NCBI GenBank assembly: GCA_947494675.1
Contig: CANLVP010000003.1
Location: 297,791 to 361,790 of the forward strand
DNA: 64,000 bases
DNA from: an uncultured Paracoccaceae bacterium
GTDB taxonomy: Bacteria; Pseudomonadota; Alphaproteobacteria; Rhodobacterales; Rhodobacteraceae
Reading direction: 5' to 3'
Shown here: one piece after another, positions 1 to 64,000 of the stretch
How positions within the stretch are numbered: position 1 is the stretch's first letter
Layout of the letters: every line of letters begins with the position of its first letter
The notes under the pieces: generated by a model
What the model was told of the DNA's origin: nothing
The model's database searches: none
What the model saw: the letters and a program-made list of their open reading frames with translations, nothing else
Program-made: the position numbers and the translations under genes

Positions 1-100
1 CCTGCCGCAGGGCGAAGCGGCGTTTGGTCTGACACTGGCACTGGACAAGGGATGGGACGATCATCTCGCGCGGATGCGGGCCTCGGCGCACGAAGAATAA
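1..100 (+). CDS. C-terminal tail of an unidentified protein (partial)
   Basis: An open frame enters from the left edge (first full codon at position 2) and ends at TAA 98-100. It encodes about 32 residues, including the stretch GWDDHLARMRA. The codon choice looks like real coding sequence, but too little remains to name a family. The rest of the gene lies outside the window. Confidence 0.5.
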   Translation, partial: LPQGEAAFGLTLALDKGWDDHLARMRASAHEE

Positions 101-227
101 GGGCGGCGGGTTCGGTTGCGTAAAGCGTCACAAAACTGAATCCGAATCCTGCCAAATAGGCTGCGTCGGACCAACCCAAGTCCGGCGAGCCTGTTCCCAG
201 CATCTGTCCCGCTGAAGGCTAATGATT

Positions 228-270
228 GCGCCCGGCCCCGCTCCCCCCCGGGTCGGGCGCTTTACGTTTT
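228..270 (+). terminator. Rho-independent terminator-like hairpin
   Basis: An 11-bp GC-rich stem with one G-T pair (arms 228-238 and 250-260) is followed by a T-rich stretch at 261-270. It lies after the partial gene and about 40 bases before the aminotransferase start. It could end the upstream transcript or attenuate the next gene. Confidence 0.4.
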
Positions 271-309
271 GGCAGCGCCGTCCTAGCGTGGCCGAAAGAG
301 GGGGCGACC

Positions 310-1173
310 ATGGCGACCGGCACAAACATCCGCACATATTTTCACGGCACCTGGCATGACGGCGATATTCCGATCATGTCGGCGGCGGATCATGGGGCCT
401 GGCTGGGCAGCGGCATTTTTGATGGCGCGCGGATGGTCAATGGGCTGACCCCGGATCTGGATCTGCATTGCGCGCGGGCCAATCGGTCAGCTGAGGCGCT
501 TGGGTTGACCCCGACGGTCAGCACCGAGGACATGGTGGCGATTGTGCGCGAGGGGCTGGCGTTTTATGCGCCGGGTGCGGCCGTCTACATTCGCCCGATG
601 TATTGGGGCATTGATGGCGACGCGACGGCGATTGTGCCATCCACTGACGCCACAGGCTTTGCCGTCTGCCTAGAAGAAATCCCCTTTGCCAAGCCAGAGG
701 CCACGACAACGCTGACGACCACGCAGTTTCGTCGCCCCGTGATCGACAGCGCGGTGGTCAATGCCAAGGCGGGCTGTCTTTACCCTAATAATGCGCGGAT
801 GCTGCGCGAGGCGCGGGCCAAAGGCTTTGGCAATGCGCTGGTTGCGGATGCCACGGGCAATGTGGCCGAAACCGCAACGGCCAATGTGTTTATCGTGCGC
901 GATGGTGTGGTAATGACGCCCATTCCCAACGGGACATTTCTGGCAGGCATCACGCGGGCCCGGCATATCGCCAATCTACGGGCCGATGGGGTCGAGGTGA
1001 TCGAGAACGTCATGTCATTTGACGATGTGCGCGCGGCGGATGAGGTGTTTCTATCCGGGAACATGTCGAAAGTGACGCCCGTCAGTGCGTTTGATGATCG
1101 CCAGTATCAGGTTGGTCCCGTCATCCGCCGGGTGCGCGAGCTTTATTGGGATTGGGCGGCCAGCCAGTCTTAG
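310..1173 (+). CDS. ilvE: Branched-chain amino acid aminotransferase (class IV PLP enzyme)
   Basis: This predicted 287-residue cytoplasmic enzyme should transfer the amino group between leucine, isoleucine or valine and 2-oxoglutarate. It has the fold-type IV pattern: an N-terminal GSGIFDGAR stretch, the probable PLP lysine in NAKAGCLYPNN, and the C-terminal NVFIVRDG and FLSGN segments. An in-frame start exists at 226, but the ATG at 310 is preceded by a GAGGGGG ribosome site and matches the usual N-terminus. A D-amino-acid or aminodeoxychorismate-lyase-like activity is the main alternative within class IV. The length and motifs favour the branched-chain enzyme. Confidence 0.88.
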   Translation: MATGTNIRTYFHGTWHDGDIPIMSAADHGAWLGSGIFDGARMVNGLTPDLDLHCARANRSAEALGLTPTVSTEDMVAIVREGLAFYAPGAAVYIRPMYWGIDGDATAIVPSTDATGFAVCLEEIPFAKPEATTTLTTTQFRRPVIDSAVVNAKAGCLYPNNARMLREARAKGFGNALVADATGNVAETATANVFIVRDGVVMTPIPNGTFLAGITRARHIANLRADGVEVIENVMSFDDVRAADEVFLSGNMSKVTPVSAFDDRQYQVGPVIRRVRELYWDWAASQS

Positions 1174-1252
1174 CGCCGCGCATTGTAAATCGCCGTTGCC
1201 AGAGTTCGATGTTTGCGACAATGTGAAGGGTGCAATCATCAAGGGGTCTGTG

Positions 1253-1708
1253 ATGCGCAAGTTTATGGTCATTCTGGACGACAGCCGCGAATGTCTGAAC
1301 GCGATGCGCTTTGCCGCGATGCGGGCTGCACATACGGGCGGCGGCGTGACGATCCTGTCGGTGATCCCCCCTGAAGAATTTAACCATTGGATTGGTGTGG
1401 GTGAGATCATGCGCGCCGAGGCGCGGGAACGGATCGAGGTCCATTACGAGGTTTTTGCCAAATGGATGCGCGACAAGCAGAACGTGGACCCCGAATTGGT
1501 GATCCGCGAGGGCAAGCCCGTGGTCGAAATCATCTCTCAGGTCAGTGACGACCCCGAGATTGGCGTGCTGGTGCTGGGCGCAGGTACAGATGGCAAGGGC
1601 CCCGGCCCTCTTGTCACGGCTTTGACCCGTCAATCGGGCGAATTACCGATCCCGATTACCATCGTTCCGGGTGATTTATCCAAGGAACGACTCGAAGCGA
1701 TCACCTAA
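1253..1708 (+). CDS. Universal stress protein (UspA-like)
   Basis: This is a 151-residue single-domain protein of the universal stress family. The N-terminal strand MRKFMVILDDSREC and the glycine-rich nucleotide loop GAGTDGKGPGPLVT near residue 110 fit an ATP-binding UspA fold. The frame is open upstream to 1085, but the ATG at 1253 follows AAGGGG at a good distance and gives the normal N-terminus. It lies 79 bases after ilvE on the same strand and may share its transcript. The stress it responds to cannot be read from sequence. Confidence 0.85.
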   Translation: MRKFMVILDDSRECLNAMRFAAMRAAHTGGGVTILSVIPPEEFNHWIGVGEIMRAEARERIEVHYEVFAKWMRDKQNVDPELVIREGKPVVEIISQVSDDPEIGVLVLGAGTDGKGPGPLVTALTRQSGELPIPITIVPGDLSKERLEAIT

Positions 1709-2176
1709 ACTGCCCTTAGGGCATGTAGCATCGCTCACGCACGCGCGAGACCAGTGAAATTTGCTGAAAGAAACGCGCACGCGGGCGCGATTTTTGCGAA
1801 ATAATCACCCTTCACAGATTTGAGATGAATTTTTCTGCGTGAGCAGCTGAAACCGTTTCTCGGCAAATTTCCGCATGTTTTGGGCCGTTTAGGCGGGGTT
1901 CTGTTCGGCCATTATCGCCGATTGTGCAGAAATGCACAGAACCGGGGGGACGGTGCAAACCGACGGTGCGTCAAGGGGAACACCCCCTCACATCCAGTTC
2001 GTTTTTTCGTGATCGCCACCCCCCTTTCCGGATCGGGTTTGGGAGACAATCTTCAACTCATCGAAACGCGGCACACCCCGCCGCAAACATTTAACCCGGC
2101 CACAAGGCCACATCATCCGGCCCACCTCCCAGGGTCATAAGCAACGCCCCGAACGGGCACTGAAAGGAACGAAACC
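1709..2176. other. 468-base intergenic region with compact hairpins before the tandem secreted-protein genes
   Basis: No convincing gene is visible. After the terminator-like stem there is a TGTGCA-GAAA-TGCACA hairpin (1923-1938), a direct repeat of GACGGTGC around 1948-1968 and a GGGG-AACA-CCCC hairpin near 1976. A leader hairpin with GCCCC and GGGGC-type arms precedes the next gene. This could be a long structured leader or contain a small RNA. No promoter could be fixed by eye. Confidence 0.35.
1774..1795 (+). terminator. Possible terminator after the UspA-like gene
   Basis: A short CGCGC/GCGCG stem (1774-1778 with 1785-1789) is followed by ATTTTT. It lies 66 bases after the UspA-like stop. 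The stem is short, so support is moderate. Confidence 0.35.
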
Positions 2177-2506
2177 ATGACTATGAAGACACTCATCACT
2201 GCTGCCGCCGCAATCGCAATCACTGCTGGTGCAGCTTCTGCAAACACCTTCGGTTTTCAGGAAACTGTTGAAGACCGCAACAACATCGAACTGTCGCTTG
2301 TAACTGCTGGTGGCGAAGGTGTTGTCGAGATCTACAACGTGCAGGCCGGCAAACAAGGCGCTCTGCTTGGTATGCAGCCAGTCCACGCTGGTGCAAACGA
2401 AGATGTGCGCATCAACATCGGTAACGGCTTCAAGACTGATGTCCTCGCCGTGCTGAAGGTCGACGGCCAGGTTGTTGCAACCGAAGAGTTCGACGTCGCT
2501 CGCTAA
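2177..2506 (+). CDS. Small secreted protein, copy 1 of a tandem triplet
   Basis: This 109-residue protein of unknown function has a signal peptide ending in AGAASA-N, giving a mature periplasmic or secreted protein of about 87 residues. The mature part contains NTFGFQETVEDRN, GVVEIYNVQAG and a C-terminal VLAVLKVDGQVVATEEFDV, suggesting a small beta-rich domain. It is about 87% identical over its full length to each of the next two genes. AAAGGAACG precedes the ATG, and a second ATG two codons in is possible. No named family was recognised. Confidence 0.85.
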   Translation: MTMKTLITAAAAIAITAGAASANTFGFQETVEDRNNIELSLVTAGGEGVVEIYNVQAGKQGALLGMQPVHAGANEDVRINIGNGFKTDVLAVLKVDGQVVATEEFDVAR

Positions 2507-2604
2507 TCATCCCCCCGGGTCGCCCAAACAGGGCGGCCCACCCTCCCAAACCAAACCAATCTCATAACGCCCCAGAATGTGGGCATTCAAAAGGAACGAA
2601 AATC

Positions 2605-2934
2605 ATGTCTATCAAAACACTCATCACTGCTGCCGCCGCTATCGCAATCACTGCTGGTGCCGCTTCTGCCAACACATTTGGCTTTCAGGAATCCGTTGAA
2701 GACCGCAACAGCATCGAGCTGGGTCTGGTAACTGCCGCCGCTGACGGTGTGGTTGAAATCTACAACGTGCAAGCCGGTCAGCAAGGCGCACTGCTTGGCG
2801 CCACGATGGTGAACGCTGGTGCAAACGAAGACCTGCGCATCAACATCGGTAACGGCTTCAAAACCGACGTCCTCGCCGTGCTGAAAGTCGACGGCCAGGT
2901 TGTTGCAACCGAAGAGTTCGACGTCGCTCGCTAA
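2605..2934 (+). CDS. Small secreted protein, copy 2 of a tandem triplet
   Basis: This 109-residue secreted protein is 93% identical to copy 3 and about 87% to copy 1. Differences cluster near residues 30-67, while the last 31 residues are identical in all three. The signal peptide is almost unchanged. Its leader repeats the arrangement of copies 1 and 3: CATAACGCC, a small GC hairpin, then AAAAGGAACG a few bases before the ATG. The 98-base spacer after copy 1 holds a GC-rich inverted repeat (GGGTCGCCC/GGGCGGCCC) that also follows copy 2. Confidence 0.85.
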   Translation: MSIKTLITAAAAIAITAGAASANTFGFQESVEDRNSIELGLVTAAADGVVEIYNVQAGQQGALLGATMVNAGANEDLRINIGNGFKTDVLAVLKVDGQVVATEEFDVAR

Positions 2935-3028
2935 TCCCCCCCGGGTCGCCCGCAAAGGGCGGCCCACCCTCCCAAACCAATCAACTCTCATAACGCCCGA
3001 AACGGGCATTCAAAAGGAACGTAAAATC

Positions 3029-3358
3029 ATGTCTATCAAAGCAATCATCACCGCCGCCGCCGCTGTCGCAATCACTGCTGGCGCAGCATCTGCCAACACA
3101 TTCGGTTTCCAGGAAACTGTCGAAGACCGTAACAACATCGAACTGTCGCTTGTGACTGCCGCTGCCGACGGTGTTGTTGAAATCTACAACGTGCAGGCTG
3201 GCCAGCAGGGTGCCCTTTTGGGTGAAGCCATGGTCAACGCCGGTGCCAACGAAGATCTGCGCATCAACATCGGCAACGGCTTCAAGACCGACGTCTTGGC
3301 AGTGCTGAAAGTGGACGGCCAGGTTGTGGCTACTGAGGAATTTGACGTCGCACGCTAA
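3029..3358 (+). CDS. Small secreted protein, copy 3 of a tandem triplet
   Basis: This is the third 109-residue copy. It has the same signal peptide, the NTFGFQETVEDRN start to the mature protein, and a C-terminus identical to the other copies. The frame is open back to 2900, but the ATG at 3029 with AAAAGGAACG upstream matches its paralogues. A strong hairpin terminator follows, so the triplet probably ends transcription here. Close similarity in sequence and leader indicates recent duplication or ongoing gene conversion. Function is unknown. Confidence 0.85.
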   Translation: MSIKAIITAAAAVAITAGAASANTFGFQETVEDRNNIELSLVTAAADGVVEIYNVQAGQQGALLGEAMVNAGANEDLRINIGNGFKTDVLAVLKVDGQVVATEEFDVAR

Positions 3359-3379
3359 TTGACCCCGACGATCAATGAC

Positions 3380-3412
3380 AAGGGCCGGTTCCAGCATGGG
3401 ACCGGCCCTTTG
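3380..3412 (+). terminator. Rho-independent terminator after the tandem triplet
   Basis: A 10-bp perfect stem (AAGGGCCGGT with ACCGGCCCTT, arms 3380-3389 and 3401-3410) encloses an 11-base loop and runs into a short T tract. It sits 22 bases after the stop of the third copy. Confidence 0.7.
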
Positions 3413-3496
3413 ACGTGCTACCTTAGAACCATTCCAAACCTTGACATATGAGGGGTCGAGGCGCATATCTGAAGCCTGATCCGAAGGGGGCCACCG

Positions 3497-4060
3497 ATGT
3501 TTATTCAAACTGAATCCACGCCAAACCCAGCGACGCTGAAATTCCTGCCCGGCCAGACCGTGCTTGAGGTTGGCACCGCTGATTTTCCAACGGCGGAAGC
3601 GGCGGATGCGTCACCTTTGGCAAAGCGTATCTTTGGTGCTGGCGGCGTGGCGGGCGTGTTCTTTGGTGTCGATTTCGTCACGGTGACCAAGGCCGAAGAC
3701 GCCGATTGGGACCACATCAAGCCCGGCATTCTGGGCGCGATCATGGAGCATTACCAATCCGGTGCCTCTGTCATGGGCGAGGATCACAAGCCGGTTTCGG
3801 GTCACGCGGAACACACCGGCGAAGATGGTGAGATCGTGGGCCAGATCAAGGAATTGCTGGATACCCGCGTGCGGCCCGCGGTGGCGCAGGACGGCGGGGA
3901 TATCACATTCCACGGGTTTGATCGCGGTATCGTCTATCTGCATATGCAGGGGGCTTGTGCGGGCTGTCCGTCGTCAACGCTGACGCTGAAGATGGGGATT
4001 GAGAACCTGCTGCGGCATTACATCCCCGAAGTGATCGAAGTCCGCCCCGTAGCTGCGTGA
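3497..4060 (+). CDS. NfuA/NifU-like Fe-S cluster carrier protein
   Basis: This 187-residue protein carries Fe-S clusters to apo-proteins. The N-terminal Nfu domain begins MFIQTESTPNPATLKFLPG. The C-terminal NifU domain contains VAQDGGDITF and the cluster-binding CAGC motif near residue 153. This two-domain layout is the alphaproteobacterial and mitochondrial Nfu type. Its stop overlaps the start of the next gene (TGATG), so it heads a four-gene set with DUF6958, tsaB and rimI. Confidence 0.92.
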   Translation: MFIQTESTPNPATLKFLPGQTVLEVGTADFPTAEAADASPLAKRIFGAGGVAGVFFGVDFVTVTKAEDADWDHIKPGILGAIMEHYQSGASVMGEDHKPVSGHAEHTGEDGEIVGQIKELLDTRVRPAVAQDGGDITFHGFDRGIVYLHMQGACAGCPSSTLTLKMGIENLLRHYIPEVIEVRPVAA

Positions 4061-4344
4061 TGGGCGACAAGGTCGAAGTTGAGAACGTCAACGTCCCCGG
4101 ACAGGTGACACGCGTCGACGCGGCCAAATACAATGCCATGAAGGACGCGATGATGAAGGTCATGTCGTCCGAAGGCATGACAGCCAAGGACATCAAGGAA
4201 GCGGCCAAGGCACATCTGCCAGAGGACCTGTTCCCCGGTGGGGCCACGTCAGGCTGGTGGCAAAAGTTGGTGCAGCTTGACCTTGAGGCCAAGGGCATCG
4301 TGACGCGCCACGACACCAAACCGCTGACATTCTCGCTGACATGA
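4060..4344 (+). CDS. DUF6958-type small protein
   Basis: This is a 94-residue protein of unknown function, probably cytoplasmic, since no signal or membrane segment is seen. The body is helical, with NVPGQVTRVDAAKYNAMKDA, then LPEDLFPGGATSGWWQKLVQLDLEAKG. It resembles the DUF6958 family by recall. The ATG at 4060 overlaps the stop of the NifU-like gene. An in-frame GTG one codon earlier is less likely. Its own stop overlaps the tsaB ATG, indicating translational coupling through the set. Confidence 0.75.
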   Translation: MGDKVEVENVNVPGQVTRVDAAKYNAMKDAMMKVMSSEGMTAKDIKEAAKAHLPEDLFPGGATSGWWQKLVQLDLEAKGIVTRHDTKPLTFSLT

Positions 4345-4904
4345 CCACGCTTTTGGCGTTTGACACCTCTGGCCCGCATTGTGCGGCCGCCTTGTTGATG
4401 GGTGACCGCGTTGTCACCCGCGTTGACGATATGGCGCGGGGACAAGCCGAGCATTTGATGGGCATGTTGCAAGAGGTTTTGGCGGGCGAAGGGCTGGGCT
4501 GGGACGATCTGGACGGGATCGGTGTCGGCATTGGACCGGGCAATTTCACTGGCATCCGGATTTCTGTGGCCGCGGCGCGGGGCCTGGCACTTGGCCTTGG
4601 CAAACCAGCGATCGGGGTCAGCACCTTTGATGCACAAGGTTTTGGGCGTAGTGGCGCGGTGATCGTGCTGCCCGCGCCACGTGATCAGGTATACATGCAG
4701 GCCGGGGAGGACGCGCCGCAGTTTCTGCGGGCGGAAGATGCGCCTAAGGGTGTCGCGCTGAAAGAGGCTGACGCGATGATTGCCGATCTGGCGCGTGTGG
4801 CCGCCTCACGGGTGAACACACCACAGCCGCGCCCTGCCCCGCTTTATATGCGGGCCGCAGATGCGGCACCATCCAAAGACCCTGCCCCGGTGATCCTCGG
4901 GTGA
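4341..4904 (+). CDS. tsaB: tRNA threonylcarbamoyladenosine biosynthesis protein TsaB
   Basis: TsaB is the partner subunit that supports TsaD in making the t6A modification at position 37 of ANN-decoding tRNAs. The 187-residue sequence opens with LLAFDTSGPHCAAAL and has the ASKHA-like GVGIGPGNFTGIRI motif near residue 65. The C-terminal half is shorter than in enterobacterial TsaB, which is common in alphaproteobacteria. It overlaps DUF6958 by ATGA and the next gene, a RimI-like acetyltransferase, by four bases. The tsaB-rimI pairing is a recurrent bacterial arrangement. Confidence 0.92.
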   Translation: MTTLLAFDTSGPHCAAALLMGDRVVTRVDDMARGQAEHLMGMLQEVLAGEGLGWDDLDGIGVGIGPGNFTGIRISVAAARGLALGLGKPAIGVSTFDAQGFGRSGAVIVLPAPRDQVYMQAGEDAPQFLRAEDAPKGVALKEADAMIADLARVAASRVNTPQPRPAPLYMRAADAAPSKDPAPVILG

Positions 4905-5323
4905 GCATATCGGCCACCGCATTGGCCGCGACGCATCTGGCGGCGTTTGTCGCGGATCGGGCGTGGTCGGCGGATGAGTTTGCGTCTTTGTTGAGCAGCG
5001 CAGGCGTGATGGGTTTGGGCGAGGCATCTGCTTTTGCGCTGATGCGGGTCGTCGCGGATGAGGCGGAGCTTTTGACGATTGCAACGCATCCTGACGCGCA
5101 GCGGCAGGGGCGCGCGGCGCAGGTCTTGCAACAGGTCATCGCAGAGGCACGCGCGCAAGGGGCCAGTCGGCTATTTTTGGAGGTTGCGGCGGATAACTTG
5201 CCAGCTGTGACGCTCTACCAAAAGGCAGGTTTCACGCAGGTCGGGCAGCGGCGCGGCTACTATGCGCGACCGAATCAATCGCCCGTTGATGCGCTGGTGA
5301 TGCAGCTAAAATTGGCGCCGTGA
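4901..5323 (+). CDS. rimI: RimI-like ribosomal protein N-acetyltransferase (GNAT)
   Basis: This 140-residue GNAT-fold enzyme probably acetylates the N-terminus of ribosomal protein S18. The acetyl-CoA loop is HPDAQRQGRAAQVL, where the family has R/Q-x-x-G-x-G/A. It is followed by LFLEVAADNLPAVTLYQKAGF and the closing GRRGYYAR-like segment typical of RimI. The GTG start at 4901 overlaps the tsaB stop, consistent with coupling. Substrate identity is inferred from family and neighbour, since GNAT enzymes are diverse. Confidence 0.85.
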   Translation: MSISATALAATHLAAFVADRAWSADEFASLLSSAGVMGLGEASAFALMRVVADEAELLTIATHPDAQRQGRAAQVLQQVIAEARAQGASRLFLEVAADNLPAVTLYQKAGFTQVGQRRGYYARPNQSPVDALVMQLKLAP

Positions 5324-5330
5324 TGGTTTC

Positions 5331-5346
5331 TTGACCACTTGGTCAA
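5331..5346. promoter_or_regulatory. Palindromic operator candidate TTGACCA-CT-TGGTCAA
   Basis: A perfect 7-bp inverted repeat with a 2-base spacer lies just after rimI and 177 bases before the BMP-family gene. TTGGTC/GACCAA half-sites are typical of GntR/FadR-type repressors. It is the only strong palindrome in this gap and probably controls the transporter operon. Confidence 0.5.
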
Positions 5347-5522
5347 AAGCAAAAACAGGGGGAACCAAGGGAAACCCGCCATATTCACCAAGAATCGGTT
5401 GACCCCCGCCCCGCGCCGTTGCCTTATCTTTTGATGGACCGACAAAGATCGGCTCGTCTTTTCATGGGGGTGGCGTGTCAATTTGCCAAAGCCCCCCAAC
5501 ATACACGACCTGGGAGATACCA

Positions 5523-6518
5523 ATGACCCTCATGACAAAATTCCTCGGTGCGTCCGCCGCTTTGGCGCTGACCGCCGGTGCAGCCGTCGCCGACCCTGCA
5601 ATCATTTTTGACCTTGGCGGCAAGTTCGACAAATCCTTCAACGAAAGCGCATTTAACGGCGCACAGCGTTGGGCCGACGAAACCGGTGGTTCGTTTGCCG
5701 AAGTGGAACTGCAGTCCGATGCACAGCGCGAGCAGGCCCTGCGCCGCTTTGCCGAAGCGGGCAACAACCCCATCGTGATGGCCGGTTTTGCATTCGCAAC
5801 GGCGCTGGGTGAGGTCGCACCAGACTATCCTGACACCAAGTTCCAGATCATCGACATGGTTGTGGACGCGCCAAACGTCCGGTCCATCGTCTTTGCCGAA
5901 GAGCAGGGTTCTTATCTGGTCGGCATGGCGGCTGCCATGGCATCCGAGACCGGCACAGTTGGTTTCATCGGCGGCATGGACATCCCCCTGATCCGTAACT
6001 TTGCCTGCGGCTATGCCCAGGGCGTGAAAGCGGCCAACCCTGACGCGACCGTCATCGCCAACATGACAGGCACCACGCCTGCGGCTTGGAACGATCCGGT
6101 CAAAGGCTCTGAGCTGACAATCGCGCAGATCAGCCAAGGCGCTGACGTGGTCTATGCCGCCGCTGGCGGCACAGGCGTTGGTGTTCTGCAGACAGCTGCC
6201 GACGAAGGCATCCTGTCGGTCGGCGTGGACAGCAACCAGAACTACCTGCACCCCGGTCAGGTTCTGACATCGATGCTCAAGCGCGTGGACAACGCGGTTT
6301 ATGACGCGTTCACCGCTGGTGAAGGTCTTGAGCCCGGTTTCAACGTCATGGACCTGTCCAACGGCGGCGTCGGCTATGCGGTTGATGAGAACAACGCAGA
6401 GCTGATCAGCGCGGATATGGCCGCGGCCCTTGAGGACGCACAGGCCAAGATCGCATCCGGTGAGATCATGGTTCACAACTACAACAGCGACGAGACCTGC
6501 CCAGCGTATGACTTCTAA
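5523..6518 (+). CDS. BMP-family ABC transporter substrate-binding protein
   Basis: This 331-residue periplasmic binding protein of the BMP/TmpC family usually binds purine nucleosides. The signal peptide ends AGAAVA-DP. The mature protein starts AIIFDLGGKFDKSFNESAF, the family's hallmark opening, and contains IDMVVDAPNVRSIVFAEEQGSY-like and GGMDIPLIRNFACGY segments. The frame is open from 5475, but the ATG at 5523 with GGGAGA upstream gives a proper signal peptide. Downstream genes encode the matching ATPase and two permeases. A nucleoside substrate is inferred from family. Confidence 0.88.
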   Translation: MTLMTKFLGASAALALTAGAAVADPAIIFDLGGKFDKSFNESAFNGAQRWADETGGSFAEVELQSDAQREQALRRFAEAGNNPIVMAGFAFATALGEVAPDYPDTKFQIIDMVVDAPNVRSIVFAEEQGSYLVGMAAAMASETGTVGFIGGMDIPLIRNFACGYAQGVKAANPDATVIANMTGTTPAAWNDPVKGSELTIAQISQGADVVYAAAGGTGVGVLQTAADEGILSVGVDSNQNYLHPGQVLTSMLKRVDNAVYDAFTAGEGLEPGFNVMDLSNGGVGYAVDENNAELISADMAAALEDAQAKIASGEIMVHNYNSDETCPAYDF

Positions 6519-6541
6519 GTCAGCCTGACAGGCCACAAGAC

Positions 6542-6572
6542 AGGGCCGTGCCAGCGATGGCGCGGCCCTTTG
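6542..6572 (+). terminator. Attenuator-like hairpin between the binding-protein and ATPase genes
   Basis: An 11-bp stem with one G-T pair (AGGGCCGTGCC with GGCGCGGCCCT, 6542-6552 and 6559-6569) is followed by TTTG. Such hairpins after binding-protein genes often reduce expression of the downstream membrane components. Confidence 0.45.
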
Positions 6573-6638
6573 CGATCAAGGGGACGGGGACATGACGGGA
6601 TTTGCGATTGTGATCGGCGACGCATGGGGTGATGCGCG

Positions 6639-8180
6639 ATGAACGTGACGTCTATTGCCCCCGCGATTGAGCTGAAGGGGATCAGCAAGGCCTTTGGTCC
6701 GGTGCAGGCCAACAAGGATATCTCGATCCGGGTGATGCCGGGCACGATCCACGGGATCATCGGGGAAAATGGCGCGGGCAAATCCACGCTGATGTCGATT
6801 TTGTACGGGTTTTATAAGGCGGATGCCGGTGAGATTTTTATCGGCGGGCAGAAAACTACAATTCCTGACAGCCAGGCCGCGATCGCAGCAGGCATCGGGA
6901 TGGTGTTCCAGCATTTCAAGCTGGTTGAGAATTTTACAGTTCTGGAAAACATCGTGCTGGGGGCTGAGGACAGCGGATTGCTGAAACCCTCGCTCAAGCG
7001 GGCGCGGGCAGAGCTGAAGTCACTGGCGGATGAATATGAGCTGAACGTCGACCCTGACGCGATGATCGAAGACATCGGCGTCGGGATGCAGCAGCGGGTT
7101 GAGATCCTCAAGGCGCTTTATCGCAAGGCGGATATCCTGATCCTGGACGAACCCACGGGCGTGCTGACGCCTGCGGAGGCCGATCAACTTTTCCGGATTT
7201 TGGGGCGGCTGAAGGAAGAGGGCAAGACCATCATCCTGATCACCCACAAGCTGCGCGAGATCATGGATATCACCGACACGGTGAGCGTGATGCGGCGTGG
7301 TGAGATGACGGCGACGGTGAAGACGATCGACACCTCTCCGCCTGCTCTGGCAGAGCTGATGGTGGGTCGTAAGGTGTTGCTACAGGTGGATAAAAAGCCA
7401 GCGGAGCCGGGTGAGGTCGTGCTGGATATCAAGGATCTGAACGTCACCGACGCCAAGGGTGTGCACCGGGTCAAAGGCATCAGCTTTCAGGTGCGCGCGG
7501 GCGAGATTTTGGGCATCGCCGGTGTCGCCGGGAATGGACAGTCCGAGCTTTTGGAAGTGCTGGGCGGCTATGAGAACGGCACGGGCACGATCACGGTCAA
7601 TGGCGAAGAGATCGACCTGACCGGCGCGCATTCAGATGGCCAAAGCCGTCGGGCGCGCGGGATTGCCCATGTTCCAGAGGATCGGCAACGCGAAGGGCTG
7701 ATCATGGATTATGCCGCGTGGGAAAACACCGCGTTTGGCTATCACCATGATGCGAAATACCAGCGCGGCATCCTGATGGATAACGCCGCGATCAAGCAGG
7801 ACACCGAAGAAAAGATGCAGCGCTTCGATGTGCGCCCGCCGGACCCCAAGCTTGCGGCCAAGAATTTCTCGGGCGGCAATCAGCAAAAGATCGTGCTGGC
7901 GCGCGAAATTGAGCGGAACCCGGACCTGCTGCTGATCGGGCAGCCGACGCGGGGCGTGGACATTGGCGCGATTGAGTTCATCCACCAGCAGATCGTGGCA
8001 CTGCGCGATCAGGGCAAGGCGATCTTGCTGGTCTCGGTGGAGCTAGAAGAAATCCTGTCGCTGTCCGACCGCATCGCGGTGATGTTTGACGGCAAGATCA
8101 TGGGTGAACGGATGCCCGACCAAACCGACGAAAAAGAGCTGGGCCTGTTGATGGCCGGTATGACCAAGGGGGCCGCGTAA
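6639..8180 (+). CDS. ABC transporter ATP-binding protein with two nucleotide-binding domains
   Basis: This 513-residue ATPase energises the BMP-type importer and has the sugar/nucleoside RbsA-like layout. The first domain has Walker A GENGAGKST (42-50), Q-loop QHFKLVENFT and Walker B ILILDEPTGVLTP. Its signature is the degenerate GVGMQQRVEI. The second domain has a degenerate Walker A (GVAGNGQSELL), a good signature FSGGNQQKIVL and Walker B LLLIGQPTRGVD. This asymmetry is normal for the family. The stop overlaps the first permease gene (TAATG), so assembly is coupled. Confidence 0.92.
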   Translation: MNVTSIAPAIELKGISKAFGPVQANKDISIRVMPGTIHGIIGENGAGKSTLMSILYGFYKADAGEIFIGGQKTTIPDSQAAIAAGIGMVFQHFKLVENFTVLENIVLGAEDSGLLKPSLKRARAELKSLADEYELNVDPDAMIEDIGVGMQQRVEILKALYRKADILILDEPTGVLTPAEADQLFRILGRLKEEGKTIILITHKLREIMDITDTVSVMRRGEMTATVKTIDTSPPALAELMVGRKVLLQVDKKPAEPGEVVLDIKDLNVTDAKGVHRVKGISFQVRAGEILGIAGVAGNGQSELLEVLGGYENGTGTITVNGEEIDLTGAHSDGQSRRARGIAHVPEDRQREGLIMDYAAWENTAFGYHHDAKYQRGILMDNAAIKQDTEEKMQRFDVRPPDPKLAAKNFSGGNQQKIVLAREIERNPDLLLIGQPTRGVDIGAIEFIHQQIVALRDQGKAILLVSVELEEILSLSDRIAVMFDGKIMGERMPDQTDEKELGLLMAGMTKGAA

Positions 8181-9274
8181 TGGATGTGATGCCAAGATGG
8201 GCCGAGGTTGTTCTGGTCCCGCTGATCAGCCTTGTGCTGGCGTTGATCTTGTCGATGGTCGTGATTGCGGCGATTGGCGAAGACCCGTTTAACGCGTTGA
8301 AAATCATGGCGAATGCGGCGCTCGGGTCAACCCAAGGCATCGGCTATACGCTGTATTACGCGACCAACTTCATCTTTACCGGGTTGGCGGTTGCGGTGGC
8401 GTTCCACGCGCGATTGTTCAACATCGGCGGCGAAGGTCAGGCGATGCTGGGCGGCCTTGGAGTGGCCACAGTATGCCTTTATTTCCCCCTGCCCCATTGG
8501 ACGATTGCGTTGGTTGTGGCGACGCTGGCCTCGGCGGTGTTCGGGGCGGCTTGGGCTGCGATCCCGGCCTATCTGCAGGCGCGGCGCGGCAGCCATATCG
8601 TGATCACGACGATCATGTTCAACTTCATCGCGGCGGGCGTGCTGATCTATATCCTGCGCGAAGTGATGAAACCCGAAGGGTCGATGGAGCCCGCCAGTGA
8701 GAAGTTCGCGGAATCTACTCACCTGCCAAGCTTTTACGACATGGCGCAGATGTTCGGGTGGGAGGCTTTTGCCTCTGCCCCTGCCAACATCACCTTTTTC
8801 GTCGCGCTGGCGATGTGTTTTGTGATCTGGCGGCTGATCTGGCACACGCGGCTGGGCTATGAAATCCGGGCGCTGGGACATTCGGAAACGGCGGCAAAAT
8901 ATGCGGGCATTGACCCCGTAAAGCTGACGATGATTGCGCTGCTGATCTCGGGCGGGCTGGCCGGGATGATGGCGATCAACAATGTGTTGGGCGAGGCTGA
9001 GCGGCTGGTGCTGAACGCGACAGAGGGTGCGGGGTTCATCGGGATCGCCGTGGCGCTGATGGGTCGCAACCACCCGGTTGGCATTATCATCGCCGCCATT
9101 CTGTTTGGGATGCTCTATCAGGGTGGTGCTGTGCTGGCGCAGGACACGAAGATCCCCGTGCAGATGGTGATCGTGATCCAAGCGCTGGTGATCATGTTCA
9201 CCGGTGCCCTCGACAATATGGTGCGTGCGCCGCTTGAGCGGTTCTTCCTTGCCACCCGCAAGAGGGCCGCATGA
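8180..9274 (+). CDS. BMP-type ABC transporter permease 1
   Basis: This 364-residue inner-membrane permease has about eight to ten hydrophobic segments. The region after residue 70 (LFNIGGEGQAMLGGLGV) is the hallmark of branched-chain/nucleoside-type permeases. The central loop YEIRALGHSETAAKYAGID corresponds to the ATPase-coupling region of this family. The start overlaps the ATPase stop, and the end overlaps the LysE-type gene by four bases. It should pair with the product of 9909-11072 to form the channel. Confidence 0.9.
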   Translation: MDVMPRWAEVVLVPLISLVLALILSMVVIAAIGEDPFNALKIMANAALGSTQGIGYTLYYATNFIFTGLAVAVAFHARLFNIGGEGQAMLGGLGVATVCLYFPLPHWTIALVVATLASAVFGAAWAAIPAYLQARRGSHIVITTIMFNFIAAGVLIYILREVMKPEGSMEPASEKFAESTHLPSFYDMAQMFGWEAFASAPANITFFVALAMCFVIWRLIWHTRLGYEIRALGHSETAAKYAGIDPVKLTMIALLISGGLAGMMAINNVLGEAERLVLNATEGAGFIGIAVALMGRNHPVGIIIAAILFGMLYQGGAVLAQDTKIPVQMVIVIQALVIMFTGALDNMVRAPLERFFLATRKRAA

Positions 9275-9906
9275 TGGATTACGCAACCTATTTGCCGCTC
9301 TTCCTTGCCGCCTATGCGATCCTGCTCTTGGGGTCGCTGTCACCGGGGCCTGCTGTTGCGTTGCTGTTGGGGGTTGCAACCCAGCAAGGGCGCGGGGCGG
9401 CTTTGTTCACGACGGCGGGCATTGCCTGCGGCAGTGCCACGTTAAACCTGCTGACGATCTTTGGGGTCGGCCTGCTGTTGTCGCAGACGGCCTGGGCGAT
9501 GACAGCGCTGCGGATCGTCGGATCGGCCTATCTGCTTTATCTGGCCTGGGGGTCGTTTGGCAAAGCGCTGAACCCACCCAACATCGGCACGGTGACCGAG
9601 GCGCCTGCGCGCAAGCTGGCGCTCTTTGCCAAGGGTTATCTGATGCAGGTCACGAACCCCAAGGCGGTGGCCTTTTGGCTGGCGATTTCAGCCGTCGGGG
9701 CGACGGCGGGCGCAGGTCCTGCCGTGATCGCCGCGTTTGTTGCTGGTGGGTTTGTGCTTTCCTTCCTGTGCCATGGGGCTTGGGGCGTGATGCTGGCCGC
9801 GTCACCGGTCCGCCGCGCTTATCAGGCCGCGCGGCGCTGGGTTGAGGGCGCGCTTGGCACCTTCTTTGCGATCTTCGCATTCAAACTTGCAACGGCGGAG
9901 CGCTGA
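9271..9906 (+). CDS. LysE-family amino-acid exporter inserted in the ABC operon
   Basis: This 211-residue protein has about six membrane segments and the LysE/RhtB signature near the N-terminus (LGSLSPGPAVALLLGVATQQGRG). It also has the mid-protein GYLMQVTNPKAVAFW motif. The family exports amino acids or related small metabolites. It overlaps the first permease gene by four bases and ends two bases before the second, so it is cotranscribed and coupled with a nucleoside-type importer. That position is unusual and suggests efflux of a product or analogue linked to the imported substrate. The actual substrate is unknown. Confidence 0.88.
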   Translation: MMDYATYLPLFLAAYAILLLGSLSPGPAVALLLGVATQQGRGAALFTTAGIACGSATLNLLTIFGVGLLLSQTAWAMTALRIVGSAYLLYLAWGSFGKALNPPNIGTVTEAPARKLALFAKGYLMQVTNPKAVAFWLAISAVGATAGAGPAVIAAFVAGGFVLSFLCHGAWGVMLAASPVRRAYQAARRWVEGALGTFFAIFAFKLATAER

Positions 9907-9908
9907 TC

Positions 9909-11072
9909 ATGGATTTCTATACAATCGTTCAGCTTGCCGACGCGACATTGCGCATGGCGATCCCGTTGCTTTTGGCCTGTCTGGCAGGCCTTTTCAGCGA
10001 GCGCGCGGGTATTTTCGACATCGGGCTTGAGGGCAAGATGCTGGCCGCGGCGTTCTTGTCGGCCGCCGTCAGCTTTGCCACCGGGTCGGTCTGGATCGGG
10101 TTGCTGGCGGGAATTGGCGCATCGCTGATGCTGTCGCTGATCCACGGCATCGCCTCGATCACGTTCCGGGGCAATCAGCTGATTTCGGGGGTGGCGATTA
10201 ACTTTCTCGCCGCCGGCCTGACGGTCGTGATTGCAGAGGGCTGGTTCCGCCAAGGGGGGCGCACGCCGTCGTTGTCCGGGGCCGCAAGATTTGACGGGAT
10301 CGACTTTCCCGGCGCGCTGACGCGCATTCGTGACAAGCTGCAGGCCAGCCCTGGCATGCAGTTCTATTCTGAGCTGGTGAGCGGTCATTCGATCCTTGTT
10401 TATATCGGGCTGATTGCTGTGCCGCTGTCATGGTGGGTGCTGTATCGCACGCGCTTTGGCCTGCGCTTGCGGGCGGTGGGTGAAAACCCTGCGGCGGTGG
10501 ATACGGCGGGGATCAATGTGGTGCAGCTGCGCTTTGCTGCGGTGCTGATCTGCGGCGTGCTCTGTGGGATCGCGGGGGCTTATCTGTCGACGGCGGTGCA
10601 AGCCGGATTTACTAAAGACATGACGGCCAACCGCGGCTTTATCGCGCTGGCGGCGTTGATTTTTGCCAAGTGGCGTCCCTGGCATGCGATGGGCGCTTGC
10701 CTGTTGTTTGGCCTGTTCTTTGCGATTGATAACCGGTTCCAGAACATCCAGTTGGATGCGCTTTGGGTCGTGGTGATCCTCGTGGGGATTTCCGTTCTGC
10801 TGACCGGCTATGCCCTGCGCCGCGACAAGATCGACGTGATGGTCTTGGGCGGATTGTCGGCGGTGCTGACGGCAATTGCGCTGATGCTATGGGTCGGCGT
10901 GGCACGCGGATCAGAGGCGGGTGCCTTCGCCAGCTTGATGGAAACCGTGAAGCTGCCGGGCGAATTCATCCAATCGCTGCCCTATATCCTGACGGTGGTG
11001 ATCCTCGCAGGCTTTGGCGGCAAGGCCGTGGGGCCGCGCGCCGGTGGTGAGCCATACGTGAAGGAACGCTGA
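9909..11072 (+). CDS. BMP-type ABC transporter permease 2, with a long C-terminal region
   Basis: This 387-residue inner-membrane permease contains FSERAGIFDIGLEGKMLAAA and the coupling loop GLRLRAVGENPAAVDTAGIN. It ends in AGFGGKAVGPRAGGEPYVKER, matching the family's usual C-terminus. Typical members are about 300-325 residues. Here roughly 60 extra residues (around 290-350) add one or two hydrophobic segments before that terminus. It follows the LysE-type gene by two bases and closes the operon before a strong terminator. Confidence 0.88.
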   Translation: MDFYTIVQLADATLRMAIPLLLACLAGLFSERAGIFDIGLEGKMLAAAFLSAAVSFATGSVWIGLLAGIGASLMLSLIHGIASITFRGNQLISGVAINFLAAGLTVVIAEGWFRQGGRTPSLSGAARFDGIDFPGALTRIRDKLQASPGMQFYSELVSGHSILVYIGLIAVPLSWWVLYRTRFGLRLRAVGENPAAVDTAGINVVQLRFAAVLICGVLCGIAGAYLSTAVQAGFTKDMTANRGFIALAALIFAKWRPWHAMGACLLFGLFFAIDNRFQNIQLDALWVVVILVGISVLLTGYALRRDKIDVMVLGGLSAVLTAIALMLWVGVARGSEAGAFASLMETVKLPGEFIQSLPYILTVVILAGFGGKAVGPRAGGEPYVKER

Positions 11073-11093
11073 CCGGGCCACCGATAAGTCCAG

Positions 11094-11130
11094 ATGCCGC
11101 GATGCGATATATCCACGTCGCGGCATTTTT
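11094..11130 (+). terminator. Rho-independent terminator of the ABC operon
   Basis: A perfect 9-bp stem (ATGCCGCGA, 11094-11102, with TCGCGGCAT, 11118-11126) runs into five T residues. It lies 22 bases after the permease 2 stop. Confidence 0.8.
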
Positions 11131-11161
11131 CGCAGATGCAGCATTTTTTCCCGGCGAAGGT

Positions 11162-11190
11162 TTGACACCTTTGGTTAATAGGCGTTTGGT
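11162..11190 (+). promoter_or_regulatory. Possible sigma-70-type promoter for the TSUP gene
   Basis: A consensus TTGACA (11162-11167) is followed 17 bases later by TTTGGT (11185-11190), a weak -10. It lies between the terminator of the ABC operon and the TSUP start at 11228. The -35 is convincing; the -10 is not. Confidence 0.35.
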
Positions 11191-11227
11191 ATGCGTCAAC
11201 TGGCCACACGCTTTGCCCGGATAGCTC

Positions 11228-12151
11228 ATGCAAATTTACCTTCCCATCGCCGAAGTGTCGGTGAACGCGTTTCTCCTTTTGGGATTGGGCGGGATGGTCG
11301 GAATTTTGTCGGGCATGTTTGGCGTAGGCGGCGGTTTTTTGATGACGCCGCTGCTGTTCTTTATCGGCATTCCACCGGCTGTGGCGGTCGCGACTGAGGC
11401 CAACCAGATCGTCGCATCGTCATTCTCGGGCGTGCTGGCACATCTCAAACGCAAGACCGTCGACCTGAGAATGGGGACGGTGCTTTTGGTTGGGGGCCTG
11501 ATCGGGTCTGGCCTTGGGATCATGCTGTTTAACTATTTGCGCAGTTTGGGCCAGGTCGATCTGCTGGTGAAGCTGTGTTACGTGACCTTCCTTGGCATCA
11601 TTGGCGCGCTGATGTTTGTCGAAAGCCTGAATGCGATCCGCAAATCGCGCAAGGCGGGCGGGCCGGTGCCGACGCGGCGCAAGCACAATTGGGTGCATAA
11701 CCTGCCCTTCAAGATGAAATTCCGGGTTTCGGGGCTTTATATCAGCGTCATCCCGCCCCTGCTGGTCGGCGTTCTGGTTGGCGTTCTGGCCGCGATCATG
11801 GGTGTTGGCGGTGGGTTCATCATGGTGCCTGCGATGATTTATCTGCTGGGGATGCCGACCAAAGTTGTTGTTGGCACCTCGCTCTTTCAGATCATCTTTG
11901 TGACGGCATTTACCACGATGCTGCATGCCACCACGAACTTTACCGTTGATATTGTGCTGGCCGTTTTGCTGCTGGTTGGCGGTGTGATCGGGGCGCAGAT
12001 TGGCACGCGGATTGGCGTCAAGATGAAGGCCGAACAGTTGCGCATCTTGCTGGCCGTCATGGTGCTGGCGGTCTGTGGCAAGCTGGCCTTTGATCTGCTC
12101 ATCACCCCGGCAGAGCTTTATTCCGTAGGCGCGGATGGGGGTCACGCATGA
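11228..12151 (+). CDS. TSUP (TauE/SafE-family) membrane permease
   Basis: This 307-residue inner-membrane protein has two homologous halves. Each carries the GVGGGF motif (SGMFGVGGGFLMTPLLFFIGIP near the N-terminus and AAIMGVGGGFIMVPAMIYLLG near residue 195). TSUP proteins move sulfite, sulfonates or other organic anions. A cytoplasmic stretch around residues 135-165 is rich in Arg and Lys. The gene overlaps the next one, a TIGR02186 protein, by four bases. That pairing is conserved in alphaproteobacteria and suggests a joint transport function. The substrate is not evident. Confidence 0.87.
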   Translation: MQIYLPIAEVSVNAFLLLGLGGMVGILSGMFGVGGGFLMTPLLFFIGIPPAVAVATEANQIVASSFSGVLAHLKRKTVDLRMGTVLLVGGLIGSGLGIMLFNYLRSLGQVDLLVKLCYVTFLGIIGALMFVESLNAIRKSRKAGGPVPTRRKHNWVHNLPFKMKFRVSGLYISVIPPLLVGVLVGVLAAIMGVGGGFIMVPAMIYLLGMPTKVVVGTSLFQIIFVTAFTTMLHATTNFTVDIVLAVLLLVGGVIGAQIGTRIGVKMKAEQLRILLAVMVLAVCGKLAFDLLITPAELYSVGADGGHA

Positions 12152-12897
12152 TCCGCATTTTGATGTTACTCGCCGTGTTGATGACTGGGCCTGCGCGCGC
12201 CGAAGAGATCGTGCTGGGCCTGAGCCAGGATGAGGTCGCGATTACGGCGACGTTCGAAGGGTCGGAAATCCTTGTGTTTGGCGCGATCAAACGGGAAACG
12301 GCAGAGCCTGATGGCGACCTGGCGGTGATCGTCACTGTGGCCGGACCTGACGCGCCCGTCACGGTACGCCGAAAGGCACGCCGCCTGGGGATATGGGTAA
12401 ATACCGATGCGGTGCAGATTGAACAGGCCCCGTCATTCTATGCGGTGGCCAGCAGTGGCGTCCTGCGCGAGAACCTGCGCGCCTCAGAAGATTTGAACTA
12501 CCGCATCACGCTGCCCAGCGTGATCCGTGACGTCAGCGCAAATGTGATGGATAGCCCCGCGTTTGAAGCGGCGCTAATGCGTATCCGATCACGCGAGGCG
12601 TTGTATCAGCGGTTGGATAACGCGGTCGATCTGTCAGAAAACACGCTGTTCCGCACCGCGATCCGCCTGCCCGCCAACCTGACCGAAGGAAACTACCGCA
12701 CGCGGATTTTTCTGACCCGGAACGGGACTGTCGTGGATAGTTACGAGACCGAGATCATCGTCAACAAGGTCGGGCTTGAACGGTGGCTTTACGATCTGGC
12801 CCATGACAACGCGCTGCTTTACGGGCTGATGTCGCTGGCGATTGCCATTGCGGCGGGCTGGGGTGCATCGGCCCTGTTTGGGCTGCTGCGCCGCTAA
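12148..12897 (+). CDS. TIGR02186 family periplasm-facing membrane protein
   Basis: This 249-residue protein has a signal peptide (MIRILMLLAVLMTGPARA-EE), a periplasmic beta-rich body and a single C-terminal membrane anchor (YGLMSLAIAIAAGWGASALFGLL). The body contains EIVLGLSQDEVAITATFEGSEILVFGAI, characteristic of TIGR02186. It overlaps the TSUP gene by ATGA and converges with the helicase gene with a 4-base overlap. It probably assists the adjacent TSUP permease; no enzymatic motif is seen. Confidence 0.85.
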   Translation: MIRILMLLAVLMTGPARAEEIVLGLSQDEVAITATFEGSEILVFGAIKRETAEPDGDLAVIVTVAGPDAPVTVRRKARRLGIWVNTDAVQIEQAPSFYAVASSGVLRENLRASEDLNYRITLPSVIRDVSANVMDSPAFEAALMRIRSREALYQRLDNAVDLSENTLFRTAIRLPANLTEGNYRTRIFLTRNGTVVDSYETEIIVNKVGLERWLYDLAHDNALLYGLMSLAIAIAAGWGASALFGLLRR

Positions 12898-14423
12898 TCT
12901 TCGCTGGCGGTCAGGGTCAGGGGTGCGGCAGGCGTCGCCGTCAGGTCATCCACTTGCAAGGTATCATTGGGCAGGCCAAGGCGGTTGCGCACGACCCATC
13001 GCAGCTGCGTCTGCGCGCGGGTGATGGCCACATAGGCGAGACGTTTCCACAGCGCCTGCCCCGCCTCCATCCGGCCCATGCGGCTGGCGGCGTAGATGTC
13101 GGGGGCAAAGACCTGCACCGTGTCCCATTGGCTGCCCTGCGCCTTGTGGATCGTCACTGCGGCCCCGTGCAGGAACGTCGCCCCCATCTTGGCGGCAAAG
13201 GGGATAAAGGGTTCTTCTTCGCCCTCTTTTTCGATCTTCACGATGCTGGCCGCACTGAGCTGCGGATCCTCTGCGCCGATCACGTGCAGACGCGAAAACC
13301 CCGGCTTGCGGCCCGGTCCCAGATAGACGACCTGCGCACCCTTGATCAGGCCCTTCGCCTCAAGGTCGAGCCTGCGCTTGCGGTGTTTGAGCGGCAGTTC
13401 GATGCCGTCACAGATCAGCGGCTCACCTTCCAGCAGTTCATCCTCGGGCGCTTTGTAGGCGGCGCGAAAAGCGTGGATCAGGCGGATGCGCGTGGCGTTG
13501 CGCCAGACAAGCGCGGGGGAGCGTGCCATCAAACCCGCCTCAACCCGTTGGGCCATGACGACGCGGTCGTCAGCCTTGGCCGCGTCTTCGACCATGCGCT
13601 CAAAGGCGTGAAAATCAAGCTGCGGATCGGCCAGCGCATGGGCGAGATCAAGGATCGGGTTGTCGGCGGTTTGCCGGTGGATGCGGTTCAGCGTCAGGAC
13701 ACGCGGCGCGGGCAAGGTTTCAAAAACCATGCCACCTTCGGATTGCACCGGGGGCAGCTGCGCGGGGTCACCAAACAGCAGGAGGGTCGGGAAGATTTCC
13801 TGCAAATCCTCGAACTGTTTTTTGTCGAGCATGGAGGATTCGTCAACGAAACCAATATCTAAGGGCTCTTCGCGCCGTTTCCAGCCGGTGATGAAATCCG
13901 ACCCGCGTAGGCCTGCTGCTGCAAGGGCTGCGGGGATTGAAGCATTGGCCTGGTAGGAGGTCCAGGCGCGTTCAAGGGCGACGTCGGTGAGCCCTTCGAT
14001 CTCTGGTCGCTCGCCCTGCCCGGCCAGCCATTCGGCGACCTTTTCGTATTCGGGGTCATAGACGGGCGTATAAAGAATGCGGTGGATCGTCGTCGCGGGC
14101 ACGCCGCGGTTGCGCAACACGCTGGCGGCTTTGTTGGTGGGTGCGAGGATCGCGAGGGTGCGGCGGCCGGTGCGTTTCTTGCCCTCATAATCGCCGGAGA
14201 CGATATCGACACCCGCTTCGCGCAGCGCCTCGTAAAGGCGGGCGAGCAGCATAGTCTTGCCCGATCCGGCCTTGCCGATGACGGCCATGACCGAAGACGC
14301 ATCCGATTGCGGCGGCTGCAAGAGCCCATCATCAAGCTCCACCCCGGCTTGGCGCAGGGCCACTGCGATGCTGTCCCAAGCCTCTGCCTGGTCGTCGGAA
14401 AATGTGATGGTGGGTGCGTTCAT
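12894..14423 (-). CDS. RecD-like superfamily 1 ATP-dependent DNA helicase
   Basis: This 509-residue helicase has Walker A GKAGSGKT at 50-57, motif II FVDESSMLDKKQF and motif III LFGDPAQLPPVQ. The C-terminal UvrD-like part has HKAQGSQWDTVQV and YVAITRAQTQL. The layout matches stand-alone RecD/Pif1-like exonuclease-V-alpha helicases rather than a RecBCD subunit, since no RecB or RecC is adjacent. A role in repair or replication-fork processing is inferred. The ATG at 14423 is used. Its 3' end overlaps the convergent TIGR02186 gene by four bases. Confidence 0.87.
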   Translation of the reverse strand: MNAPTITFSDDQAEAWDSIAVALRQAGVELDDGLLQPPQSDASSVMAVIGKAGSGKTMLLARLYEALREAGVDIVSGDYEGKKRTGRRTLAILAPTNKAASVLRNRGVPATTIHRILYTPVYDPEYEKVAEWLAGQGERPEIEGLTDVALERAWTSYQANASIPAALAAAGLRGSDFITGWKRREEPLDIGFVDESSMLDKKQFEDLQEIFPTLLLFGDPAQLPPVQSEGGMVFETLPAPRVLTLNRIHRQTADNPILDLAHALADPQLDFHAFERMVEDAAKADDRVVMAQRVEAGLMARSPALVWRNATRIRLIHAFRAAYKAPEDELLEGEPLICDGIELPLKHRKRRLDLEAKGLIKGAQVVYLGPGRKPGFSRLHVIGAEDPQLSAASIVKIEKEGEEEPFIPFAAKMGATFLHGAAVTIHKAQGSQWDTVQVFAPDIYAASRMGRMEAGQALWKRLAYVAITRAQTQLRWVVRNRLGLPNDTLQVDDLTATPAAPLTLTASED

Positions 14424-14463
14424 GGGGCGACATTAACGGCCGCCCCCAAGAGGTGCCAGCGGA

Positions 14464-15096
14464 TTAGGCGGCGGCGCGCTTGGACCTGACCGTGTAGCCG
14501 AAGGACCGGTTGAACCAGGCCTCTGAAATGGTGGAGGACAGGCCCGCGCGGCGCAGCACTTTGACCCGATCCTCGGCCCGGTAGGCCCAAAGGCCGACGC
14601 TGATCTGGTCGCGGCCAGCGCCGGTTGTTCCCAGCACCTCGGGCGAGGCGCCGATCATGCGGTAGATGCGGACCATGCGGGCATCAAAGACGCCCAGCAG
14701 GTGGGTGAGGGAAAAGGCGCGCATCAATTCGCCGCCCGCCAGCATCAGGGCACCGGCGACGCGGGGGCCTGCGTCGGGGGCGAGGCAAAAGCGCGTACAT
14801 TCCCAGATCAGCGGGCTAGTGATTTGCGTGTCGGTGAGATGGGCGAAGTGTTCGTTGACCATGGTGCGGCCCGAGGTGGGCAGGAACCGCATTGACCCGC
14901 CATGCTCGCCGCGTTCATTTTCCCAGATCACGTAAAGCGGGTTGAGGTCGTCGTATTGGTCACGCTCCCACCCGTTTTCGTCAACGCTGACATCCCATTT
15001 CAGGCGGTCGCGGAACTGGACCGCGCGGTCGCGGTGCATCGTGTCTTGAAGGCGTGGATAGGCGGAAAGTGCGTCACCGTAGATGTAGCGTAGCAT
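14464..15096 (-). CDS. luxI: LuxI-type N-acyl-homoserine lactone synthase
   Basis: This 210-residue enzyme should join S-adenosylmethionine and an acyl-ACP or acyl-CoA to make an acyl-homoserine lactone. The invariant LuxI residues are present: R24, F28, W34, D46, D49, R70, E99 and R102 (in RDRAVQF, KWDV, QYDDLNPLY, MRF and WECTRF). GGGGA precedes the ATG. It follows luxR by 105 bases on the same strand. Chain length and oxidation of the product cannot be told from sequence. Confidence 0.92.
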   Translation of the reverse strand: MLRYIYGDALSAYPRLQDTMHRDRAVQFRDRLKWDVSVDENGWERDQYDDLNPLYVIWENERGEHGGSMRFLPTSGRTMVNEHFAHLTDTQITSPLIWECTRFCLAPDAGPRVAGALMLAGGELMRAFSLTHLLGVFDARMVRIYRMIGASPEVLGTTGAGRDQISVGLWAYRAEDRVKVLRRAGLSSTISEAWFNRSFGYTVRSKRAAA

Positions 15097-15148
15097 GATG
15101 TGTCCCCGTGGCTGTGCAAGTCATGGGGCAAGTTTTCTGCGATCACGC

Positions 15149-15164
15149 ATAAACCATTCTTAAC
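15149..15164. promoter_or_regulatory. Near-consensus CtrA-type site upstream of luxI
   Basis: ATAA-N7-TTAAC (15149-15164) differs by one base from the TTAA-N7-TTAAC CtrA consensus. It lies about 53-68 bases upstream of the luxI start codon. Alone it is weak; it gains weight from the perfect site upstream of luxR. No clear lux box was found in this gap. Confidence 0.3.
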
Positions 15165-15201
15165 GCACCGTCGCGGTGGGGGTCTGTCTGTGAACAAAAG
15201 G

Positions 15202-15981
15202 TTAAGCGGAGATCGGCGTGACGTCGTCTTTTCCGGGCCAGCCGCCCTCGGCCTCGCGGGCGGCACCGCCAACAACGATCAGGCCTTCGGACAGGGCGCG
15301 CGCGACAGCGTGGGTTGTATTGGCGGCCCCCAGTTTGAACCGCGCGCTTTCGATATAGGCGCGCAAGGTGTGTTCCGAGATTGTCAGCATTTCGGCCACT
15401 TGGCCACGGCCATAGCCCATCGCAAGGTAGGTCAGCGTGTCGACCTCGCGCGGGGACAGCGGACGGACGGGTTCGGGTGCCCGGCCCTTTTCAATCTCAA
15501 GCGCTTTTTGGTTCAGAAAGTGCGCCACAAGGATCAACTCTCGCTGGTGGTCATCGGTAAACCGGGACCAGGCTTCATCGTCGCAACTGTGCGACACGGT
15601 AAACAAGGCGAACTGGCCGTTGGGGCCCCGGATCGGGATCGAGAAGCCCTGATTGCCGACCCCGTGGCTGATGGCATCGCGTCGAAAGGCGCGGGCGTTT
15701 TTCGATGTCCAGTCGAGGTTCTTCCAGTCAACCGGGTGAAACCGTTGGAAACACCCGATGATGACCGGATCAACGCGCAGGTAGTCGCGATCTACGTAGT
15801 GTTGCACCCAGACGGGGGGATAGGTGCCGAAACCATATTGCTCTCCGTCTGTGCTGACCCAGTGGTATACGGCGTGGTCGACCTCCAGCTGGTCGCGCAA
15901 ACCCACAATGAGGTCCTGAATTTGGTCAAGCCGTTCAGCCTGTTCCAGCCCTTGATAAAAGAGATTGAATTTGTTCCGCAT
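15202..15981 (-). CDS. luxR: LuxR-family acyl-homoserine lactone receptor/transcription factor
   Basis: This 259-residue regulator has two domains. The N-terminal autoinducer-binding domain (about 1-165) contains YPPVWVQHYVDRDYLRVDPV, carrying the W/Y/D/P ligand-pocket residues. The C-terminal LuxR helix-turn-helix (about 176-240) contains LSPREVDTLTYLAMGYGRGQVAEML. It should sense the product of the adjacent luxI. The ATG at 15981 is preferred over GTG codons at 15984 and 15987. Its 5' end overlaps the small upstream ORF by 47 bases, implying coupled translation. Confidence 0.9.
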   Translation of the reverse strand: MRNKFNLFYQGLEQAERLDQIQDLIVGLRDQLEVDHAVYHWVSTDGEQYGFGTYPPVWVQHYVDRDYLRVDPVIIGCFQRFHPVDWKNLDWTSKNARAFRRDAISHGVGNQGFSIPIRGPNGQFALFTVSHSCDDEAWSRFTDDHQRELILVAHFLNQKALEIEKGRAPEPVRPLSPREVDTLTYLAMGYGRGQVAEMLTISEHTLRAYIESARFKLGAANTTHAVARALSEGLIVVGGAAREAEGGWPGKDDVTPISA

Positions 15982-16141
15982 CACCACGCACCGCGACCGA
16001 TGCCCCTTCGTTCAACGCTACAATTTCAGCTGAAGCCACGCGTGCGGTTTTGCTCAATTCATCTGCCAGCATTGGCAGCCTGTTATCTTGTGCAAAAGTT
16101 TCTAAGTCAGCCAGTACGTCGATAATCCAAGTATGTCCCAT
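15935..16141 (-). CDS. Small 68-residue protein overlapping the luxR start
   Basis: MGHTWIIDVLADLETFAQDN opens a 68-residue acidic, helical protein with no signal or membrane segment. A strong GGAGGG ribosome site (16147-16152, read on the minus strand) sits 5 bases before the ATG. Its stop lies 47 bases inside luxR in another frame. I recall similar short proteins upstream of luxR in roseobacters, so it is probably real and cotranscribed. It may modulate LuxR or couple its translation. Function is unknown. Confidence 0.7.
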   Translation of the reverse strand: MGHTWIIDVLADLETFAQDNRLPMLADELSKTARVASAEIVALNEGASVAVRGDAEQIQSLLSRAGTG

Positions 16142-16162
16142 GGATACCCTCCGCAGTAATCG

Positions 16163-16178
16163 TTAACGAATTGTTAAC
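16163..16178. promoter_or_regulatory. CtrA-type binding site (TTAA-N7-TTAAC) before the luxR operon
   Basis: TTAACGAATTGTTAAC matches the alphaproteobacterial CtrA consensus exactly, and the palindrome reads as a match on both strands. It lies 22 bases upstream of the 68-residue gene's start codon, next to its GGAGGG ribosome site. CtrA and quorum sensing are linked in several Rhodobacterales. Binding here is inferred. Confidence 0.55.
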
Positions 16179-16295
16179 AACCTATCGTAGCATGGGCTAA
16201 ACTGGATATATATTCGCTGGTCTGGCCCCCGCTATAAATGGGGAGGGCGGAAATCTCTAAGTCTTTGAAATATTGTTGCGTGTTTTGAAACGATG

Positions 16296-16321
16296 AATCG
16301 CCCCACAACCATGGGGCGATT
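16296..16321 (-). terminator. Hairpin terminator candidate after ccr
   Basis: A perfect 10-bp stem (AATCGCCCCA, 16296-16305, with TGGGGCGATT, 16312-16321) and 6-base loop lies 21 bases downstream of the ccr stop. The T tract that should follow on the minus strand is weak. It separates ccr from the quorum-sensing operon. Confidence 0.55.
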
Positions 16322-16342
16322 GGCCATTCGAATCGACCATTC

Positions 16343-17623
16343 TTAGCGTTGTGCTTCGATGACCGTGTCTTCATAGGTCCGCAGACCGGTTTTTGGCGCC
16401 TGCACCAGCACTGACATATTGCCCGGCTTGTGTTCATTTTTGCGCATCTTGGTGTGGGCGGCAGGAATGTCGGCCCATGGAAAGACCTCTGACATGCAGG
16501 GATCAAGCCGCCGCTCGATCATCAGCTGGTTGGCCGCCGATGCTTGCTTGAGATGGGCAAAGTGAGACCCCTGCAGACGCTTTTGGTGCATCCACATGTA
16601 GCGGACATCAAAGGTGCAGTTGAACCCGGTGGTGCCCGCGCAGATCACGACCATGCCACCCTTTTTGCAGACCAGCGATGAGACGGGAAAGGTGGACTCG
16701 CCCGGGTGTTCAAAGACCATGTCGACGTTGTTGCCCTTGCCGGTGATGTCCCAGATCGCCTTGCCGAACTTGCGCGCCTCTTTCAGCCAGACGTTATATT
16801 CATCGGTATTCACGGTGGGCAATTGCCCCCAGCAGTCAAAATCCTTGCGGTTGATGACGCCCTTGGCCCCCAGCGACATGACGAATTCGCGTTTGTCCTC
16901 ATCCGAGATCACGCCGATTGCGTTGGCCCCCGCGGTGTTGATCAATTGGATCGCATAAGACCCCAGCCCGCCAGACGCACCCCAGACAAGCACGTTTTGA
17001 CCGGGCTTCAGGTCATGCGGCTCATGGCCAAAGAGCATGCGGTAGGCGGTGGCAAGGGTCAGCGTGTAGCACGCGCTTTCTTCCCACGTCAGGTGCTGCG
17101 GGCGCGGCATCAGCTGCTGCGACTGGACGCAGGTGAACTGCGCGAAGGACCCGTCGGGGGTTTCGTAGCCCCAGATCCGCTGGCTGTCGGAATACATCGG
17201 GTCACCGCCGTTGCAGTGTTCGTCGTCGCCATCGTCCTGGTTGCAATGGATCACGACCTCATCGCCGACTTTCCAGCGTTTGACCTTGTCACCAACGGCC
17301 CAAACGATGCCGGAGGCGTCGGACCCAGCGATGTGGAAATCGGCCTTGTGGACGTCAAAGGGGCTGATCGGCACGCCAAGGCCCGCCCAGACACCGTTGT
17401 AGTTCACGCCAGCAGCCATCACCATCACCAGCACCTCGTGGCTGTCGGGTTTGGGGCAGTCGACGACCTCAATCTGAAAGGCCTGATCGGGTTCGCCGTG
17501 ACGTTCGCGCCGGATCGTCCAAGCATACATCTGATCCGGGACATGACCCAGCGGCGGGATTTCGGCCACCTCATACAGGGATTTTTCCGGTGCGGTTGCT
17601 GCGGTGTTCTGGTCCAGCGCCAT
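16343..17623 (-). CDS. ccr: Crotonyl-CoA carboxylase/reductase
   Basis: This is the key ethylmalonyl-CoA-pathway enzyme. It reductively carboxylates crotonyl-CoA to ethylmalonyl-CoA using NADPH and CO2. The 426-residue MDR-family protein contains PPLGHVPDQMYAWTIRRERHG, AGVNYNGVWAGLG, the NADPH loop VWGASGGLGSYAIQL and VFEHPGESTFPVSSL, matching the Rhodobacter enzyme as I recall it. The frame is open to 17644, but MALDQ at 17623 matches known N-termini and has GGAG six bases upstream. It indicates growth on acetate or other C2-yielding substrates without a glyoxylate shunt. Confidence 0.95.
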   Translation of the reverse strand: MALDQNTAATAPEKSLYEVAEIPPLGHVPDQMYAWTIRRERHGEPDQAFQIEVVDCPKPDSHEVLVMVMAAGVNYNGVWAGLGVPISPFDVHKADFHIAGSDASGIVWAVGDKVKRWKVGDEVVIHCNQDDGDDEHCNGGDPMYSDSQRIWGYETPDGSFAQFTCVQSQQLMPRPQHLTWEESACYTLTLATAYRMLFGHEPHDLKPGQNVLVWGASGGLGSYAIQLINTAGANAIGVISDEDKREFVMSLGAKGVINRKDFDCWGQLPTVNTDEYNVWLKEARKFGKAIWDITGKGNNVDMVFEHPGESTFPVSSLVCKKGGMVVICAGTTGFNCTFDVRYMWMHQKRLQGSHFAHLKQASAANQLMIERRLDPCMSEVFPWADIPAAHTKMRKNEHKPGNMSVLVQAPKTGLRTYEDTVIEAQR

Positions 17624-17735
17624 GTCAGTCTCCATCTTCATCATCCACTATTGCCGCGTCGCAGAATCGACGCTTTCACGTTATTTCGCATTCGCAGCGT
17701 AACTATGCAACCCAATTTGGGTCACTTTTGTAATT

Positions 17736-19112
17736 TTATTTCGTGATGGAATCTTGAGATGTGCGCCCAAGATGATGTGCGATGGAGGCGGCGTAATAGG
17801 CGATGACGTCTTGCCCGGCGTCGGTGATGGCAAGGGTCGGCCCCTCGCGGGTGATCAGCGCGCGGTCGGCAAAGCGGCGCAGGGCGTCATCCACCAGTTC
17901 GGCGGCATCGCGGCGGGGCAGCACCATGCGCCGGTCCTTGAGTTGCGCAATCGCCGCCTGCACCTTTTCCAACACGGCTTCCCGTGATGTCGCGCCCTGC
18001 ATCAAGGCGTCGGCAACCAAGGGCGCGCTGAGCACGGGAATGACGGCTTTGATCCGGTCCATAAGCTCCGCCGCGACCGCCTCTGTCAGGTCACCGGAGA
18101 CGCCGGTGCGGAACTTCGACAGTTCCAACGGCTGGCCAAAGCCGACGGAGGCCACGCCAAAGCTGTCGAACCGGCGAGTGATCCGTTGCCACAGATGCCA
18201 CGAGACGCCACGCACCACGGTCATCAAAGGCGGGCGAAAGCGGCGTGCGCCTTTTTTGTCGGCGGCAATCAGGAATTTATCTTCGAGCACGCGGTCGTAG
18301 TTCAGCCCGACGGGGACGAAGACCACATCGCGGTCCGTCAGCTCTGCCGTGGTGATGTAGTTGAGCAGCCCCAGCTTGGGTTGATTGGTGCGCCCGGTCA
18401 GTGACAACCCGCCTTCGGGGAACATGGCCTGGGTGACGCCGCCCGCGGTGGCCAGCTGCACGTAGCGGGCCAATACCTTGCGATAAAGGTTCCCGCGCGA
18501 CCGGCGGCGGATAAAGTAGGCGCCCATCATCTTGATCATCGCTGACAGCGGCCAAACCCGCGCCCATTCGCCTACCGCATAGGACAGCGCCCCTGCCCGG
18601 CTGACCAGATAGGTCACCAGCACGTAGTCCATGTTGGACCGGTGGTTCATCACAAAGATCACGGTGGCATTGGGGTCGAGCGCCTCGAGCGCGGCACGGG
18701 GAAACGCGCCAAGCCGGATGCGATACATGGATTTGCTGATCCAGCGGGCCAGCCGGGTGCCGATGGTGAAATAAGCGGTGGCCGAAAAGCTCGGCACGAT
18801 TTCGCGGGCGTACCACTGGGCTTTTTCAAAGGCGACGTTTTCGGGAACGTTGTTGTCACGGGCATATTCGACGATGGCCTGCGTCACCTCTGGGTCGTAG
18901 GTCAGGCGTTGGATCATGTCGTAACGGCGCGCCAGCTTGAACGGTTCAATCGGCTTTTGCAGGCGTTCATTTAGGCGGGCAATGACCCGCTCGGCCCGGC
19001 GGCGAAAGAACCAGCGCACGGAAGGAAACAGGAAGTGCGACGCAAACGTCACCGCCGCGAACAGCAGGATGAGCACGAAGGCCCAAAGCGGAAGCGTCAC
19101 GGGTTGCGTCAT
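17736..19112 (-). CDS. PlsB/PlsC-type glycerolipid acyltransferase
   Basis: This 458-residue acyltransferase has an N-terminal membrane anchor (LPLWAFVLILLFAAVTFASHFLF). The catalytic block NHRSNMDY and the phosphate-binding block FPEGGLSLTGR mark a glycerol-phosphate or lysophosphatidate acyltransferase. The long C-terminal region after residue 300 resembles PlsB-like GPATs more than short PlsC enzymes. The ATG at 19112 is preferred over a start at 19187. It lies between ccr and the divergent ecm. Whether it acylates glycerol-3-phosphate or lysophosphatidate is open. Confidence 0.8.
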   Translation of the reverse strand: MTQPVTLPLWAFVLILLFAAVTFASHFLFPSVRWFFRRRAERVIARLNERLQKPIEPFKLARRYDMIQRLTYDPEVTQAIVEYARDNNVPENVAFEKAQWYAREIVPSFSATAYFTIGTRLARWISKSMYRIRLGAFPRAALEALDPNATVIFVMNHRSNMDYVLVTYLVSRAGALSYAVGEWARVWPLSAMIKMMGAYFIRRRSRGNLYRKVLARYVQLATAGGVTQAMFPEGGLSLTGRTNQPKLGLLNYITTAELTDRDVVFVPVGLNYDRVLEDKFLIAADKKGARRFRPPLMTVVRGVSWHLWQRITRRFDSFGVASVGFGQPLELSKFRTGVSGDLTEAVAAELMDRIKAVIPVLSAPLVADALMQGATSREAVLEKVQAAIAQLKDRRMVLPRRDAAELVDDALRRFADRALITREGPTLAITDAGQDVIAYYAASIAHHLGRTSQDSITK

Positions 19113-19249
19113 GGCGCGACCCTGACAGGGAACGTGCGCGGCGTAAATCCCGTCATGCCGCAGCGCAGCGCATTGACGGTGGTTCAAAATTTCCTATAAC
19201 GGTCACCGAGAGTAATAAAATTACGCTGCGATTGCACAGTGAGGCCCCG

Positions 19250-21217
19250 ATGACCGATGTGACCAAAGACCGCCCTTGGCTGTTCCGCACCTATGCGGGG
19301 CATTCCACGGCCAAAGCGTCAAACGCGCTTTATCGCGGCAATCTGGCAAAGGGGCAGACAGGGCTTTCGGTGGCCTTCGACCTGCCGACGCAGACCGGTT
19401 ACGATAGCGATCATGAGTTAAGCGCGGGCGAGGTTGGCAAGGTTGGCGTGCCGGTGTGCCACTTGGGCGATATGCGCAGCCTTTTTGACGATATTCCGTT
19501 GGAAAAGATGAATACCTCGATGACGATCAACGCCACGGCGCCGTGGTTGTTGTCGCTTTATATTGCCGTGGCCGAGGAACAGGGCGCGGATGTGTCCGCC
19601 CTGCAAGGCACCGTGCAAAATGACATCATCAAGGAATACCTGTCGCGCGGCACGTATATTTGCCCGCCCGAGCCCAGCTTGCGGATGATCACGGATGTCG
19701 CGGCCTACACCCGCGCGAACCTGCCGAAATGGAACCCGATGAACGTCTGTTCTTACCACCTGCAAGAGGCCGGGGCGACGCCGGAGCAGGAATTGGCCTT
19801 TGCACTCGCGACCGCTTGTGCGGTGCTTGATGACCTGAAGGGCAAGGTGTCAGCAGCGGATTTCCCGCAGATGGTGGGGCGGATTTCGTTCTTTGTGAAT
19901 GCGGGCATCCGGTTCGTGACCGAGCTGTGCAAGATGCGCGCCTTTGTGGCGCTTTGGGATGAGATTTGCCGCGAACGCTATGGCGTGGAAGACGCGAAGT
20001 ACCGGCGGTTCAGGTATGGCGTGCAGGTGAACTCACTTGGGCTGACCGAACAGCAGCCCGAAAACAACGTTTACCGCATTTTGATTGAGATGCTGGCGGT
20101 CACCCTGTCCAAGAACGCCCGCGCCCGCGCGGTGCAATTGCCCGCATGGAACGAGGCCCTTGGCCTGCCCCGGCCCTGGGACCAGCAATGGTCACTGCGG
20201 ATGCAACAAATTCTGGCCTATGAAACGGACCTTCTGGAATTTGACGACCTGTTTGACGGCAACCCGGCAATTGACCGCAAGGTTGCGGCGTTGATGGACG
20301 GCGCGCGGGATGAGCTGCGCCAGATCGACGGCATGGGCGGCGCGGTGGGGGCCATCGCCTATATGAAGGGCCGACTGGTCGAGGCGAACGCCGCACGCAT
20401 TGGCGGGATCGAAAATGGTGAGACGACCGTGGTGGGCGTGAACAAATGGCAGGCGGCCGAACCCTCGCCCCTGACGGCGGGCGATGATGCGATCATGGTG
20501 TCCGACGCCGAAGCCGAAGCCGATCAGGTGCGCCGCTTGGCCGCGTGGAAGCGGGACCGCGATGGCGGGGCGGTGATTGCGGCCCTGACGGCTTTGCGGG
20601 CGGCAGCACAGGACGGCAGCAACATCATGCCCCCCTCAATCGCCTGCGCAAAGGCGGGTGTCACCACGGGCGAATGGGCCGACGTCATCCGCGCGGCCTT
20701 TGGCCAATACCGTGCGCCAACCGGTGTCTCAGCCAATCCGTCAAATCAGACAGAGGGGCTTGATGATATTCGCGCGCGTGTCGACGCCGTCAGCCAAACG
20801 CTAGGCCGCCGGATGAAGTTTCTGGTCGGCAAGCCGGGGCTTGATGGACATTCCAATGGCGCGGAACAAATTGCCGCCCGTGCCCGCGACTGCGGCATGG
20901 ATATTTCATACGAAGGGATCCGCCTCACGCCTGACGAATTGGTCGAAGCTGCGCAATCCGAGGACGTGCATGTGATCGGCCTTTCCATTTTGTCAGGCTC
21001 TCACATTACGCTGATCGAGGCCTTTTTGGAGAAACTCCGCGCTGCGCAATTGGGGCATATCCCGGTCATTGCAGGCGGCATTATTCCCGAGGATGACGCA
21101 AAACGGCTTTATGATATGGGCATTGCAAAGGTCTATACGCCAAAGGATTTTGAGCTGAATAAGATCATGGACGATATTGTGACGCTCGTTGATCCAAGTG
21201 CAATTGCAGCAGAATAA
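19250..21217 (+). CDS. ecm: Ethylmalonyl-CoA mutase (adenosylcobalamin-dependent)
   Basis: This 655-residue mutase converts (2R)-ethylmalonyl-CoA to methylsuccinyl-CoA. The N-terminal TIM-barrel substrate domain begins RPWLFRTYAGHSTAKASNALYR-like and includes DLPTQTGYDSD. The C-terminal cobalamin domain has the DxHxxG motif at D532-H534-G537 (LDGHSNG), then SILSGSH and the GG loop AGGIIP. The single-polypeptide form and ccr next door favour ecm over methylmalonyl-CoA mutase or isobutyryl-CoA mutase. GAGG precedes the ATG at 19250; a TTG at 19232 is less likely. Confidence 0.93.
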   Translation: MTDVTKDRPWLFRTYAGHSTAKASNALYRGNLAKGQTGLSVAFDLPTQTGYDSDHELSAGEVGKVGVPVCHLGDMRSLFDDIPLEKMNTSMTINATAPWLLSLYIAVAEEQGADVSALQGTVQNDIIKEYLSRGTYICPPEPSLRMITDVAAYTRANLPKWNPMNVCSYHLQEAGATPEQELAFALATACAVLDDLKGKVSAADFPQMVGRISFFVNAGIRFVTELCKMRAFVALWDEICRERYGVEDAKYRRFRYGVQVNSLGLTEQQPENNVYRILIEMLAVTLSKNARARAVQLPAWNEALGLPRPWDQQWSLRMQQILAYETDLLEFDDLFDGNPAIDRKVAALMDGARDELRQIDGMGGAVGAIAYMKGRLVEANAARIGGIENGETTVVGVNKWQAAEPSPLTAGDDAIMVSDAEAEADQVRRLAAWKRDRDGGAVIAALTALRAAAQDGSNIMPPSIACAKAGVTTGEWADVIRAAFGQYRAPTGVSANPSNQTEGLDDIRARVDAVSQTLGRRMKFLVGKPGLDGHSNGAEQIAARARDCGMDISYEGIRLTPDELVEAAQSEDVHVIGLSILSGSHITLIEAFLEKLRAAQLGHIPVIAGGIIPEDDAKRLYDMGIAKVYTPKDFELNKIMDDIVTLVDPSAIAAE

Positions 21218-21300
21218 TGCACTTTTTGCACCTGTCCAAAAAGCTAATTGCGGCAACACTAATTTCGTTTTAGATCGTGCCACCACTCAGGAGTACGATC

Positions 21301-21639
21301 ATGAAGAAATCCGAACTAAAAGCCATGTCCCGGAAGGACTTGGAAAAACTGAAGTCCAACATCGACGCGGTTTTGGCTTCACTCGCCGAACGCGACAAGA
21401 AAGAAGCGATTGCCGCCGCAGAAAAGGCCGCCGCTGCGCATGGATTTTCGCTCGCAGAATTGGCCGGTGCTGCGCCCAAGAAACGCGGGCCAAAGCCGGG
21501 CAAGGCCAAAACGAAATCGGTGCCGAAATACGCCAATCCCGCGAATAAAGACCAGACATGGACTGGCAAAGGCCGTCAGCCAGAATGGTTCAAAGCAGAA
21601 ATTGCCAAGGGCACCGACCCCGCACAATTGGCGATCTAA
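21301..21639 (+). CDS. H-NS-like nucleoid protein (HvrA type)
   Basis: This 112-residue DNA-binding protein has an N-terminal helical, oligomerising region (KKSELKAMSRKDLEKLKSNID) and a basic linker (KKRGPKPGKAK). The C-terminal H-NS DNA-binding motif is KYANPANKDQTWTGKGRQPEWF-like. HvrA in Rhodobacter is a light- and redox-linked member of this family. AGGAG precedes the ATG at 21301; an earlier in-frame ATG at 21277 lacks support. It is convergent with, and overlaps by four bases, the DUF4329 gene. Confidence 0.85.
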   Translation: MKKSELKAMSRKDLEKLKSNIDAVLASLAERDKKEAIAAAEKAAAAHGFSLAELAGAAPKKRGPKPGKAKTKSVPKYANPANKDQTWTGKGRQPEWFKAEIAKGTDPAQLAI

Positions 21640-22151
21640 TCAGCCAGCTTTTGCACCAATTCGTCAAAGGTATATCGTTCGGCAATTTCGCCATTCAAAC
21701 CTTTGGCAAATCCCGGTGCAACCGGCAGGCAGCCAAGACCACAAATTTGATGGGCGACCAAAGCGCGCCCATCAATATACCAAAGCCGCCCACCCGGCGT
21801 TGAGACATATCCATTCAGCAGAAATTCGGCGTCACTTTCCATGTCGATATCGCTGGGAATTTCATTGAAATACCCCTCATCGAATGCCCCATGGGTGTGA
21901 TAGGACGCGACCACTGCCAAATCATCTGGAAACGCAGCACTGCAGGTGGCTTGTGTGCCGCCGGTGGCTGGCGTTGCCTCCAATTTCGCATCCGAATTAT
22001 AACCGATAAAGCCGCAGTATTCGCGCCGTTTGCGAAATGACAGGTCTTGCAGGCTGGCCAGAACGGCGCGGGCCACGGCGACCTCTTCGGCGTTCTGCGC
22101 GGTGGCAGGTGTGGCCAACAAAGCGGCCAGAATAAGATAACGCAACGGCAT
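21636..22151 (-). CDS. Secreted DUF4329-domain protein
   Basis: This 171-residue exported protein has a signal peptide ending TPATA-Q. The core has EYCGFIGYN, then ASYHTHGAFDEGYFNEIPSDIDMESD, a JAB/JAMM-like HTH...S...D pattern that defines DUF4329, and VSTPGGRLWYID. Such a metal-binding pattern could support isopeptidase-like hydrolysis, but activity is unproven. Four cysteines could form disulfides. It stands alone, convergent with the H-NS-like gene and divergent from deoD. Confidence 0.75.
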   Translation of the reverse strand: MPLRYLILAALLATPATAQNAEEVAVARAVLASLQDLSFRKRREYCGFIGYNSDAKLEATPATGGTQATCSAAFPDDLAVVASYHTHGAFDEGYFNEIPSDIDMESDAEFLLNGYVSTPGGRLWYIDGRALVAHQICGLGCLPVAPGFAKGLNGEIAERYTFDELVQKLAD

Positions 22152-22211
22152 TGGGGTTCCTTTGGCCGGGTTCTGCGCCTAGCCTAGCGGCAACAACAAA
22201 GGACATCAAAG

Positions 22212-22916
22212 ATGACGATTCACATTGGCGCCAAAAGCGGCGATATCGCCCCCACTGTTCTGATGCCTGGTGATCCCTACCGCGCGAAATGGGCGGCTGA
22301 GACCTTTTTGACCGACGTGCGTTTGGTCAATGAAGTGCGCGGGATGTTGGGCTTTACCGGCACATGGCAGGGCCATCCGGTGACGATCCAAGGCAGCGGC
22401 ATGGGCATGCCCAGCCTGTCGATCTACGCCAATGAGCTGATCAAGGACTACGACGCCCAGACCCTGATCCGCATCGGATCCTGTGGCGGGATGCAGGAAC
22501 AGGTGGGCATCCGCGACGTGATATTGGCCATGACGGCTTCGACCATGTCGACCCCGTCGCGGGGGATTTTCAAGGAGTTTCAATTTGCGCCCTGTGCGGA
22601 CTACGGCTTGTTGGCCGCGGCACATCAGGCGGCCATGGCCAAGGGGACGACGACCCATGTGGGCGGCATCTATTCATCCGATGTTTTCTATGACGAACGC
22701 CCCGATCTGAACGAACAGATGGTGCGCCACGGCATTCTGGGCGTTGAGATGGAAGCGGCTGAGCTTTACACGCTGGCCTCCCGCTATGGGCGGCGTGCCT
22801 TGGCTGTGCTGACGGTCAGTGACCATTTGCTAACGCATGAAGCCCTGCCCGCCGAAGATCGGGAACGGTCGTTTGGGGACATGGTGGAAATTGCGCTGAC
22901 GGCGGCATTTGCCTGA
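22212..22916 (+). CDS. deoD: Purine nucleoside phosphorylase DeoD (hexameric type)
   Basis: This 234-residue enzyme reversibly phosphorolyses purine (deoxy)nucleosides. Family motifs are [12 protein letters not shown], the phosphate/ribose site [25 protein letters not shown] and [13 protein letters not shown]. The catalytic SDH is in [10 protein letters not shown]. The start has a modest ribosome site (AAAGGA about 10 bases upstream). It stands alone on the plus strand. It would act on nucleosides of the kind the BMP-type transporter at 5.5-11 kb may bring in. Confidence 0.93.
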
Positions 22917-22936
22917 CCCATTTGCAGCGTCAGCCC

Positions 22937-23782
22937 CTATGTGCCGTGGCTCCGATCGTAGCCATTGACCGGCGGGCTGTTCCATGTGGTCAGCGCGGTG
23001 GGGCGTAGCACCTCCATCCGAAGGGGGTAGCAGGCGGCAACGTCGCTCGAATGCTCTGCCGAGCAATCCCCGCCGGGACAGGCCGAGAGCACCGCGAGCA
23101 GGTCAATTTCAGCTATCAGCTCGAGGTAATCGCCAGGCCGCACGGGGCTGGTCTTCATGAAGTACTGACCTGTGTCGCGGGTGAACCCGGTGCACATAAA
23201 GACGTTCAGCACATCGTGGACATGGGTCTCTGCCTTTTCCAGCGAAATCCCTGCGTGTTCGGCCAAGGCGCGCGTCAGGTTGGAATGGCAGCAATGATGA
23301 TACTGCGTGCCTGCCAACAGGTGGCCGGTGTAAGGGTCACAGCGGGTGCCAATCACATCATGCACGGACCCGCCAAATGCATCGATCCCATACCAGCTCA
23401 AACTGTCATGGGTCACCGTCGCCATGGGCCGCAGATAAGGAAAGCAGGACCACATCTGGTCGCCGGTCGTGATGTGTGTGCCATGCAACGCGCGGGTCTT
23501 GCCGGAATAAAACCGCTCTGACAGGTCGGCTGCGTTGAACAGGTTCAGGTCCCCGACCTGCGGGCCATCAACGGAATGAATGCGCAGGATATGTCCGGCA
23601 GGGACTGTGATCGCGGCGGCCTCGCGGGGGGCGGCAATCGCCTCTGCGATCGGGGTCACATCCTGCCGCAAACGATCATAAGTCGCCATATCAGGCTGGG
23701 GCAAAGTATCGGTGGGATAACAAATCACCGGCGCGACAGCGCGGCGGACGTCGGCATCATCGGGGGGGAGCGGATCATTCAT
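22937..23782 (-). CDS. DUF1989 (urea carboxylase-associated family) protein
   Basis: This 281-residue predicted cytoplasmic protein contains PAGHILRIHSVDGPQVGDLNLFNAAD and TRALHGTHITTGDQMWSC. It also has Cys/His-rich stretches (QYHHCCHSNL, CPGGDCS) that could bind a metal. DUF1989 proteins often occur with urea carboxylase or aminomethyltransferase-like genes; none is present here. The ATG at 23782 is chosen over a GTG at 23797. It is the last gene before a repeat-rich gap after the sdh operon. Specific function unknown. Confidence 0.8.
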   Translation of the reverse strand: MNDPLPPDDADVRRAVAPVICYPTDTLPQPDMATYDRLRQDVTPIAEAIAAPREAAAITVPAGHILRIHSVDGPQVGDLNLFNAADLSERFYSGKTRALHGTHITTGDQMWSCFPYLRPMATVTHDSLSWYGIDAFGGSVHDVIGTRCDPYTGHLLAGTQYHHCCHSNLTRALAEHAGISLEKAETHVHDVLNVFMCTGFTRDTGQYFMKTSPVRPGDYLELIAEIDLLAVLSACPGGDCSAEHSSDVAACYPLRMEVLRPTALTTWNSPPVNGYDRSHGT

Positions 23783-23819
23783 CCCAAAATCCTGCACGAT
23801 ACAGGCTTTTTTTGGTAGT

Positions 23820-23870
23820 CAAATATCCCCGCCGGAGGCAAAATCGCGACGCCGGAGGCGGCGCAAAATA
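23820..23870. repeat. Repeated CGCCGGAGGC element downstream of the sdh operon
   Basis: Two copies of the motif (CCGCCGGAGGCAAAAT at 23829-23844 and CGCCGGAGGCGGCGCAAAAT from about 23850) follow one another. The companion TTGCCTCCGGCGGGGATATT, seen on the minus strand, is a common roseobacter intergenic motif by recall. Inverted-repeat character suggests a REP-like element. Confidence 0.5.
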
Positions 23871-23876
23871 TCACGC

Positions 23877-23894
23877 GGCGGGCCCTGGCCCGCC
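23877..23894 (-). terminator. GC-rich hairpin after sdhB
   Basis: A perfect inverted repeat GGCGGG-CCCTGG-CCCGCC (23877-23894) lies 14 bases beyond the sdhB stop. On the minus strand it is followed by GCGTGATATTTT, so it may end the sdh transcript. The T tract is imperfect. Confidence 0.4.
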
Positions 23895-23908
23895 ACATTT
23901 CTGCAAGA

Positions 23909-24688
23909 TCAAACGACGCGCTCAACCATCATCTTTTTGATGCCGGCAATGGCTGCCGCGGGGTTCAACCCTTTGGGACAAGTCTTGGCGCAGTTCATGA
24001 TGGTGTGACACCGATAAAGCTTGAACGGGTCTTCAAGATCATCCAGACGCTCACCCGTCGCCTCGTCCCGGCTATCGACGATCCAACGGTGCGCGGCCAA
24101 AAGGGCGGCTGGCCCAAGATAGCGATCACCGTTCCACCAATATGACGGGCAGGACGTGGAACAACAGGCGCACATCACACATTCATAGCCACCATCAAGC
24201 TTTTTGCGGTCTTCAATCGACTGCTTCCACTCTTTCGCGGGGGTGTTTGTCTTGGTCTCAAGCCAGGGCATGATGCTGGCGTGCTGGGCGTAGAAATGCG
24301 TCAGGTCCGGGATCAGGTCCTTGACCACGGGCATATGCGGAAGCGGGTAGATTTTGATGTCGCCCTGCACCTCATCCAAACCATAGATACAGGCCAGCGT
24401 GTTGATGCCGTCGATATTCATCGCGCAAGACCCACAGATCCCCTCGCGGCAGGACCGGCGGAACGTCAGGGTCGGATCAATCTCATTCTTGATCTTGATC
24501 AGCGCGTCCAGAATCATCGGACCACAGGTGTCGAGATCGACAAAATAGGTGTCCAGCGATGGGTTTTTGCCATCATCAGGGTTCCAGCGGTAAATCTGGA
24601 CCTTTTTGACGTTGCTCGCCCCTTCGGGCTTTGGCCACGTCTTGCCTGTCACCATACGAGAGTTCTTGGGAAGCGTCAGTTGAACCAT
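23909..24688 (-). CDS. sdhB: Succinate dehydrogenase iron-sulfur subunit
   Basis: SdhB passes electrons from FADH2 in SdhA to ubiquinone in the SdhCD membrane anchor. The 259-residue protein has the 2Fe-2S plant-type motif CREGICGSC with a later Cys (LACIYG). The two C-terminal cluster motifs are [12 protein letters not shown] and [15 protein letters not shown]. It is separated from sdhA by two unrelated genes, unlike the usual sdhCDAB order, and is the last gene of the leftward operon. Confidence 0.96.
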
Positions 24689-24708
24689 TGCGCAAACCTT
24701 TCCGGGGA

Positions 24709-25005
24709 TTAGCGAAGTGCGGGTGGACGGATGGGCGCTTGCCCGGTCAGTCGCAACACACAGGATTGGTAGACTGCTAGGGGATCGTCCCCGCGCAGGA
24801 AATCAGAGGTCACGCCGATGGAGCCTTCGAAAAAGCCCCCGGTCCGTGAATTGGTGCCGACGGTGATATTGCCGGTCGGGCCCTGGGCCTTGCGGGCGCG
24901 TTCCTCGCATTGCTGCGCGGCCTTTTCGGGGTCTGGCGGCGGCAGATCGCAACCCGCAAGCGCAGTCAGTGCGACAGCGGCAAAACTAAGCGTGTATCGG
25001 CGCAT
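24709..25005 (-). CDS. Small lipoprotein inserted in the sdh operon
   Basis: This 98-residue protein has a lipoprotein signal [19 protein letters not shown] with lipobox LAGC (Cys19). A short mature part contains [33 protein letters not shown] and [12 protein letters not shown]; the two mature cysteines could pair. The frame is open back to 25197, but only the ATG at 25005 gives a signal peptide. It overlaps the end of the glycosyltransferase gene by 20 bases and precedes sdhB by 20 bases. Function unknown. Confidence 0.75.
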
Positions 25006-25747
25006 CGGACCCCACCCTTTTGTCTTTGAACGCATATTCCCAAATTTCGCGCCCCACATGGGCGGGCGATGTCGTCGTAAAACCATGCACGATGGTTTCT
25101 TCAAACGGCACCTCGGAGAGCCACGACTTTTGCCGCGGGAGCGAGACACGATCAATTCCGTTTTCGAAACAGAATTTCGCGATGCGCACATCAACAAACT
25201 TCTGACTGTCGCGCATGTAGGCGTAGGGTGGCATATCCGAACCGCGCATCATCGACGCATTTGTGGCGACCTGATCGACAAGGACAAATCGGTCGGTTGT
25301 GGTGCCAAAATGGATGAAATGCCGGTAGCCATCGATCTTGCGTGGCTTCACGACGAGCCGGAAATAATTCCGCGCGCCTTGCGGGGTCAGCGAGAATTTC
25401 GGCCGGAAATATGTGCTGCAATGATAACCTGCGAAAGATCGCGGGTTTTCGAGTTTTTCGAACGCGGCCACCGATTGCGCGATGTATTCAGGCGGGTAAA
25501 CCACGTCATCGTCGACAAAGAAGACGTAAGTCGCCTCTTCACTTGATGGATAGAATTTGCCGACGTCTTTGGTATCTTCGTCCGGAAGGATCGGCACGAC
25601 CTTGTCATAATTGGACAGAAACGCAGGCACGTCCTCGAATTGGTTCAACACGACATTTAGCCGGTCAACCTGCGGGTTAAGCGCACGCACGACGTTCTCA
25701 AGATTGCTGAGCCGTGGGGGATATGTCGCGAGGTTTGCTTGGATCAT
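24986..25747 (-). CDS. Putative GT-A-fold glycosyltransferase inserted in the sdh operon
   Basis: This 253-residue protein without signal or membrane segments has ANLATYPPRLSNLENVVRAL at the start and VFFVDDDVVYPPEYIAQS around residues 74-91. The latter is a DxD-like metal/nucleotide-sugar motif of GT-A family 2 enzymes. The C-terminal half has KFVDVRIAKFCFENGI. It starts 40 bases after sdhA and overlaps the lipoprotein gene. It has no evident tie to succinate oxidation; a role in glycosylating envelope or exported material is only an inference. Confidence 0.7.
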   Translation of the reverse strand: MIQANLATYPPRLSNLENVVRALNPQVDRLNVVLNQFEDVPAFLSNYDKVVPILPDEDTKDVGKFYPSSEEATYVFFVDDDVVYPPEYIAQSVAAFEKLENPRSFAGYHCSTYFRPKFSLTPQGARNYFRLVVKPRKIDGYRHFIHFGTTTDRFVLVDQVATNASMMRGSDMPPYAYMRDSQKFVDVRIAKFCFENGIDRVSLPRQKSWLSEVPFEETIVHGFTTTSPAHVGREIWEYAFKDKRVGSDAPIHA

Positions 25748-25787
25748 CGCCGCCCTCGCCGCGCCGGGAATATGCGGGAGTGCTTTA

Positions 25788-27593
25788 TCAATAGACCCTC
25801 GCCTTTGGCGCGATTTTCTTGAGGTCGATCCCGCCCTCTTTCTGCGTGGTCAGCGGATCAAGATGCACCGGGCGGTAGCTCAGCTTGGTTTTGGCACCGT
25901 CCACATGCGCGAGGGAGTGCACGCGCCATTTCTTGTCGTCGCGATCCGGATAATCCTCATGCGCATGGGCGCCGCGGCTTTCCTTGCGGGCCTCGGCCCC
26001 GACGATGGTTGCCAGCGCGTTGGGCATCAGGTTGCCAAGTTCCAGCGTTTCCATCAGGTCAGAGTTCCAGACCAGCGAGCGGTCGGTCACTTTCAGATCG
26101 CCCATCTTACCGGCAATCGCTTCCATCTTCGCCACGCCTTCGGCCAGCGTCTTGTCGGTTCGGAAGACGGCGGCGTCTTCCTGCATCGCCTTTTGCATCT
26201 CAAGCCGCAGCTCTGCCGTGGGGGTGGCCCCATCGGCGTGGCGCACGCCGTCAAAGCGGTCAAACGCCTGATCAACAGAGGCCTGGTTCAGCACAGGATT
26301 TGCCGCGTTGGCGTCCACGACCTCTCCCGCCTTGATCGCGGCGGCGCGGCCAAAGACCACAAGGTCGATCAAGCTGTTGGAGCCAAGACGGTTCGCGCCA
26401 TGCACGGATGCGCAGCCCGCTTCACCCACGGCCATCAGGCCGGGCACAACCGCATCGGGGTTGTCCTTGGTTGGGTTCAGCACCTCACCCCAGTAATTCG
26501 TGGGGATGCCGCCCATGTTATAGTGCACGGTGGGCAGCACGGGGATGGGTTCTTTGGTGAGGTCCACGCCTGCAAAGATGCGCGCGCTTTCGGAGATGCC
26601 GGGCAGGCGCAGATCAAGGGTCTCAGGCGGCAAGTGGTTGAGGTGCAGGTGAATGTGATCGCCTTGCGCGCCCACACCGCGGCCTTCGCGGATTTCCATG
26701 GTCATGCAACGGCTAACCACATCGCGCGATGCCAGATCCTTATAGGTCGGTGCATAACGTTCCATGAAACGCTCACCTTCGGAGTTGGTCAGATAGCCGC
26801 CCTCGCCCCGTGCCCCTTCGGTAATCAGGCAACCTGCGCCATAAATACCGGTGGGGTGGAATTGAACGAATTCCATATCCTGCAAGGGCAACCCTTGGCG
26901 GGCCACCATGCCACCACCGTCACCGGTGCAGGTGTGGGCCGAAGTGGCGCTGAAGTAGGCGCGGCCATAGCCGCCGGTCGCCAGCACTGTGGTTTTGGCG
27001 TTGAAGACATGCATGGTGCCGTCGTCCAGCTTCCATGCCACCACGCCCTGACACTGACCGTCCTCGGACATGATCAGATCGGTGGCGAAGTATTCGATGT
27101 AGAATTCGGCCTTTTGCTTGAGGCTTTGGCCATACAGCGTGTGCAGGATCGCGTGGCCGGTGCGGTCAGCAGCGGCGCATGTGCGCTGCACCGGTGGCCC
27201 CTCACCGAATTCTGTCGTGTGGCCGCCGAAAGGGCGCTGGTAGATATTGCCTTCTTCGGTGCGCGAGAACGGCACGCCGTAGTGTTCCAGCTCATATACC
27301 GCCTTGGGGGCTTCGCGGGCGAGGTATTCCATCGCGTCCGTATCGCCCAGCCAGTCTGACCCCTTTACGGTGTCATACATGTGCCACTGCCAGCTGTCGG
27401 GGCCCATGTTGCCAAGGGAGGCCGCGATGCCACCCTGTGCGGCCACGGTATGGGATCGGGTCGGGAACACCTTGGTGATACAGGCGGTTTTCAGACCCTG
27501 TTCGGCCAGACCCAGCGTCGCGCGCAGACCAGCGCCGCCAGCCCCCACAACAATCGCGTCATAGACATGGGTTTCGTATTCGTAGGCTGCCAT
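25788..27593 (-). CDS. sdhA: Succinate dehydrogenase flavoprotein subunit
   Basis: SdhA oxidises succinate to fumarate with covalently bound FAD. The 601-residue sequence has the Rossmann start [18 protein letters not shown] and the flavinylation motif [11 protein letters not shown], whose His carries FAD. Substrate-site stretches include [22 protein letters not shown] and [16 protein letters not shown]. Length is normal. It lies 18 bases downstream of sdhD. Confidence 0.97.
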
Positions 27594-27611
27594 TTGGGTT
27601 GCTCCGGCGAA

Positions 27612-27983
27612 TTAAAGGGCAAGGCGCACGACGGCGAAAACACCGGCGGCGGCTGCAAAATATGACAGGCAGATCATGCCGATGATGGCGGCCTTGCGGG
27701 CAAAGCCATGCACGTAATCCTCGATCAAGGTCTGCACACCACCGCGGAAGTGGTAGAAGCTGACAAAGATCGTCAGCCCGGCAATGATCGCAGGCATGGG
27801 GCGCTGATAATAGGCGACAACCTCTTCATATGGGCTGCCCAGAACGGCCCCAAAGGTGAAGATGAAGGCGATGATCAGCGGCACCAGCGCGACGGAGGTG
27901 ACCATCATTTTCCAGTGGTGTTCGGTGCCGGACTTGGCAGAGCCCATGCCAGCGGCGCGTTTGCGGTCGGTCAAATAAGCCAT
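27612..27983 (-). CDS. sdhD: Succinate dehydrogenase hydrophobic membrane anchor subunit
   Basis: This 123-residue protein has three membrane segments and the SdhD pattern HHWKMMVTSVALVPLIIAF, then the heme-ligand/quinone-region stretch TIFVSFYHFRGGVQTLIEDYVHG. With SdhC it anchors the complex and binds heme b and ubiquinone. It starts 9 bases after sdhC. Confidence 0.9.
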   Translation of the reverse strand: MAYLTDRKRAAGMGSAKSGTEHHWKMMVTSVALVPLIIAFIFTFGAVLGSPYEEVVAYYQRPMPAIIAGLTIFVSFYHFRGGVQTLIEDYVHGFARKAAIIGMICLSYFAAAAGVFAVVRLAL

Positions 27984-27992
27984 GCGGACCCC

Positions 27993-28376
27993 CTAGACGA
28001 CGATTGCGGTGAAGATGGTCAGTAGAACGCTGGCGATGATCGCGGCCTGCGCGTAAGTCTCAGACCGTTTGACGTCCAGCATATGGCCGCTGTCCCAGAT
28101 CAGGTGGCGCACGCCAAAGATCAGGTGATACCAGATCGCCCAGACAGACAGGAACATCACCAGATCGCCAAACCACGAGGTCACAAAGCCGTTTGCGGTG
28201 GCAAAGGCATCAGGCCCGGCAGCTGCCGCAACAAACCACCAGACGATCATTAGCGCGGCCACGATCAGGGCATTGCCCGTCAGGCGCGTAAAGATCGAAG
28301 TCATTGAGGTCAGTTGCGGACGATAGATCGTCAGATGCGGCGACAAGGGGCGGTTGCCCCGGTTCACATCGGCCAT
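27993..28376 (-). CDS. sdhC: Succinate dehydrogenase cytochrome b556 subunit
   Basis: This 127-residue protein has three membrane segments. The SdhC signature RPLSPHLTIYRPQ leads into SIFTRLTGNALI, and the heme-ligand histidine lies in YHLIFGVRHLIWDSGH. The frame is open to 28442, but the ATG at 28376 is preceded by AAGGGA and matches the family N-terminus. It is first in the leftward sdh operon. Two TGTGATCAC-type palindromes lie about 140-170 bases upstream. Confidence 0.92.
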   Translation of the reverse strand: MADVNRGNRPLSPHLTIYRPQLTSMTSIFTRLTGNALIVAALMIVWWFVAAAAGPDAFATANGFVTSWFGDLVMFLSVWAIWYHLIFGVRHLIWDSGHMLDVKRSETYAQAAIIASVLLTIFTAIVV

Positions 28377-28518
28377 GTCAGTTCCCTTCTTGGCGTCACG
28401 CTGATCGGCTGGATCAGCGCCTTTCGTCCGTTTATTGCGCATCTTTTTCGAAGAGTCACGTTAAGGCAGGGCTAATTTCCGCGCGAATTTGCCGCGTTAG
28501 CGATAAAAATTCAGCTTT

Positions 28519-28526
28519 GTGATCAC
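28519..28526. promoter_or_regulatory. sdh operator site 1 (TTTGTGATCACA core)
   Basis: GTGATCAC at 28519-28526 lies within TTTGTGATCACAC. It pairs with an identical core at 28540-28547, centre-to-centre distance 21 bp. It lies in the gap upstream of sdhC. The core recurs before sucC and before the GntR gene near 48.5 kb. Confidence 0.65.
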
Positions 28527-28539
28527 ACTTGCAAAAACT

Positions 28540-28547
28540 GTGATCAC
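28540..28547. promoter_or_regulatory. sdh operator site 2 (TGTGATCAC core)
   Basis: This is the second GTGATCAC core upstream of sdhC, within ACTGTGATCACGAA. It is exactly two helical turns from site 1, so proteins bound at both would sit on the same face of DNA. Confidence 0.65.
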
Positions 28548-28555
28548 GAAACCCG

Positions 28556-29224
28556 CTATTCCAGCGATGCGATCTGCTTTGTGATCTCACGGATCAGTTT
28601 TTGGCGGATACGTGTCTGATATTCCTCAAAATCAGCGGCACGCAGCGCAAAGGCCCCCGGCCCGGTGATCACATTGGCGCGAAAGTAGTCGACCAGCCCC
28701 GGTTCTTCGTTCTCGATGGCAAGCGCGTTGATCGTCACATTCCGCGACAAAGCGGCGGCGCGCATATCCAAAGGGTCGATCCCTTCGTTTGACGGCCCAT
28801 CGCCGCTGATGTCGATGACGTGGCGTTTGCAGGCCGCGGCATCTGGGGCGTCAAAGGCCGCAAGTGACACCGCCATCGCCTCGCCCACGGCTGTGGAGAA
28901 ATTGCGCCAGCGGCGTGGTGCTTCGGCGACTTGCGCGGCAAAGGCATCCGCCTGAATAAAGTCGGTGATCGGTGTCCAAGGGATCGAGACGATCTGCCGC
29001 CCTGCCCCGGTCCATTGCAGCAGCATCACCTGCGCCTGCGCGTTGACCAATGCCTCGGAGACAGCACCGTCCTGCAATGCGGCAGCCAGCCCCTGCATTT
29101 GCAGATCATATTCGCTGCGCTCAACAGAGCCCGAGATATCAACCGCCAAGACAAGCGCGAGTTCACAGGCCCACAGGCGCAAGGGCGCTAGGATCGTCAC
29201 AAGGGTGATAGTTAGCAATCGCAT
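28556..29224 (-). CDS. DUF1194 (von Willebrand factor A-like) secreted protein
   Basis: This 222-residue exported protein has a signal peptide MRLLTITLVTILAPLRLWA. The mature part starts with the VWA-like strand ELALVLAVDISGSVERSEYDLQ, whose DISGS is a MIDAS-type metal site. It also has IDISGDGPSNEG, a second MIDAS contact. These fit DUF1194. The frame extends to 29263, but the ATG at 29224 gives the correct signal peptide. It ends next to the sdh operator sites and follows mch on the same strand. Binding partner unknown. Confidence 0.8.
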   Translation of the reverse strand: MRLLTITLVTILAPLRLWACELALVLAVDISGSVERSEYDLQMQGLAAALQDGAVSEALVNAQAQVMLLQWTGAGRQIVSIPWTPITDFIQADAFAAQVAEAPRRWRNFSTAVGEAMAVSLAAFDAPDAAACKRHVIDISGDGPSNEGIDPLDMRAAALSRNVTINALAIENEEPGLVDYFRANVITGPGAFALRAADFEEYQTRIRQKLIREITKQIASLE

Positions 29225-29340
29225 TGCGCCACCATGCCGCAAAGGCGCCGCGATGTGGTTCACTTTTTCGTCGTTGCGACCTCGTCGATCTGGTCCGCCA
29301 AATTGGTGGCGGTGAGTGTCAGCTTGAACAATTAGTCCCG

Positions 29341-30366
29341 TCAGGTTGGCATCAGTGCCCAGTAGTCGAGGTCAAGCAGGACATCGGAGTCGTATTTGCC
29401 GTCTTCGCCTTTCAGCATGCCCGGTTTTCCCTTGGTCGCCACCAGCCGCAGGCGGATGGCACCGACGCCGGGGGCCGCCGTCTCGGCGCGGTCAAGCACT
29501 TCGGACCATGCCCGGACTGTATCGCCCGCAAAGCAGGGGTTGGCATGGGCACCGCCGTTAAGCGCCACGATCATCTGCGCGTTGGCAAGACCGTTAAACG
29601 ACAGGGTCCGCGCAAGGGAAATGACATGGCCGCCATAGATCAGGCGATTGCCATCGGGGCGGTTGGTGGCGTCAAAATGCACCTTGGCCGTGTTCTGCCA
29701 CAGGCGCGTGGCGATCATATGCTCTGCATCTTCGACGGTCACACCGTCCACATGATCGATGATTTCACCGACCTGATAGTCGCCCCAGCGATGCGGCTCT
29801 CCGGCCAGTGCAAAATCGTAATTGCTGAAATCAAGGCCCTCTGGGATCACCAGATCGCTGGCAGCCACGGCTGTGGCGAGGTCGGGGATCACCGGGTCAG
29901 GCGCGTCACCCGGCGCGCGGCGGCGCACCATGACCCAGCGTACATATTCCAGCACGGGCGTGCCCATCTGGTTCCGCCCCGTGGTGCGGACCCAGACAAC
30001 GCCGCTTTTGCCGTTGGAGTTTTGCTTGAGCCCGATCACCTGCGATTCAGATGTGATCGTATCGCCCGGCCAAACGGGGGCGAGCCAGCGGCCCTCAGCA
30101 TAGCCCAAATTGGCCAGCGCATTGAGCGAGATGTCCGGCACGGTTTTGCCAAAAACCACGTGAAAGGCGATCAGATCATCAAGCGGAGAGCTTTCCAGCC
30201 CGCAATCCTGCGCAAAGACGTCCGAGGAATAGAGCGCCCCGCGCGCAGGGTAGAGCGCATGGTATAGTGCACGTTCGCCTTCGGCGACGGTGCGGGGGAC
30301 GGCGTGGTGAATGACCTCTCCGAGGGTGTAATCCTCAAAGAAGCGGCCCGGGTTTGTTTTGCTCAT
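29341..30366 (-). CDS. mch: Mesaconyl-CoA hydratase (MaoC-like, double hot-dog)
   Basis: This 341-residue enzyme hydrates mesaconyl-C1-CoA to beta-methylmalyl-CoA in the ethylmalonyl-CoA pathway. It begins MSKTNPGRFFEDYTLGEVIHH and has two hot-dog repeats. Family stretches are PRTVAEGERALYHALY, NLGYAEGRWLAPVWPGDTI and LIYGGHVISLARTLSFNGL. Length and sequence match the Rhodobacter enzyme as I recall it. It overlaps the DUF1737 gene upstream by ATGA and clusters with nnrU and a malyl-CoA thioesterase-like gene. Confidence 0.9.
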   Translation of the reverse strand: MSKTNPGRFFEDYTLGEVIHHAVPRTVAEGERALYHALYPARGALYSSDVFAQDCGLESSPLDDLIAFHVVFGKTVPDISLNALANLGYAEGRWLAPVWPGDTITSESQVIGLKQNSNGKSGVVWVRTTGRNQMGTPVLEYVRWVMVRRRAPGDAPDPVIPDLATAVAASDLVIPEGLDFSNYDFALAGEPHRWGDYQVGEIIDHVDGVTVEDAEHMIATRLWQNTAKVHFDATNRPDGNRLIYGGHVISLARTLSFNGLANAQMIVALNGGAHANPCFAGDTVRAWSEVLDRAETAAPGVGAIRLRLVATKGKPGMLKGEDGKYDSDVLLDLDYWALMPT

Positions 30367-30566
30367 TGCTCGCCCAGTTTCATGTCGCGCGTATAGGGTG
30401 TGTCCGTCTCTTTGGTGACCGCCTGCCCTGCCCGCATCACGCCGTTGGCGTGGTCATAGGCGTACTGCGGGTCGCCATAAAGTTCCCACCCTTTGGACAG
30501 GGCGTCTGACACCTTGTGGCAAAAGTCGGAGGTGTCGTCCTCTGTCAGGAAACGGTAGATCTTCAT
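30363..30566 (-). CDS. DUF1737-domain small protein
   Basis: This 67-residue cytoplasmic protein contains MKIYRFLTEDDTSDFCHKV and GWELYGDPQYAYD, the compact DUF1737 pattern. It starts 3 bases after nnrU and overlaps mch by four bases, so it is cotranscribed with ethylmalonyl-CoA-pathway genes. Function unknown. Confidence 0.8.
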   Translation of the reverse strand: MKIYRFLTEDDTSDFCHKVSDALSKGWELYGDPQYAYDHANGVMRAGQAVTKETDTPYTRDMKLGEQ

Positions 30567-30569
30567 CGT

Positions 30570-31118
30570 CTATGCACCAAACGGGTTGTAGCCAAGGATC
30601 GCGTGAATGCCGCCCACCACGATGACCATAATCACGGTCGCCACGGCTGCCGTGAATTCCTTGCGCACCGGAACCTCGTGATAGGGACCGCGTGGCCCTT
30701 GGGCACGGTTGATCACGGCGATTTCTGCGACGGCCCAGATCAACAGCCCGCCAAACAGCACGAACGACGGCGTATCGCCGTTCACCACAAGGTGGGCAAC
30801 GCACCACAGGATCACGGCGGTCAGTTGCGGGTGGCGAATGGACTTTGTGATCTTTGTTTTCGCGCCAGAGGCCGCGAAGAGGTAGAAGGAGAACACCATC
30901 AGGATGTTGTTGATCCCGGTCATTGCGGGTGAGCGGCCCCAGTAAACCGTGCCATCCCAACCGCGATAGCCCCAAATCATGAAGATGATCGCCACGGCGA
31001 GGGTCAGGGCGACGATGGCCTTGCCCTTTTCACCGAATGCCGCCCGGTTGGCGGGCAGCGCGCGTTTCCAAAAATGCGCGGCGGACCAAAGGATCAAACC
31101 AAAAATAAGTTGAATCAT
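30570..31118 (-). CDS. NnrU-family membrane protein
   Basis: This 182-residue protein has about five membrane segments and the family stretches LILWSAAHFWKRALPANRAAFGEKG and TKITKSIRHPQLTAVILWCVAHLVVNGD. The latter is an NnrU/isoprenylcysteine-methyltransferase-like motif. NnrU was first linked to nitric oxide reduction in Rhodobacter; no nor or nir genes are seen here. It overlaps the upstream lyase-like gene by ATGA and precedes DUF1737, placing it in the mch cluster. Its role here is unclear. Confidence 0.83.
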   Translation of the reverse strand: MIQLIFGLILWSAAHFWKRALPANRAAFGEKGKAIVALTLAVAIIFMIWGYRGWDGTVYWGRSPAMTGINNILMVFSFYLFAASGAKTKITKSIRHPQLTAVILWCVAHLVVNGDTPSFVLFGGLLIWAVAEIAVINRAQGPRGPYHEVPVRKEFTAAVATVIMVIVVGGIHAILGYNPFGA

Positions 31119-31951
31119 GACGTCTCCAATGCGGCGATGGCGTTTGCTTTCGCCAAAGTCGCCCGCGCTGTCACGATATGCAAGTTCTCGACGATTTTTC
31201 CGTCCAGCACTGCGACCCCTTTGCCCGCGGCCTCTGCTTCTTCAAAGGCGGCGATCTGACGGTGGGCGAGGTCAATGTCGGCCTGTGACGGGCCGAATAT
31301 CGCGTTGCAGATGTCGACCTGCGCGGGGTGGATCAGGGTTTTACCGTCAAAGCCCATGTCGCGGCCTTCGGTGCATTCGGCGTGCAGGCCGTCGGTGTCT
31401 TTGAAGGCGTTATAGACACCATCAAGCGCCACGATCCCCGCCGCGCGCGCGGCCAGCAGGCTATGTTGCAAGGCAGTGAGCATCGCAGGACGGCCCCGCG
31501 CACCGAGGTCCTTGGCAAGGTCATTTGTGCCCATCACAAAGCCCGCCATCTTTGGGTGCGCTGCGATGGCCTGGGCGTTCAAAATGCCCGCTGGCGTTTC
31601 CATCATCGCCCAGATGGGTTTGTCGCAAAGCGCCGCCAAGGCATCAAGGTCGGCGGGTGTGTTCACCTTTGGCAGCAGCACCGCGTCGCATTCCATCTTG
31701 GCAACAGCGCGGGCGTCATCCGCGCCCCATGCGGTGTCCAGCGCATTGATCCGCACGATCCGCAGGCGCGGACCATAGGATGTCTGCAAAGCCTCAGCCA
31801 AAGTTGCACGCGCGGTGACCTTGGCGTCGGGGGTCACCGCATCCTCAAGATCGAACAGAATCACATCCACCGGCAGGCCACGGGCCTTTTCCAGAGCCCG
31901 TGCGTTGGAACCGGGGATATAAAGTGCGGAACGATGTGGGCGGCTGGTCAT
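31115..31951 (-). CDS. CitE-like (3S)-malyl-CoA thioesterase / malyl-CoA lyase family
   Basis: This 278-residue TIM-barrel enzyme of the HpcH/CitE family contains RSALYIPGSNARALEKA, the metal-site stretch FDLEDAVTP and IVRINALDT. METPAGI, the loop GTNDLAKDL and DGKTLIHPAQ follow. Its size and SALYIPGSN start resemble the Rhodobacter Mcl2 thioesterase, which splits malyl-CoA to malate plus CoA, more than the longer Mcl1 lyase. The ATG at 31951 is chosen over an upstream start. It is first in the leftward mch cluster. Confidence 0.83.
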   Translation of the reverse strand: MTSRPHRSALYIPGSNARALEKARGLPVDVILFDLEDAVTPDAKVTARATLAEALQTSYGPRLRIVRINALDTAWGADDARAVAKMECDAVLLPKVNTPADLDALAALCDKPIWAMMETPAGILNAQAIAAHPKMAGFVMGTNDLAKDLGARGRPAMLTALQHSLLAARAAGIVALDGVYNAFKDTDGLHAECTEGRDMGFDGKTLIHPAQVDICNAIFGPSQADIDLAHRQIAAFEEAEAAGKGVAVLDGKIVENLHIVTARATLAKANAIAALETS

Positions 31952-32130
31952 GACGTCATCCAGTTGGTTTGAGCAATTTTGTTTCGCCTTCATGGCCCAA
32001 TTCGCACGGATATTTCAACCGAAAATTGCCGCAGCGCAGCGCGACACCCCCACCGGACGCGCCGTTAACCATGCTTAACCGCTCTGACAGCATCCTGTCG
32101 CCCTCTCACATTGTCCCGAAAGGACACCCC

Positions 32131-32441
32131 ATGACACGTGAAATGATGCTGACGATGATGACCGGGTCCGCCATGCTGATGGCCGCCACCCAAGTCGAAG
32201 CCCAAGGGCGCAACTGCGGCCCCCATGCTGCCGTGACCACCCATCTGGCTGCGAAATACGGGGAAAGCCGCGCGATGATGGGCTTGGCGGCCAATCAAAC
32301 GGTGGTTGAGGTCTTTGTGAATTCAGACAGCGGCAGCTGGACCATTATCGTGACCCGCCCCGATGGCGTGAGCTGCCTTGTTGCATCCGGCACCAATGCC
32401 GATGTGATTCCAGCGGCGCTGATCAACACTGATCCCGACGC

Positions 32442-32445
<4 letters not shown>
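32131..32445 (+). CDS. Small secreted protein of unknown function
   Basis: This 104-residue protein has a Met-rich signal peptide (MLTMMTGSAMLMAATQVEA-Q). The mature part contains NCGPHAAVTTHLAAKYGESR, VVEVFVNSDSGSWTIIVTRPDG and SCLVASGT, with two cysteines. AAAGGA precedes the ATG at 32131; the upstream open frame to 31969 is not supported. It is divergent from the malyl-CoA gene and overlaps the convergent TSUP gene by four bases. Similar small exported proteins occur in roseobacters by recall. Confidence 0.75.
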
Positions 32446-34257
<1,812 letters not shown>

Positions 34258-34284
34258 GCGTCCAAGCCACGTTTTATAGGAAAG

Positions 34285-34309
34285 CCCCCGCCGGTGAGCG
34301 GGGGTTTTT
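34285..34309 (+). terminator. Rho-independent terminator after mdh
   Basis: A 7-bp perfect stem (CCCCCGC, 34285-34291, with GCGGGGG, 34298-34304) has a 6-base loop and runs directly into TTTTT. It lies 27 bases after the mdh stop. Confidence 0.85.
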
Positions 34310-34397
34310 CGTTTTGGTGTTGCAATGCTATGCAGGCTCGCGTTTCATCGCGCTGAGCATGTGATCCTGCGTAATTGTAAGCCGAAAAGGCATCGTT

Positions 34398-35396
34398 TTG
34401 CCCACCTGGGACGTCACCGCAACTTTGGATGAACCCGCCGCTTTGGTCTTGGGTTTCGTAGCGCATCATCTGACGATGGGCGCCGAACGGATCAATTTGT
34501 ATTGGGATGCGCCGCCAAGTCCCGCGCTCGCTCAGCTTTTGTCGCGTTCGCGGGTCCGGCAGGTGAACTGCGATGCCGCCTATTGGCGCAGTGTTGGCGG
34601 GCGTCCGGTGGCCCATGTTGACCGGCAGATTATCAATGCAAATCATGCCTTTGCCCAGTGCACCTCCGCTTGGATGCTGCATTGTGACGCGGATGAGGTC
34701 GTCTCGGACGGGGACGCGCTACGCCGGTCGCTGACAGATGCGCCATCCGATATCAACAGCCTGCGCCTGCCGACGTTCGAACGCTGCTTTGCCCCCGGCG
34801 CGCGGTCCTTCGACGCCTTTGACGGCATCATGCGCGGCGCTGTTCCGCGGCTTTACAAGGCGGCAGTCGCGCAGACCTATGCGGGCGGCTATGGCCAGAT
34901 GCTCACACGCGGCCTGTCTGGATATGCCGGGCACAAATCGCTCACCCGCGTGGGCACCGATCTGGCAGTTGGCGTGCACCACAGCGTCCTGCGTGATCGC
35001 AACCCCGCGCCGCATTCCGATATTGCGGCCCCCGCGCAGCACTTGAACGACGTCAAAATCTTTCACTTCGACGGGGTGTCGCCCGCCCATGCGGCGCACA
35101 AATTGTTGCGCAAGACCTTGCCCGTGTCACCCGCCGCCCTGGCGCATCGCATCGGATCCGCGCGCTACGCCCAGATCGCGGCCTTGCAAGACGGCCTCTC
35201 ACCTGAGGACCTGTTCACCGGATTGCGGCAGTTGACCCCATCGGCGGCGAGCCTTTTGGCCCGCTTTCAACTGACTGTGCCGCAATACCTGCGCCCGGAT
35301 GATGCTGCCGTGATGCATTGGGGCGAAGACATCTGGGGTCGCGCGATCCAAGGCGTGGACCTTGTCGGCCGGGAACCCGTCCACAACGTCGCCTAG
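34398..35396 (+). CDS. Putative family 2 glycosyltransferase
   Basis: This 332-residue predicted cytoplasmic protein contains AHHLTMGAERINLYWDAPP near the start and a DADE metal motif in WMLHCDADEVVSDGD, near residue 98. This pattern resembles the Glyco_tranf_2_4 type of GT-A enzymes common in roseobacter polysaccharide loci. The start is a TTG at 34398 with AAGG upstream; no ATG gives a full N-terminal strand. It stands between mdh and a VPLPA-CTERM protein. Acceptor and sugar unknown. Confidence 0.7.
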   Translation: MPTWDVTATLDEPAALVLGFVAHHLTMGAERINLYWDAPPSPALAQLLSRSRVRQVNCDAAYWRSVGGRPVAHVDRQIINANHAFAQCTSAWMLHCDADEVVSDGDALRRSLTDAPSDINSLRLPTFERCFAPGARSFDAFDGIMRGAVPRLYKAAVAQTYAGGYGQMLTRGLSGYAGHKSLTRVGTDLAVGVHHSVLRDRNPAPHSDIAAPAQHLNDVKIFHFDGVSPAHAAHKLLRKTLPVSPAALAHRIGSARYAQIAALQDGLSPEDLFTGLRQLTPSAASLLARFQLTVPQYLRPDDAAVMHWGEDIWGRAIQGVDLVGREPVHNVA

Positions 35397-35423
35397 CTTT
35401 TTCGAAAATCACCGGACACAGCA

Positions 35424-35449
35424 AGGGCCCGCATTTCACTGCAGGCCCT
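35424..35449. terminator. Hairpin between convergent genes
   Basis: AGGGCC (35424-35429) pairs with GGCCCT (35444-35449), extended by GC/GC after one mismatch. It lies between the glycosyltransferase and the convergent VPLPA-CTERM gene and may serve both. T tracts are weak. Confidence 0.35.
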
Positions 35450-35464
35450 CAATCTTGTGCGCAT

Positions 35465-36124
35465 TTAGCGCGACTGTTTGCGACGCTTGGCCACGGCCAA
35501 TGCACCCAAACCTGCAAGCATCAGCGGCAAGCCCGCAGGGAGGGGCACTTGGCCCACGATGCTGGGGTCGGCCTCTGCCTTGACGCTGGACAGATAGAAC
35601 TGGTTCGGGGAGCTGCCGCCATAGGCGAGAGTCAGGCTATCAACCCCAAAGAGTGGGATATTCGACAAAGCCCCGAATGTCGTCTGAGCCAGCGCACCAC
35701 CATTGATGCCAACAAGCAACGTGTCCATGGACGTATCGCTGATCAGGTTATGGTTGGCCGCGCGAAACACAAAATCGCTCAGGATCATTGTGACGTCAAA
35801 GGCGAGTGTGACGAATTCATTGGACGTGACGTTGTCGTCATCGCCTGGATTACACTGCGCAGCGGTGGTCAGGATTTTGCAAACCCCAAGCCCCGCATTA
35901 CCACTGTCAAAGTAGGCAAAAGCATCGCCCGGACCAGACTGAAGACCGGCACTGAGCGTCACCGCAATACCGCCCGTGTTGGCGTTGTTGAGCACATAAC
36001 CGTCGGCAACACCGCGTTCGTTGCCATTGGCTTCCGCCTCAAAGTTCAGATTGACCGGCGCTGCCTGCGCAGCTGTCGCAAGAATGGCAGCACCAAAGGT
36101 AGCTGCCGCAATCAATTTCTTCAT
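35465..36124 (-). CDS. Exported protein with VPLPA-CTERM sorting signal
   Basis: This 219-residue exported protein starts with signal MKKLIAAATFGAAILATAAQA. Its extracytoplasmic domain contains NLNFEAEANGNERGVADGYVL and EFVTLAFDVTMILSDFVF. It ends with the tripartite sorting signal VPLPAGLPLMLAGLGALAVA followed by KRRKQSR, recognised by an exosortase. No exosortase gene is in this window. The ATG at 36124 is chosen for the signal peptide. Such proteins are typically delivered to the surface with exopolysaccharide; the neighbouring glycosyltransferase fits loosely. Confidence 0.85.
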   Translation of the reverse strand: MKKLIAAATFGAAILATAAQAAPVNLNFEAEANGNERGVADGYVLNNANTGGIAVTLSAGLQSGPGDAFAYFDSGNAGLGVCKILTTAAQCNPGDDDNVTSNEFVTLAFDVTMILSDFVFRAANHNLISDTSMDTLLVGINGGALAQTTFGALSNIPLFGVDSLTLAYGGSSPNQFYLSSVKAEADPSIVGQVPLPAGLPLMLAGLGALAVAKRRKQSR

Positions 36125-36352
36125 TGCAAGTCTCCTCGTTAAGAGCCGCGAAAATGCGCGGCGACAAGTGAACTGGTGAACCCTAACACATTTTTGACAA
36201 AAAATCGCCGTAACTTTTGCACAATTGCCCATTTTTTGGGCCAATCGGACCCTTTCACCCTGTGAGCAGAGCGCCAAAGTCGGAACTGCGCCACCGCAAT
36301 GCGCCGGATTCGGTGGGGTCGCGCGCCCAAAAACGTCTCTTATGGTGATTTT

Positions 36353-36360
36353 GTGATCAC
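36353..36360. promoter_or_regulatory. suc operator site 1 (TTTGTGATCACA core)
   Basis: GTGATCAC at 36353-36360 lies within TTTTGTGATCACAG. It is the first of a pair lying about 100-125 bases upstream of sucC. It matches sdh operator site 1 over TTTGTGATCACA. Confidence 0.65.
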
Positions 36361-36373
36361 AGCTTTTTTCAGT

Positions 36374-36381
36374 GTGATCAC
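36374..36381. promoter_or_regulatory. suc operator site 2 (TGTGATCACAAA)
   Basis: GTGATCAC at 36374-36381 lies within GTGTGATCACAAA. Its centre is 21 bp from site 1, the same spacing as the sdh pair, which argues against chance. Confidence 0.65.
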
Positions 36382-36478
36382 AAATGTCGGGTTTTTGCCG
36401 TAATCACGCAAACGGAAGTTTTTTCTTAAGTTTTAATGTGGTTTGACTGGATCAAATTCAGCCCAACGGGGAAGCATC

Positions 36479-37672
36479 ATGAACATCCACGAATATCAGG
36501 CCAAGGCCCTACTGAAGTCCTTTGGCGCGCCGGTCAGCGACGGTCGCCCGGTTTTGCGCGCCGAAGAAGCCAAGACTGCGGCAGGCGAACTTGATGGCCC
36601 GCTTTGGGTGGTCAAGGCGCAAATCCACGCAGGTGGCCGCGGCAAAGGCAAGTTCAAAGAGGCCGACGCAGGCGATGCGGGCGGTGTGCGCCTGACCAAA
36701 TCGGTGGAAGAGGCCGCGCAAGAGGCCAAAAAGATGCTGGGCCGCACGCTGGTGACCCACCAGACCGGCCCTGCGGGCAAGCAAGTCAACCGCATCTATA
36801 TCGAAGACGGCTCTGGCATCGAAACAGAGATGTATCTTGCGCTGCTCGTGGATCGTCAGACCAGCCGCATCGGCTTTGTCTGCTCTACCGAGGGCGGGAT
36901 GGACATTGAAGAGGTCGCGGCAAGCACCCCTGAAAAGATCCTGAACTTCACCGTGGACCCTGCCACGGGCTACCAGCCCTATCACGGTCGCCGCGTCGCC
37001 TTTGCGCTGGGTCTGACAGGCAATCAGGTTAAGCAATGCGTCAAGCTGATGGGCATTTTGTATAAAGCCTTCACCGACAAAGACATGGAGATGCTTGAGA
37101 TTAACCCCCTGATCGTCACCGATGGGGGTGATCTGAAAGTGCTGGATGCCAAGGTCAGCTTTGACGGCAACGCGGTTTATCGCCACCAGGACGTGGCCGC
37201 CCTGCGGGATGAGACCGAGGAAGACCCCAAGGAACTCGCCGCGTCGAAATACGACCTTAACTATATCGCGCTGGACGGCGAGATTGGCTGCATGGTCAAC
37301 GGTGCGGGTCTTGCGATGGCCACAATGGACATCATCAAGCTTTACGGGGCCGAGCCTGCGAACTTCCTCGATGTGGGCGGCGGTGCGACCAAGGAAAAAG
37401 TGACCGAAGCGTTCAAGATCATCACATCTGACCCCAACGTCAAAGGCATCCTTGTGAACATCTTCGGCGGCATCATGCGCTGCGACGTCATCGCCGAAGG
37501 CGTGGTCGCTGCGGTGAAAGAAGTTGGCCTGAAAGTGCCTCTGGTTGTTCGTCTAGAAGGCACAAACGTCGAAGCGGGCAAGGACATCATCAACAATTCC
37601 GACGTTGATGTCATCGCCGCTGACGACCTGAAAGACGGTGCCCAGAAGATCGTGAAGGCGGTCAAGGGGTAG
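36479..37672 (+). CDS. sucC: Succinyl-CoA ligase (ADP-forming) beta subunit
   Basis: With SucD it converts succinyl-CoA to succinate with substrate-level ATP formation. The 397-residue ATP-grasp protein begins [19 protein letters not shown] and has [32 protein letters not shown] and [20 protein letters not shown] precedes the ATG at 36479. It heads the suc operon but is separated from sucD by about 2.6 kb holding four or more unrelated genes, instead of the usual direct overlap. Confidence 0.96.
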
Positions 37673-37676
37673 GTCT

Positions 37677-38363
37677 GTGTTCTGGCGGTTGACCACTGTT
37701 GTATCCCTGTCCGCCTGTTCGGCTTGCGGCGCGGTTTCCGACAACGGAAACCAGCCGACCCATCAGGAGCGGATCGCGGACGCGTGGGCCTCAGAACTTC
37801 CATTTGTGGAAGCCGCCAGCGCCGCCAGCGCAGAATTTGCAGTCGAGACGTTCTTTGATGCATGTGTAATGAACGCGCGTGACGACCAAGGCACAAAACG
37901 CGCGTTTGACGCGCGCGGCTTTGATATCGTCAGAATTGAAAGTGAGATTGGCGTTGGCGATTTTCGCAAGGTTTCAACTACTTACAGAACACCAGAAATC
38001 GATCACCAGCGCGTCTTCTTCGGCATCACCAGCCACACAGACATCAGTCCTAGCACCTTTTGGGTCTGCGAGGTCAGCTTAGACCTTTCAAACCCAGAAG
38101 CCCTTACGTCAGAGTTGATCGTTCAAATGGCGCCGCAAGCGTGGCAACTGGCAGAGCCAAAAAGCGATAAGTCCGGTCGACTTGTCAGCCCGGCTAATCT
38201 GGGAGGCGGTTCCTATTCTATTCGACTTCCCAGCCTTGAACTCCATGACACACCAGAGCGTGCAAATCATGGTGGCTGCGGTGATCTTGACGCGTGCAAG
38301 TCTTGGTCGATGGCAAAACTCAGTTTCAGTGTTTTGCCTGAAACGGGAGGCAGCGCACCATGA
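37677..38363 (+). CDS. Putative exported lipoprotein inserted after sucC
   Basis: This 228-residue protein of unknown function has a short N-terminal hydrophobic stretch ending [10 protein letters not shown], which could be a lipobox with Cys14 or Cys17. Later stretches are [28 protein letters not shown] and a C-terminal [12 protein letters not shown] with paired cysteines. The start is a GTG at 37677, four bases after the sucC stop, so translation relies on coupling or on the GGGG upstream. Its codons are more A/T-rich than those of the flanking suc genes, suggesting acquired DNA. Confidence 0.6.
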
Positions 38364-38543
38364 TTGCCGAAGTTTCAGACGTGAATGCGATCACTGTGCG
38401 TCTTTGCGGAGTGAAATCTGCCGCGCCCCGAAAAGATCACATTTTAGACAAATCAGAGCTTCATCCAGATGCGATCACTACATCAAGGGCATTCCAAGTT
38501 GTGCGGGATGACCTTTGTGCAAATGCGCCAAAGGATGAATGTT

Positions 38544-38753
38544 ATGAAAAAGATCGCTCTGTCACTGTTTGCCGCCGCAACCCTGTCCGCCTGTATGGGC
38601 ACGACAAACGGCGCACCCGTCATGCAGACCGAGGTTATCTCGACCTCCGGGTCCGGCGTCACAGCCGGTTGTGCCAGCGTTCATATGCGGACCACCAACG
38701 GTCTGCCGATGCGTTGCGGCCCACAAACGGTCAAGCCTTACACCTTCCAGTAA
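38544..38753 (+). CDS. Small lipoprotein A with RCGPQ motif
   Basis: This 69-residue lipoprotein has signal MKKIALSLFAAATLSAC and lipobox LSAC (Cys17). The mature part ends in TTNGLPMRCGPQTVKPYTFQ, shared with the next small gene. AAAGGA lies about 9 bases upstream of the ATG at 38544. It lies in the sucC-sucD insertion. Probably anchored in the outer membrane; function unknown. Confidence 0.72.
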   Translation: MKKIALSLFAAATLSACMGTTNGAPVMQTEVISTSGSGVTAGCASVHMRTTNGLPMRCGPQTVKPYTFQ

Positions 38754-38972
38754 GGCCGGGTCACCTTTCGGCATCGCCCCGCGGTGCCCAAACAGGCAAA
38801 GACTTGCCCAGACGTGCCTTAACGTCTCGGCAAGGCTTTGCCATGCTATTGCCATACGACTTCCATCATCTCGCCTATGGAACTTGTGATGTAGATGACA
38901 TCGCAACCGCGTCCGCTGGCCTGTTCTGGGGGGCAGGACGCCCTGACATTGAACAGTCAAAGGACCAAACAG

Positions 38973-39161
38973 ATGATGAAATACGCTCTTCTCACCACCG
39001 CCGCACTCGCACTTTCGGGCTGCCTGGAAAGCTCCAACTCCGCGTCGGTGGCACGTCTGGACACCCTGTCGTCCAGCTGCGGCAACCCCAATATGCAAAC
39101 GCTAAACGGTCTGCCAATGCGCTGCGGCCCTCAGGTCGCCTCGCCCTACACGTTCAAGTAA
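38973..39161 (+). CDS. Small lipoprotein B with RCGPQ motif
   Basis: This 62-residue lipoprotein has signal MMKYALLTTAALALSGC and lipobox LSGC (Cys17). Its C-terminus LNGLPMRCGPQVASPYTFK closely matches that of lipoprotein A, while the middle differs. The two are therefore diverged paralogues of a short secreted family with invariant Cys. AAAGGA precedes the start. It ends 58 bases before the sulfotransferase-like gene. Confidence 0.72.
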   Translation: MMKYALLTTAALALSGCLESSNSASVARLDTLSSSCGNPNMQTLNGLPMRCGPQVASPYTFK

Positions 39162-39219
39162 CACCTTTCGGCGCGGCGCTTGCCGCCGCGCCGCTTCCGC
39201 GCATCCATGAGGTGCGCGC

Positions 39220-40203
39220 ATGAGGGCGATTGTCCACATCGGGATGCCCAAGACGGGCAGCAGCAGCATTCAGGATTTCCTCCACCTAAATGCAGACGCG
39301 CTTGCGGACCAAGGATTTTGTTATCGCAGGTTCGACCCTGCGGACATCTGTCAGCGCGAATATTTATCGGTTGTTTTCCAAGCGACGGGGCGCAATTTCG
39401 ACGACCCGGTCCAGATGGTCGCCTCCAAAATGCGCACCCCAGACGACGTCACACGCCGCGCAGCAGATTTGGACCGCTGGATCGCCACGCAAATCGCCGA
39501 GTCAAATGCCGACGTCTGGGTGATATCAAACGAATTTCTATCGTCTGTGATCATGAGGCTTGACGGCCAAGCCGCCGTGCACGAATGGCTCAGCGCGCGC
39601 TTTAGTGATGTGCGCTACGTGATCTATCTGCGCAGTCAGGACACATGGACCGTTAGCATGTACTCGCAACGGTTGCGCGACGGCTTTGACGACAGTTTTG
39701 CTGACTACCTCGCCCAGACCAAACCGCGAAACTATGCAAAGCTGAGCAGGCACTGGGCCCGCACGGTGGGCGCCAAAAACTTTGAGGTGAGGCTATTTGA
39801 CCGGGCCGCGCTGAAAGACGGCGACCTGATTGCAGATTTTTCCGCCGTGGCAGGGATCAACCCGAACGGACTTGCCCGCCCCCCATCCATCAATCAGAGC
39901 TATACGCGCCGGTGCGCCCGCGCGGTACGCGCGCTGAATGCCGTGGTAGGCCGGGTTGTGCCGCGTCACAGCGCACTTAGCCGCGCGATCCGCAAAACGG
40001 GCCGGACGCTGGCAGAAGCGACGCTCAACACCGGACCCGCGCTCACACTCTCGCCAGAGCAACGCGCGACCTTGCTGGCACCGGTTGCCAAATCAAATGA
40101 GGCTGTGCGCAAGCGCTGGTTTTCGGACCGCCCGACACTTTTTGACACAACACCCACTCAACACGCGCAGGCAGGCAACCTTGCCTCAAGCGCACTACGC
40201 TAA
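39220..40203 (+). CDS. Sulfotransferase-like protein inserted before sucD
   Basis: This 327-residue predicted cytoplasmic protein has the PAPS-binding loop VHIGMPKTGSSSIQDFL at its N-terminus. A second family stretch, RYVIYLRSQDTWTVSMYSQRL, resembles the 3'-phosphate-binding region (R and S). It probably transfers sulfate from PAPS to a saccharide or other acceptor. It ends 48 bases before sucD. Its presence in a TCA operon is unexpected, and the acceptor is unknown. Confidence 0.75.
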   Translation: MRAIVHIGMPKTGSSSIQDFLHLNADALADQGFCYRRFDPADICQREYLSVVFQATGRNFDDPVQMVASKMRTPDDVTRRAADLDRWIATQIAESNADVWVISNEFLSSVIMRLDGQAAVHEWLSARFSDVRYVIYLRSQDTWTVSMYSQRLRDGFDDSFADYLAQTKPRNYAKLSRHWARTVGAKNFEVRLFDRAALKDGDLIADFSAVAGINPNGLARPPSINQSYTRRCARAVRALNAVVGRVVPRHSALSRAIRKTGRTLAEATLNTGPALTLSPEQRATLLAPVAKSNEAVRKRWFSDRPTLFDTTPTQHAQAGNLASSALR

Positions 40204-40251
40204 CGCAGATGCGTGCAAATCACGCGCCACACTGACCAATAAGGGAACATC

Positions 40252-41133
40252 ATGGCCATTCTCGTCGACAAAAATACCAAAGTCATTTGCCAAGGGCTCA
40301 CCGGCTCGCAGGGCACGTTCCACTCTGAGCAGGCGATTGCCTACGGCACGCAAATGGTCGGCGGTGTGACCCCCGGCAAGGGCGGCCAGACCCATCTGGA
40401 CCTGCCGATCTTCAACTCCGTCCACGAAGCCAAGGCCGTGACAGAAGCCAACGCCAGCGTGATCTACGTCCCGCCCCCCTTTGCGGCAGATTCGATCCTT
40501 GAAGCGATCGACGCCGAGATGGAGCTGATCATCTGCATCACCGAAGGCATTCCGGTTCTGGACATGATGCGCGTCAAACGCGCGCTCGAAGGGTCTGCCA
40601 GCCGTCTGATCGGCCCAAACTGCCCCGGCATCATCACGCCTGACGCCTGCAAGATCGGCATCATGCCCGGCCATATCCACAAGCGTGGGTCGGTTGGTGT
40701 TGTGTCCCGCTCCGGCACGCTAACTTATGAGGCGGTCAAACAGACATCCGACAGTGGCCTTGGCCAGTCGACCGCTGTCGGTATCGGCGGCGACCCGATC
40801 AAAGGCACCGAGCATATCGATGTGCTCGACATGTTCCTCGATGATGATGAGACACATTCGATGATCATGATCGGTGAGATCGGTGGCTCTGCCGAGGAAG
40901 AAGCTGCCGAGTTCCTGACCGCACAAAAGAAAAAGGGCCGCTGGAAGCCGACCGCTGGCTTCATCGCGGGCCGCACAGCCCCTCCGGGCCGCCGCATGGG
41001 TCATGCCGGTGCGATTGTCGCCGGCGGCAAGGGCGACGCCGAAAGCAAAATCGAAGCGATGAAATCCGCTGGCATCGTGGTCGCCGACAGCCCCGCCACG
41101 TTGGGCGAGGCTGTTTTGGAAGCGATTGGCTAG
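40252..41133 (+). CDS. sucD: Succinyl-CoA ligase (ADP-forming) alpha subunit
   Basis: This 293-residue partner of SucC begins [21 protein letters not shown] and has the CoA-binding loop [10 protein letters not shown] and IGPNCPGII. The phosphohistidine loop is [21 protein letters not shown] precedes the ATG. It follows the sulfotransferase-like gene rather than sucC. A repeat-rich 76-base gap separates it from sucA. Confidence 0.96.
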
Positions 41134-41140
41134 GACAACG

Positions 41141-41195
41141 TAGGGTGGGCAATTTGCCCACCTCCCCCTGCACGGTGGGCAGATTGCCCACCCTA
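41141..41195. repeat. Two inverted REP-like palindromes between sucD and sucA
   Basis: TAGGGTGGGCAATTTGCCC(ACC) at 41141-41162 and its near-exact reverse complement at 41174-41195 flank an 11-base spacer. Each copy is itself palindromic, and together they form a long hairpin with one mismatch in 22 bp. A third copy follows lpd. It could stabilise or partly terminate the sucCD transcript before sucA. Confidence 0.75.
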
Positions 41196-41209
41196 CTATA
41201 GGTGAAAAC

Positions 41210-44164
41210 ATGAACGACCATTCCCCCAACGACGTCTTTCACGCCTCCTCTTTTATGCAGGGGCACAACGCAGAATACGTAGAACAGCTTTACGCCCGCT
41301 ACGCCGATAACCCCGGCGCGGTCGATGAAAGCTGGCAGGCCTTTTTCCGGTCGCTGGGCGATGCCCCTGCGGATGCCAAGGCAGAGGCCGCTGGCCCCTC
41401 TTGGGCGCGCACCGATTGGCCGCCCGTGCCAAACGACGACCTGACAGCAGCCCTTGATGGGCAATGGCCTGCCGAACCCGAAGCCGCTGGCAAAAAGATC
41501 AAGGAAAAAGCCGCCGAAAAGGGCGTCTCGCTTGACGAAAGCCAGGTCCGCGCCGCCGTACTCGACAGCATCCGCGCGCTGATGATCATCCGCGCCTACC
41601 GGATCCGCGGCCACCTGATCGCAGAGCTTGACCCGCTGGGAATGCGGGCCAACACGCCGCACCCCGAACTTGATCCCGCATCCTACGGCTTTACCGCCGC
41701 CGACATGGACCGCCCGATTTTCATCGACAACGTGTTGGGTCTTGAGGTCGCGACGATGAACGAGATTATCGCCATCGTGAAACGCACCTATTGCGGCACC
41801 TTCGCGCTGCAATACATGCACATCTCCAACCCTGAAGAGGCTGGCTGGCTGAAGGAACGGATCGAGGGTCTGGGCAAGGAAATCAGCTTTACCCAGAACG
41901 GCCGTAAGGCGATCCTGAACAGCCTTGTCGAGGCTGAGGGCTTTGAGAAATTCCTGCATGTGAAATACATGGGCACCAAGCGTTTCGGCCTTGATGGTGG
42001 CGAGGCGCTGATCCCCGCGATGGAACAGATCATCAAACGCGGCGGCCAGCTTGGGCTTGAGGATATCGTGATCGGCATGCCGCACCGGGGCCGTCTGTCC
42101 GTGCTCGCCAATGTGATGGAAAAGCCTTACCGCGCGATCTTTAACGAATTTCAAGGCGGCAGCTTTAAGCCCGAGGATGTGGATGGCTCCGGCGATGTGA
42201 AATATCACCTCGGCGCCTCTTCTGACCGGACGTTTGACGACAACACCGTGCACCTCAGCCTGACCGCCAACCCCAGCCACCTTGAGGCGGTAAACCCCGT
42301 CGTGCTGGGCAAGGTCCGCGCGAAACAGGACCAGAAGAAGGACGAGGACCGCACAAAGGTCATGGCGATCCTGCTGCACGGCGATGCGGCCTTTGCAGGC
42401 CAAGGCGTTGTGGCCGAAGGCTTTGGCCTGTCCGGCCTCAAGGGCCACAAAACCGGCGGCACGATGCATATCGTGGTCAACAACCAGATCGGTTTTACCA
42501 CAGCACCGCACTTCAGCCGCTCATCCCCCTACCCCACAGACATCGCGCTGATGGTCGAGGCGCCGATCTTCCACGTCAACGGCGATGACCCAGAGGCGGT
42601 TGTGCACGCCGCCCGCGTGGCGACCGAGTTCCGCCAGAAGTTCCACAAAGACGTGGTGCTCGACATCATTTGCTACCGCCGCTTTGGTCACAACGAAGGC
42701 GATGAGCCGATGTTCACCAACCCGGTGATGTATAAAAAGATCAAGACGCACAAAACCACGCTCACGCTTTATACCGAACGCCTTGTGCGTGACGGGCTGA
42801 TCCCCGAGGGCGAGATCGAGGATATGAAAGCCGCGTTTCAGGCCTATCTGAACGAGGAATTTGACGCGGGCAAAAACTACAAACCCAACAAGGCCGATTG
42901 GTTGGACGGGCGCTGGTCACACCTCGACAAGAACGACGCCGATTATCAGCGCGGCCAGACCGCGATCAAGCCAGAGACGATGGCCGAGATCGGTCAAGCG
43001 CTGACAACTGCGCCCGATAACTTCAAGATCCACCGCACCGTGTCGCGTCTGCTTGAAACCAAAAAGGCGATGTTCGAAAGCGGCGAAGGGTTTGACTGGG
43101 CCACCGGTGAAGCGCTGGCCTTTGGATCGCTCGCGACCGAGGGCTACCCTGTGCGCCTGTCCGGTCAGGACTGCACACGCGGCACGTTCAGCCACCGGCA
43201 TTCGGCGCTGATCAATCAGGACGACGAAACCCGCTACTACCCGCTCAACAACATCCGCGATGGCCAAGCGCAATACGAAGTCATCGACAGCATGTTGTCG
43301 GAATACGCGGTACTGGGTTTCGAATACGGCTATTCACTTGCCGAACCCAATGCGCTGGTCATGTGGGAAGCGCAGTTTGGCGATTTTGCCAACGGCGCGC
43401 AGATCATGTTCGACCAGTTCATCAGCTCGGGCGAAAGCAAATGGCTGCGGATGTCCGGCCTCGTTTGCCTCTTGCCACATGGCTACGAGGGGCAAGGCCC
43501 CGAGCACTCCAGCGCGCGTCTGGAACGGTTCCTGACCATGTGTGGCGGTGACAACTGGATCGTCGCCAATTGCACGACGCCCGCGAACTATTTCCACATT
43601 CTGCGCCGTCAGGTGCACCGGGATTTTCGCAAACCGCTGATCCTGATGACGCCCAAGTCGCTGTTGCGCCACAAGATGGCCGTCAGCAAGGCCGAGGAAT
43701 TCCAAACCGGGTCATCCTTCCACCGGGTACTTTGGGATGACGCCCAGCAGGGCAATTCCGACACGAAGCTCAAGCCCGACGACAAGATCAAGCGGGTCGT
43801 GATGTGTTCCGGCAAGGTCTACTATGACCTGCTGGAAAAGCGCGACGAGATGGGCATCGATGACACCTACATCCTGCGGTTTGAACAGTTCTATCCCTTC
43901 CCCGCGCAATCTGCGGTGAACGAATTGCAGCGGTTCAAGAACGCCGAAATGGTCTGGTGTCAGGAAGAACCCAAGAACCAGGGCGCATGGTCCTTCATGG
44001 AACCCAATCTTGAGTGGGTCCTGACCCGCATCAAAGCCAAACACGCACGGCCCGTCTTTGCAGGCCGCGCCGCCGCCGCGTCGCCCGCCACGGGCCTCGC
44101 AAGCCAGCACAAAGCACAACAAGCAGCACTCGTCGCAGACGCGCTGAACATCAAAGGAAACTAA
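41210..44164 (+). CDS. sucA: 2-Oxoglutarate dehydrogenase E1 component
   Basis: This 984-residue thiamine-diphosphate enzyme decarboxylates 2-oxoglutarate and passes the succinyl group to lipoyl-E2. The N-terminal E2-binding peptide begins HASSFMQGHNAEYVEQLYARY. It has GMPHRGRLSVLANVM, the ThDP motif HGDAAFAGQGVVAEGF then VVNNQIGFTT, and C-terminal LPHGYEGQGPEHSSAR. Length is typical. It lies 3 bases upstream of sucB. Confidence 0.96.
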   Translation: MNDHSPNDVFHASSFMQGHNAEYVEQLYARYADNPGAVDESWQAFFRSLGDAPADAKAEAAGPSWARTDWPPVPNDDLTAALDGQWPAEPEAAGKKIKEKAAEKGVSLDESQVRAAVLDSIRALMIIRAYRIRGHLIAELDPLGMRANTPHPELDPASYGFTAADMDRPIFIDNVLGLEVATMNEIIAIVKRTYCGTFALQYMHISNPEEAGWLKERIEGLGKEISFTQNGRKAILNSLVEAEGFEKFLHVKYMGTKRFGLDGGEALIPAMEQIIKRGGQLGLEDIVIGMPHRGRLSVLANVMEKPYRAIFNEFQGGSFKPEDVDGSGDVKYHLGASSDRTFDDNTVHLSLTANPSHLEAVNPVVLGKVRAKQDQKKDEDRTKVMAILLHGDAAFAGQGVVAEGFGLSGLKGHKTGGTMHIVVNNQIGFTTAPHFSRSSPYPTDIALMVEAPIFHVNGDDPEAVVHAARVATEFRQKFHKDVVLDIICYRRFGHNEGDEPMFTNPVMYKKIKTHKTTLTLYTERLVRDGLIPEGEIEDMKAAFQAYLNEEFDAGKNYKPNKADWLDGRWSHLDKNDADYQRGQTAIKPETMAEIGQALTTAPDNFKIHRTVSRLLETKKAMFESGEGFDWATGEALAFGSLATEGYPVRLSGQDCTRGTFSHRHSALINQDDETRYYPLNNIRDGQAQYEVIDSMLSEYAVLGFEYGYSLAEPNALVMWEAQFGDFANGAQIMFDQFISSGESKWLRMSGLVCLLPHGYEGQGPEHSSARLERFLTMCGGDNWIVANCTTPANYFHILRRQVHRDFRKPLILMTPKSLLRHKMAVSKAEEFQTGSSFHRVLWDDAQQGNSDTKLKPDDKIKRVVMCSGKVYYDLLEKRDEMGIDDTYILRFEQFYPFPAQSAVNELQRFKNAEMVWCQEEPKNQGAWSFMEPNLEWVLTRIKAKHARPVFAGRAAAASPATGLASQHKAQQAALVADALNIKGN

Positions 44165-44167
44165 GTC

Positions 44168-45355
44168 ATGAGCACCGAAGTCCGCGTCCCCACCCTTGGC
44201 GAATCCGTCACCGAAGCGACCGTCGCCACATGGTTCAAGCAACCCGGCGATACCGTCGCCGTTGACGAAATGCTCTGCGAGCTTGAGACCGACAAAGTCA
44301 CCGTCGAAGTGCCTAGCCCCGTCGCTGGCACCCTGTCGGAAATCGTCGCCGCCGAAGGCGACACCGTTGGGGTAGATGCCCTGTTGGCGCAGATCGCCGC
44401 TGGCGACGCGGCCCCCGCACCTGCCGCCAAGAAAGAAGAGCCCAAGGCCGAAGCGGCCCCTGCCCCTGCGGCAGCGGCCAAAGACGTCGAAGACGCGCCA
44501 TCCGCGAAAAAGCTGATGGCTGAAAACAACCTCACGGACGTGCAAGGCACCGGCAAAGATGGCCGCGTGATGAAAGAGGATGTGCTGAACGCCCTCGCCT
44601 CACCCGCGCCCGCAGCGGCTGCGGCCCCGCGTGCACCCGTCGCTGCCGATCAGGCCGCGCGCGAGGAACGGGTGAAGATGACCCGCCTGCGCCAGACCAT
44701 CGCCAAGCGCCTGAAAGACAGCCAGAACACCGCCGCGATGCTGACCACCTACAATGAGGTCGACATGACCGAGGTCATGGCATTGCGCAATGAATACAAG
44801 GACTTGTTCCTCAAAAAGCACGGCGTAAAGCTGGGCTTTATGTCCTTCTTCACCAAGGCCTGCGTGCATGCCCTGCGCGAAGTGCCAGAGGTCAACGCCG
44901 AGATTGACGGCACCGACATCGTCTACAAGAACTATGTCAATATGGGCATCGCGGCTGGCACGCCCACCGGTCTCGTGGTCCCCGTGATCAACGACGCCGA
45001 CCAGATGTCTTTCGCCACCATCGAAAAAGCGATTGCCGAAAAAGGCGCAAAGGCCCGCGACGGTAAGCTCTCCATGGCGGAAATGCAGGGCGGCACCTTC
45101 ACCATCTCAAACGGTGGTGTCTACGGCTCGCTCATGTCCTCGCCCATCCTGAACCCACCGCAGTCGGGCATCCTTGGCATGCACAAAATCCAGGACCGCC
45201 CCATGGCGATCAACGGTGAAGTCGTCATCCGCCCGATGATGTATCTGGCCCTGTCCTATGATCACCGGATCGTTGATGGCAAAGGCGCTGTGACGTTCTT
45301 GGTTCGCGTCAAAGAAGCGCTGGAAGACCCCCGCCGGTTGCTGATGGATTTGTAA
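44168..45355 (+). CDS. sucB: Dihydrolipoyl succinyltransferase (2-oxoglutarate dehydrogenase E2)
   Basis: This 395-residue E2 has one N-terminal lipoyl domain with Lys43 in [12 protein letters not shown], then an Ala/Pro/Glu-rich linker. The peripheral-subunit-binding domain ([13 protein letters not shown]) follows, then the catalytic domain ending [20 protein letters not shown] with the HxxxDG motif. It makes succinyl-CoA and forms the core of the complex. It follows sucA by 3 bases. Two extra genes separate it from lpd. Confidence 0.96.
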
Positions 45356-45376
45356 CTGGTTCCGGGAGCCATCGCG

Positions 45377-45892
45377 ATGAAGAACCCTTTTGTGTCCCAT
45401 GGCCTGTCCGGTCACACGATACAGACGCTTCAGGTACATGGTGTTGTGCCGGTGATAGCATCGTACACGCCAAAAGAACCTAAGACGCCAAAGGAAAGGC
45501 GCGCAATGCGCGCCGAAGCCTTGGTCTCGTTTGCTGTGCTATGCACAATCGTTTTTATTCTGTTATCGACAGACAACTTTTTGCTTTTCGCGGGCGCGGC
45601 AGTGGTGAACTTTTTGTTGATGACCTACTGGAAAAACCTTGCTCATGTGTTCTTTGACTTTCAACTGACGCGTTTGCGTCTGCGCTTGCTACCGCTCATA
45701 CTCACCGTAGCAATTTTGGGACTATTCGTGATCGGGCAGCTTACGTTGTTCAATGCCGGCGTCATTATGGCGATGAATGCTATTCCAACGTTCTGGGCGC
45801 TTTGGATTGCATTGCGTCATCCGGACATCGTGATTCAACGTCGCGAAGCAATTCGTAAATTCTTGGCCCTCAACAACAGCGCCATAAAATGA
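45377..45892 (+). CDS. Membrane protein of unknown function between sucB and lpd
   Basis: This 171-residue protein has a short hydrophilic N-terminal region (YTPKEPKTPKERRAMRAEA) and four hydrophobic segments. These include LVSFAVLCTIVFILLST, LLFAGAAVVNFLLM and LILTVAILGLFVIGQ. It ends in a basic tail (RREAIRKFLAL). No family was recognised. It is only 21 bases after sucB and overlaps the MAPEG gene by ATGA, so the pair is cotranscribed. Codon use is more A/T-rich than in sucB, suggesting later insertion. Confidence 0.65.
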   Translation: MKNPFVSHGLSGHTIQTLQVHGVVPVIASYTPKEPKTPKERRAMRAEALVSFAVLCTIVFILLSTDNFLLFAGAAVVNFLLMTYWKNLAHVFFDFQLTRLRLRLLPLILTVAILGLFVIGQLTLFNAGVIMAMNAIPTFWALWIALRHPDIVIQRREAIRKFLALNNSAIK

Positions 45893-46299
45893 CCCCCGAA
45901 CTTACCGCCCTCGCCCTCGCCATTCTGTTGCAAGCGGCGCAGTTTTGCTTGATGGCCGTTCCGGCGAACCTTGAGTTAGGTCCTGGCAAGACGCTCAGCC
46001 CGCGTGATCCTGATCGCCTTGGCAAACCAATCCTCGATCAGGTTTCAACCAAAACCGGTCGTTTGATCCGTGCAATGAACAACCATTTTGAGGCGTTGAT
46101 CCTGTTCACGGCGACGGTCGCTGTGATCAGTCTTGCGGACAAGAACACCGGCTTTTCGGCGATCTGCGCCTATACCTATCTGGGCGCTCGCGTCCTGTAC
46201 GTCCCTGCTTATTATTTCGGTTTGACGCCTTGGCGTTCGCTGATCTGGTTTGTCGGGTTTTCCGCCACCATGCTGATGCTACTGTCAGCATTCATATGA
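45889..46299 (+). CDS. MAPEG-family membrane protein
   Basis: This 136-residue protein has four membrane segments and the MAPEG-type stretches GRLIRAMNNHFEALILFTA and YLGARVLYVPAYYFGLTPWRSLIWF. Family members include glutathione-dependent membrane enzymes, but bacterial MAPEG proteins are mostly uncharacterised. Its start overlaps the upstream membrane protein by ATGA. It lies 117 bases before lpd. A glutathione-related role is possible but not shown. Confidence 0.78.
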   Translation: MTPELTALALAILLQAAQFCLMAVPANLELGPGKTLSPRDPDRLGKPILDQVSTKTGRLIRAMNNHFEALILFTATVAVISLADKNTGFSAICAYTYLGARVLYVPAYYFGLTPWRSLIWFVGFSATMLMLLSAFI

Positions 46300-46416
46300 T
46301 CGCGCAGGCACCGTACGGTTAACGCGCAATAGGACTTTGGGCTGCATTGTATGTTGCCGGGTTCTGCATAGGTTGTGCATAGTTTCTGCATTGCCGATTT
46401 CACGAAGGAGAGGCCC

Positions 46417-47805
46417 ATGGCCAGCTACGACGTCATCATCATTGGTTCCGGCCCCGGCGGCTATGTGTCCGCCATTCGCTGCGCGCAATTGGGCCTGAAA
46501 GTGGCCTGTGTTGAGGGGCGCGACACCCTTGGCGGCACCTGCCTGAACGTGGGCTGTATCCCGTCCAAGGCGCTGCTCCATGCCACCGAGATGCTGCACG
46601 AATCCCAGCACAACTTTGCTGAGATGGGCCTGAAGGGCAAAGCGCCTTCGGTCGACTGGAAACAGATGCTGGCCTACAAGGACAAGACCATCAGCCAGAA
46701 CACAGGCGGTATCGAATTTCTGTTCAAAAAGAACAAGGTAGACTGGCTCAAAGGCTGGGGCAGCATCCCTGAAGCGGGTAAGGTGAAGGTCGGTGATGAG
46801 GTCCATGAGGCCAAAAATATCGTCGTTGCAACCGGGTCTGAATCTTCTTCCTTGCCGGGTGTTGAGGTTGACGAAAAGGTGGTCGTGACCTCCACCGGGG
46901 CGCTTGAATTGGGCAAGGTTCCCAAGAGCCTTGTGGTGATCGGCGCGGGCGTTATCGGGTTGGAATTGGGGTCGGTCTATGCCCGCTTGGGGTCAGAGGT
47001 GACGGTGGTTGAATTCATGGATGCCATCACCCCCGGCCAAGATGGGGAGATCGCCAAGACGTTCCAGAAAATGCTGAAAAAGCAGGGCCTTACCTTTGTC
47101 ATGGGGGCTGCTGTGCAAGGCACAACGGTCAAGAACAACAAGGCGACGGTGACCTATAAGCTGCGCAAGGACGACAGTGAGGCGACGCTGACTGCCGACG
47201 CGGTTCTGGTGGCCACGGGCCGCAAACCCTGCACCGATGGGCTGGGGCTCGAGGCACTGGGTGTCGAAATGTCGGACCGCGGGCAGATCAAGACCGACGC
47301 GCATTACGCCACCAATATCAAAGGGATATACGCTATCGGCGACGCGATTGCGGGCCCGATGCTGGCGCACAAGGCCGAGGACGAGGGCATGGCTGTCGCC
47401 GAAGGGATTGCAGGGCAAAAGCCACATGTGAACTACGGTGTTATCCCGGGCGTGATCTATACACATCCGGAAGTCGCAAGCGTTGGTGAGACCGAAGAAA
47501 CCCTGAAAGAACAGGGGCGTGCCTATAAGGTCGGCAAGTTCAGCTTTATGGGCAATGCCCGCGCGAAGGCGAATTTCTCGGGCGATGGTTTTGTCAAAAT
47601 TCTGACCGACAAGGCGACGGATCGCATTCTTGGCGCGCATATTATTGGGCCCATGGCGGGTGATTTGATCCACGAGGTTTGTGTGGCGATGGAATTTGGT
47701 GCTGCCGCCGAGGATCTGGCCCGCACTTGTCACGCGCATCCAACCTATTCCGAAGCCGTGCGCGAAGCGGCATTGGCCTGTGGTGACGGCGCAATTCACA
47801 TGTAA
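46417..47805 (+). CDS. lpd: Dihydrolipoyl dehydrogenase (E3)
   Basis: This 462-residue flavoprotein reoxidises the lipoyl group of SucB and reduces NAD. The FAD motif is [22 protein letters not shown], and the redox disulfide is in [13 protein letters not shown]. The NAD motif is [19 protein letters not shown], and the C-terminal His-Glu pair is in [18 protein letters not shown] precedes the ATG at 46417. It is last in the suc operon and is followed by a REP-like palindrome and the convergent gntR. Confidence 0.96.
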
Positions 47806-47816
47806 GCGATTGGGAT

Positions 47817-47838
47817 GGTGGGCAAATTGCCCACCCTA
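47817..47838. repeat. REP-like palindrome between lpd and gntR
   Basis: GGTGGGCAAATTGCCCACC plus CTA (47817-47838) is the third copy of the element found between sucD and sucA. It lies between convergent genes and overlaps the gntR stop, so it may act as a bidirectional terminator or mRNA end. Confidence 0.7.
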
Positions 47839-48483
47839 CCCTTTCAACAGACGCAGGCCCTTGGTGGCATCGGTGCGCACGGCCAGCCGCAATCCCGGTT
47901 CGTCCCCTGCACGCAAGGCAGAGATGATCAGGCGATGCGTCGCGGGCGGCTCTGTTCGGTTCAACCGCCCATAAAGCGCCCGCATCGTCGGTCCAAGCTG
48001 CAACCAGACGGTTTCGGTCATGGCCAGCATCGCGGGCGCTTGGGCCCGCAGATAAAGCGTGCGGTGAAACTCCAGGTTCATCCGGATATAGCCCGTGGCG
48101 TCATGCCGCGCGATCATCTGGCTGACGCCATTGTTGATCGCCTCAAGCCGTTCAATCAGCGCGAAGTGGGCGCGGGGCAAGGCCCGGCTGGCAAGCTCTG
48201 GCTCTAGCAGGGCGCGCAGCGTTGCTAGTTCCTCGATCCGTTCGTTCGTCAGCTCTGGGGTTGAGACACGGCCCGAGGATGACAGGAACAAGGCCCCCTC
48301 CGCCGCCAGCCGTCGCACGGTTTCGCGGGCGGGCGTCATGGACACGCCGTATTCCTTGCCGATCCCGCGCAGGGTCAGCGCCTCACCCGGTCCGATTTCG
48401 CCATGCATGATGCGTGTGCGCAGAGCGCGATAAACCCGGTCATGGGCGACGCCTGCGTTGTCGGGGGTGCGTGGTTGGATCAT
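47836..48483 (-). CDS. GntR-family regulator (FadR/FCD type), probable TCA-operon regulator
   Basis: This 215-residue transcription factor has a winged helix-turn-helix at about residues 14-75 (YRALRTRIMHGEIGPGEAL, GVSMTPARETVRRLAAEG). An FCD ligand domain follows, with the NLEFHRTLY and THRLIISAL histidines that usually hold a metal and carboxylate ligand. It is convergent with lpd. A perfect TTTGTGATCACAAA palindrome lies 5 bases upstream of its ATG, and the same core is paired before sdhC and sucC. I infer autoregulation and control of both operons by an organic acid. Confidence 0.85.
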   Translation of the reverse strand: MIQPRTPDNAGVAHDRVYRALRTRIMHGEIGPGEALTLRGIGKEYGVSMTPARETVRRLAAEGALFLSSSGRVSTPELTNERIEELATLRALLEPELASRALPRAHFALIERLEAINNGVSQMIARHDATGYIRMNLEFHRTLYLRAQAPAMLAMTETVWLQLGPTMRALYGRLNRTEPPATHRLIISALRAGDEPGLRLAVRTDATKGLRLLKG

Positions 48484-48488
48484 GCCGC

Positions 48489-48502
48489 TTTGTGATCACA
48501 AA
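48489..48502. promoter_or_regulatory. gntR autoregulatory operator (TTTGTGATCACAAA)
   Basis: A perfect 14-bp palindrome ends 5 bases before the gntR ATG (48483) and covers the position where a ribosome site would be. A bound protein here would block gntR expression. The core equals those before sdhC and sucC. Confidence 0.7.
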
Positions 48503-48513
48503 ACGGCGACGGG

Positions 48514-49203
48514 TCAAGCGAACTGAATGCGGTGCAGGTCTGACCCATGATCGCGCAGCCATTTACGATGCACTTTGTAGTCCGGCATCAGCCCGGCCAC
48601 GACATCCCAGAAGGCAGTGGAATGGTTCATCTCGACCAGATGGGCGACCTCATGCGCAGCCACGTAGTCCAGCACATCGGGCGGCGCCATGATCAACCGC
48701 CAAGAATACATCAGCACCCCTTGGGACGAACACGACCCCCAACGGGACCTTGTGTCACGCAAGGATAGCTTGGTGTAGCTGCGGCCAACGGCGACAGCGT
48801 AATGGTCGGACCGGTCGGCCAGCACATCACGGGCGTGCAGCTTGAGGATCGCCTGCACTTTGGCCCCAACCGCCTTGGTGCTGCGGGGCAGGATCAGTGC
48901 GTCATCGCCCAGATGCGGGCGTTTGACGTCACCGCAGATCACCTGCAACGGTGCACCGCGAAACGGGATGCTGGCCCCTTCGATCACTGGCACGGCTCCT
49001 GCGACTTTGGACAGGTGGCCACGCAGCCAGTCTTCGCGAGAATGCAGGAATGCGAGCGCCTCACGCTCGGACGCGCGGGGGGGCATTGTCAGGCTCACTT
49101 TGCCGTCAAGGCGCGACACCCGCAGCGATAATTGTCGTGCGCGGGCGGACCTGCGGAGGGCAACCGAAATCGGGGGGTTGCCAAGGGTCAGTTCGCGGCC
49201 CAT
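48514..49203 (-). CDS. YgjP-like metal-dependent hydrolase (M48-type HExxH)
   Basis: This 229-residue protein has the zinc-binding HEVAHLVEMNHS motif near residue 187. A preceding family stretch is SLRDTRSRWGSCSSQGVLMYSW, which defines the YgjP/DUF45 metallopeptidase-like group. The N-terminal region has SLRVSRLDGKVSLTMP. The ATG at 49203 is clear. It lies just upstream of gntR on the same strand, 30 bases away, and is divergent from the FYDLN gene. The physiological substrate is unknown. Confidence 0.87.
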   Translation of the reverse strand: MGRELTLGNPPISVALRRSARARQLSLRVSRLDGKVSLTMPPRASEREALAFLHSREDWLRGHLSKVAGAVPVIEGASIPFRGAPLQVICGDVKRPHLGDDALILPRSTKAVGAKVQAILKLHARDVLADRSDHYAVAVGRSYTKLSLRDTRSRWGSCSSQGVLMYSWRLIMAPPDVLDYVAAHEVAHLVEMNHSTAFWDVVAGLMPDYKVHRKWLRDHGSDLHRIQFA

Positions 49204-49315
49204 ATCCGTCCTTTACGCCACCTGTTTGCCAAAGACTTTGACACCGTCATTGGGTTATGGCAGTTGGCCCGGATAGCCCGCAAGGGCCGCACAGAATTTT
49301 TGAAGGGGAAATCCC

Positions 49316-49645
49316 ATGCCGAACGAAGAATGGGGCACAAAACGCCTTTGCCCGACGAGTGGCAAGCGCTTTTACGACCTTGGCAAAGACCCGATTGTCA
49401 GCCCTTACACGGGCGAAGTCGTGACCGTCGACACATCCAAGACCCGCACCATGGTCGCCGATGCCGAAGACGCGCAGTCCAAAAAGCAGAAAGAAGCAGC
49501 CGAAGAAGAAGATCTGGTTCTTGATGACGACGATTCTGATGAAGACGTCGATCTGGGCGATGATGTGCTGGACGATGACGACGACGATGATGATACCGTC
49601 AGCCTTGATGAACTGGCCGACGTTGCCAGCGACGACGACAACTAA
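49316..49645 (+). CDS. FYDLN acid-domain protein (TIGR02300)
   Basis: This 109-residue protein has an N-terminal ordered part with GTKRLCPTSGKRFYDLGKDPIVSPYTGE, the FYDLN signature. The acidic, probably disordered C-terminus has runs of Asp (DDDDDDD). Two cysteine-poor halves make catalysis unlikely; a nucleic-acid- or ribosome-related role has been suggested only by analogy. AAGGGGAAA precedes the ATG. It lies 69 bases before tRNA-Ala. Confidence 0.88.
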   Translation: MPNEEWGTKRLCPTSGKRFYDLGKDPIVSPYTGEVVTVDTSKTRTMVADAEDAQSKKQKEAAEEEDLVLDDDDSDEDVDLGDDVLDDDDDDDDTVSLDELADVASDDDN

Positions 49646-49714
49646 TTCCCGTTCGGGGCGTGATTTTTTGACTTGATCCCGCCCCGGCAGCCGCATAAGT
49701 AGCGGCAACGGTCA

Positions 49715-49790
<76 letters not shown>

Positions 49791-49838
49791 TTATCCCCTA
49801 TCCCGCACGGCGCGCCCGTCACAGTGATCGGAGACCAG

Positions 49839-49946
49839 ATGCCCGAATACTTGCTTGATCTTTTGTCCTGGGTGATCGCCTTTATCATTTTGGGCGTCGT
49901 GTGGCGTTGGCTGCAAAAGCGCAAATCCAAATCGGATGATGAATAG
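49839..49946 (+). CDS. Tiny single-pass membrane protein (35 residues)
   Basis: A 36-codon ORF starts at ATG 49839 with a GGAGA ribosome site 4 bases upstream. It encodes MPEYLLDLLS, a hydrophobic helix (WVIAFIILGVVWRWL) and a basic then acidic tail (QKRKSKSDDE). The shape (one helix, positive inside, charged tail) and good ribosome site support a real small protein. It converges with ccoS, the end of the cbb3 cluster, with three bases between the stops. Function unknown; a role with the oxidase is only a guess. Confidence 0.6.
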   Translation: MPEYLLDLLSWVIAFIILGVVWRWLQKRKSKSDDE

Positions 49947-49949
49947 GCC

Positions 49950-50102
49950 CTAGGGCTTACCGTCTTCGTCTTCGACCAGAATCCGCCAGGCATCGCCGTC
50001 GAGGTCATCGTATTGATGGCTGCGCAGGGTCCAGACGAATGCGATCAGCCCGCAGGCGGCAAGGATGAGTGAGACGGGGATCAGGATGAGCAAGACGTTC
50101 AT
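49950..50102 (-). CDS. ccoS: Cbb3 oxidase maturation protein CcoS
   Basis: This 50-residue single-pass protein begins MNVLLILIPVSLILAACGLIA and ends with an acidic tail containing WRILVEDEDGKP. CcoS is needed for cofactor insertion into CcoN in Rhodobacter. It is the last gene of ccoGHIS, four bases after the ccoI stop. Its size and place in the cluster make the call secure. Confidence 0.88.
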   Translation of the reverse strand: MNVLLILIPVSLILAACGLIAFVWTLRSHQYDDLDGDAWRILVEDEDGKP

Positions 50103-50106
50103 GGCG

Positions 50107-52254
50107 TCACCTTAGGCGCAAAGCGTTGAGCAGAACAGTGATCGACGACAGGGACATGGCGATGGCCGCAGTCAGCGGTGTCGCGATCCCCGCGATGGCC
50201 AGCGGCACGGCGATCATGTTGTAGCCCGCCGCAATCGCGAAATTCTCAAGCACACGCAGGCGCGCGCTTTTGGATGTGGCGATGGCCAGCGGCACCTCGC
50301 GCAGGCTGCGCCCCAGAAGCACCACGTCAGAGGCGGCCCGCGAGGCATCCAGTGCGGAGGCGGGCGAGATCGAGGCATGGGCCAGTGCCAGGGCGGCAGT
50401 GTCGTTTAGGCCGTCACCCACCATCAGCACGTTTTTGCCGCTGGCCGTCTGGTCACGGATCACGGTGCATTTGTCATCGGGCGACAGCTCCGACCTTCCG
50501 GGAACGCCCAAGGTCTTGGCGATCTTGTCCACGGGTGCAGGTGCATCGCCTGAGAGGATTGAGACCTCCAACCCGCGTTGGGTGAGTGCTGCGACCGCGT
50601 CTTTTGCTCCGTCACGCAGGGTTTCGGACATGGGCAGCACAATGGGCGCTGCATCCCCAATCTTGAGCGCGGGAGAGCCTGCAGCCCCGACCCAAGCGCC
50701 TCGGCCCAACTGCACGACACGGCCCTGCCAAAGGGCGGAAATGCCCTGCCCTGCGGTCTCTGTCACGTCTGACAGCTCTGCGGGTCTGATGTCCGCCGGC
50801 ATCGCGGCTGTGATGGCGCGCGACACCGGGTGTTGCGATTGGCTGGCGAGTGCCGCGAGGATCGCTTGGTCTTGCGCCGACAGGACCGTGGGGTCGATGC
50901 GGGCGTGGCCTTCGGTCAGGGTGCCGGTTTTGTCAAAGATCACGGTGTCGACCTCTGCCAGACGTTCGATTGCGGTGGCGTCCTTGACCAGCAACCCGTG
51001 CCGGAAGAGCCGCCCGGCGGCGGCGGTCATGACGGCAGGCACGGCAAGGCCCAGCGCGCAGGGGCATGTGATGATGAGCACCGCAATCGCGATGTTGAGC
51101 GCCTTGGCCACGTCGCCGGAGACCACGAACCAACCGAAAAAGGTCGCAAAGGCCAAAAGGTGCACCAGCGGCGCATAGACCTGCGCGGCGCGGTCAGCGA
51201 GCGCGGTGTAGCGGTTCTTGGCCCCTTCGGCGGTTTCGACCATGGCGATCATGCGGCGCAGGGTCGTGTCTTCGCCCACAGCGGTGGCGCGCAGAGTGAT
51301 GGCGGCGCCGAGGTTGATCTCTCCGGCGGCGATCAGGGTGCCGGGGCCGGCGTCGATGGCAAGGCTTTCGCCGGTCAGGAACGACCGGTCCATCTGGGTG
51401 GTGCCTTTGATGATTTCGCCATCCACAGGCGCACGCATGCCCGATGCGATGATCACGTCATCGCCGGGGCGCAGGTCTGTGACCGCGACGGCTTGTGGGC
51501 CGTCCGGTGTGACCCGTGTGGCCCATGGCAGTTCCAGCGCGCTGAGTTCCTGCGCGGCAGAGCGGGCGGCGATCCGGGTGCGGTGATCAAGGTAGCGCCC
51601 GATCAGCAGGAAGAATGTGAGCGACAGGGCCGCGTCGAAATAGACCTGTTCGCTGCCTTGGGCGGTTTCATAGATCGACAGGCCGCAGGCCAGAATGATC
51701 GCGAGCGAGATCGGCACATCCATATTCAGTCGTCCCACACGCAGGGCGCGCCAGGCAGAGCCAAAGAAGACTTGGGCTGAGTAGATCAGTGTCGGCACCG
51801 CGATCAGGGCGGAAAGCCAATGAAACAGAATGCGCGTTGCTTCGGCAGCGCCGGACCAGACGGCGACGGAAAACAACATGACGTTCATCATCGCAAAGCC
51901 TGCGACGGCGAGTTTGGTGAGCAGCTTGCGCCCCTCAGGATCGGTTTCCACCGCTTGCATCATTTGCGCGTCAAGCGGCTGCGCCTCATACCCCAGCCCC
52001 GCAATCGCCTGCACAAGTTGGTCCACCGGCACGCTGGGTGCGTCGATCACAACCCGCTTGCGGCTGAGGTTGACGCGAGCCGCGCGCACGCCGGGCATGG
52101 CGGCAAGGCCACGCTCGATCGTACCGATGCAGGCCGCGCAGTGGATGGGTGGCAGGTGCAGCGTCACCTCACCCGCTTGGGCGGGGATGTTTGCCACGGC
52201 TTGCGGTGCGGCAACACAGCCCGGACAGGCGGCTATCGGGGCAGCGACGCTCAT
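50107..52254 (-). CDS. ccoI: Copper-transporting P1B-type ATPase CcoI
   Basis: This 715-residue ATPase supplies copper for cbb3 oxidase assembly. An N-terminal heavy-metal domain has the HCAAC motif near residue 38; an earlier CPGC could also bind metal. Then come TGES (phosphatase), CPC in ITCPCALGLAVPAV, the phosphorylation site DKTGTLTEG, the SQHPVS motif and GDGLNDTAAL. The gene overlaps ccoH by four bases, consistent with the usual ccoGHIS unit. Confidence 0.94.
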   Translation of the reverse strand: MSVAAPIAACPGCVAAPQAVANIPAQAGEVTLHLPPIHCAACIGTIERGLAAMPGVRAARVNLSRKRVVIDAPSVPVDQLVQAIAGLGYEAQPLDAQMMQAVETDPEGRKLLTKLAVAGFAMMNVMLFSVAVWSGAAEATRILFHWLSALIAVPTLIYSAQVFFGSAWRALRVGRLNMDVPISLAIILACGLSIYETAQGSEQVYFDAALSLTFFLLIGRYLDHRTRIAARSAAQELSALELPWATRVTPDGPQAVAVTDLRPGDDVIIASGMRAPVDGEIIKGTTQMDRSFLTGESLAIDAGPGTLIAAGEINLGAAITLRATAVGEDTTLRRMIAMVETAEGAKNRYTALADRAAQVYAPLVHLLAFATFFGWFVVSGDVAKALNIAIAVLIITCPCALGLAVPAVMTAAAGRLFRHGLLVKDATAIERLAEVDTVIFDKTGTLTEGHARIDPTVLSAQDQAILAALASQSQHPVSRAITAAMPADIRPAELSDVTETAGQGISALWQGRVVQLGRGAWVGAAGSPALKIGDAAPIVLPMSETLRDGAKDAVAALTQRGLEVSILSGDAPAPVDKIAKTLGVPGRSELSPDDKCTVIRDQTASGKNVLMVGDGLNDTAALALAHASISPASALDASRAASDVVLLGRSLREVPLAIATSKSARLRVLENFAIAAGYNMIAVPLAIAGIATPLTAAIAMSLSSITVLLNALRLR

Positions 52255-52715
52255 CCCGGCACACGCACGATGATGCGCTGCTGAAAGCGGGTGCCATCAG
52301 CGGCTTCGGCCACCAGGCGCAGGTTCCAGTTGCCGGGGGCGAGGTTTACGGGCGCCACGAAGGTCACGCCGTCATGATAGAACACCGGTTCCACGTCTTG
52401 CGAGACATTGGTGGCGCGGCCCAAAACGGCTGAGACAATTGTGGGCACGACAGGCGCGCCGTCCTGATCAATCGTAAGGATCAGGCGCTTGCCGTCAACG
52501 TCAGCCGAGACGTCCCAGCCCAGCGCCTCTTGCGCAGCGCGGTTGGCGTCAAAGCCTTGGCTGGCGACATAGGAATTCTTGACCTCCAACCCCGGAAAGG
52601 TGTTCACGGCTTGAAAGGCGAGCGTCAGGTTCACCGCGATGATGACGGCAAAGCATCCGGCAAAGATGGCAAAGACCATACGGCCAGTGAGCGGGCGTGC
52701 GGGTGTGTCGATCAT
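52251..52715 (-). CDS. ccoH: Cbb3 oxidase assembly protein CcoH (FixH)
   Basis: This 154-residue protein has one N-terminal membrane segment (MVFAIFAGCFAVIIAVNLTLAF) and a periplasmic FixH domain. The domain has the stretches ASQGFDANRAAQEALGWDV and GNWNLRLVAEAADG. It works with CcoG and CcoI during cbb3 maturation. It overlaps ccoG upstream and ccoI downstream by four bases. Confidence 0.92.
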   Translation of the reverse strand: MIDTPARPLTGRMVFAIFAGCFAVIIAVNLTLAFQAVNTFPGLEVKNSYVASQGFDANRAAQEALGWDVSADVDGKRLILTIDQDGAPVVPTIVSAVLGRATNVSQDVEPVFYHDGVTFVAPVNLAPGNWNLRLVAEAADGTRFQQRIIVRVPG

Positions 52716-54124
52716 GGGTTTGCCTTTCCGTTAAAGCTGGTGTCGCGCGAGGCGCGGGCGTCGCTGTTCACATCCTCAACCCAGAGCCGCAGATCGGTGC
52801 GGTCGATGGAAGCCGCCGGGTCTTGTGGGCGGGCGATGACGTAGACGCGTTGTTGCGTGGTGCTGTCAGGTGCCACGGTGATGATCCGCTGGTCGGAGCC
52901 TTCGAGTTCAAGCCGCAAGAGCGCATCAGACCGCAGCGAAATCCGAAATTCCCGCGGCTCACCCAGCTTATTGCGCAGGCGCACCAGATAGGTGTTGCGG
53001 ATCGATCCGTCCGACAGCGTGGTGAAGGTGGGATTGCGCACGGGCTCGACCGTCAGATCGATGTCAGACCGGATAAAGAGCGCAAAGATCAAGAGCGCGC
53101 CAATGAGCGACCAGAGCGTCGTGTAGATGACGGTGCGGGTGCGCAGGATGTGGTGCCAGATCGGGCGCGGCGGGTTGCCTGCGCGTTCGCGGGGTTCGTC
53201 CGCAAGCGCGAGGTAGTCGATCAACCCCCGGTCCTTGCCGATCCGCGCCATGATGTCGTCGCAGGCATCGATGCAGAGCGCGCAGGTGATACATTCCATC
53301 TGCTGGCCGTCGCGGATGTCGATGCCCATGGGGCAGACGTTCACGCAGGCCATGCAGTCGATGCAGTCGCCGGTGGTATCGTCGTGTTTCTTGCCACGCG
53401 GCTCCCCCCGCCATTCGCGGTAGCCAACGGTTAGGGTATCGTCGTCCATCATCGCGCCTTGAATGCGCGGCCATGGACACATGTAGATGCAGACCTGTTC
53501 GCGCATGAAGCCACCAAAGAGGAACGTCGTCGCGGTCAGCACGGCAATGGTGGTGTAGGCAATGATCGGGGCCTCAAAGGCCAGAAGATCACGCAAGAGC
53601 GTTGGTGCATCGGTAAAGTAGAAGACCCACGCGCCGCCGGTGGCCACGGCGATGACCAGCCAGACGATCCACTTCGTCAGGCGCAGCCGCCATTTCTTGA
53701 CGTCCCACTTGGCGTTCCAGAGCCGCACGCGGGCATTGCGGTCGCCTTCAATCCAGCGTTCCACAAGGATGAAAAGGTCGGTCCAGACGGTTTGTGGGCA
53801 GGCGTAGCCGCACCAGACCCGGCCCAGCGCTGAGGTGAACAGAAACAGCCCAAGCCCTGCCATGATCAGCAGGCCAGCCACAAAGTAGAATTCGTGTGGC
53901 CAAATCTCGATCCAGAAAAAGTAGAAGCGCCGGTTCGCCAAATCCACAAGCACCGCCTGATCGGGCAGCGCCGGGCCACGGTCCCAGCGGATCCATGGGG
54001 TGAGGTAGTAGATGCCCAGTGTCACCGCCATGATCCACCACTTGAACGTACGGAAAAAGCCCGTCACGCGGCGCGGAAAGATCGGCTCCTGCGGGGCATA
54101 AAGCGGCTGCGGTGTTTCGGACAT
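52712..54124 (-). CDS. ccoG: Cbb3 oxidase assembly protein CcoG (cupric reductase-like)
   Basis: This 470-residue membrane protein has about five segments and two 4Fe-4S motifs (CIDCMACVNVCP and CITCALCIDACD). NapH-like stretches RVWCGYACPQTVWTDLFI and ICMYCPWPRIQ-type (here VCIYMCPWPRIQGAM) are also present. CcoG reduces Cu(II) for delivery by CcoI. The ATG at 54124 follows a modest ribosome site. An FNR-type site lies 58-71 bases upstream, so ccoGHIS probably has its own oxygen-controlled promoter. Confidence 0.93.
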   Translation of the reverse strand: MSETPQPLYAPQEPIFPRRVTGFFRTFKWWIMAVTLGIYYLTPWIRWDRGPALPDQAVLVDLANRRFYFFWIEIWPHEFYFVAGLLIMAGLGLFLFTSALGRVWCGYACPQTVWTDLFILVERWIEGDRNARVRLWNAKWDVKKWRLRLTKWIVWLVIAVATGGAWVFYFTDAPTLLRDLLAFEAPIIAYTTIAVLTATTFLFGGFMREQVCIYMCPWPRIQGAMMDDDTLTVGYREWRGEPRGKKHDDTTGDCIDCMACVNVCPMGIDIRDGQQMECITCALCIDACDDIMARIGKDRGLIDYLALADEPRERAGNPPRPIWHHILRTRTVIYTTLWSLIGALLIFALFIRSDIDLTVEPVRNPTFTTLSDGSIRNTYLVRLRNKLGEPREFRISLRSDALLRLELEGSDQRIITVAPDSTTQQRVYVIARPQDPAASIDRTDLRLWVEDVNSDARASRDTSFNGKANP

Positions 54125-54181
54125 GATAGGTTCCAGTGCACAGGTTCGGGATTTTAATACCTGACGCGCGCCAAAGCCCCT

Positions 54182-54195
54182 TTGACTTAGATCAA
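54182..54195. promoter_or_regulatory. FNR-type site upstream of ccoG (TTGACTTAGATCAA)
   Basis: TTGAC-N4-ATCAA differs by one base per consensus half from TTGAT-N4-ATCAA. It lies 58-71 bases before the ccoG start in the ccoP-ccoG gap. FnrL, encoded at 58.8-59.5 kb, is the expected binder. Confidence 0.75.
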
Positions 54196-54299
54196 ACCTG
54201 CAAAAAATGAGCCCGCCACCGCTGGCCCTGTGCGACCAATGGTGGCGGGCAACATGGGCTGACTATGCTAACAGCCCATGTGATCCAGTTGGCACGATT

Positions 54300-55169
54300 T
54301 TACTCGCCTCCTCCCAACTGGTGAACATAGGCGGCGACCGCCTTTGTATCCGCTTCGCCAAGACGCTCGCCCCAGGGCGGCATGATGCCAAAGCGCGCGT
54401 TGCGCACCGTCTCTGTCAGGGCCGCGACGTCGCTGCCGTAAAGCCAGATCGCATCCGTGAGGTTCGGCGCGCCAAGGTCGCGGTTGCCGACGCCGTCTTC
54501 GGCGTGACAGGCGGAACATTGGTCATAAAACACCTCTGCCCCGGTCGCGGCCAATTCGGCGTCATGGTCCTGACCCGAGATCGCGAGGACGTGTTGGACA
54601 ACGCCGTCGATCTCATCCCGTTCAAGAATGTCGCCAAAGGCAGGCATTTCCGACCAGCGCGCGTCAAAGTCGGTCTCATTCCGGACGCCGTGGCGGATGG
54701 TATAGGCGATATTTTCAATGTCACCGCCCCACAGCCAGTCATCATCCAGCAGGTTGGGATAGCCTGTCGCGCCAGCCGCACCAGAGCCGTGGCATTGCGA
54801 ACATTGCGCGCGAAACACGGCGGCCCCGCCCGCGACGGCGTAGCGGTGAAGCTCTTCGTTTTCGGCCAGCGTGGTCAGGTCGGCGTCGGCAAGTGCGGTT
54901 TCAAGCGCGCTGTTTTGTTCGTCAAAACGGGCGATGTCCTGTGCGACTTCGGCGCGTGTCGAATAGCCCAGCACGCCAGATGTCGCCCCGGTGATCATCG
55001 GCCATGCGGGGTAGGCGATTGTATAGCCCACGCCCCAGATGATCGTCAGGTAAAAGCACCACAACCACCAGCGCGGCAGGGGGTTGTTCAGCTCTTTGAT
55101 GCCGTCCCAATTGTGGCCTGTGGTTTCAATGCCAGAGGTTTCGTCGATGTCATTTTTCTTGTCGGCCAT
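54300..55169 (-). CDS. ccoP: Cbb3 cytochrome oxidase diheme subunit CcoP
   Basis: This 289-residue membrane-anchored c-type cytochrome passes electrons to CcoN. One membrane segment lies near residues 33-57 (PRWWLWCFYLTIIWGVGYTIAYP). The two heme-c sites are CSQCH at 123-127 and CSACH at 218-222, with Met ligands in EMPAFGD and GIMPPWG. It lies two bases after ccoQ. Confidence 0.95.
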   Translation of the reverse strand: MADKKNDIDETSGIETTGHNWDGIKELNNPLPRWWLWCFYLTIIWGVGYTIAYPAWPMITGATSGVLGYSTRAEVAQDIARFDEQNSALETALADADLTTLAENEELHRYAVAGGAAVFRAQCSQCHGSGAAGATGYPNLLDDDWLWGGDIENIAYTIRHGVRNETDFDARWSEMPAFGDILERDEIDGVVQHVLAISGQDHDAELAATGAEVFYDQCSACHAEDGVGNRDLGAPNLTDAIWLYGSDVAALTETVRNARFGIMPPWGERLGEADTKAVAAYVHQLGGGE

Positions 55170-55171
55170 CT

Positions 55172-55393
55172 TTATGCCTCCAGATCGAATTTAGGCGCAG
55201 ACTTGCAAGCGCAGTCCGGGCAACCCTTGTCACAGGGCAGCGTGTCATTGCGGAATGGGATGTCAGCCGTTTCGCGGTGGGTTTCGCGGCTGCCGGGGCG
55301 GAACGCCCAGACGATTGTGCCCAGAAAGAACAGCGTCAGCGCCAGCAAGACCCAGCTATCGGCCAGTTCGCGCAGGAATGAATAGGTTTCCAT
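55172..55393 (-). CDS. ccoQ: Cbb3 oxidase small subunit CcoQ
   Basis: This 73-residue protein has one membrane segment (SWVLLALTLFFLGTIVWAFRPG) and a Cys-containing tail CDKGCPDCACKS, longer and more Cys-rich than many CcoQ proteins. CcoQ stabilises or modulates the oxidase. It is 14 bases after ccoO. The CxxxCxxCxC tail is notable and could bind metal. Confidence 0.88.
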   Translation of the reverse strand: METYSFLRELADSWVLLALTLFFLGTIVWAFRPGSRETHRETADIPFRNDTLPCDKGCPDCACKSAPKFDLEA

Positions 55394-55407
55394 CTGATCG
55401 TTCTCCT

Positions 55408-56133
55408 TTAGCGGCTGGCATCTGGCGTGAAGGTCGAGAAATCGACCAGCGTGCCCAGCATTTGCAGATAGGCCACGAGCGCATCCATTTCGGTCAGTTC
55501 CGGCTGGCCATCAAAGTTGCTGACCACGGCACCGGGATAGCGTTCGACCAGCGCGTCCCAATCCCCATCGGGATCGGCCTGCACGGTGAAATCAGCCTGT
55601 GCGCTTGCGATCATCTCTTCGGTGTAGGGCACGCCGACAAAGGCGTGTGTTTCCACCAGATCCTGCACGTGTTCACCGTCAATGACCGTATCCGCCAGGA
55701 AGGCGTATTTCGGCATGATCGATTCCGGCACGACCGATTGCGGGTCTTTGAGGTGATCCACATGCCAAGCGTCCGAATAACGGCCACCGACGCGGGCCAC
55801 GTCCGGCCCGGTGCGCTTTGACCCCCATTGGTGCGGGTGGTCATACATGGATTCCGCCGCGAGCGAGTAGTGACCATAACGCTCAACCTCGTCCCGCATC
55901 GGGCGGATCATCTGGCTGTGACAGACATAGCACCCTTCGCGGATGTAGATGTCACGGCCCGTCAGTTCCAGCGGGCTGTAGGGGCGCACGCCTTCGACCT
56001 CTTCGATGGTATTTTCGAGGTAGAAAAGCGGTGCGATCTCAACGATGCCGCCCACTGTGACCACAAGGAAGGACCCGATCAGAAGCAGCGTCGGGCTGCG
56101 CTCCAGGATTTGGTGTTTTTCAAGAAAAGCCAT
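55408..56133 (-). CDS. ccoO: Cbb3 cytochrome oxidase monoheme subunit CcoO
   Basis: This 241-residue membrane-anchored cytochrome c has an N-terminal segment ([20 protein letters not shown]) and one heme-c site CYVCH at residues 68-72. The later family stretch is [12 protein letters not shown]. It delivers electrons from CcoP to the CcoN active site. It is 12 bases after ccoN. Confidence 0.95.
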
Positions 56134-56145
56134 TGCTCTGACCCC

Positions 56146-57744
56146 TTATTCTGCTGGGACGCCGACGGGGGCGGTGACTGTTTCGCCACCCCGGATCGTC
56201 ATCCACATATTCCAGGCCATGATCAGTGCGCCGGCCAGATACATCACGCCGCCCAATCCGCGGACCACATACATCGGGAACTTGGCGCTCACGGTGTCGG
56301 CGAAGCTGTTCACAAGGAAACCTTGCGCATCGACTTCACGCCACATCAGGCCTTCCATGATGCCGGTGACCCACATCGACGAGGCGTAGAGAACGATGCC
56401 GATGGTGGCCAACCAGAAGTGCCAGTTGATCGCGGACATCGAATACATCTGCGCCCGCCCCCAAAGCTTAGGTGTGAGGAAGTAGAGCGCACCAAAGGTG
56501 ATCATCCCGTTCCAGCCCAATGCACCGGAATGCACGTGACCAATGGTCCAGTCAGTGTAGTGTGACAGGCTGTTGACCGCGCGGATCGACATCATCGGAC
56601 CTTCAAAGGTGGACATGCCGTAGAACGCGAGACTGATCACCATCATCCGGATGATCGGATCGGTCCGCAGCTTGTCCCAGGCCCCTTGCAGGGTCATCAG
56701 ACCATTGATCATACCGCCCCAGCTGGGCATCCACAGGATGATCGAGAACACCATCCCCAGCGTAGATGCCCAGTCGGGGAGAGCTGTGTAATGCAGGTGG
56801 TGCGGACCGGCCCAGATATAAAGAAAGATCAGCGCCCAGAAGTGGATGATCGACAGTTTGTAAGAGAAGACCGGGCGACCCGCCTGCTTCGGCACGAAGT
56901 AGTACATCATGCCCAGGAAGCCCGCCGTCAGGAAGAACCCCACCGCGTTGTGGCCGTACCACCATTGCGTCATGGCGTCCTGCACACCGGCAAAGACCTG
57001 TACGGACTTGCTGCCCCAGATGCTGACGGGAATGCTGATGTTGTTGACGATATGCAGCATTGCGACGGTCACGATGAACGACAGCAGGAACCAGTTGGCG
57101 ACGTAGATGTGCCGCTCTTTCCGTGTGAAGATCGTGCCAAGGTAGACCGCAAGGAATGCGACCCAAACCACGGTCAGCCAGATGTCGACGTACCACTCAG
57201 GCTCTGCATATTCTTTGGATTGTGTGGCACCGAGCAAATAGCCCGTTGCGGCCAGCACGATGAAAAGGTTGTAACCCCAGAACACGAACCACGCGAGGTT
57301 GCCGCCCCAAAGCCGCGCACCGCAGGTGCGTTGCACGATATAGAACGACGACATGATCAGGGCATTGCCGCCAAAGGCAAAAATCACGGCAGAGGTGTGC
57401 AGCGGGCGTAGACGTCCAAAGTTGGCATAGGGTTGCGCCCAATCAAGGTTAAGCACCGGAAAGGCGAGCTGAAAGGCGATGACAACGCCGACCAGAAACC
57501 CAACGACGCCCCAGAACCCTGTGGCGATCACACCGGCCCGGATGACCCCATCCATATAGCCTGAGGTATCGATTGTGGGCTGTGGGCTGTCGGTCTGGCG
57601 TAGCACCCAGACGAACATGCCTGCGGCAACCAACATGATCAGGATCGCATGCACCTGATAGGCCAGATCGCGGCCCCAATTCGCGGCAAGTGCTGCGATA
57701 AACACCACCAGCCCCAGCGCGACCAGCTTTAGATAATTGGACAT
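56146..57744 (-). CDS. ccoN: Cbb3 cytochrome oxidase catalytic subunit CcoN
   Basis: This 532-residue heme-copper oxidase subunit with about 12 membrane helices reduces O2 and pumps protons at low oxygen. Histidine ligands are visible in [48 protein letters not shown] and [14 protein letters not shown]. Extra residues before the final segments are normal for type C oxidases. It heads the leftward ccoNOQP operon and is divergent from a universal stress gene. A perfect FNR-type site lies between them. Confidence 0.96.
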
Positions 57745-57818
57745 CTCTTATCCCCTTCCTTTGGCCAAACGGATTGGCCCCGTTGAACGGGTTTTGCGGC
57801 AAAGACAGAGGCGCTGCT

Positions 57819-57832
57819 TTGATCTGGGTCAA
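57819..57832. promoter_or_regulatory. FNR-type site between ccoN and the universal stress gene (TTGATCTGGGTCAA)
   Basis: TTGAT-N4-GTCAA is a near-perfect FNR/FnrL palindrome. It lies 75-88 bases upstream of ccoN and about 89-102 bases upstream of the divergent universal stress gene, so it may activate both under low oxygen. Confidence 0.85.
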
Positions 57833-57920
57833 ATCGTCAGCAAAGCTCTTTGTGCGATAGATCAACGACGCAGGGTCGCCCTCCGGTCCATGTTTGATGT
57901 GCAGCAGAATGGAGAACGAC

Positions 57921-58760
57921 ATGACCTATCAATCGATCACCACGGTCATTCATGACCTGGACGAAAGTCATGCCGCGCTGGAATGGGCCATCGCCGCCAG
58001 CCGCGCATGGGGGGCCCATCTCAATATCATATGTGCCGGTGTCGATCATTCCGACCCCGGCTATTATTATGCAGGCGCACAGGCCATCGCGGTGCAGGAA
58101 AACCTGAGCGTGGCGCAAAGTGCCGCGTCCCAGATTGAGGACATGATCAAGACGCGCCTCGCCACAGAAGACATCCTGTGGGATTGCGAAGCTGTGACAG
58201 TGATGCTGAACGGGTTGGAACCCTTCATTGCCGATCATGCGCGGTTCTTTGATCTGGCGATCCTGCCAAAACCTTATGGCGCGGACCGGTCCCGCATTGA
58301 TGTCACGATCTTTGAGACCTGTCTTTTTGGTGCGGACATCCCGGTGATCGTGGTGCCCGACGGCGCCCCCTTTGTGGCCGAACCCAAAACGATTCTCGTC
58401 GGTTGGGATGATGGGGCAGAGGCGCTGGCCGCTTGCCGTGCCGCCCTGCCCTTTTTTGCCAAGGCGGTCGCCACGGATATCTGCATCATCGATCCACCCC
58501 TTGACCGGCAGGACCGGTCCGACCCCGGTGGTCGGCTCGCGCATATGATTGCACGACATGGGGCATCAGCCTCGATCACGGTCGCGGCCAAAGGGCCCGA
58601 CAGCATCGCGGCAGAGCTGTTAAGACGCGGAATGGAAAAGGACGCGTCGCTTTTGGTGATGGGGGCCTATGGTCATTCGCGCCTGCGCGAGGCGATGCTG
58701 GGTGGTGCGACACGCGACATCCTTCAGACGACATCGCTGCCCATCCTGATGGCGCATTAA
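57921..58760 (+). CDS. Tandem-domain universal stress protein near the cbb3 operon
   Basis: This 279-residue protein has two Usp domains in tandem. The first begins SITTVIHDLDESHAALEWAI. The second begins TILVGWDDGAEALAA and ends with the ATP-loop-like MGAYGHSRLREAMLGGATRDIL. GGAGA precedes the ATG at 57921; an upstream frame start at 57894 is unlikely. It shares the FNR-containing gap with ccoN and converges with fnrL with a 4-base overlap. Oxygen-limited expression is inferred, as for similar Usp proteins near cbb3 operons. Confidence 0.88.
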   Translation: MTYQSITTVIHDLDESHAALEWAIAASRAWGAHLNIICAGVDHSDPGYYYAGAQAIAVQENLSVAQSAASQIEDMIKTRLATEDILWDCEAVTVMLNGLEPFIADHARFFDLAILPKPYGADRSRIDVTIFETCLFGADIPVIVVPDGAPFVAEPKTILVGWDDGAEALAACRAALPFFAKAVATDICIIDPPLDRQDRSDPGGRLAHMIARHGASASITVAAKGPDSIAAELLRRGMEKDASLLVMGAYGHSRLREAMLGGATRDILQTTSLPILMAH

Positions 58761-59476
58761 TCCTCGCCTGCGGCCGCCTTGATCGCGGACATATCTTCGA
58801 TCGTCACCTGCCGGTTGCCCACCAGTGAAATCAGCCCTTCCTTTTTGAGGCTCGAGATTTGGCGGCTCACGGTTTCAAGCGTCAGACCAAGATAGCTTGC
58901 CATCGCGTCGCGGGTCAGTGGCAATTCGAACTGCGCAAGATCAAGACCGAGGTTGAGCCCCGGTGTGCGAGTCCGACGCTCAACCAACAACAAAAACGTC
59001 GCGATCTTTTCGCGGGCCGTTTTGCGGCCCAGCAAGAACATCCAGTCCCTTGCGGCGTCCAATTCGTCCAAGGCCATTTCAAGCATCCGCTGCGCGATGT
59101 GCGGCGTATCTTTCACCAGCTTTTCAAACTGCTGGCGACGAAAACAACACAGCGTCACCTCTGTCACGGCTGAGACGTCATAGAGGGCGGTGTCGCGCCC
59201 CGGTCGGCCCAAAAAATCGGAAGGTAGCAAAAGGCCCAGCGTTTGACGGCGGCCATCCTCTGCGATTTGTTCAATCGTGGCCGTGCCGCTGACGACAGAG
59301 GCCACAAACTCAAGCCGGTCACCACGCCACACAATGGGCTGGCCCGCCTCGAACGTCCGGTAATACTTCATGCTTTCCAGCATCGCCAGCTCATCCGCGT
59401 CACAACTGGCGCAGACGGCGCGGTGCCGAATTGGGCAGGATTGGCACTGCGAAGGACGTTCGGCAAGTGCGACCAT
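58757..59476 (-). CDS. fnrL: Fnr-type oxygen-responsive regulator
   Basis: This 239-residue CRP/FNR-family activator of anaerobic or microaerobic genes senses oxygen through a 4Fe-4S cluster. The N-terminus has four cysteines (C11, C14, C22, C25), with more at C110-C111 in TLCCFRR, enough for the cluster. The helix-turn-helix ends in LTLETVSRQISSLKKEGLI, with the E-xx-SR DNA-contact residues of FNR. It is next to the cbb3 cluster with two matching FNR sites, supporting the FnrL call. Confidence 0.92.
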   Translation of the reverse strand: MVALAERPSQCQSCPIRHRAVCASCDADELAMLESMKYYRTFEAGQPIVWRGDRLEFVASVVSGTATIEQIAEDGRRQTLGLLLPSDFLGRPGRDTALYDVSAVTEVTLCCFRRQQFEKLVKDTPHIAQRMLEMALDELDAARDWMFLLGRKTAREKIATFLLLVERRTRTPGLNLGLDLAQFELPLTRDAMASYLGLTLETVSRQISSLKKEGLISLVGNRQVTIEDMSAIKAAAGED

Positions 59477-59535
59477 GAGGGACTCCGATGTGTTGGCTAC
59501 GGGGACAGCTTAACCGCCCCCGAAACCAGCCGCAA

Positions 59536-60666
59536 TCAGCTCAGCGTCACCCAGCCTGCATTTCCCTGACTGGAACGCACGCAGGCGTCGATAAACCGCA
59601 TGCCATCAAGACCAGCATCAATGCCGGGGATCAAGGTGTCGGAGGGGTTGCCACCCTCACGCAAAACGGCGGCGGCTTCGGTGTAAAGCGTGGCAAAAGC
59701 CTCAAGGTAGCCCTCGGGATGGCCGCCTGGGATACGTGTCACCGCAGCCGCGGCATCATTGGCACCAACACCACCACGGGTCAGCGTGCGCGTGGGTTCG
59801 CCATGCGGGGTAAAGCGCAGGTAGTTGGGGTTTTCCTGTTCCCATTCCAGCCCGCCCTTGTCGCCAAAGACGCGCAAGCGCAGCCCGTTTTCGTTCCCGA
59901 CAGAGACCTGAGACGCCCAAAGCATCCCCTTCGCGCCGCTGTCATAGCGCAACATGATGTGCGCGTTGTCATCCAACCTTCGGCCCGGCACAAAGCTCGC
60001 CAGATCAGCCGCCAGATGCGACGGGGTTTGGCCGGTCACGAATTGCGCAAGGTTAAAGGCATGGGTGCCGATATCGCCGATGGCCCCGCCCGCGCCCGAC
60101 TGCGCAGGGTCGGTGCGCCATGCGGCTTGCTTTTGGCCGGTCTCTTCGATGGCGTCGGTCAGCCAATCCTGCACATATTCCGCCTGCACGACGCGGATTT
60201 TTCCCAGTTCACCTGCCGCGACCATAGCGCGCGCTTGCCGGATCATCGGGTAGCCGGTGTAATTATGGGTCAGAAAGAACGGCGCTTTAGAGGCTTTGAC
60301 CGTGGCGGCAAGATCTTGGGCTTCTTCCAATGACGCGGTGAGTGGTTTGTCACAGATCACGGCGATGCCTGCGTCCAGAAACGCCTTGGTGATCGGGCCG
60401 TGCAGGTGGTTCGGTGTCACGATGCTGACCGCATCGATGCCATCGTCCCGCGCCGCCTCAGCCTGCGCCATTTCAGCGTAGCTGCCATAGCTACGATCAG
60501 ATGCGACGCCCAATTCCTTGGCCGAGGCATGGGCCCGTGCGGGATCAGACGAAAACGCGCCCGCGACAATTTCCCAATGCCCATCAAGCCGCGCAGCCAT
60601 CCGGTGCACAGCCCCGATGAACGCGCCTTGGCCGCCACCGACCATCCCGAGTTTCAACATGGTCAT
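59536..60666 (-). CDS. Gfo/Idh/MocA-family oxidoreductase
   Basis: This 376-residue NAD(P)-dependent sugar-type dehydrogenase has the Rossmann start LGMVGGGQGAFIGAVHRMAA and the family CDKPLT (EKP-like) motif near residue 124. The C-terminal domain has GAIGDIGTHAFNLAQFV, where Asp and His likely take part in catalysis. It overlaps the upstream isomerase gene by ATGA. It is last in the leftward carbohydrate cluster that begins off the right edge. The substrate is unknown. Confidence 0.87.
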   Translation of the reverse strand: MTMLKLGMVGGGQGAFIGAVHRMAARLDGHWEIVAGAFSSDPARAHASAKELGVASDRSYGSYAEMAQAEAARDDGIDAVSIVTPNHLHGPITKAFLDAGIAVICDKPLTASLEEAQDLAATVKASKAPFFLTHNYTGYPMIRQARAMVAAGELGKIRVVQAEYVQDWLTDAIEETGQKQAAWRTDPAQSGAGGAIGDIGTHAFNLAQFVTGQTPSHLAADLASFVPGRRLDDNAHIMLRYDSGAKGMLWASQVSVGNENGLRLRVFGDKGGLEWEQENPNYLRFTPHGEPTRTLTRGGVGANDAAAAVTRIPGGHPEGYLEAFATLYTEAAAVLREGGNPSDTLIPGIDAGLDGMRFIDACVRSSQGNAGWVTLS

Positions 60667-61718
60667 ATCCCCAGCATCTTTTTGTTCTTCGCCGTGTCGG
60701 GCTCTGCACCCGCAAAATCGTCAAAGGCTTTGTCGGTCAATTCGATGATGTGTTCTGCGATAAAGGGCGCGCCCTCTGCCGCACCCTGCTGCGGTGATTT
60801 CAGACAGCATTCCCATTCGAGCACGGCCCAACTGTCATAGCCATATTGCGCAAGACGCGAGAAAATCCCTTTGAAATCAACCTGCCCGTCGCCCAGGCTG
60901 CGGAAGCGGGCAGCGCGGTCAGTCCAGCCTGCATAGCCCGAATAGACGCCCTGGCTGGCGGTTGGGTTAAATTCGGCATCCTTGACGTGATAGGCTTTGA
61001 TCCGGTCGTGGTAGAGGTCGATGAACCCCAGATAATCCATTTGCTGCAGCAGGAAGTGGCTGGGATCATAGTTGATCGTCGCCCGTTCGTGGCCATCCAG
61101 CGCATCGACAAACCGTTCGAACGTGGCACCGTCGAAGACATCCTCACCGGGGTGAATTTCATAGGCCATGTCGACGCCGTTGTCCTCATAGACGTCCAAT
61201 ATCGGCTTCCAGCGGCGAGCGAGTTCGGCAAATGCGTCCTCGATCAGGCCCTGCGGGCGCTGTGGCCACGGGTAGAGGTAAGGGAATGCCAGTGAGCCAG
61301 TGAACCCGACCGAAACATCAAGCCCAAGGTTGCGCGAGGCTTTGGCCGCTTTGACCACTTCGCCCACGGCCCATTCCTGACGCGCCTTGGGATTGCCGTG
61401 GACTGATTCCGGAGCAAAGGCGTCAAAGGCTGTGTCGTAGGCGGGATGCACGGCCACCAATTGCCCTTGCAAATGGGTCGACAGCTCTGTGATTTCGACG
61501 CCTGCATCGGCGCAAATGCCCTTAACCTCATCGCAGTAAGTTTGGCTTTCGGCGGCCTTGGTCAGGTCAAACAGACTGGGAATAAAGGTCGGGATTTGCA
61601 CGCCCTTATACCCGAGCCCTGCGGCCCATTTCGTGATGTTTTCCAATGAATTAAACGGCGCTTCGTCACCCGCAAACTGGGCGAGAAATATCGCCGGACC
61701 CTTCATGCTGCGTCCCAT
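60663..61718 (-). CDS. Sugar phosphate isomerase/epimerase-like TIM-barrel protein
   Basis: This 351-residue AP-endonuclease-2-fold protein contains GPAIFLAQFAGDEAPFNSLENITKWAAGLGYKGVQ-type segments. Metal ligands appear along DMAYEIHPGEDVFDG, ATINYDPSHFLLQQMD and YHVKDAEF. AGGAG upstream supports the ATG at 61718 over one four codons later. It lies between a GH43 gene and a Gfo/Idh/MocA gene, as expected for carbohydrate breakdown. Substrate unknown. Confidence 0.85.
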   Translation of the reverse strand: MGRSMKGPAIFLAQFAGDEAPFNSLENITKWAAGLGYKGVQIPTFIPSLFDLTKAAESQTYCDEVKGICADAGVEITELSTHLQGQLVAVHPAYDTAFDAFAPESVHGNPKARQEWAVGEVVKAAKASRNLGLDVSVGFTGSLAFPYLYPWPQRPQGLIEDAFAELARRWKPILDVYEDNGVDMAYEIHPGEDVFDGATFERFVDALDGHERATINYDPSHFLLQQMDYLGFIDLYHDRIKAYHVKDAEFNPTASQGVYSGYAGWTDRAARFRSLGDGQVDFKGIFSRLAQYGYDSWAVLEWECCLKSPQQGAAEGAPFIAEHIIELTDKAFDDFAGAEPDTAKNKKMLGI

Positions 61719-61721
61719 ATT

Positions 61722-63332
61722 TTAGCTCCTTTGAAATGGTTGCGGGTGGTAAGCAAAACTGCCGAACGCAGCCTGCCGCCCAGACCCTGTTATGTCAAAT
61801 GCGACCATGCCGACAAAGGCCCCGGTGAACGACGCGTGCTCGCCCCGGCCCCCTTCGTCGCTGATGATATTTGCGGGCAGAACCGGGCCAAACGGTTGCG
61901 GTCTGCCACCCCCTTGCGCCCAATAGAACTGCTGATCCGGGCCGGTGACCTGCACCGAAAGGGTGACAGGACCATCGGCAAGGGGCACGTCCTTGGCCAG
62001 CGGAAAGCTCAGCGCGCCGTCAGGGAAATCCCCCATGCAGGACATCAGCGTCAGAACCCGGCCCTGTTCGGCGTCATGCGTGATCAAAGCCGCATGAAAT
62101 TTGCCGCGATTGTAGTAGGTCGTGAGCCCCGCTGCTTGCTGAAAGGTCGTGGGGTCAAAGGTCACGGTCGTTTCGGCGTGGTAGGCCAAATGTTCTTGCC
62201 TGCGCGCGACGAGGGCCTGTTCAAACCAGCTTCCAATGCTCTCGCGTCCGGTCAGGACCAAGGCCCTGTCCGCCACGTGGAAAATCCGGTCAGGGTAAGG
62301 CGTGCGGAGCCACTGAAATTCTGGCGGGAGCGCGGTGAAATGGTTGTGGATGACGGGTGCTGCGACCGCTGGCGGATGATCTGTGGGGATTGTTTCGGGG
62401 GACAAAAGCCCGCCATCTTCGAGATAAAGCCAGTCATCGCGCCACACGACCCGCGCGATCCCGGTTTCGCGCCCGCAGGGGCAGAACCGCCCTTTCCCGT
62501 TTGCATCTGTGATTGGACGACCCATGAGATAGGTGTGCCAACCGGTGCCATCCTCGGCCTCAACATATTGGCCATGTCCGGTGCGTTGCACGGGATGATC
62601 AGGCGCACCCTTGGCCGACATGACGTGCAAGTCTGGGTGATCCTCGTAGGGACCCCAGATGTCGCTTGACCGCGCCAAGGTCACGGCATGTTCATAGCCT
62701 GTCCCACCTTCAGCGGTGGTCAGATAATACCAGCCGTTGCGCTTAAAAATATGCGGTGCTTCGGTCAGCCCCCGCGGCGTGCCCGCGTAGATGTTCCGGA
62801 CAGGTCCCGTGAGGCCGTCCGTTTCGGACCATTCCTGCAACAAGATGCCATCAAAGCTGTCGTGCGCGGGGTTGACCCCTGTGCCCGGCCCTCGATGATT
62901 CCACTGCATGTTGACGAAATACTTGCGCCCGTCGGCATCATGGAAAAGCGACGGGTCAAAACCAGAGGAGTTCACGTAGATCGGATCAGACCAATCACCG
63001 TTGATGGTATCGCAGGTGACGACATAGTTTGGCGCGTCTTTGAACGCCCCGTCCAGCCGCTTCACGTCCGTGTAGACCAACCAAAATCGCCCGTCCGCAT
63101 GGGACAAACAGGGCGCCCAGATGCCGCAGCTGTCGGGGTTACCACGCATGTCCAATTGCGCCGCCCGGTTCAGAGGGCGACTGACCAGCGTCCAGTTCAC
63201 AAGGTCGGTCGAGTGGTGGATCTGGACGCCGGGATACCATTCAAACGTCGAGGTCGCGAGGTAGTAATCCGACCCAACCCGGCAGATCGACGGGTCGGGG
63301 TTAAAGCCGGGCAGGATCGGATTTGTGATCAT
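61722..63332 (-). CDS. Glycoside hydrolase family 43 (beta-xylosidase/arabinofuranosidase-like)
   Basis: This 536-residue enzyme has an N-terminal five-bladed beta-propeller. The catalytic base Asp is in NPILPGFNPDPSICRVG, the pKa-modulating Asp in YVNSSGFDPSLFHD and the acid Glu in GLTEAPHIFKRNGWYYL. The C-terminal half forms a beta-sandwich domain as in GH43 beta-xylosidases. No secretion signal is seen, so it probably acts on imported oligosaccharides. The ATG at 63332 overlaps the stop of the upstream oxidoreductase gene. Confidence 0.88.
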   Translation of the reverse strand: MITNPILPGFNPDPSICRVGSDYYLATSTFEWYPGVQIHHSTDLVNWTLVSRPLNRAAQLDMRGNPDSCGIWAPCLSHADGRFWLVYTDVKRLDGAFKDAPNYVVTCDTINGDWSDPIYVNSSGFDPSLFHDADGRKYFVNMQWNHRGPGTGVNPAHDSFDGILLQEWSETDGLTGPVRNIYAGTPRGLTEAPHIFKRNGWYYLTTAEGGTGYEHAVTLARSSDIWGPYEDHPDLHVMSAKGAPDHPVQRTGHGQYVEAEDGTGWHTYLMGRPITDANGKGRFCPCGRETGIARVVWRDDWLYLEDGGLLSPETIPTDHPPAVAAPVIHNHFTALPPEFQWLRTPYPDRIFHVADRALVLTGRESIGSWFEQALVARRQEHLAYHAETTVTFDPTTFQQAAGLTTYYNRGKFHAALITHDAEQGRVLTLMSCMGDFPDGALSFPLAKDVPLADGPVTLSVQVTGPDQQFYWAQGGGRPQPFGPVLPANIISDEGGRGEHASFTGAFVGMVAFDITGSGRQAAFGSFAYHPQPFQRS

Positions 63333-64000
63333 TTCAGGAGGGCCTTTGCCTCTGCGATGCCCAAGGGTGCCGGTTTTGTGCAAGTGGTGGTCATTGCTTC
63401 AAACTGGCCGGTCTGGCCGGATTTCAGGATTGAGGTCATCACATCCGTGGCATGTACCGCGAGCGAGACGTCGCAACGATGGGGCCGCCCTTCTGTGATG
63501 CCCGCGACCATATCCGCAAGGCCCGCACAACGGTAGTTCGCGCGACCATTGTCGTTTATCACCCCAAAAGGATGGTCCCAGGCGGCCACGGCTTGCATCT
63601 GACCAACCGCATCGGATTGGTGCAGATCGCCCCCAAAGAAGTTGGGGTCCGGCACATAAAGCGTGCCATCCTCACCATAGATTTCCATGTTCTGGTGGTC
63701 GTGCGCTGTGATGTCCCAAGAGGCGGACAGTGTGATGGTCGCGCCCTGCTCAAACTCCAACAAGGCATGGATGTTGGTCGGCGTTTTGACTGGAACGACC
63801 TCCCCATTGCGGGGGCCATTTGCGATGGTCCGTTCCGACTTGGCCGCGCTGGTCAGGGCGGCGACACGTTTGACCGGTCCCAAAAGCTGGATCAGGTTTG
63901 TGACGTAATAGGGACCGATATCAAGGACAGGTCCGGCACCCGGCAGGAAGAAGAAATCAGGGTTGGGATGCCAATGTTCCATGCCCTTAGACATGACATG
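63329..64000 (-). CDS. Gfo/Idh/MocA-family oxidoreductase, C-terminal part (runs off the right edge)
   Basis: The frame stays open from the stop at 63329 through 64000, about 223 residues, with two codons upstream of the internal ATG at 63994. It is therefore the 3' part of a longer gene. It includes GPVLDIGPYYVTNLIQLLGPVKRVA, the C-terminal catalytic segment of Gfo/Idh/MocA enzymes, and YGEDGTLYVPDPNFFGGDL. The N-terminal Rossmann domain is beyond the window. It differs from the related gene at 59.5 kb and overlaps the GH43 gene by four bases. Confidence 0.85.
   Translation of the reverse strand, partial: HVMSKGMEHWHPNPDFFFLPGAGPVLDIGPYYVTNLIQLLGPVKRVAALTSAAKSERTIANGPRNGEVVPVKTPTNIHALLEFEQGATITLSASWDITAHDHQNMEIYGEDGTLYVPDPNFFGGDLHQSDAVGQMQAVAAWDHPFGVINDNGRANYRCAGLADMVAGITEGRPHRCDVSLAVHATDVMTSILKSGQTGQFEAMTTTCTKPAPLGIAEAKALLK

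Follow-up and report, generated by a model that had tools for sequence, protein, structure and literature searches.

The GntR-family regulator gene (gntR) that follows lpd in the genome of an uncultured Paracoccaceae bacterium encodes the counterpart, by orthology, of AkgR, a known regulator of Rhodobacter sphaeroides. We consider it highly probable that paired sites upstream of the sdh and suc operons serve this protein in activating both, while a single site on its own promoter allows it to repress itself. The novelty is modest: the core of this arrangement has been described before, and our analysis adds the conserved geometry of the paired sites and the self-operator. An apparently unknown gene is thereby moved to a described regulator.

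The regulator and its sites

The window, the whole stretch of 64,000 nucleotides that we analysed, contains the following features.

23909–24688: sdhB of sdhCDAB, reading frame
25788–27593: sdhA of sdhCDAB, reading frame
27612–27983: sdhD of sdhCDAB, reading frame
27993–28376, minus strand: sdhC, first gene of sdhCDAB (Pfam Sdh_cyt)
28455–28459, minus strand: GTGAC element, possible promoter part, downstream of the sdhC pair and conserved among relatives
28518–28527, no strand assigned: member of the sdhC pair nearer sdhC, TGTGATCACA (motif match)
28539–28548, no strand assigned: member of the sdhC pair farther from sdhC, TGTGATCACG, 21 bp from its partner
36352–36361, no strand assigned: member of the sucC pair farther from sucC, TGTGATCACA (motif match)
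36373–36382, no strand assigned: member of the sucC pair nearer sucC, TGTGATCACA, 21 bp from its partner
36479–37672, plus strand: sucC, first gene of the sucC...sucD-sucA-sucB...lpd cluster (Pfam)
40252–41133: sucD of the same cluster
41210–44164: sucA of the same cluster
44168–45355: sucB of the same cluster
about 46417–47805: lpd of the same cluster
47836–48483, minus strand: gntR, AkgR orthologue of 215 aa (Pfam, identity to the G094 gene, tree)
48489–48494, minus strand: expected −10 position of the gntR promoter, CACAAA, inside the operator, 17 nt after the −35 and five nt before the ATG (placed by spacing)
48489–48502, no strand assigned: predicted single operator of the gntR promoter, TTTGTGATCACAAA
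48512–48517, minus strand: predicted −35 of the gntR promoter, TTGACC, overlapping the ygjP stop codon
48514–49203, minus strand: ygjP-like metallopeptidase gene (Pfam YgjP-like), co-oriented with gntR and directly upstream of it

A first-pass annotation of this DNA had reported that a perfect palindrome precedes the gntR start codon by five bases and that further copies of its core lie in pairs ahead of sdhC and sucC, and both observations are correct: TTTGTGATCACAAA at 48489–48502 is separated by five bases from the ATG at 48483–48481 on the minus strand, and GTGATCAC lies at 28518/28539 and 36352/36373. Allowing up to two mismatches, the window holds four matches of the 14-mer TTTGTGATCACAAA where 0.23 would be expected, and 0 of 100 shuffles reach that number. 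Exact copies of TGTGATCACA lie at 28518, 36352, 36373 and 48491; the other member of the sdhC pair, at 28539, has one mismatch to it, which falls outside the exact GTGATCAC core. The genome as a whole contains six copies of TGTGATCACA, namely these four and two within coding frames that from their translations are a SCO1-like gene and a sugar-isomerase-like gene, and GTGATCAC pairs with a gap of 0–30 bases occur twice, at the sdhC and sucC promoters. A local target set is supported for this genome by the distribution of predicted sites.

The annotation also placed gntR directly after lpd, the last gene of the suc operon. The position is right, but gntR is convergent with lpd and thus outside the suc operon, and it sits behind the co-oriented ygjP. 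The ygjP stop codon and the gntR ATG are 30 bp apart with the palindrome inside the gap, and ygjP is upstream and co-oriented in all 102 loci in which it was found across a panel of orthologue-bearing genomes. Of 112 genera, 106 are represented among the 107 genomes of this panel (g51 twice); it omits g11, g16 and g20, which were not taken, and g56, g67 and g98, which lack a close orthologue.

Orthology with AkgR

AkgR (RSP_0981) of R. sphaeroides is reportedly treated in a 2015 paper by Imam, Noguera and Donohue (mBio 6:e02461-14), and we take RSP_0981 and AkgR to be one gene. In the available parts of PMC4344238, sdh, sucCD and sucAB-lpd are predicted targets of the GntR regulator RSP_0981; in those of PMC6365646, the AkgR site is given as GTGATCAC and AkgR is termed a 'transcriptional activator' in R. 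sphaeroides. The statement that no regulator with such a site had been described in Rhodobacterales is therefore not supported: gntR is the orthologue of this gene.

Several lines of evidence place the gntR product in the AkgR group. It carries a GntR helix-turn-helix DNA-binding domain (48.1 bits, cut-off 27) and an FCD domain (63.1 bits, cut-off 24.3) in Pfam; GTGATCAC sites precede sdh and suc; and the protein is closest to, and shares a clade with, the product of the R. sphaeroides gene beside sdh, which has the same ygjP neighbour, where the species (genome G094) and the number RSP_0981 are our own assignments. The G094 gene (G094:C4:2739666) is 73% identical to gntR, lies behind ygjP and adjoins sdhB. 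In a tree built from 26 panel orthologues (out of 107) and 16 other proteins, the window and G094 proteins fall in one clade with support of 88/84, or 100/99 with the proteins of G110 and G227 as sisters, and the paralogues of the window genome fall outside it; several of the paralogues sit on long branches, whose branching order is uncertain.

We assign G094 to R. sphaeroides: its reaction-centre H protein is 100% identical to that of R. sphaeroides, which is presumably the species of the matched PDB chains, and two published RSP_0489 ChIP motifs sit in its contig C4 inside published chromosome 1 peaks. The gene is probably RSP_0981 given its position and its being the one GntR gene found with eight GntR query proteins in the 38.5 kb around sdh and suc. 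The G094 pairs lie at 2729960 and 2729981 (sucC) and at 2734764 and 2734785 (sdhC), both 21 bp apart. Protein, DNA site, target operons and 21 bp pairs at sdhC and sucC are thus as in the window; the two loci differ in that gntR has an own-promoter site and adjoins lpd, whereas for the G094 gene, which adjoins sdhB, no such site was found.

Other known regulators are more remote. The closest sequence of solved structure is McbR (YncC; PDB 4p9f; E 3.3e-17), which is distant and has another function. PdhR, to which we liken gntR by description, also belongs to the GntR regulators, and in Shewanellaceae its control extends to sdhCDAB according to the available text of PMC5343134, but it responds to pyruvate and belongs to another lineage. 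Two NCBIfam models were also tried and rejected, namely the equivalog NF008504 (PRK11414; 75.1 bits against a curated cut-off of 225) and TIGR03338 (phnR_burk; 47.9 bits against 271.5).

Co-occurrence of the gene and the paired sites

We searched 292 Rhodobacteraceae genomes for both the protein and the pair. A protein match at E 1e-20 or better was present in 290, and one at 1e-70 or better, which we used to define a close orthologue, in 287. The pair was present in 287 genomes, of which about 226 had exactly two pairs, 42 had more and 19 had one; a control with the reversed pattern gave 0 among the genomes listed except in G097 (1). Loss of the motif where gntR is kept would have counted against the link, but 286 of 287 genomes with a close orthologue have an exact pair; the exception, G231, has degenerate pairs in which each site carries one to two mismatches and the 21 bp spacing is kept.

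The converse, sites persisting where the gene is gone, was not seen in four of the five genomes in which a close orthologue could not be read. G232 and G141 lack one, and their sdhC and sucC are not preceded by sites; G110 and G227 encode a relative at 46–48% identity and have no pair at either promoter. The fifth, G023, keeps both pairs, with a paralogue as its best protein match, but at the expected place of gntR its ygjP passes into a stretch of N, so that this genome weighs on neither side. Fisher's exact test gives p = 1.7e-8 when G023 is left out and 8.4e-8 when it is counted, values that are uncorrected for kinship, the four genomes lacking both pair and orthologue coming from three genera. 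In G110 and G227 (loci L089 and L090) a TGTGATCACA site lies about 60 bases ahead of the diverged AkgR-like gene, whose product is possibly a rewired regulator.

These patterns bear on the proposal that the GTGATCAC sites serve another regulator, either a GntR paralogue or a protein of the CRP/FNR type, with gntR linked to them by location only. The window genome has at least ten further GntR-like matches, and the TGTGA and TCACA halves of the site recall those of CRP. In a CRP site, however, these halves stand six bases apart, and here they adjoin with none between, so that a CRP-type site was rejected. PS417_07240 of Pseudomonas simiae, a GntR-family protein 32% identical to AkgR, is likewise proposed for GTGATCAC in the available parts of PMC6365646; by that description it is a candidate regulator of deoxyribonate oxidation, and differs from gntR in pathway and organism. 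Against the proposal as a whole, the pairs are gone from the four family genomes without a close orthologue despite other GntR genes or sdh/suc being present, and the site recurs on the promoter of gntR itself. We regard control by another regulator as very improbable. The comparison supports the view that the site, gntR and the sdh and suc operons belong together, and the earlier suggestion of a local, self-controlled regulator of sdh and suc is upheld as far as this association, the local targets and the presence of an own operator go.

Geometry of the pairs

Spacing between the paired sites is narrowly constrained. Among 75 listed pairs, which come from 35 of the 287 positive genomes, it is 21 bp in 55, 20 bp in 12 and some other value in 8. 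At 45 sdhC and sucC promoters, a set biased in that most loci outside the window were fetched by the pair pattern, we counted 40 with exact cores at 21 bp, one at 21 bp with a mismatch, three at 20 bp and one at 19 bp; regions of less than 120 bases upstream, alignments starting beyond residue 12 and duplicate sequences had been dropped. Within this set, promoters of named loci that were fetched independently of the motif had a 21 bp spacing in 12 of 12 usable cases. Elsewhere in the class, pairs with a gap of 9–16 bases occur in 5 of 285 genomes, compared with 4 of 4 family members in the same draw. By this survey, predicted AkgR control of sdh and suc extends to almost all of the Rhodobacteraceae sampled, and its strict pair geometry of 20–21 bp lends itself to direct tests.

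Some loci depart from the simple pair. Upstream of sucC, L144, L153 and L166 carry arrays of at least three GTGATCAC sites with spacings of 26 and 21 bp, and in another family of the class a single GTGATCAC pair is present in G305 (L298), spaced 22 bp, and in G437 (L299), spaced 21 bp.

Activation or repression of sdh and suc

Repression is common among FCD regulators, and the first-pass annotation had pointed out that they often repress their own genes. By the general rule gntR would be a classical FCD repressor of sdh and suc relieved by a TCA acid, and the site at its own gene, which overlaps the expected −10, would be plain autorepression. The rule fits the main targets poorly. The pairs begin 125–201 bases ahead of the start codon in 44 sdhC and sucC promoters, well upstream and activator-like, and the sdhC pair lies upstream of the conserved GTGAC rather than over it; of 21 sdhC upstream regions that hold an exact pair, 18 have the element, 48–69 nt beyond the pair. 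AkgR is, moreover, called an activator in print (PMC6365646, in the parts available). We therefore rank repression of sdh and suc below activation and hold it to be quite unlikely; activation by the gntR product is what we infer from the published statement on AkgR.

We also considered co-control by CceR, whose published motif is GTT-N6..8-AAC. This motif occurs in 8 of 23 sucC regions (3.95 expected) and 2 of 22 sdhC regions (4.49 expected), counts that give co-control no clear support.

The own-promoter site

The single site ahead of gntR is conserved in much of the family. It was found in 74 of the 107 panel genomes (59 exact), against 0.75 expected, and ends 7–9 nt ahead of the next in-frame start codon in 68 of the 74. 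With the start codon chosen as the next in frame beyond the site, TTGAC lies 34–38 nt before it in 71 of the 74, against 1.4 expected, and in 58 of these 71 the 10-mer starts 17 nt after the first T. The layout in the window (TTGACC, 17 nt, CACAAA, five nt, ATG) would place transcription start at or near the ATG and the operator over the −10, so that a leaderless promoter is predicted, although CACAAA is a poor match to TATAAT. The TGA of TTGAC is the ygjP stop codon in 31 of the 71 genomes and not in 35, with ygjP not found in the remaining 5; because of this double use, TTGAC could be held for another reason.

One may postulate instead that the single site blocks read-through from ygjP into gntR, or raises gntR expression, with no autorepression involved. 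The 30 bp distance and shared strand of the two genes lend this some plausibility. TTGAC at a fixed distance in 71 of 74 genomes nevertheless points to a promoter of gntR's own, and the distance from site to start codon is unchanged in loci that lack an adjacent ygjP (L225, L279 and others). A role in read-through or in raising expression thus appears unlikely to us, and self-repression remains our preferred reading of the single site.

Self-repression would not be general, given that 33 of the 107 panel genomes lack the site, as do 65 of the 80 named loci. The 33 include R. sphaeroides, which is also among the 20 of them that keep TTGAC; neither in R. sphaeroides (G094) nor in Cereibacter ovatus was an own site found. 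The named loci are the best 80 of 462 relatives, with no R. sphaeroides record among them; the site is present in 15, among them Ruegeria, Phaeobacter, Roseobacter MED193 and Cognatishimia, and was not found in the other 65, which include the Cereibacter and Gemmobacter records listed there. We found no report of an AkgR self-operator in the literature searched, which did not extend to the 2015 AkgR paper and is weak evidence; the stem 'autoregul' is absent from the available parts of PMC4344238.

Proposed mechanism

We propose that a dimer of the AkgR orthologue would bind GTGATCAC, and that ahead of sdhC and of sucC two dimers, sharing a face of the DNA and separated by two helix turns (21 bp), would activate transcription. 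As both promoters would respond to such paired dimers, succinate dehydrogenase, succinyl-CoA synthetase and 2-oxoglutarate dehydrogenase would be made together. On the single site over the gntR −10, one dimer would block the promoter, and the regulator would thereby limit its own amount. Binding, pairing on one face, self-repression, the leaderless mRNA and metabolite control are what we infer from site positions and from the described regulator. Whether arrangement itself sets the outcome, such that phased pairs activate the TCA operons and a lone −10 site on a leaderless promoter provides negative feedback, we judge to be an evenly balanced proposition.

If this scheme is true, a feedback loop would be widespread in the family and absent from the model species R. 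sphaeroides, so that lessons drawn from R. sphaeroides would miss it; the self-operator in this sense predicts a loop beyond the reach of work on that organism.

Additional features of the locus

Residues H106, H140, H183 and D205 of the gntR product are each at least 98% conserved across the 107 orthologues. We take the metal sites of FCD domains to be Asp-His-His-His, an order in which the Asp and one His may be swapped in gntR. The interval between sucC and sucD in the window (37677–40203) holds three same-strand frames of 228, 287 and 327 aa with no Pfam match, unlike in G094, where the two genes are adjacent, and that between sucB and lpd (45377–46299) holds a 171 aa frame without a Pfam match and a MAPEG-family gene. 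Also nearby on the minus strand are a heavy-metal P-type ATPase gene at 50107–52254 and a CRP/FNR-type regulator gene at 58757–59476.
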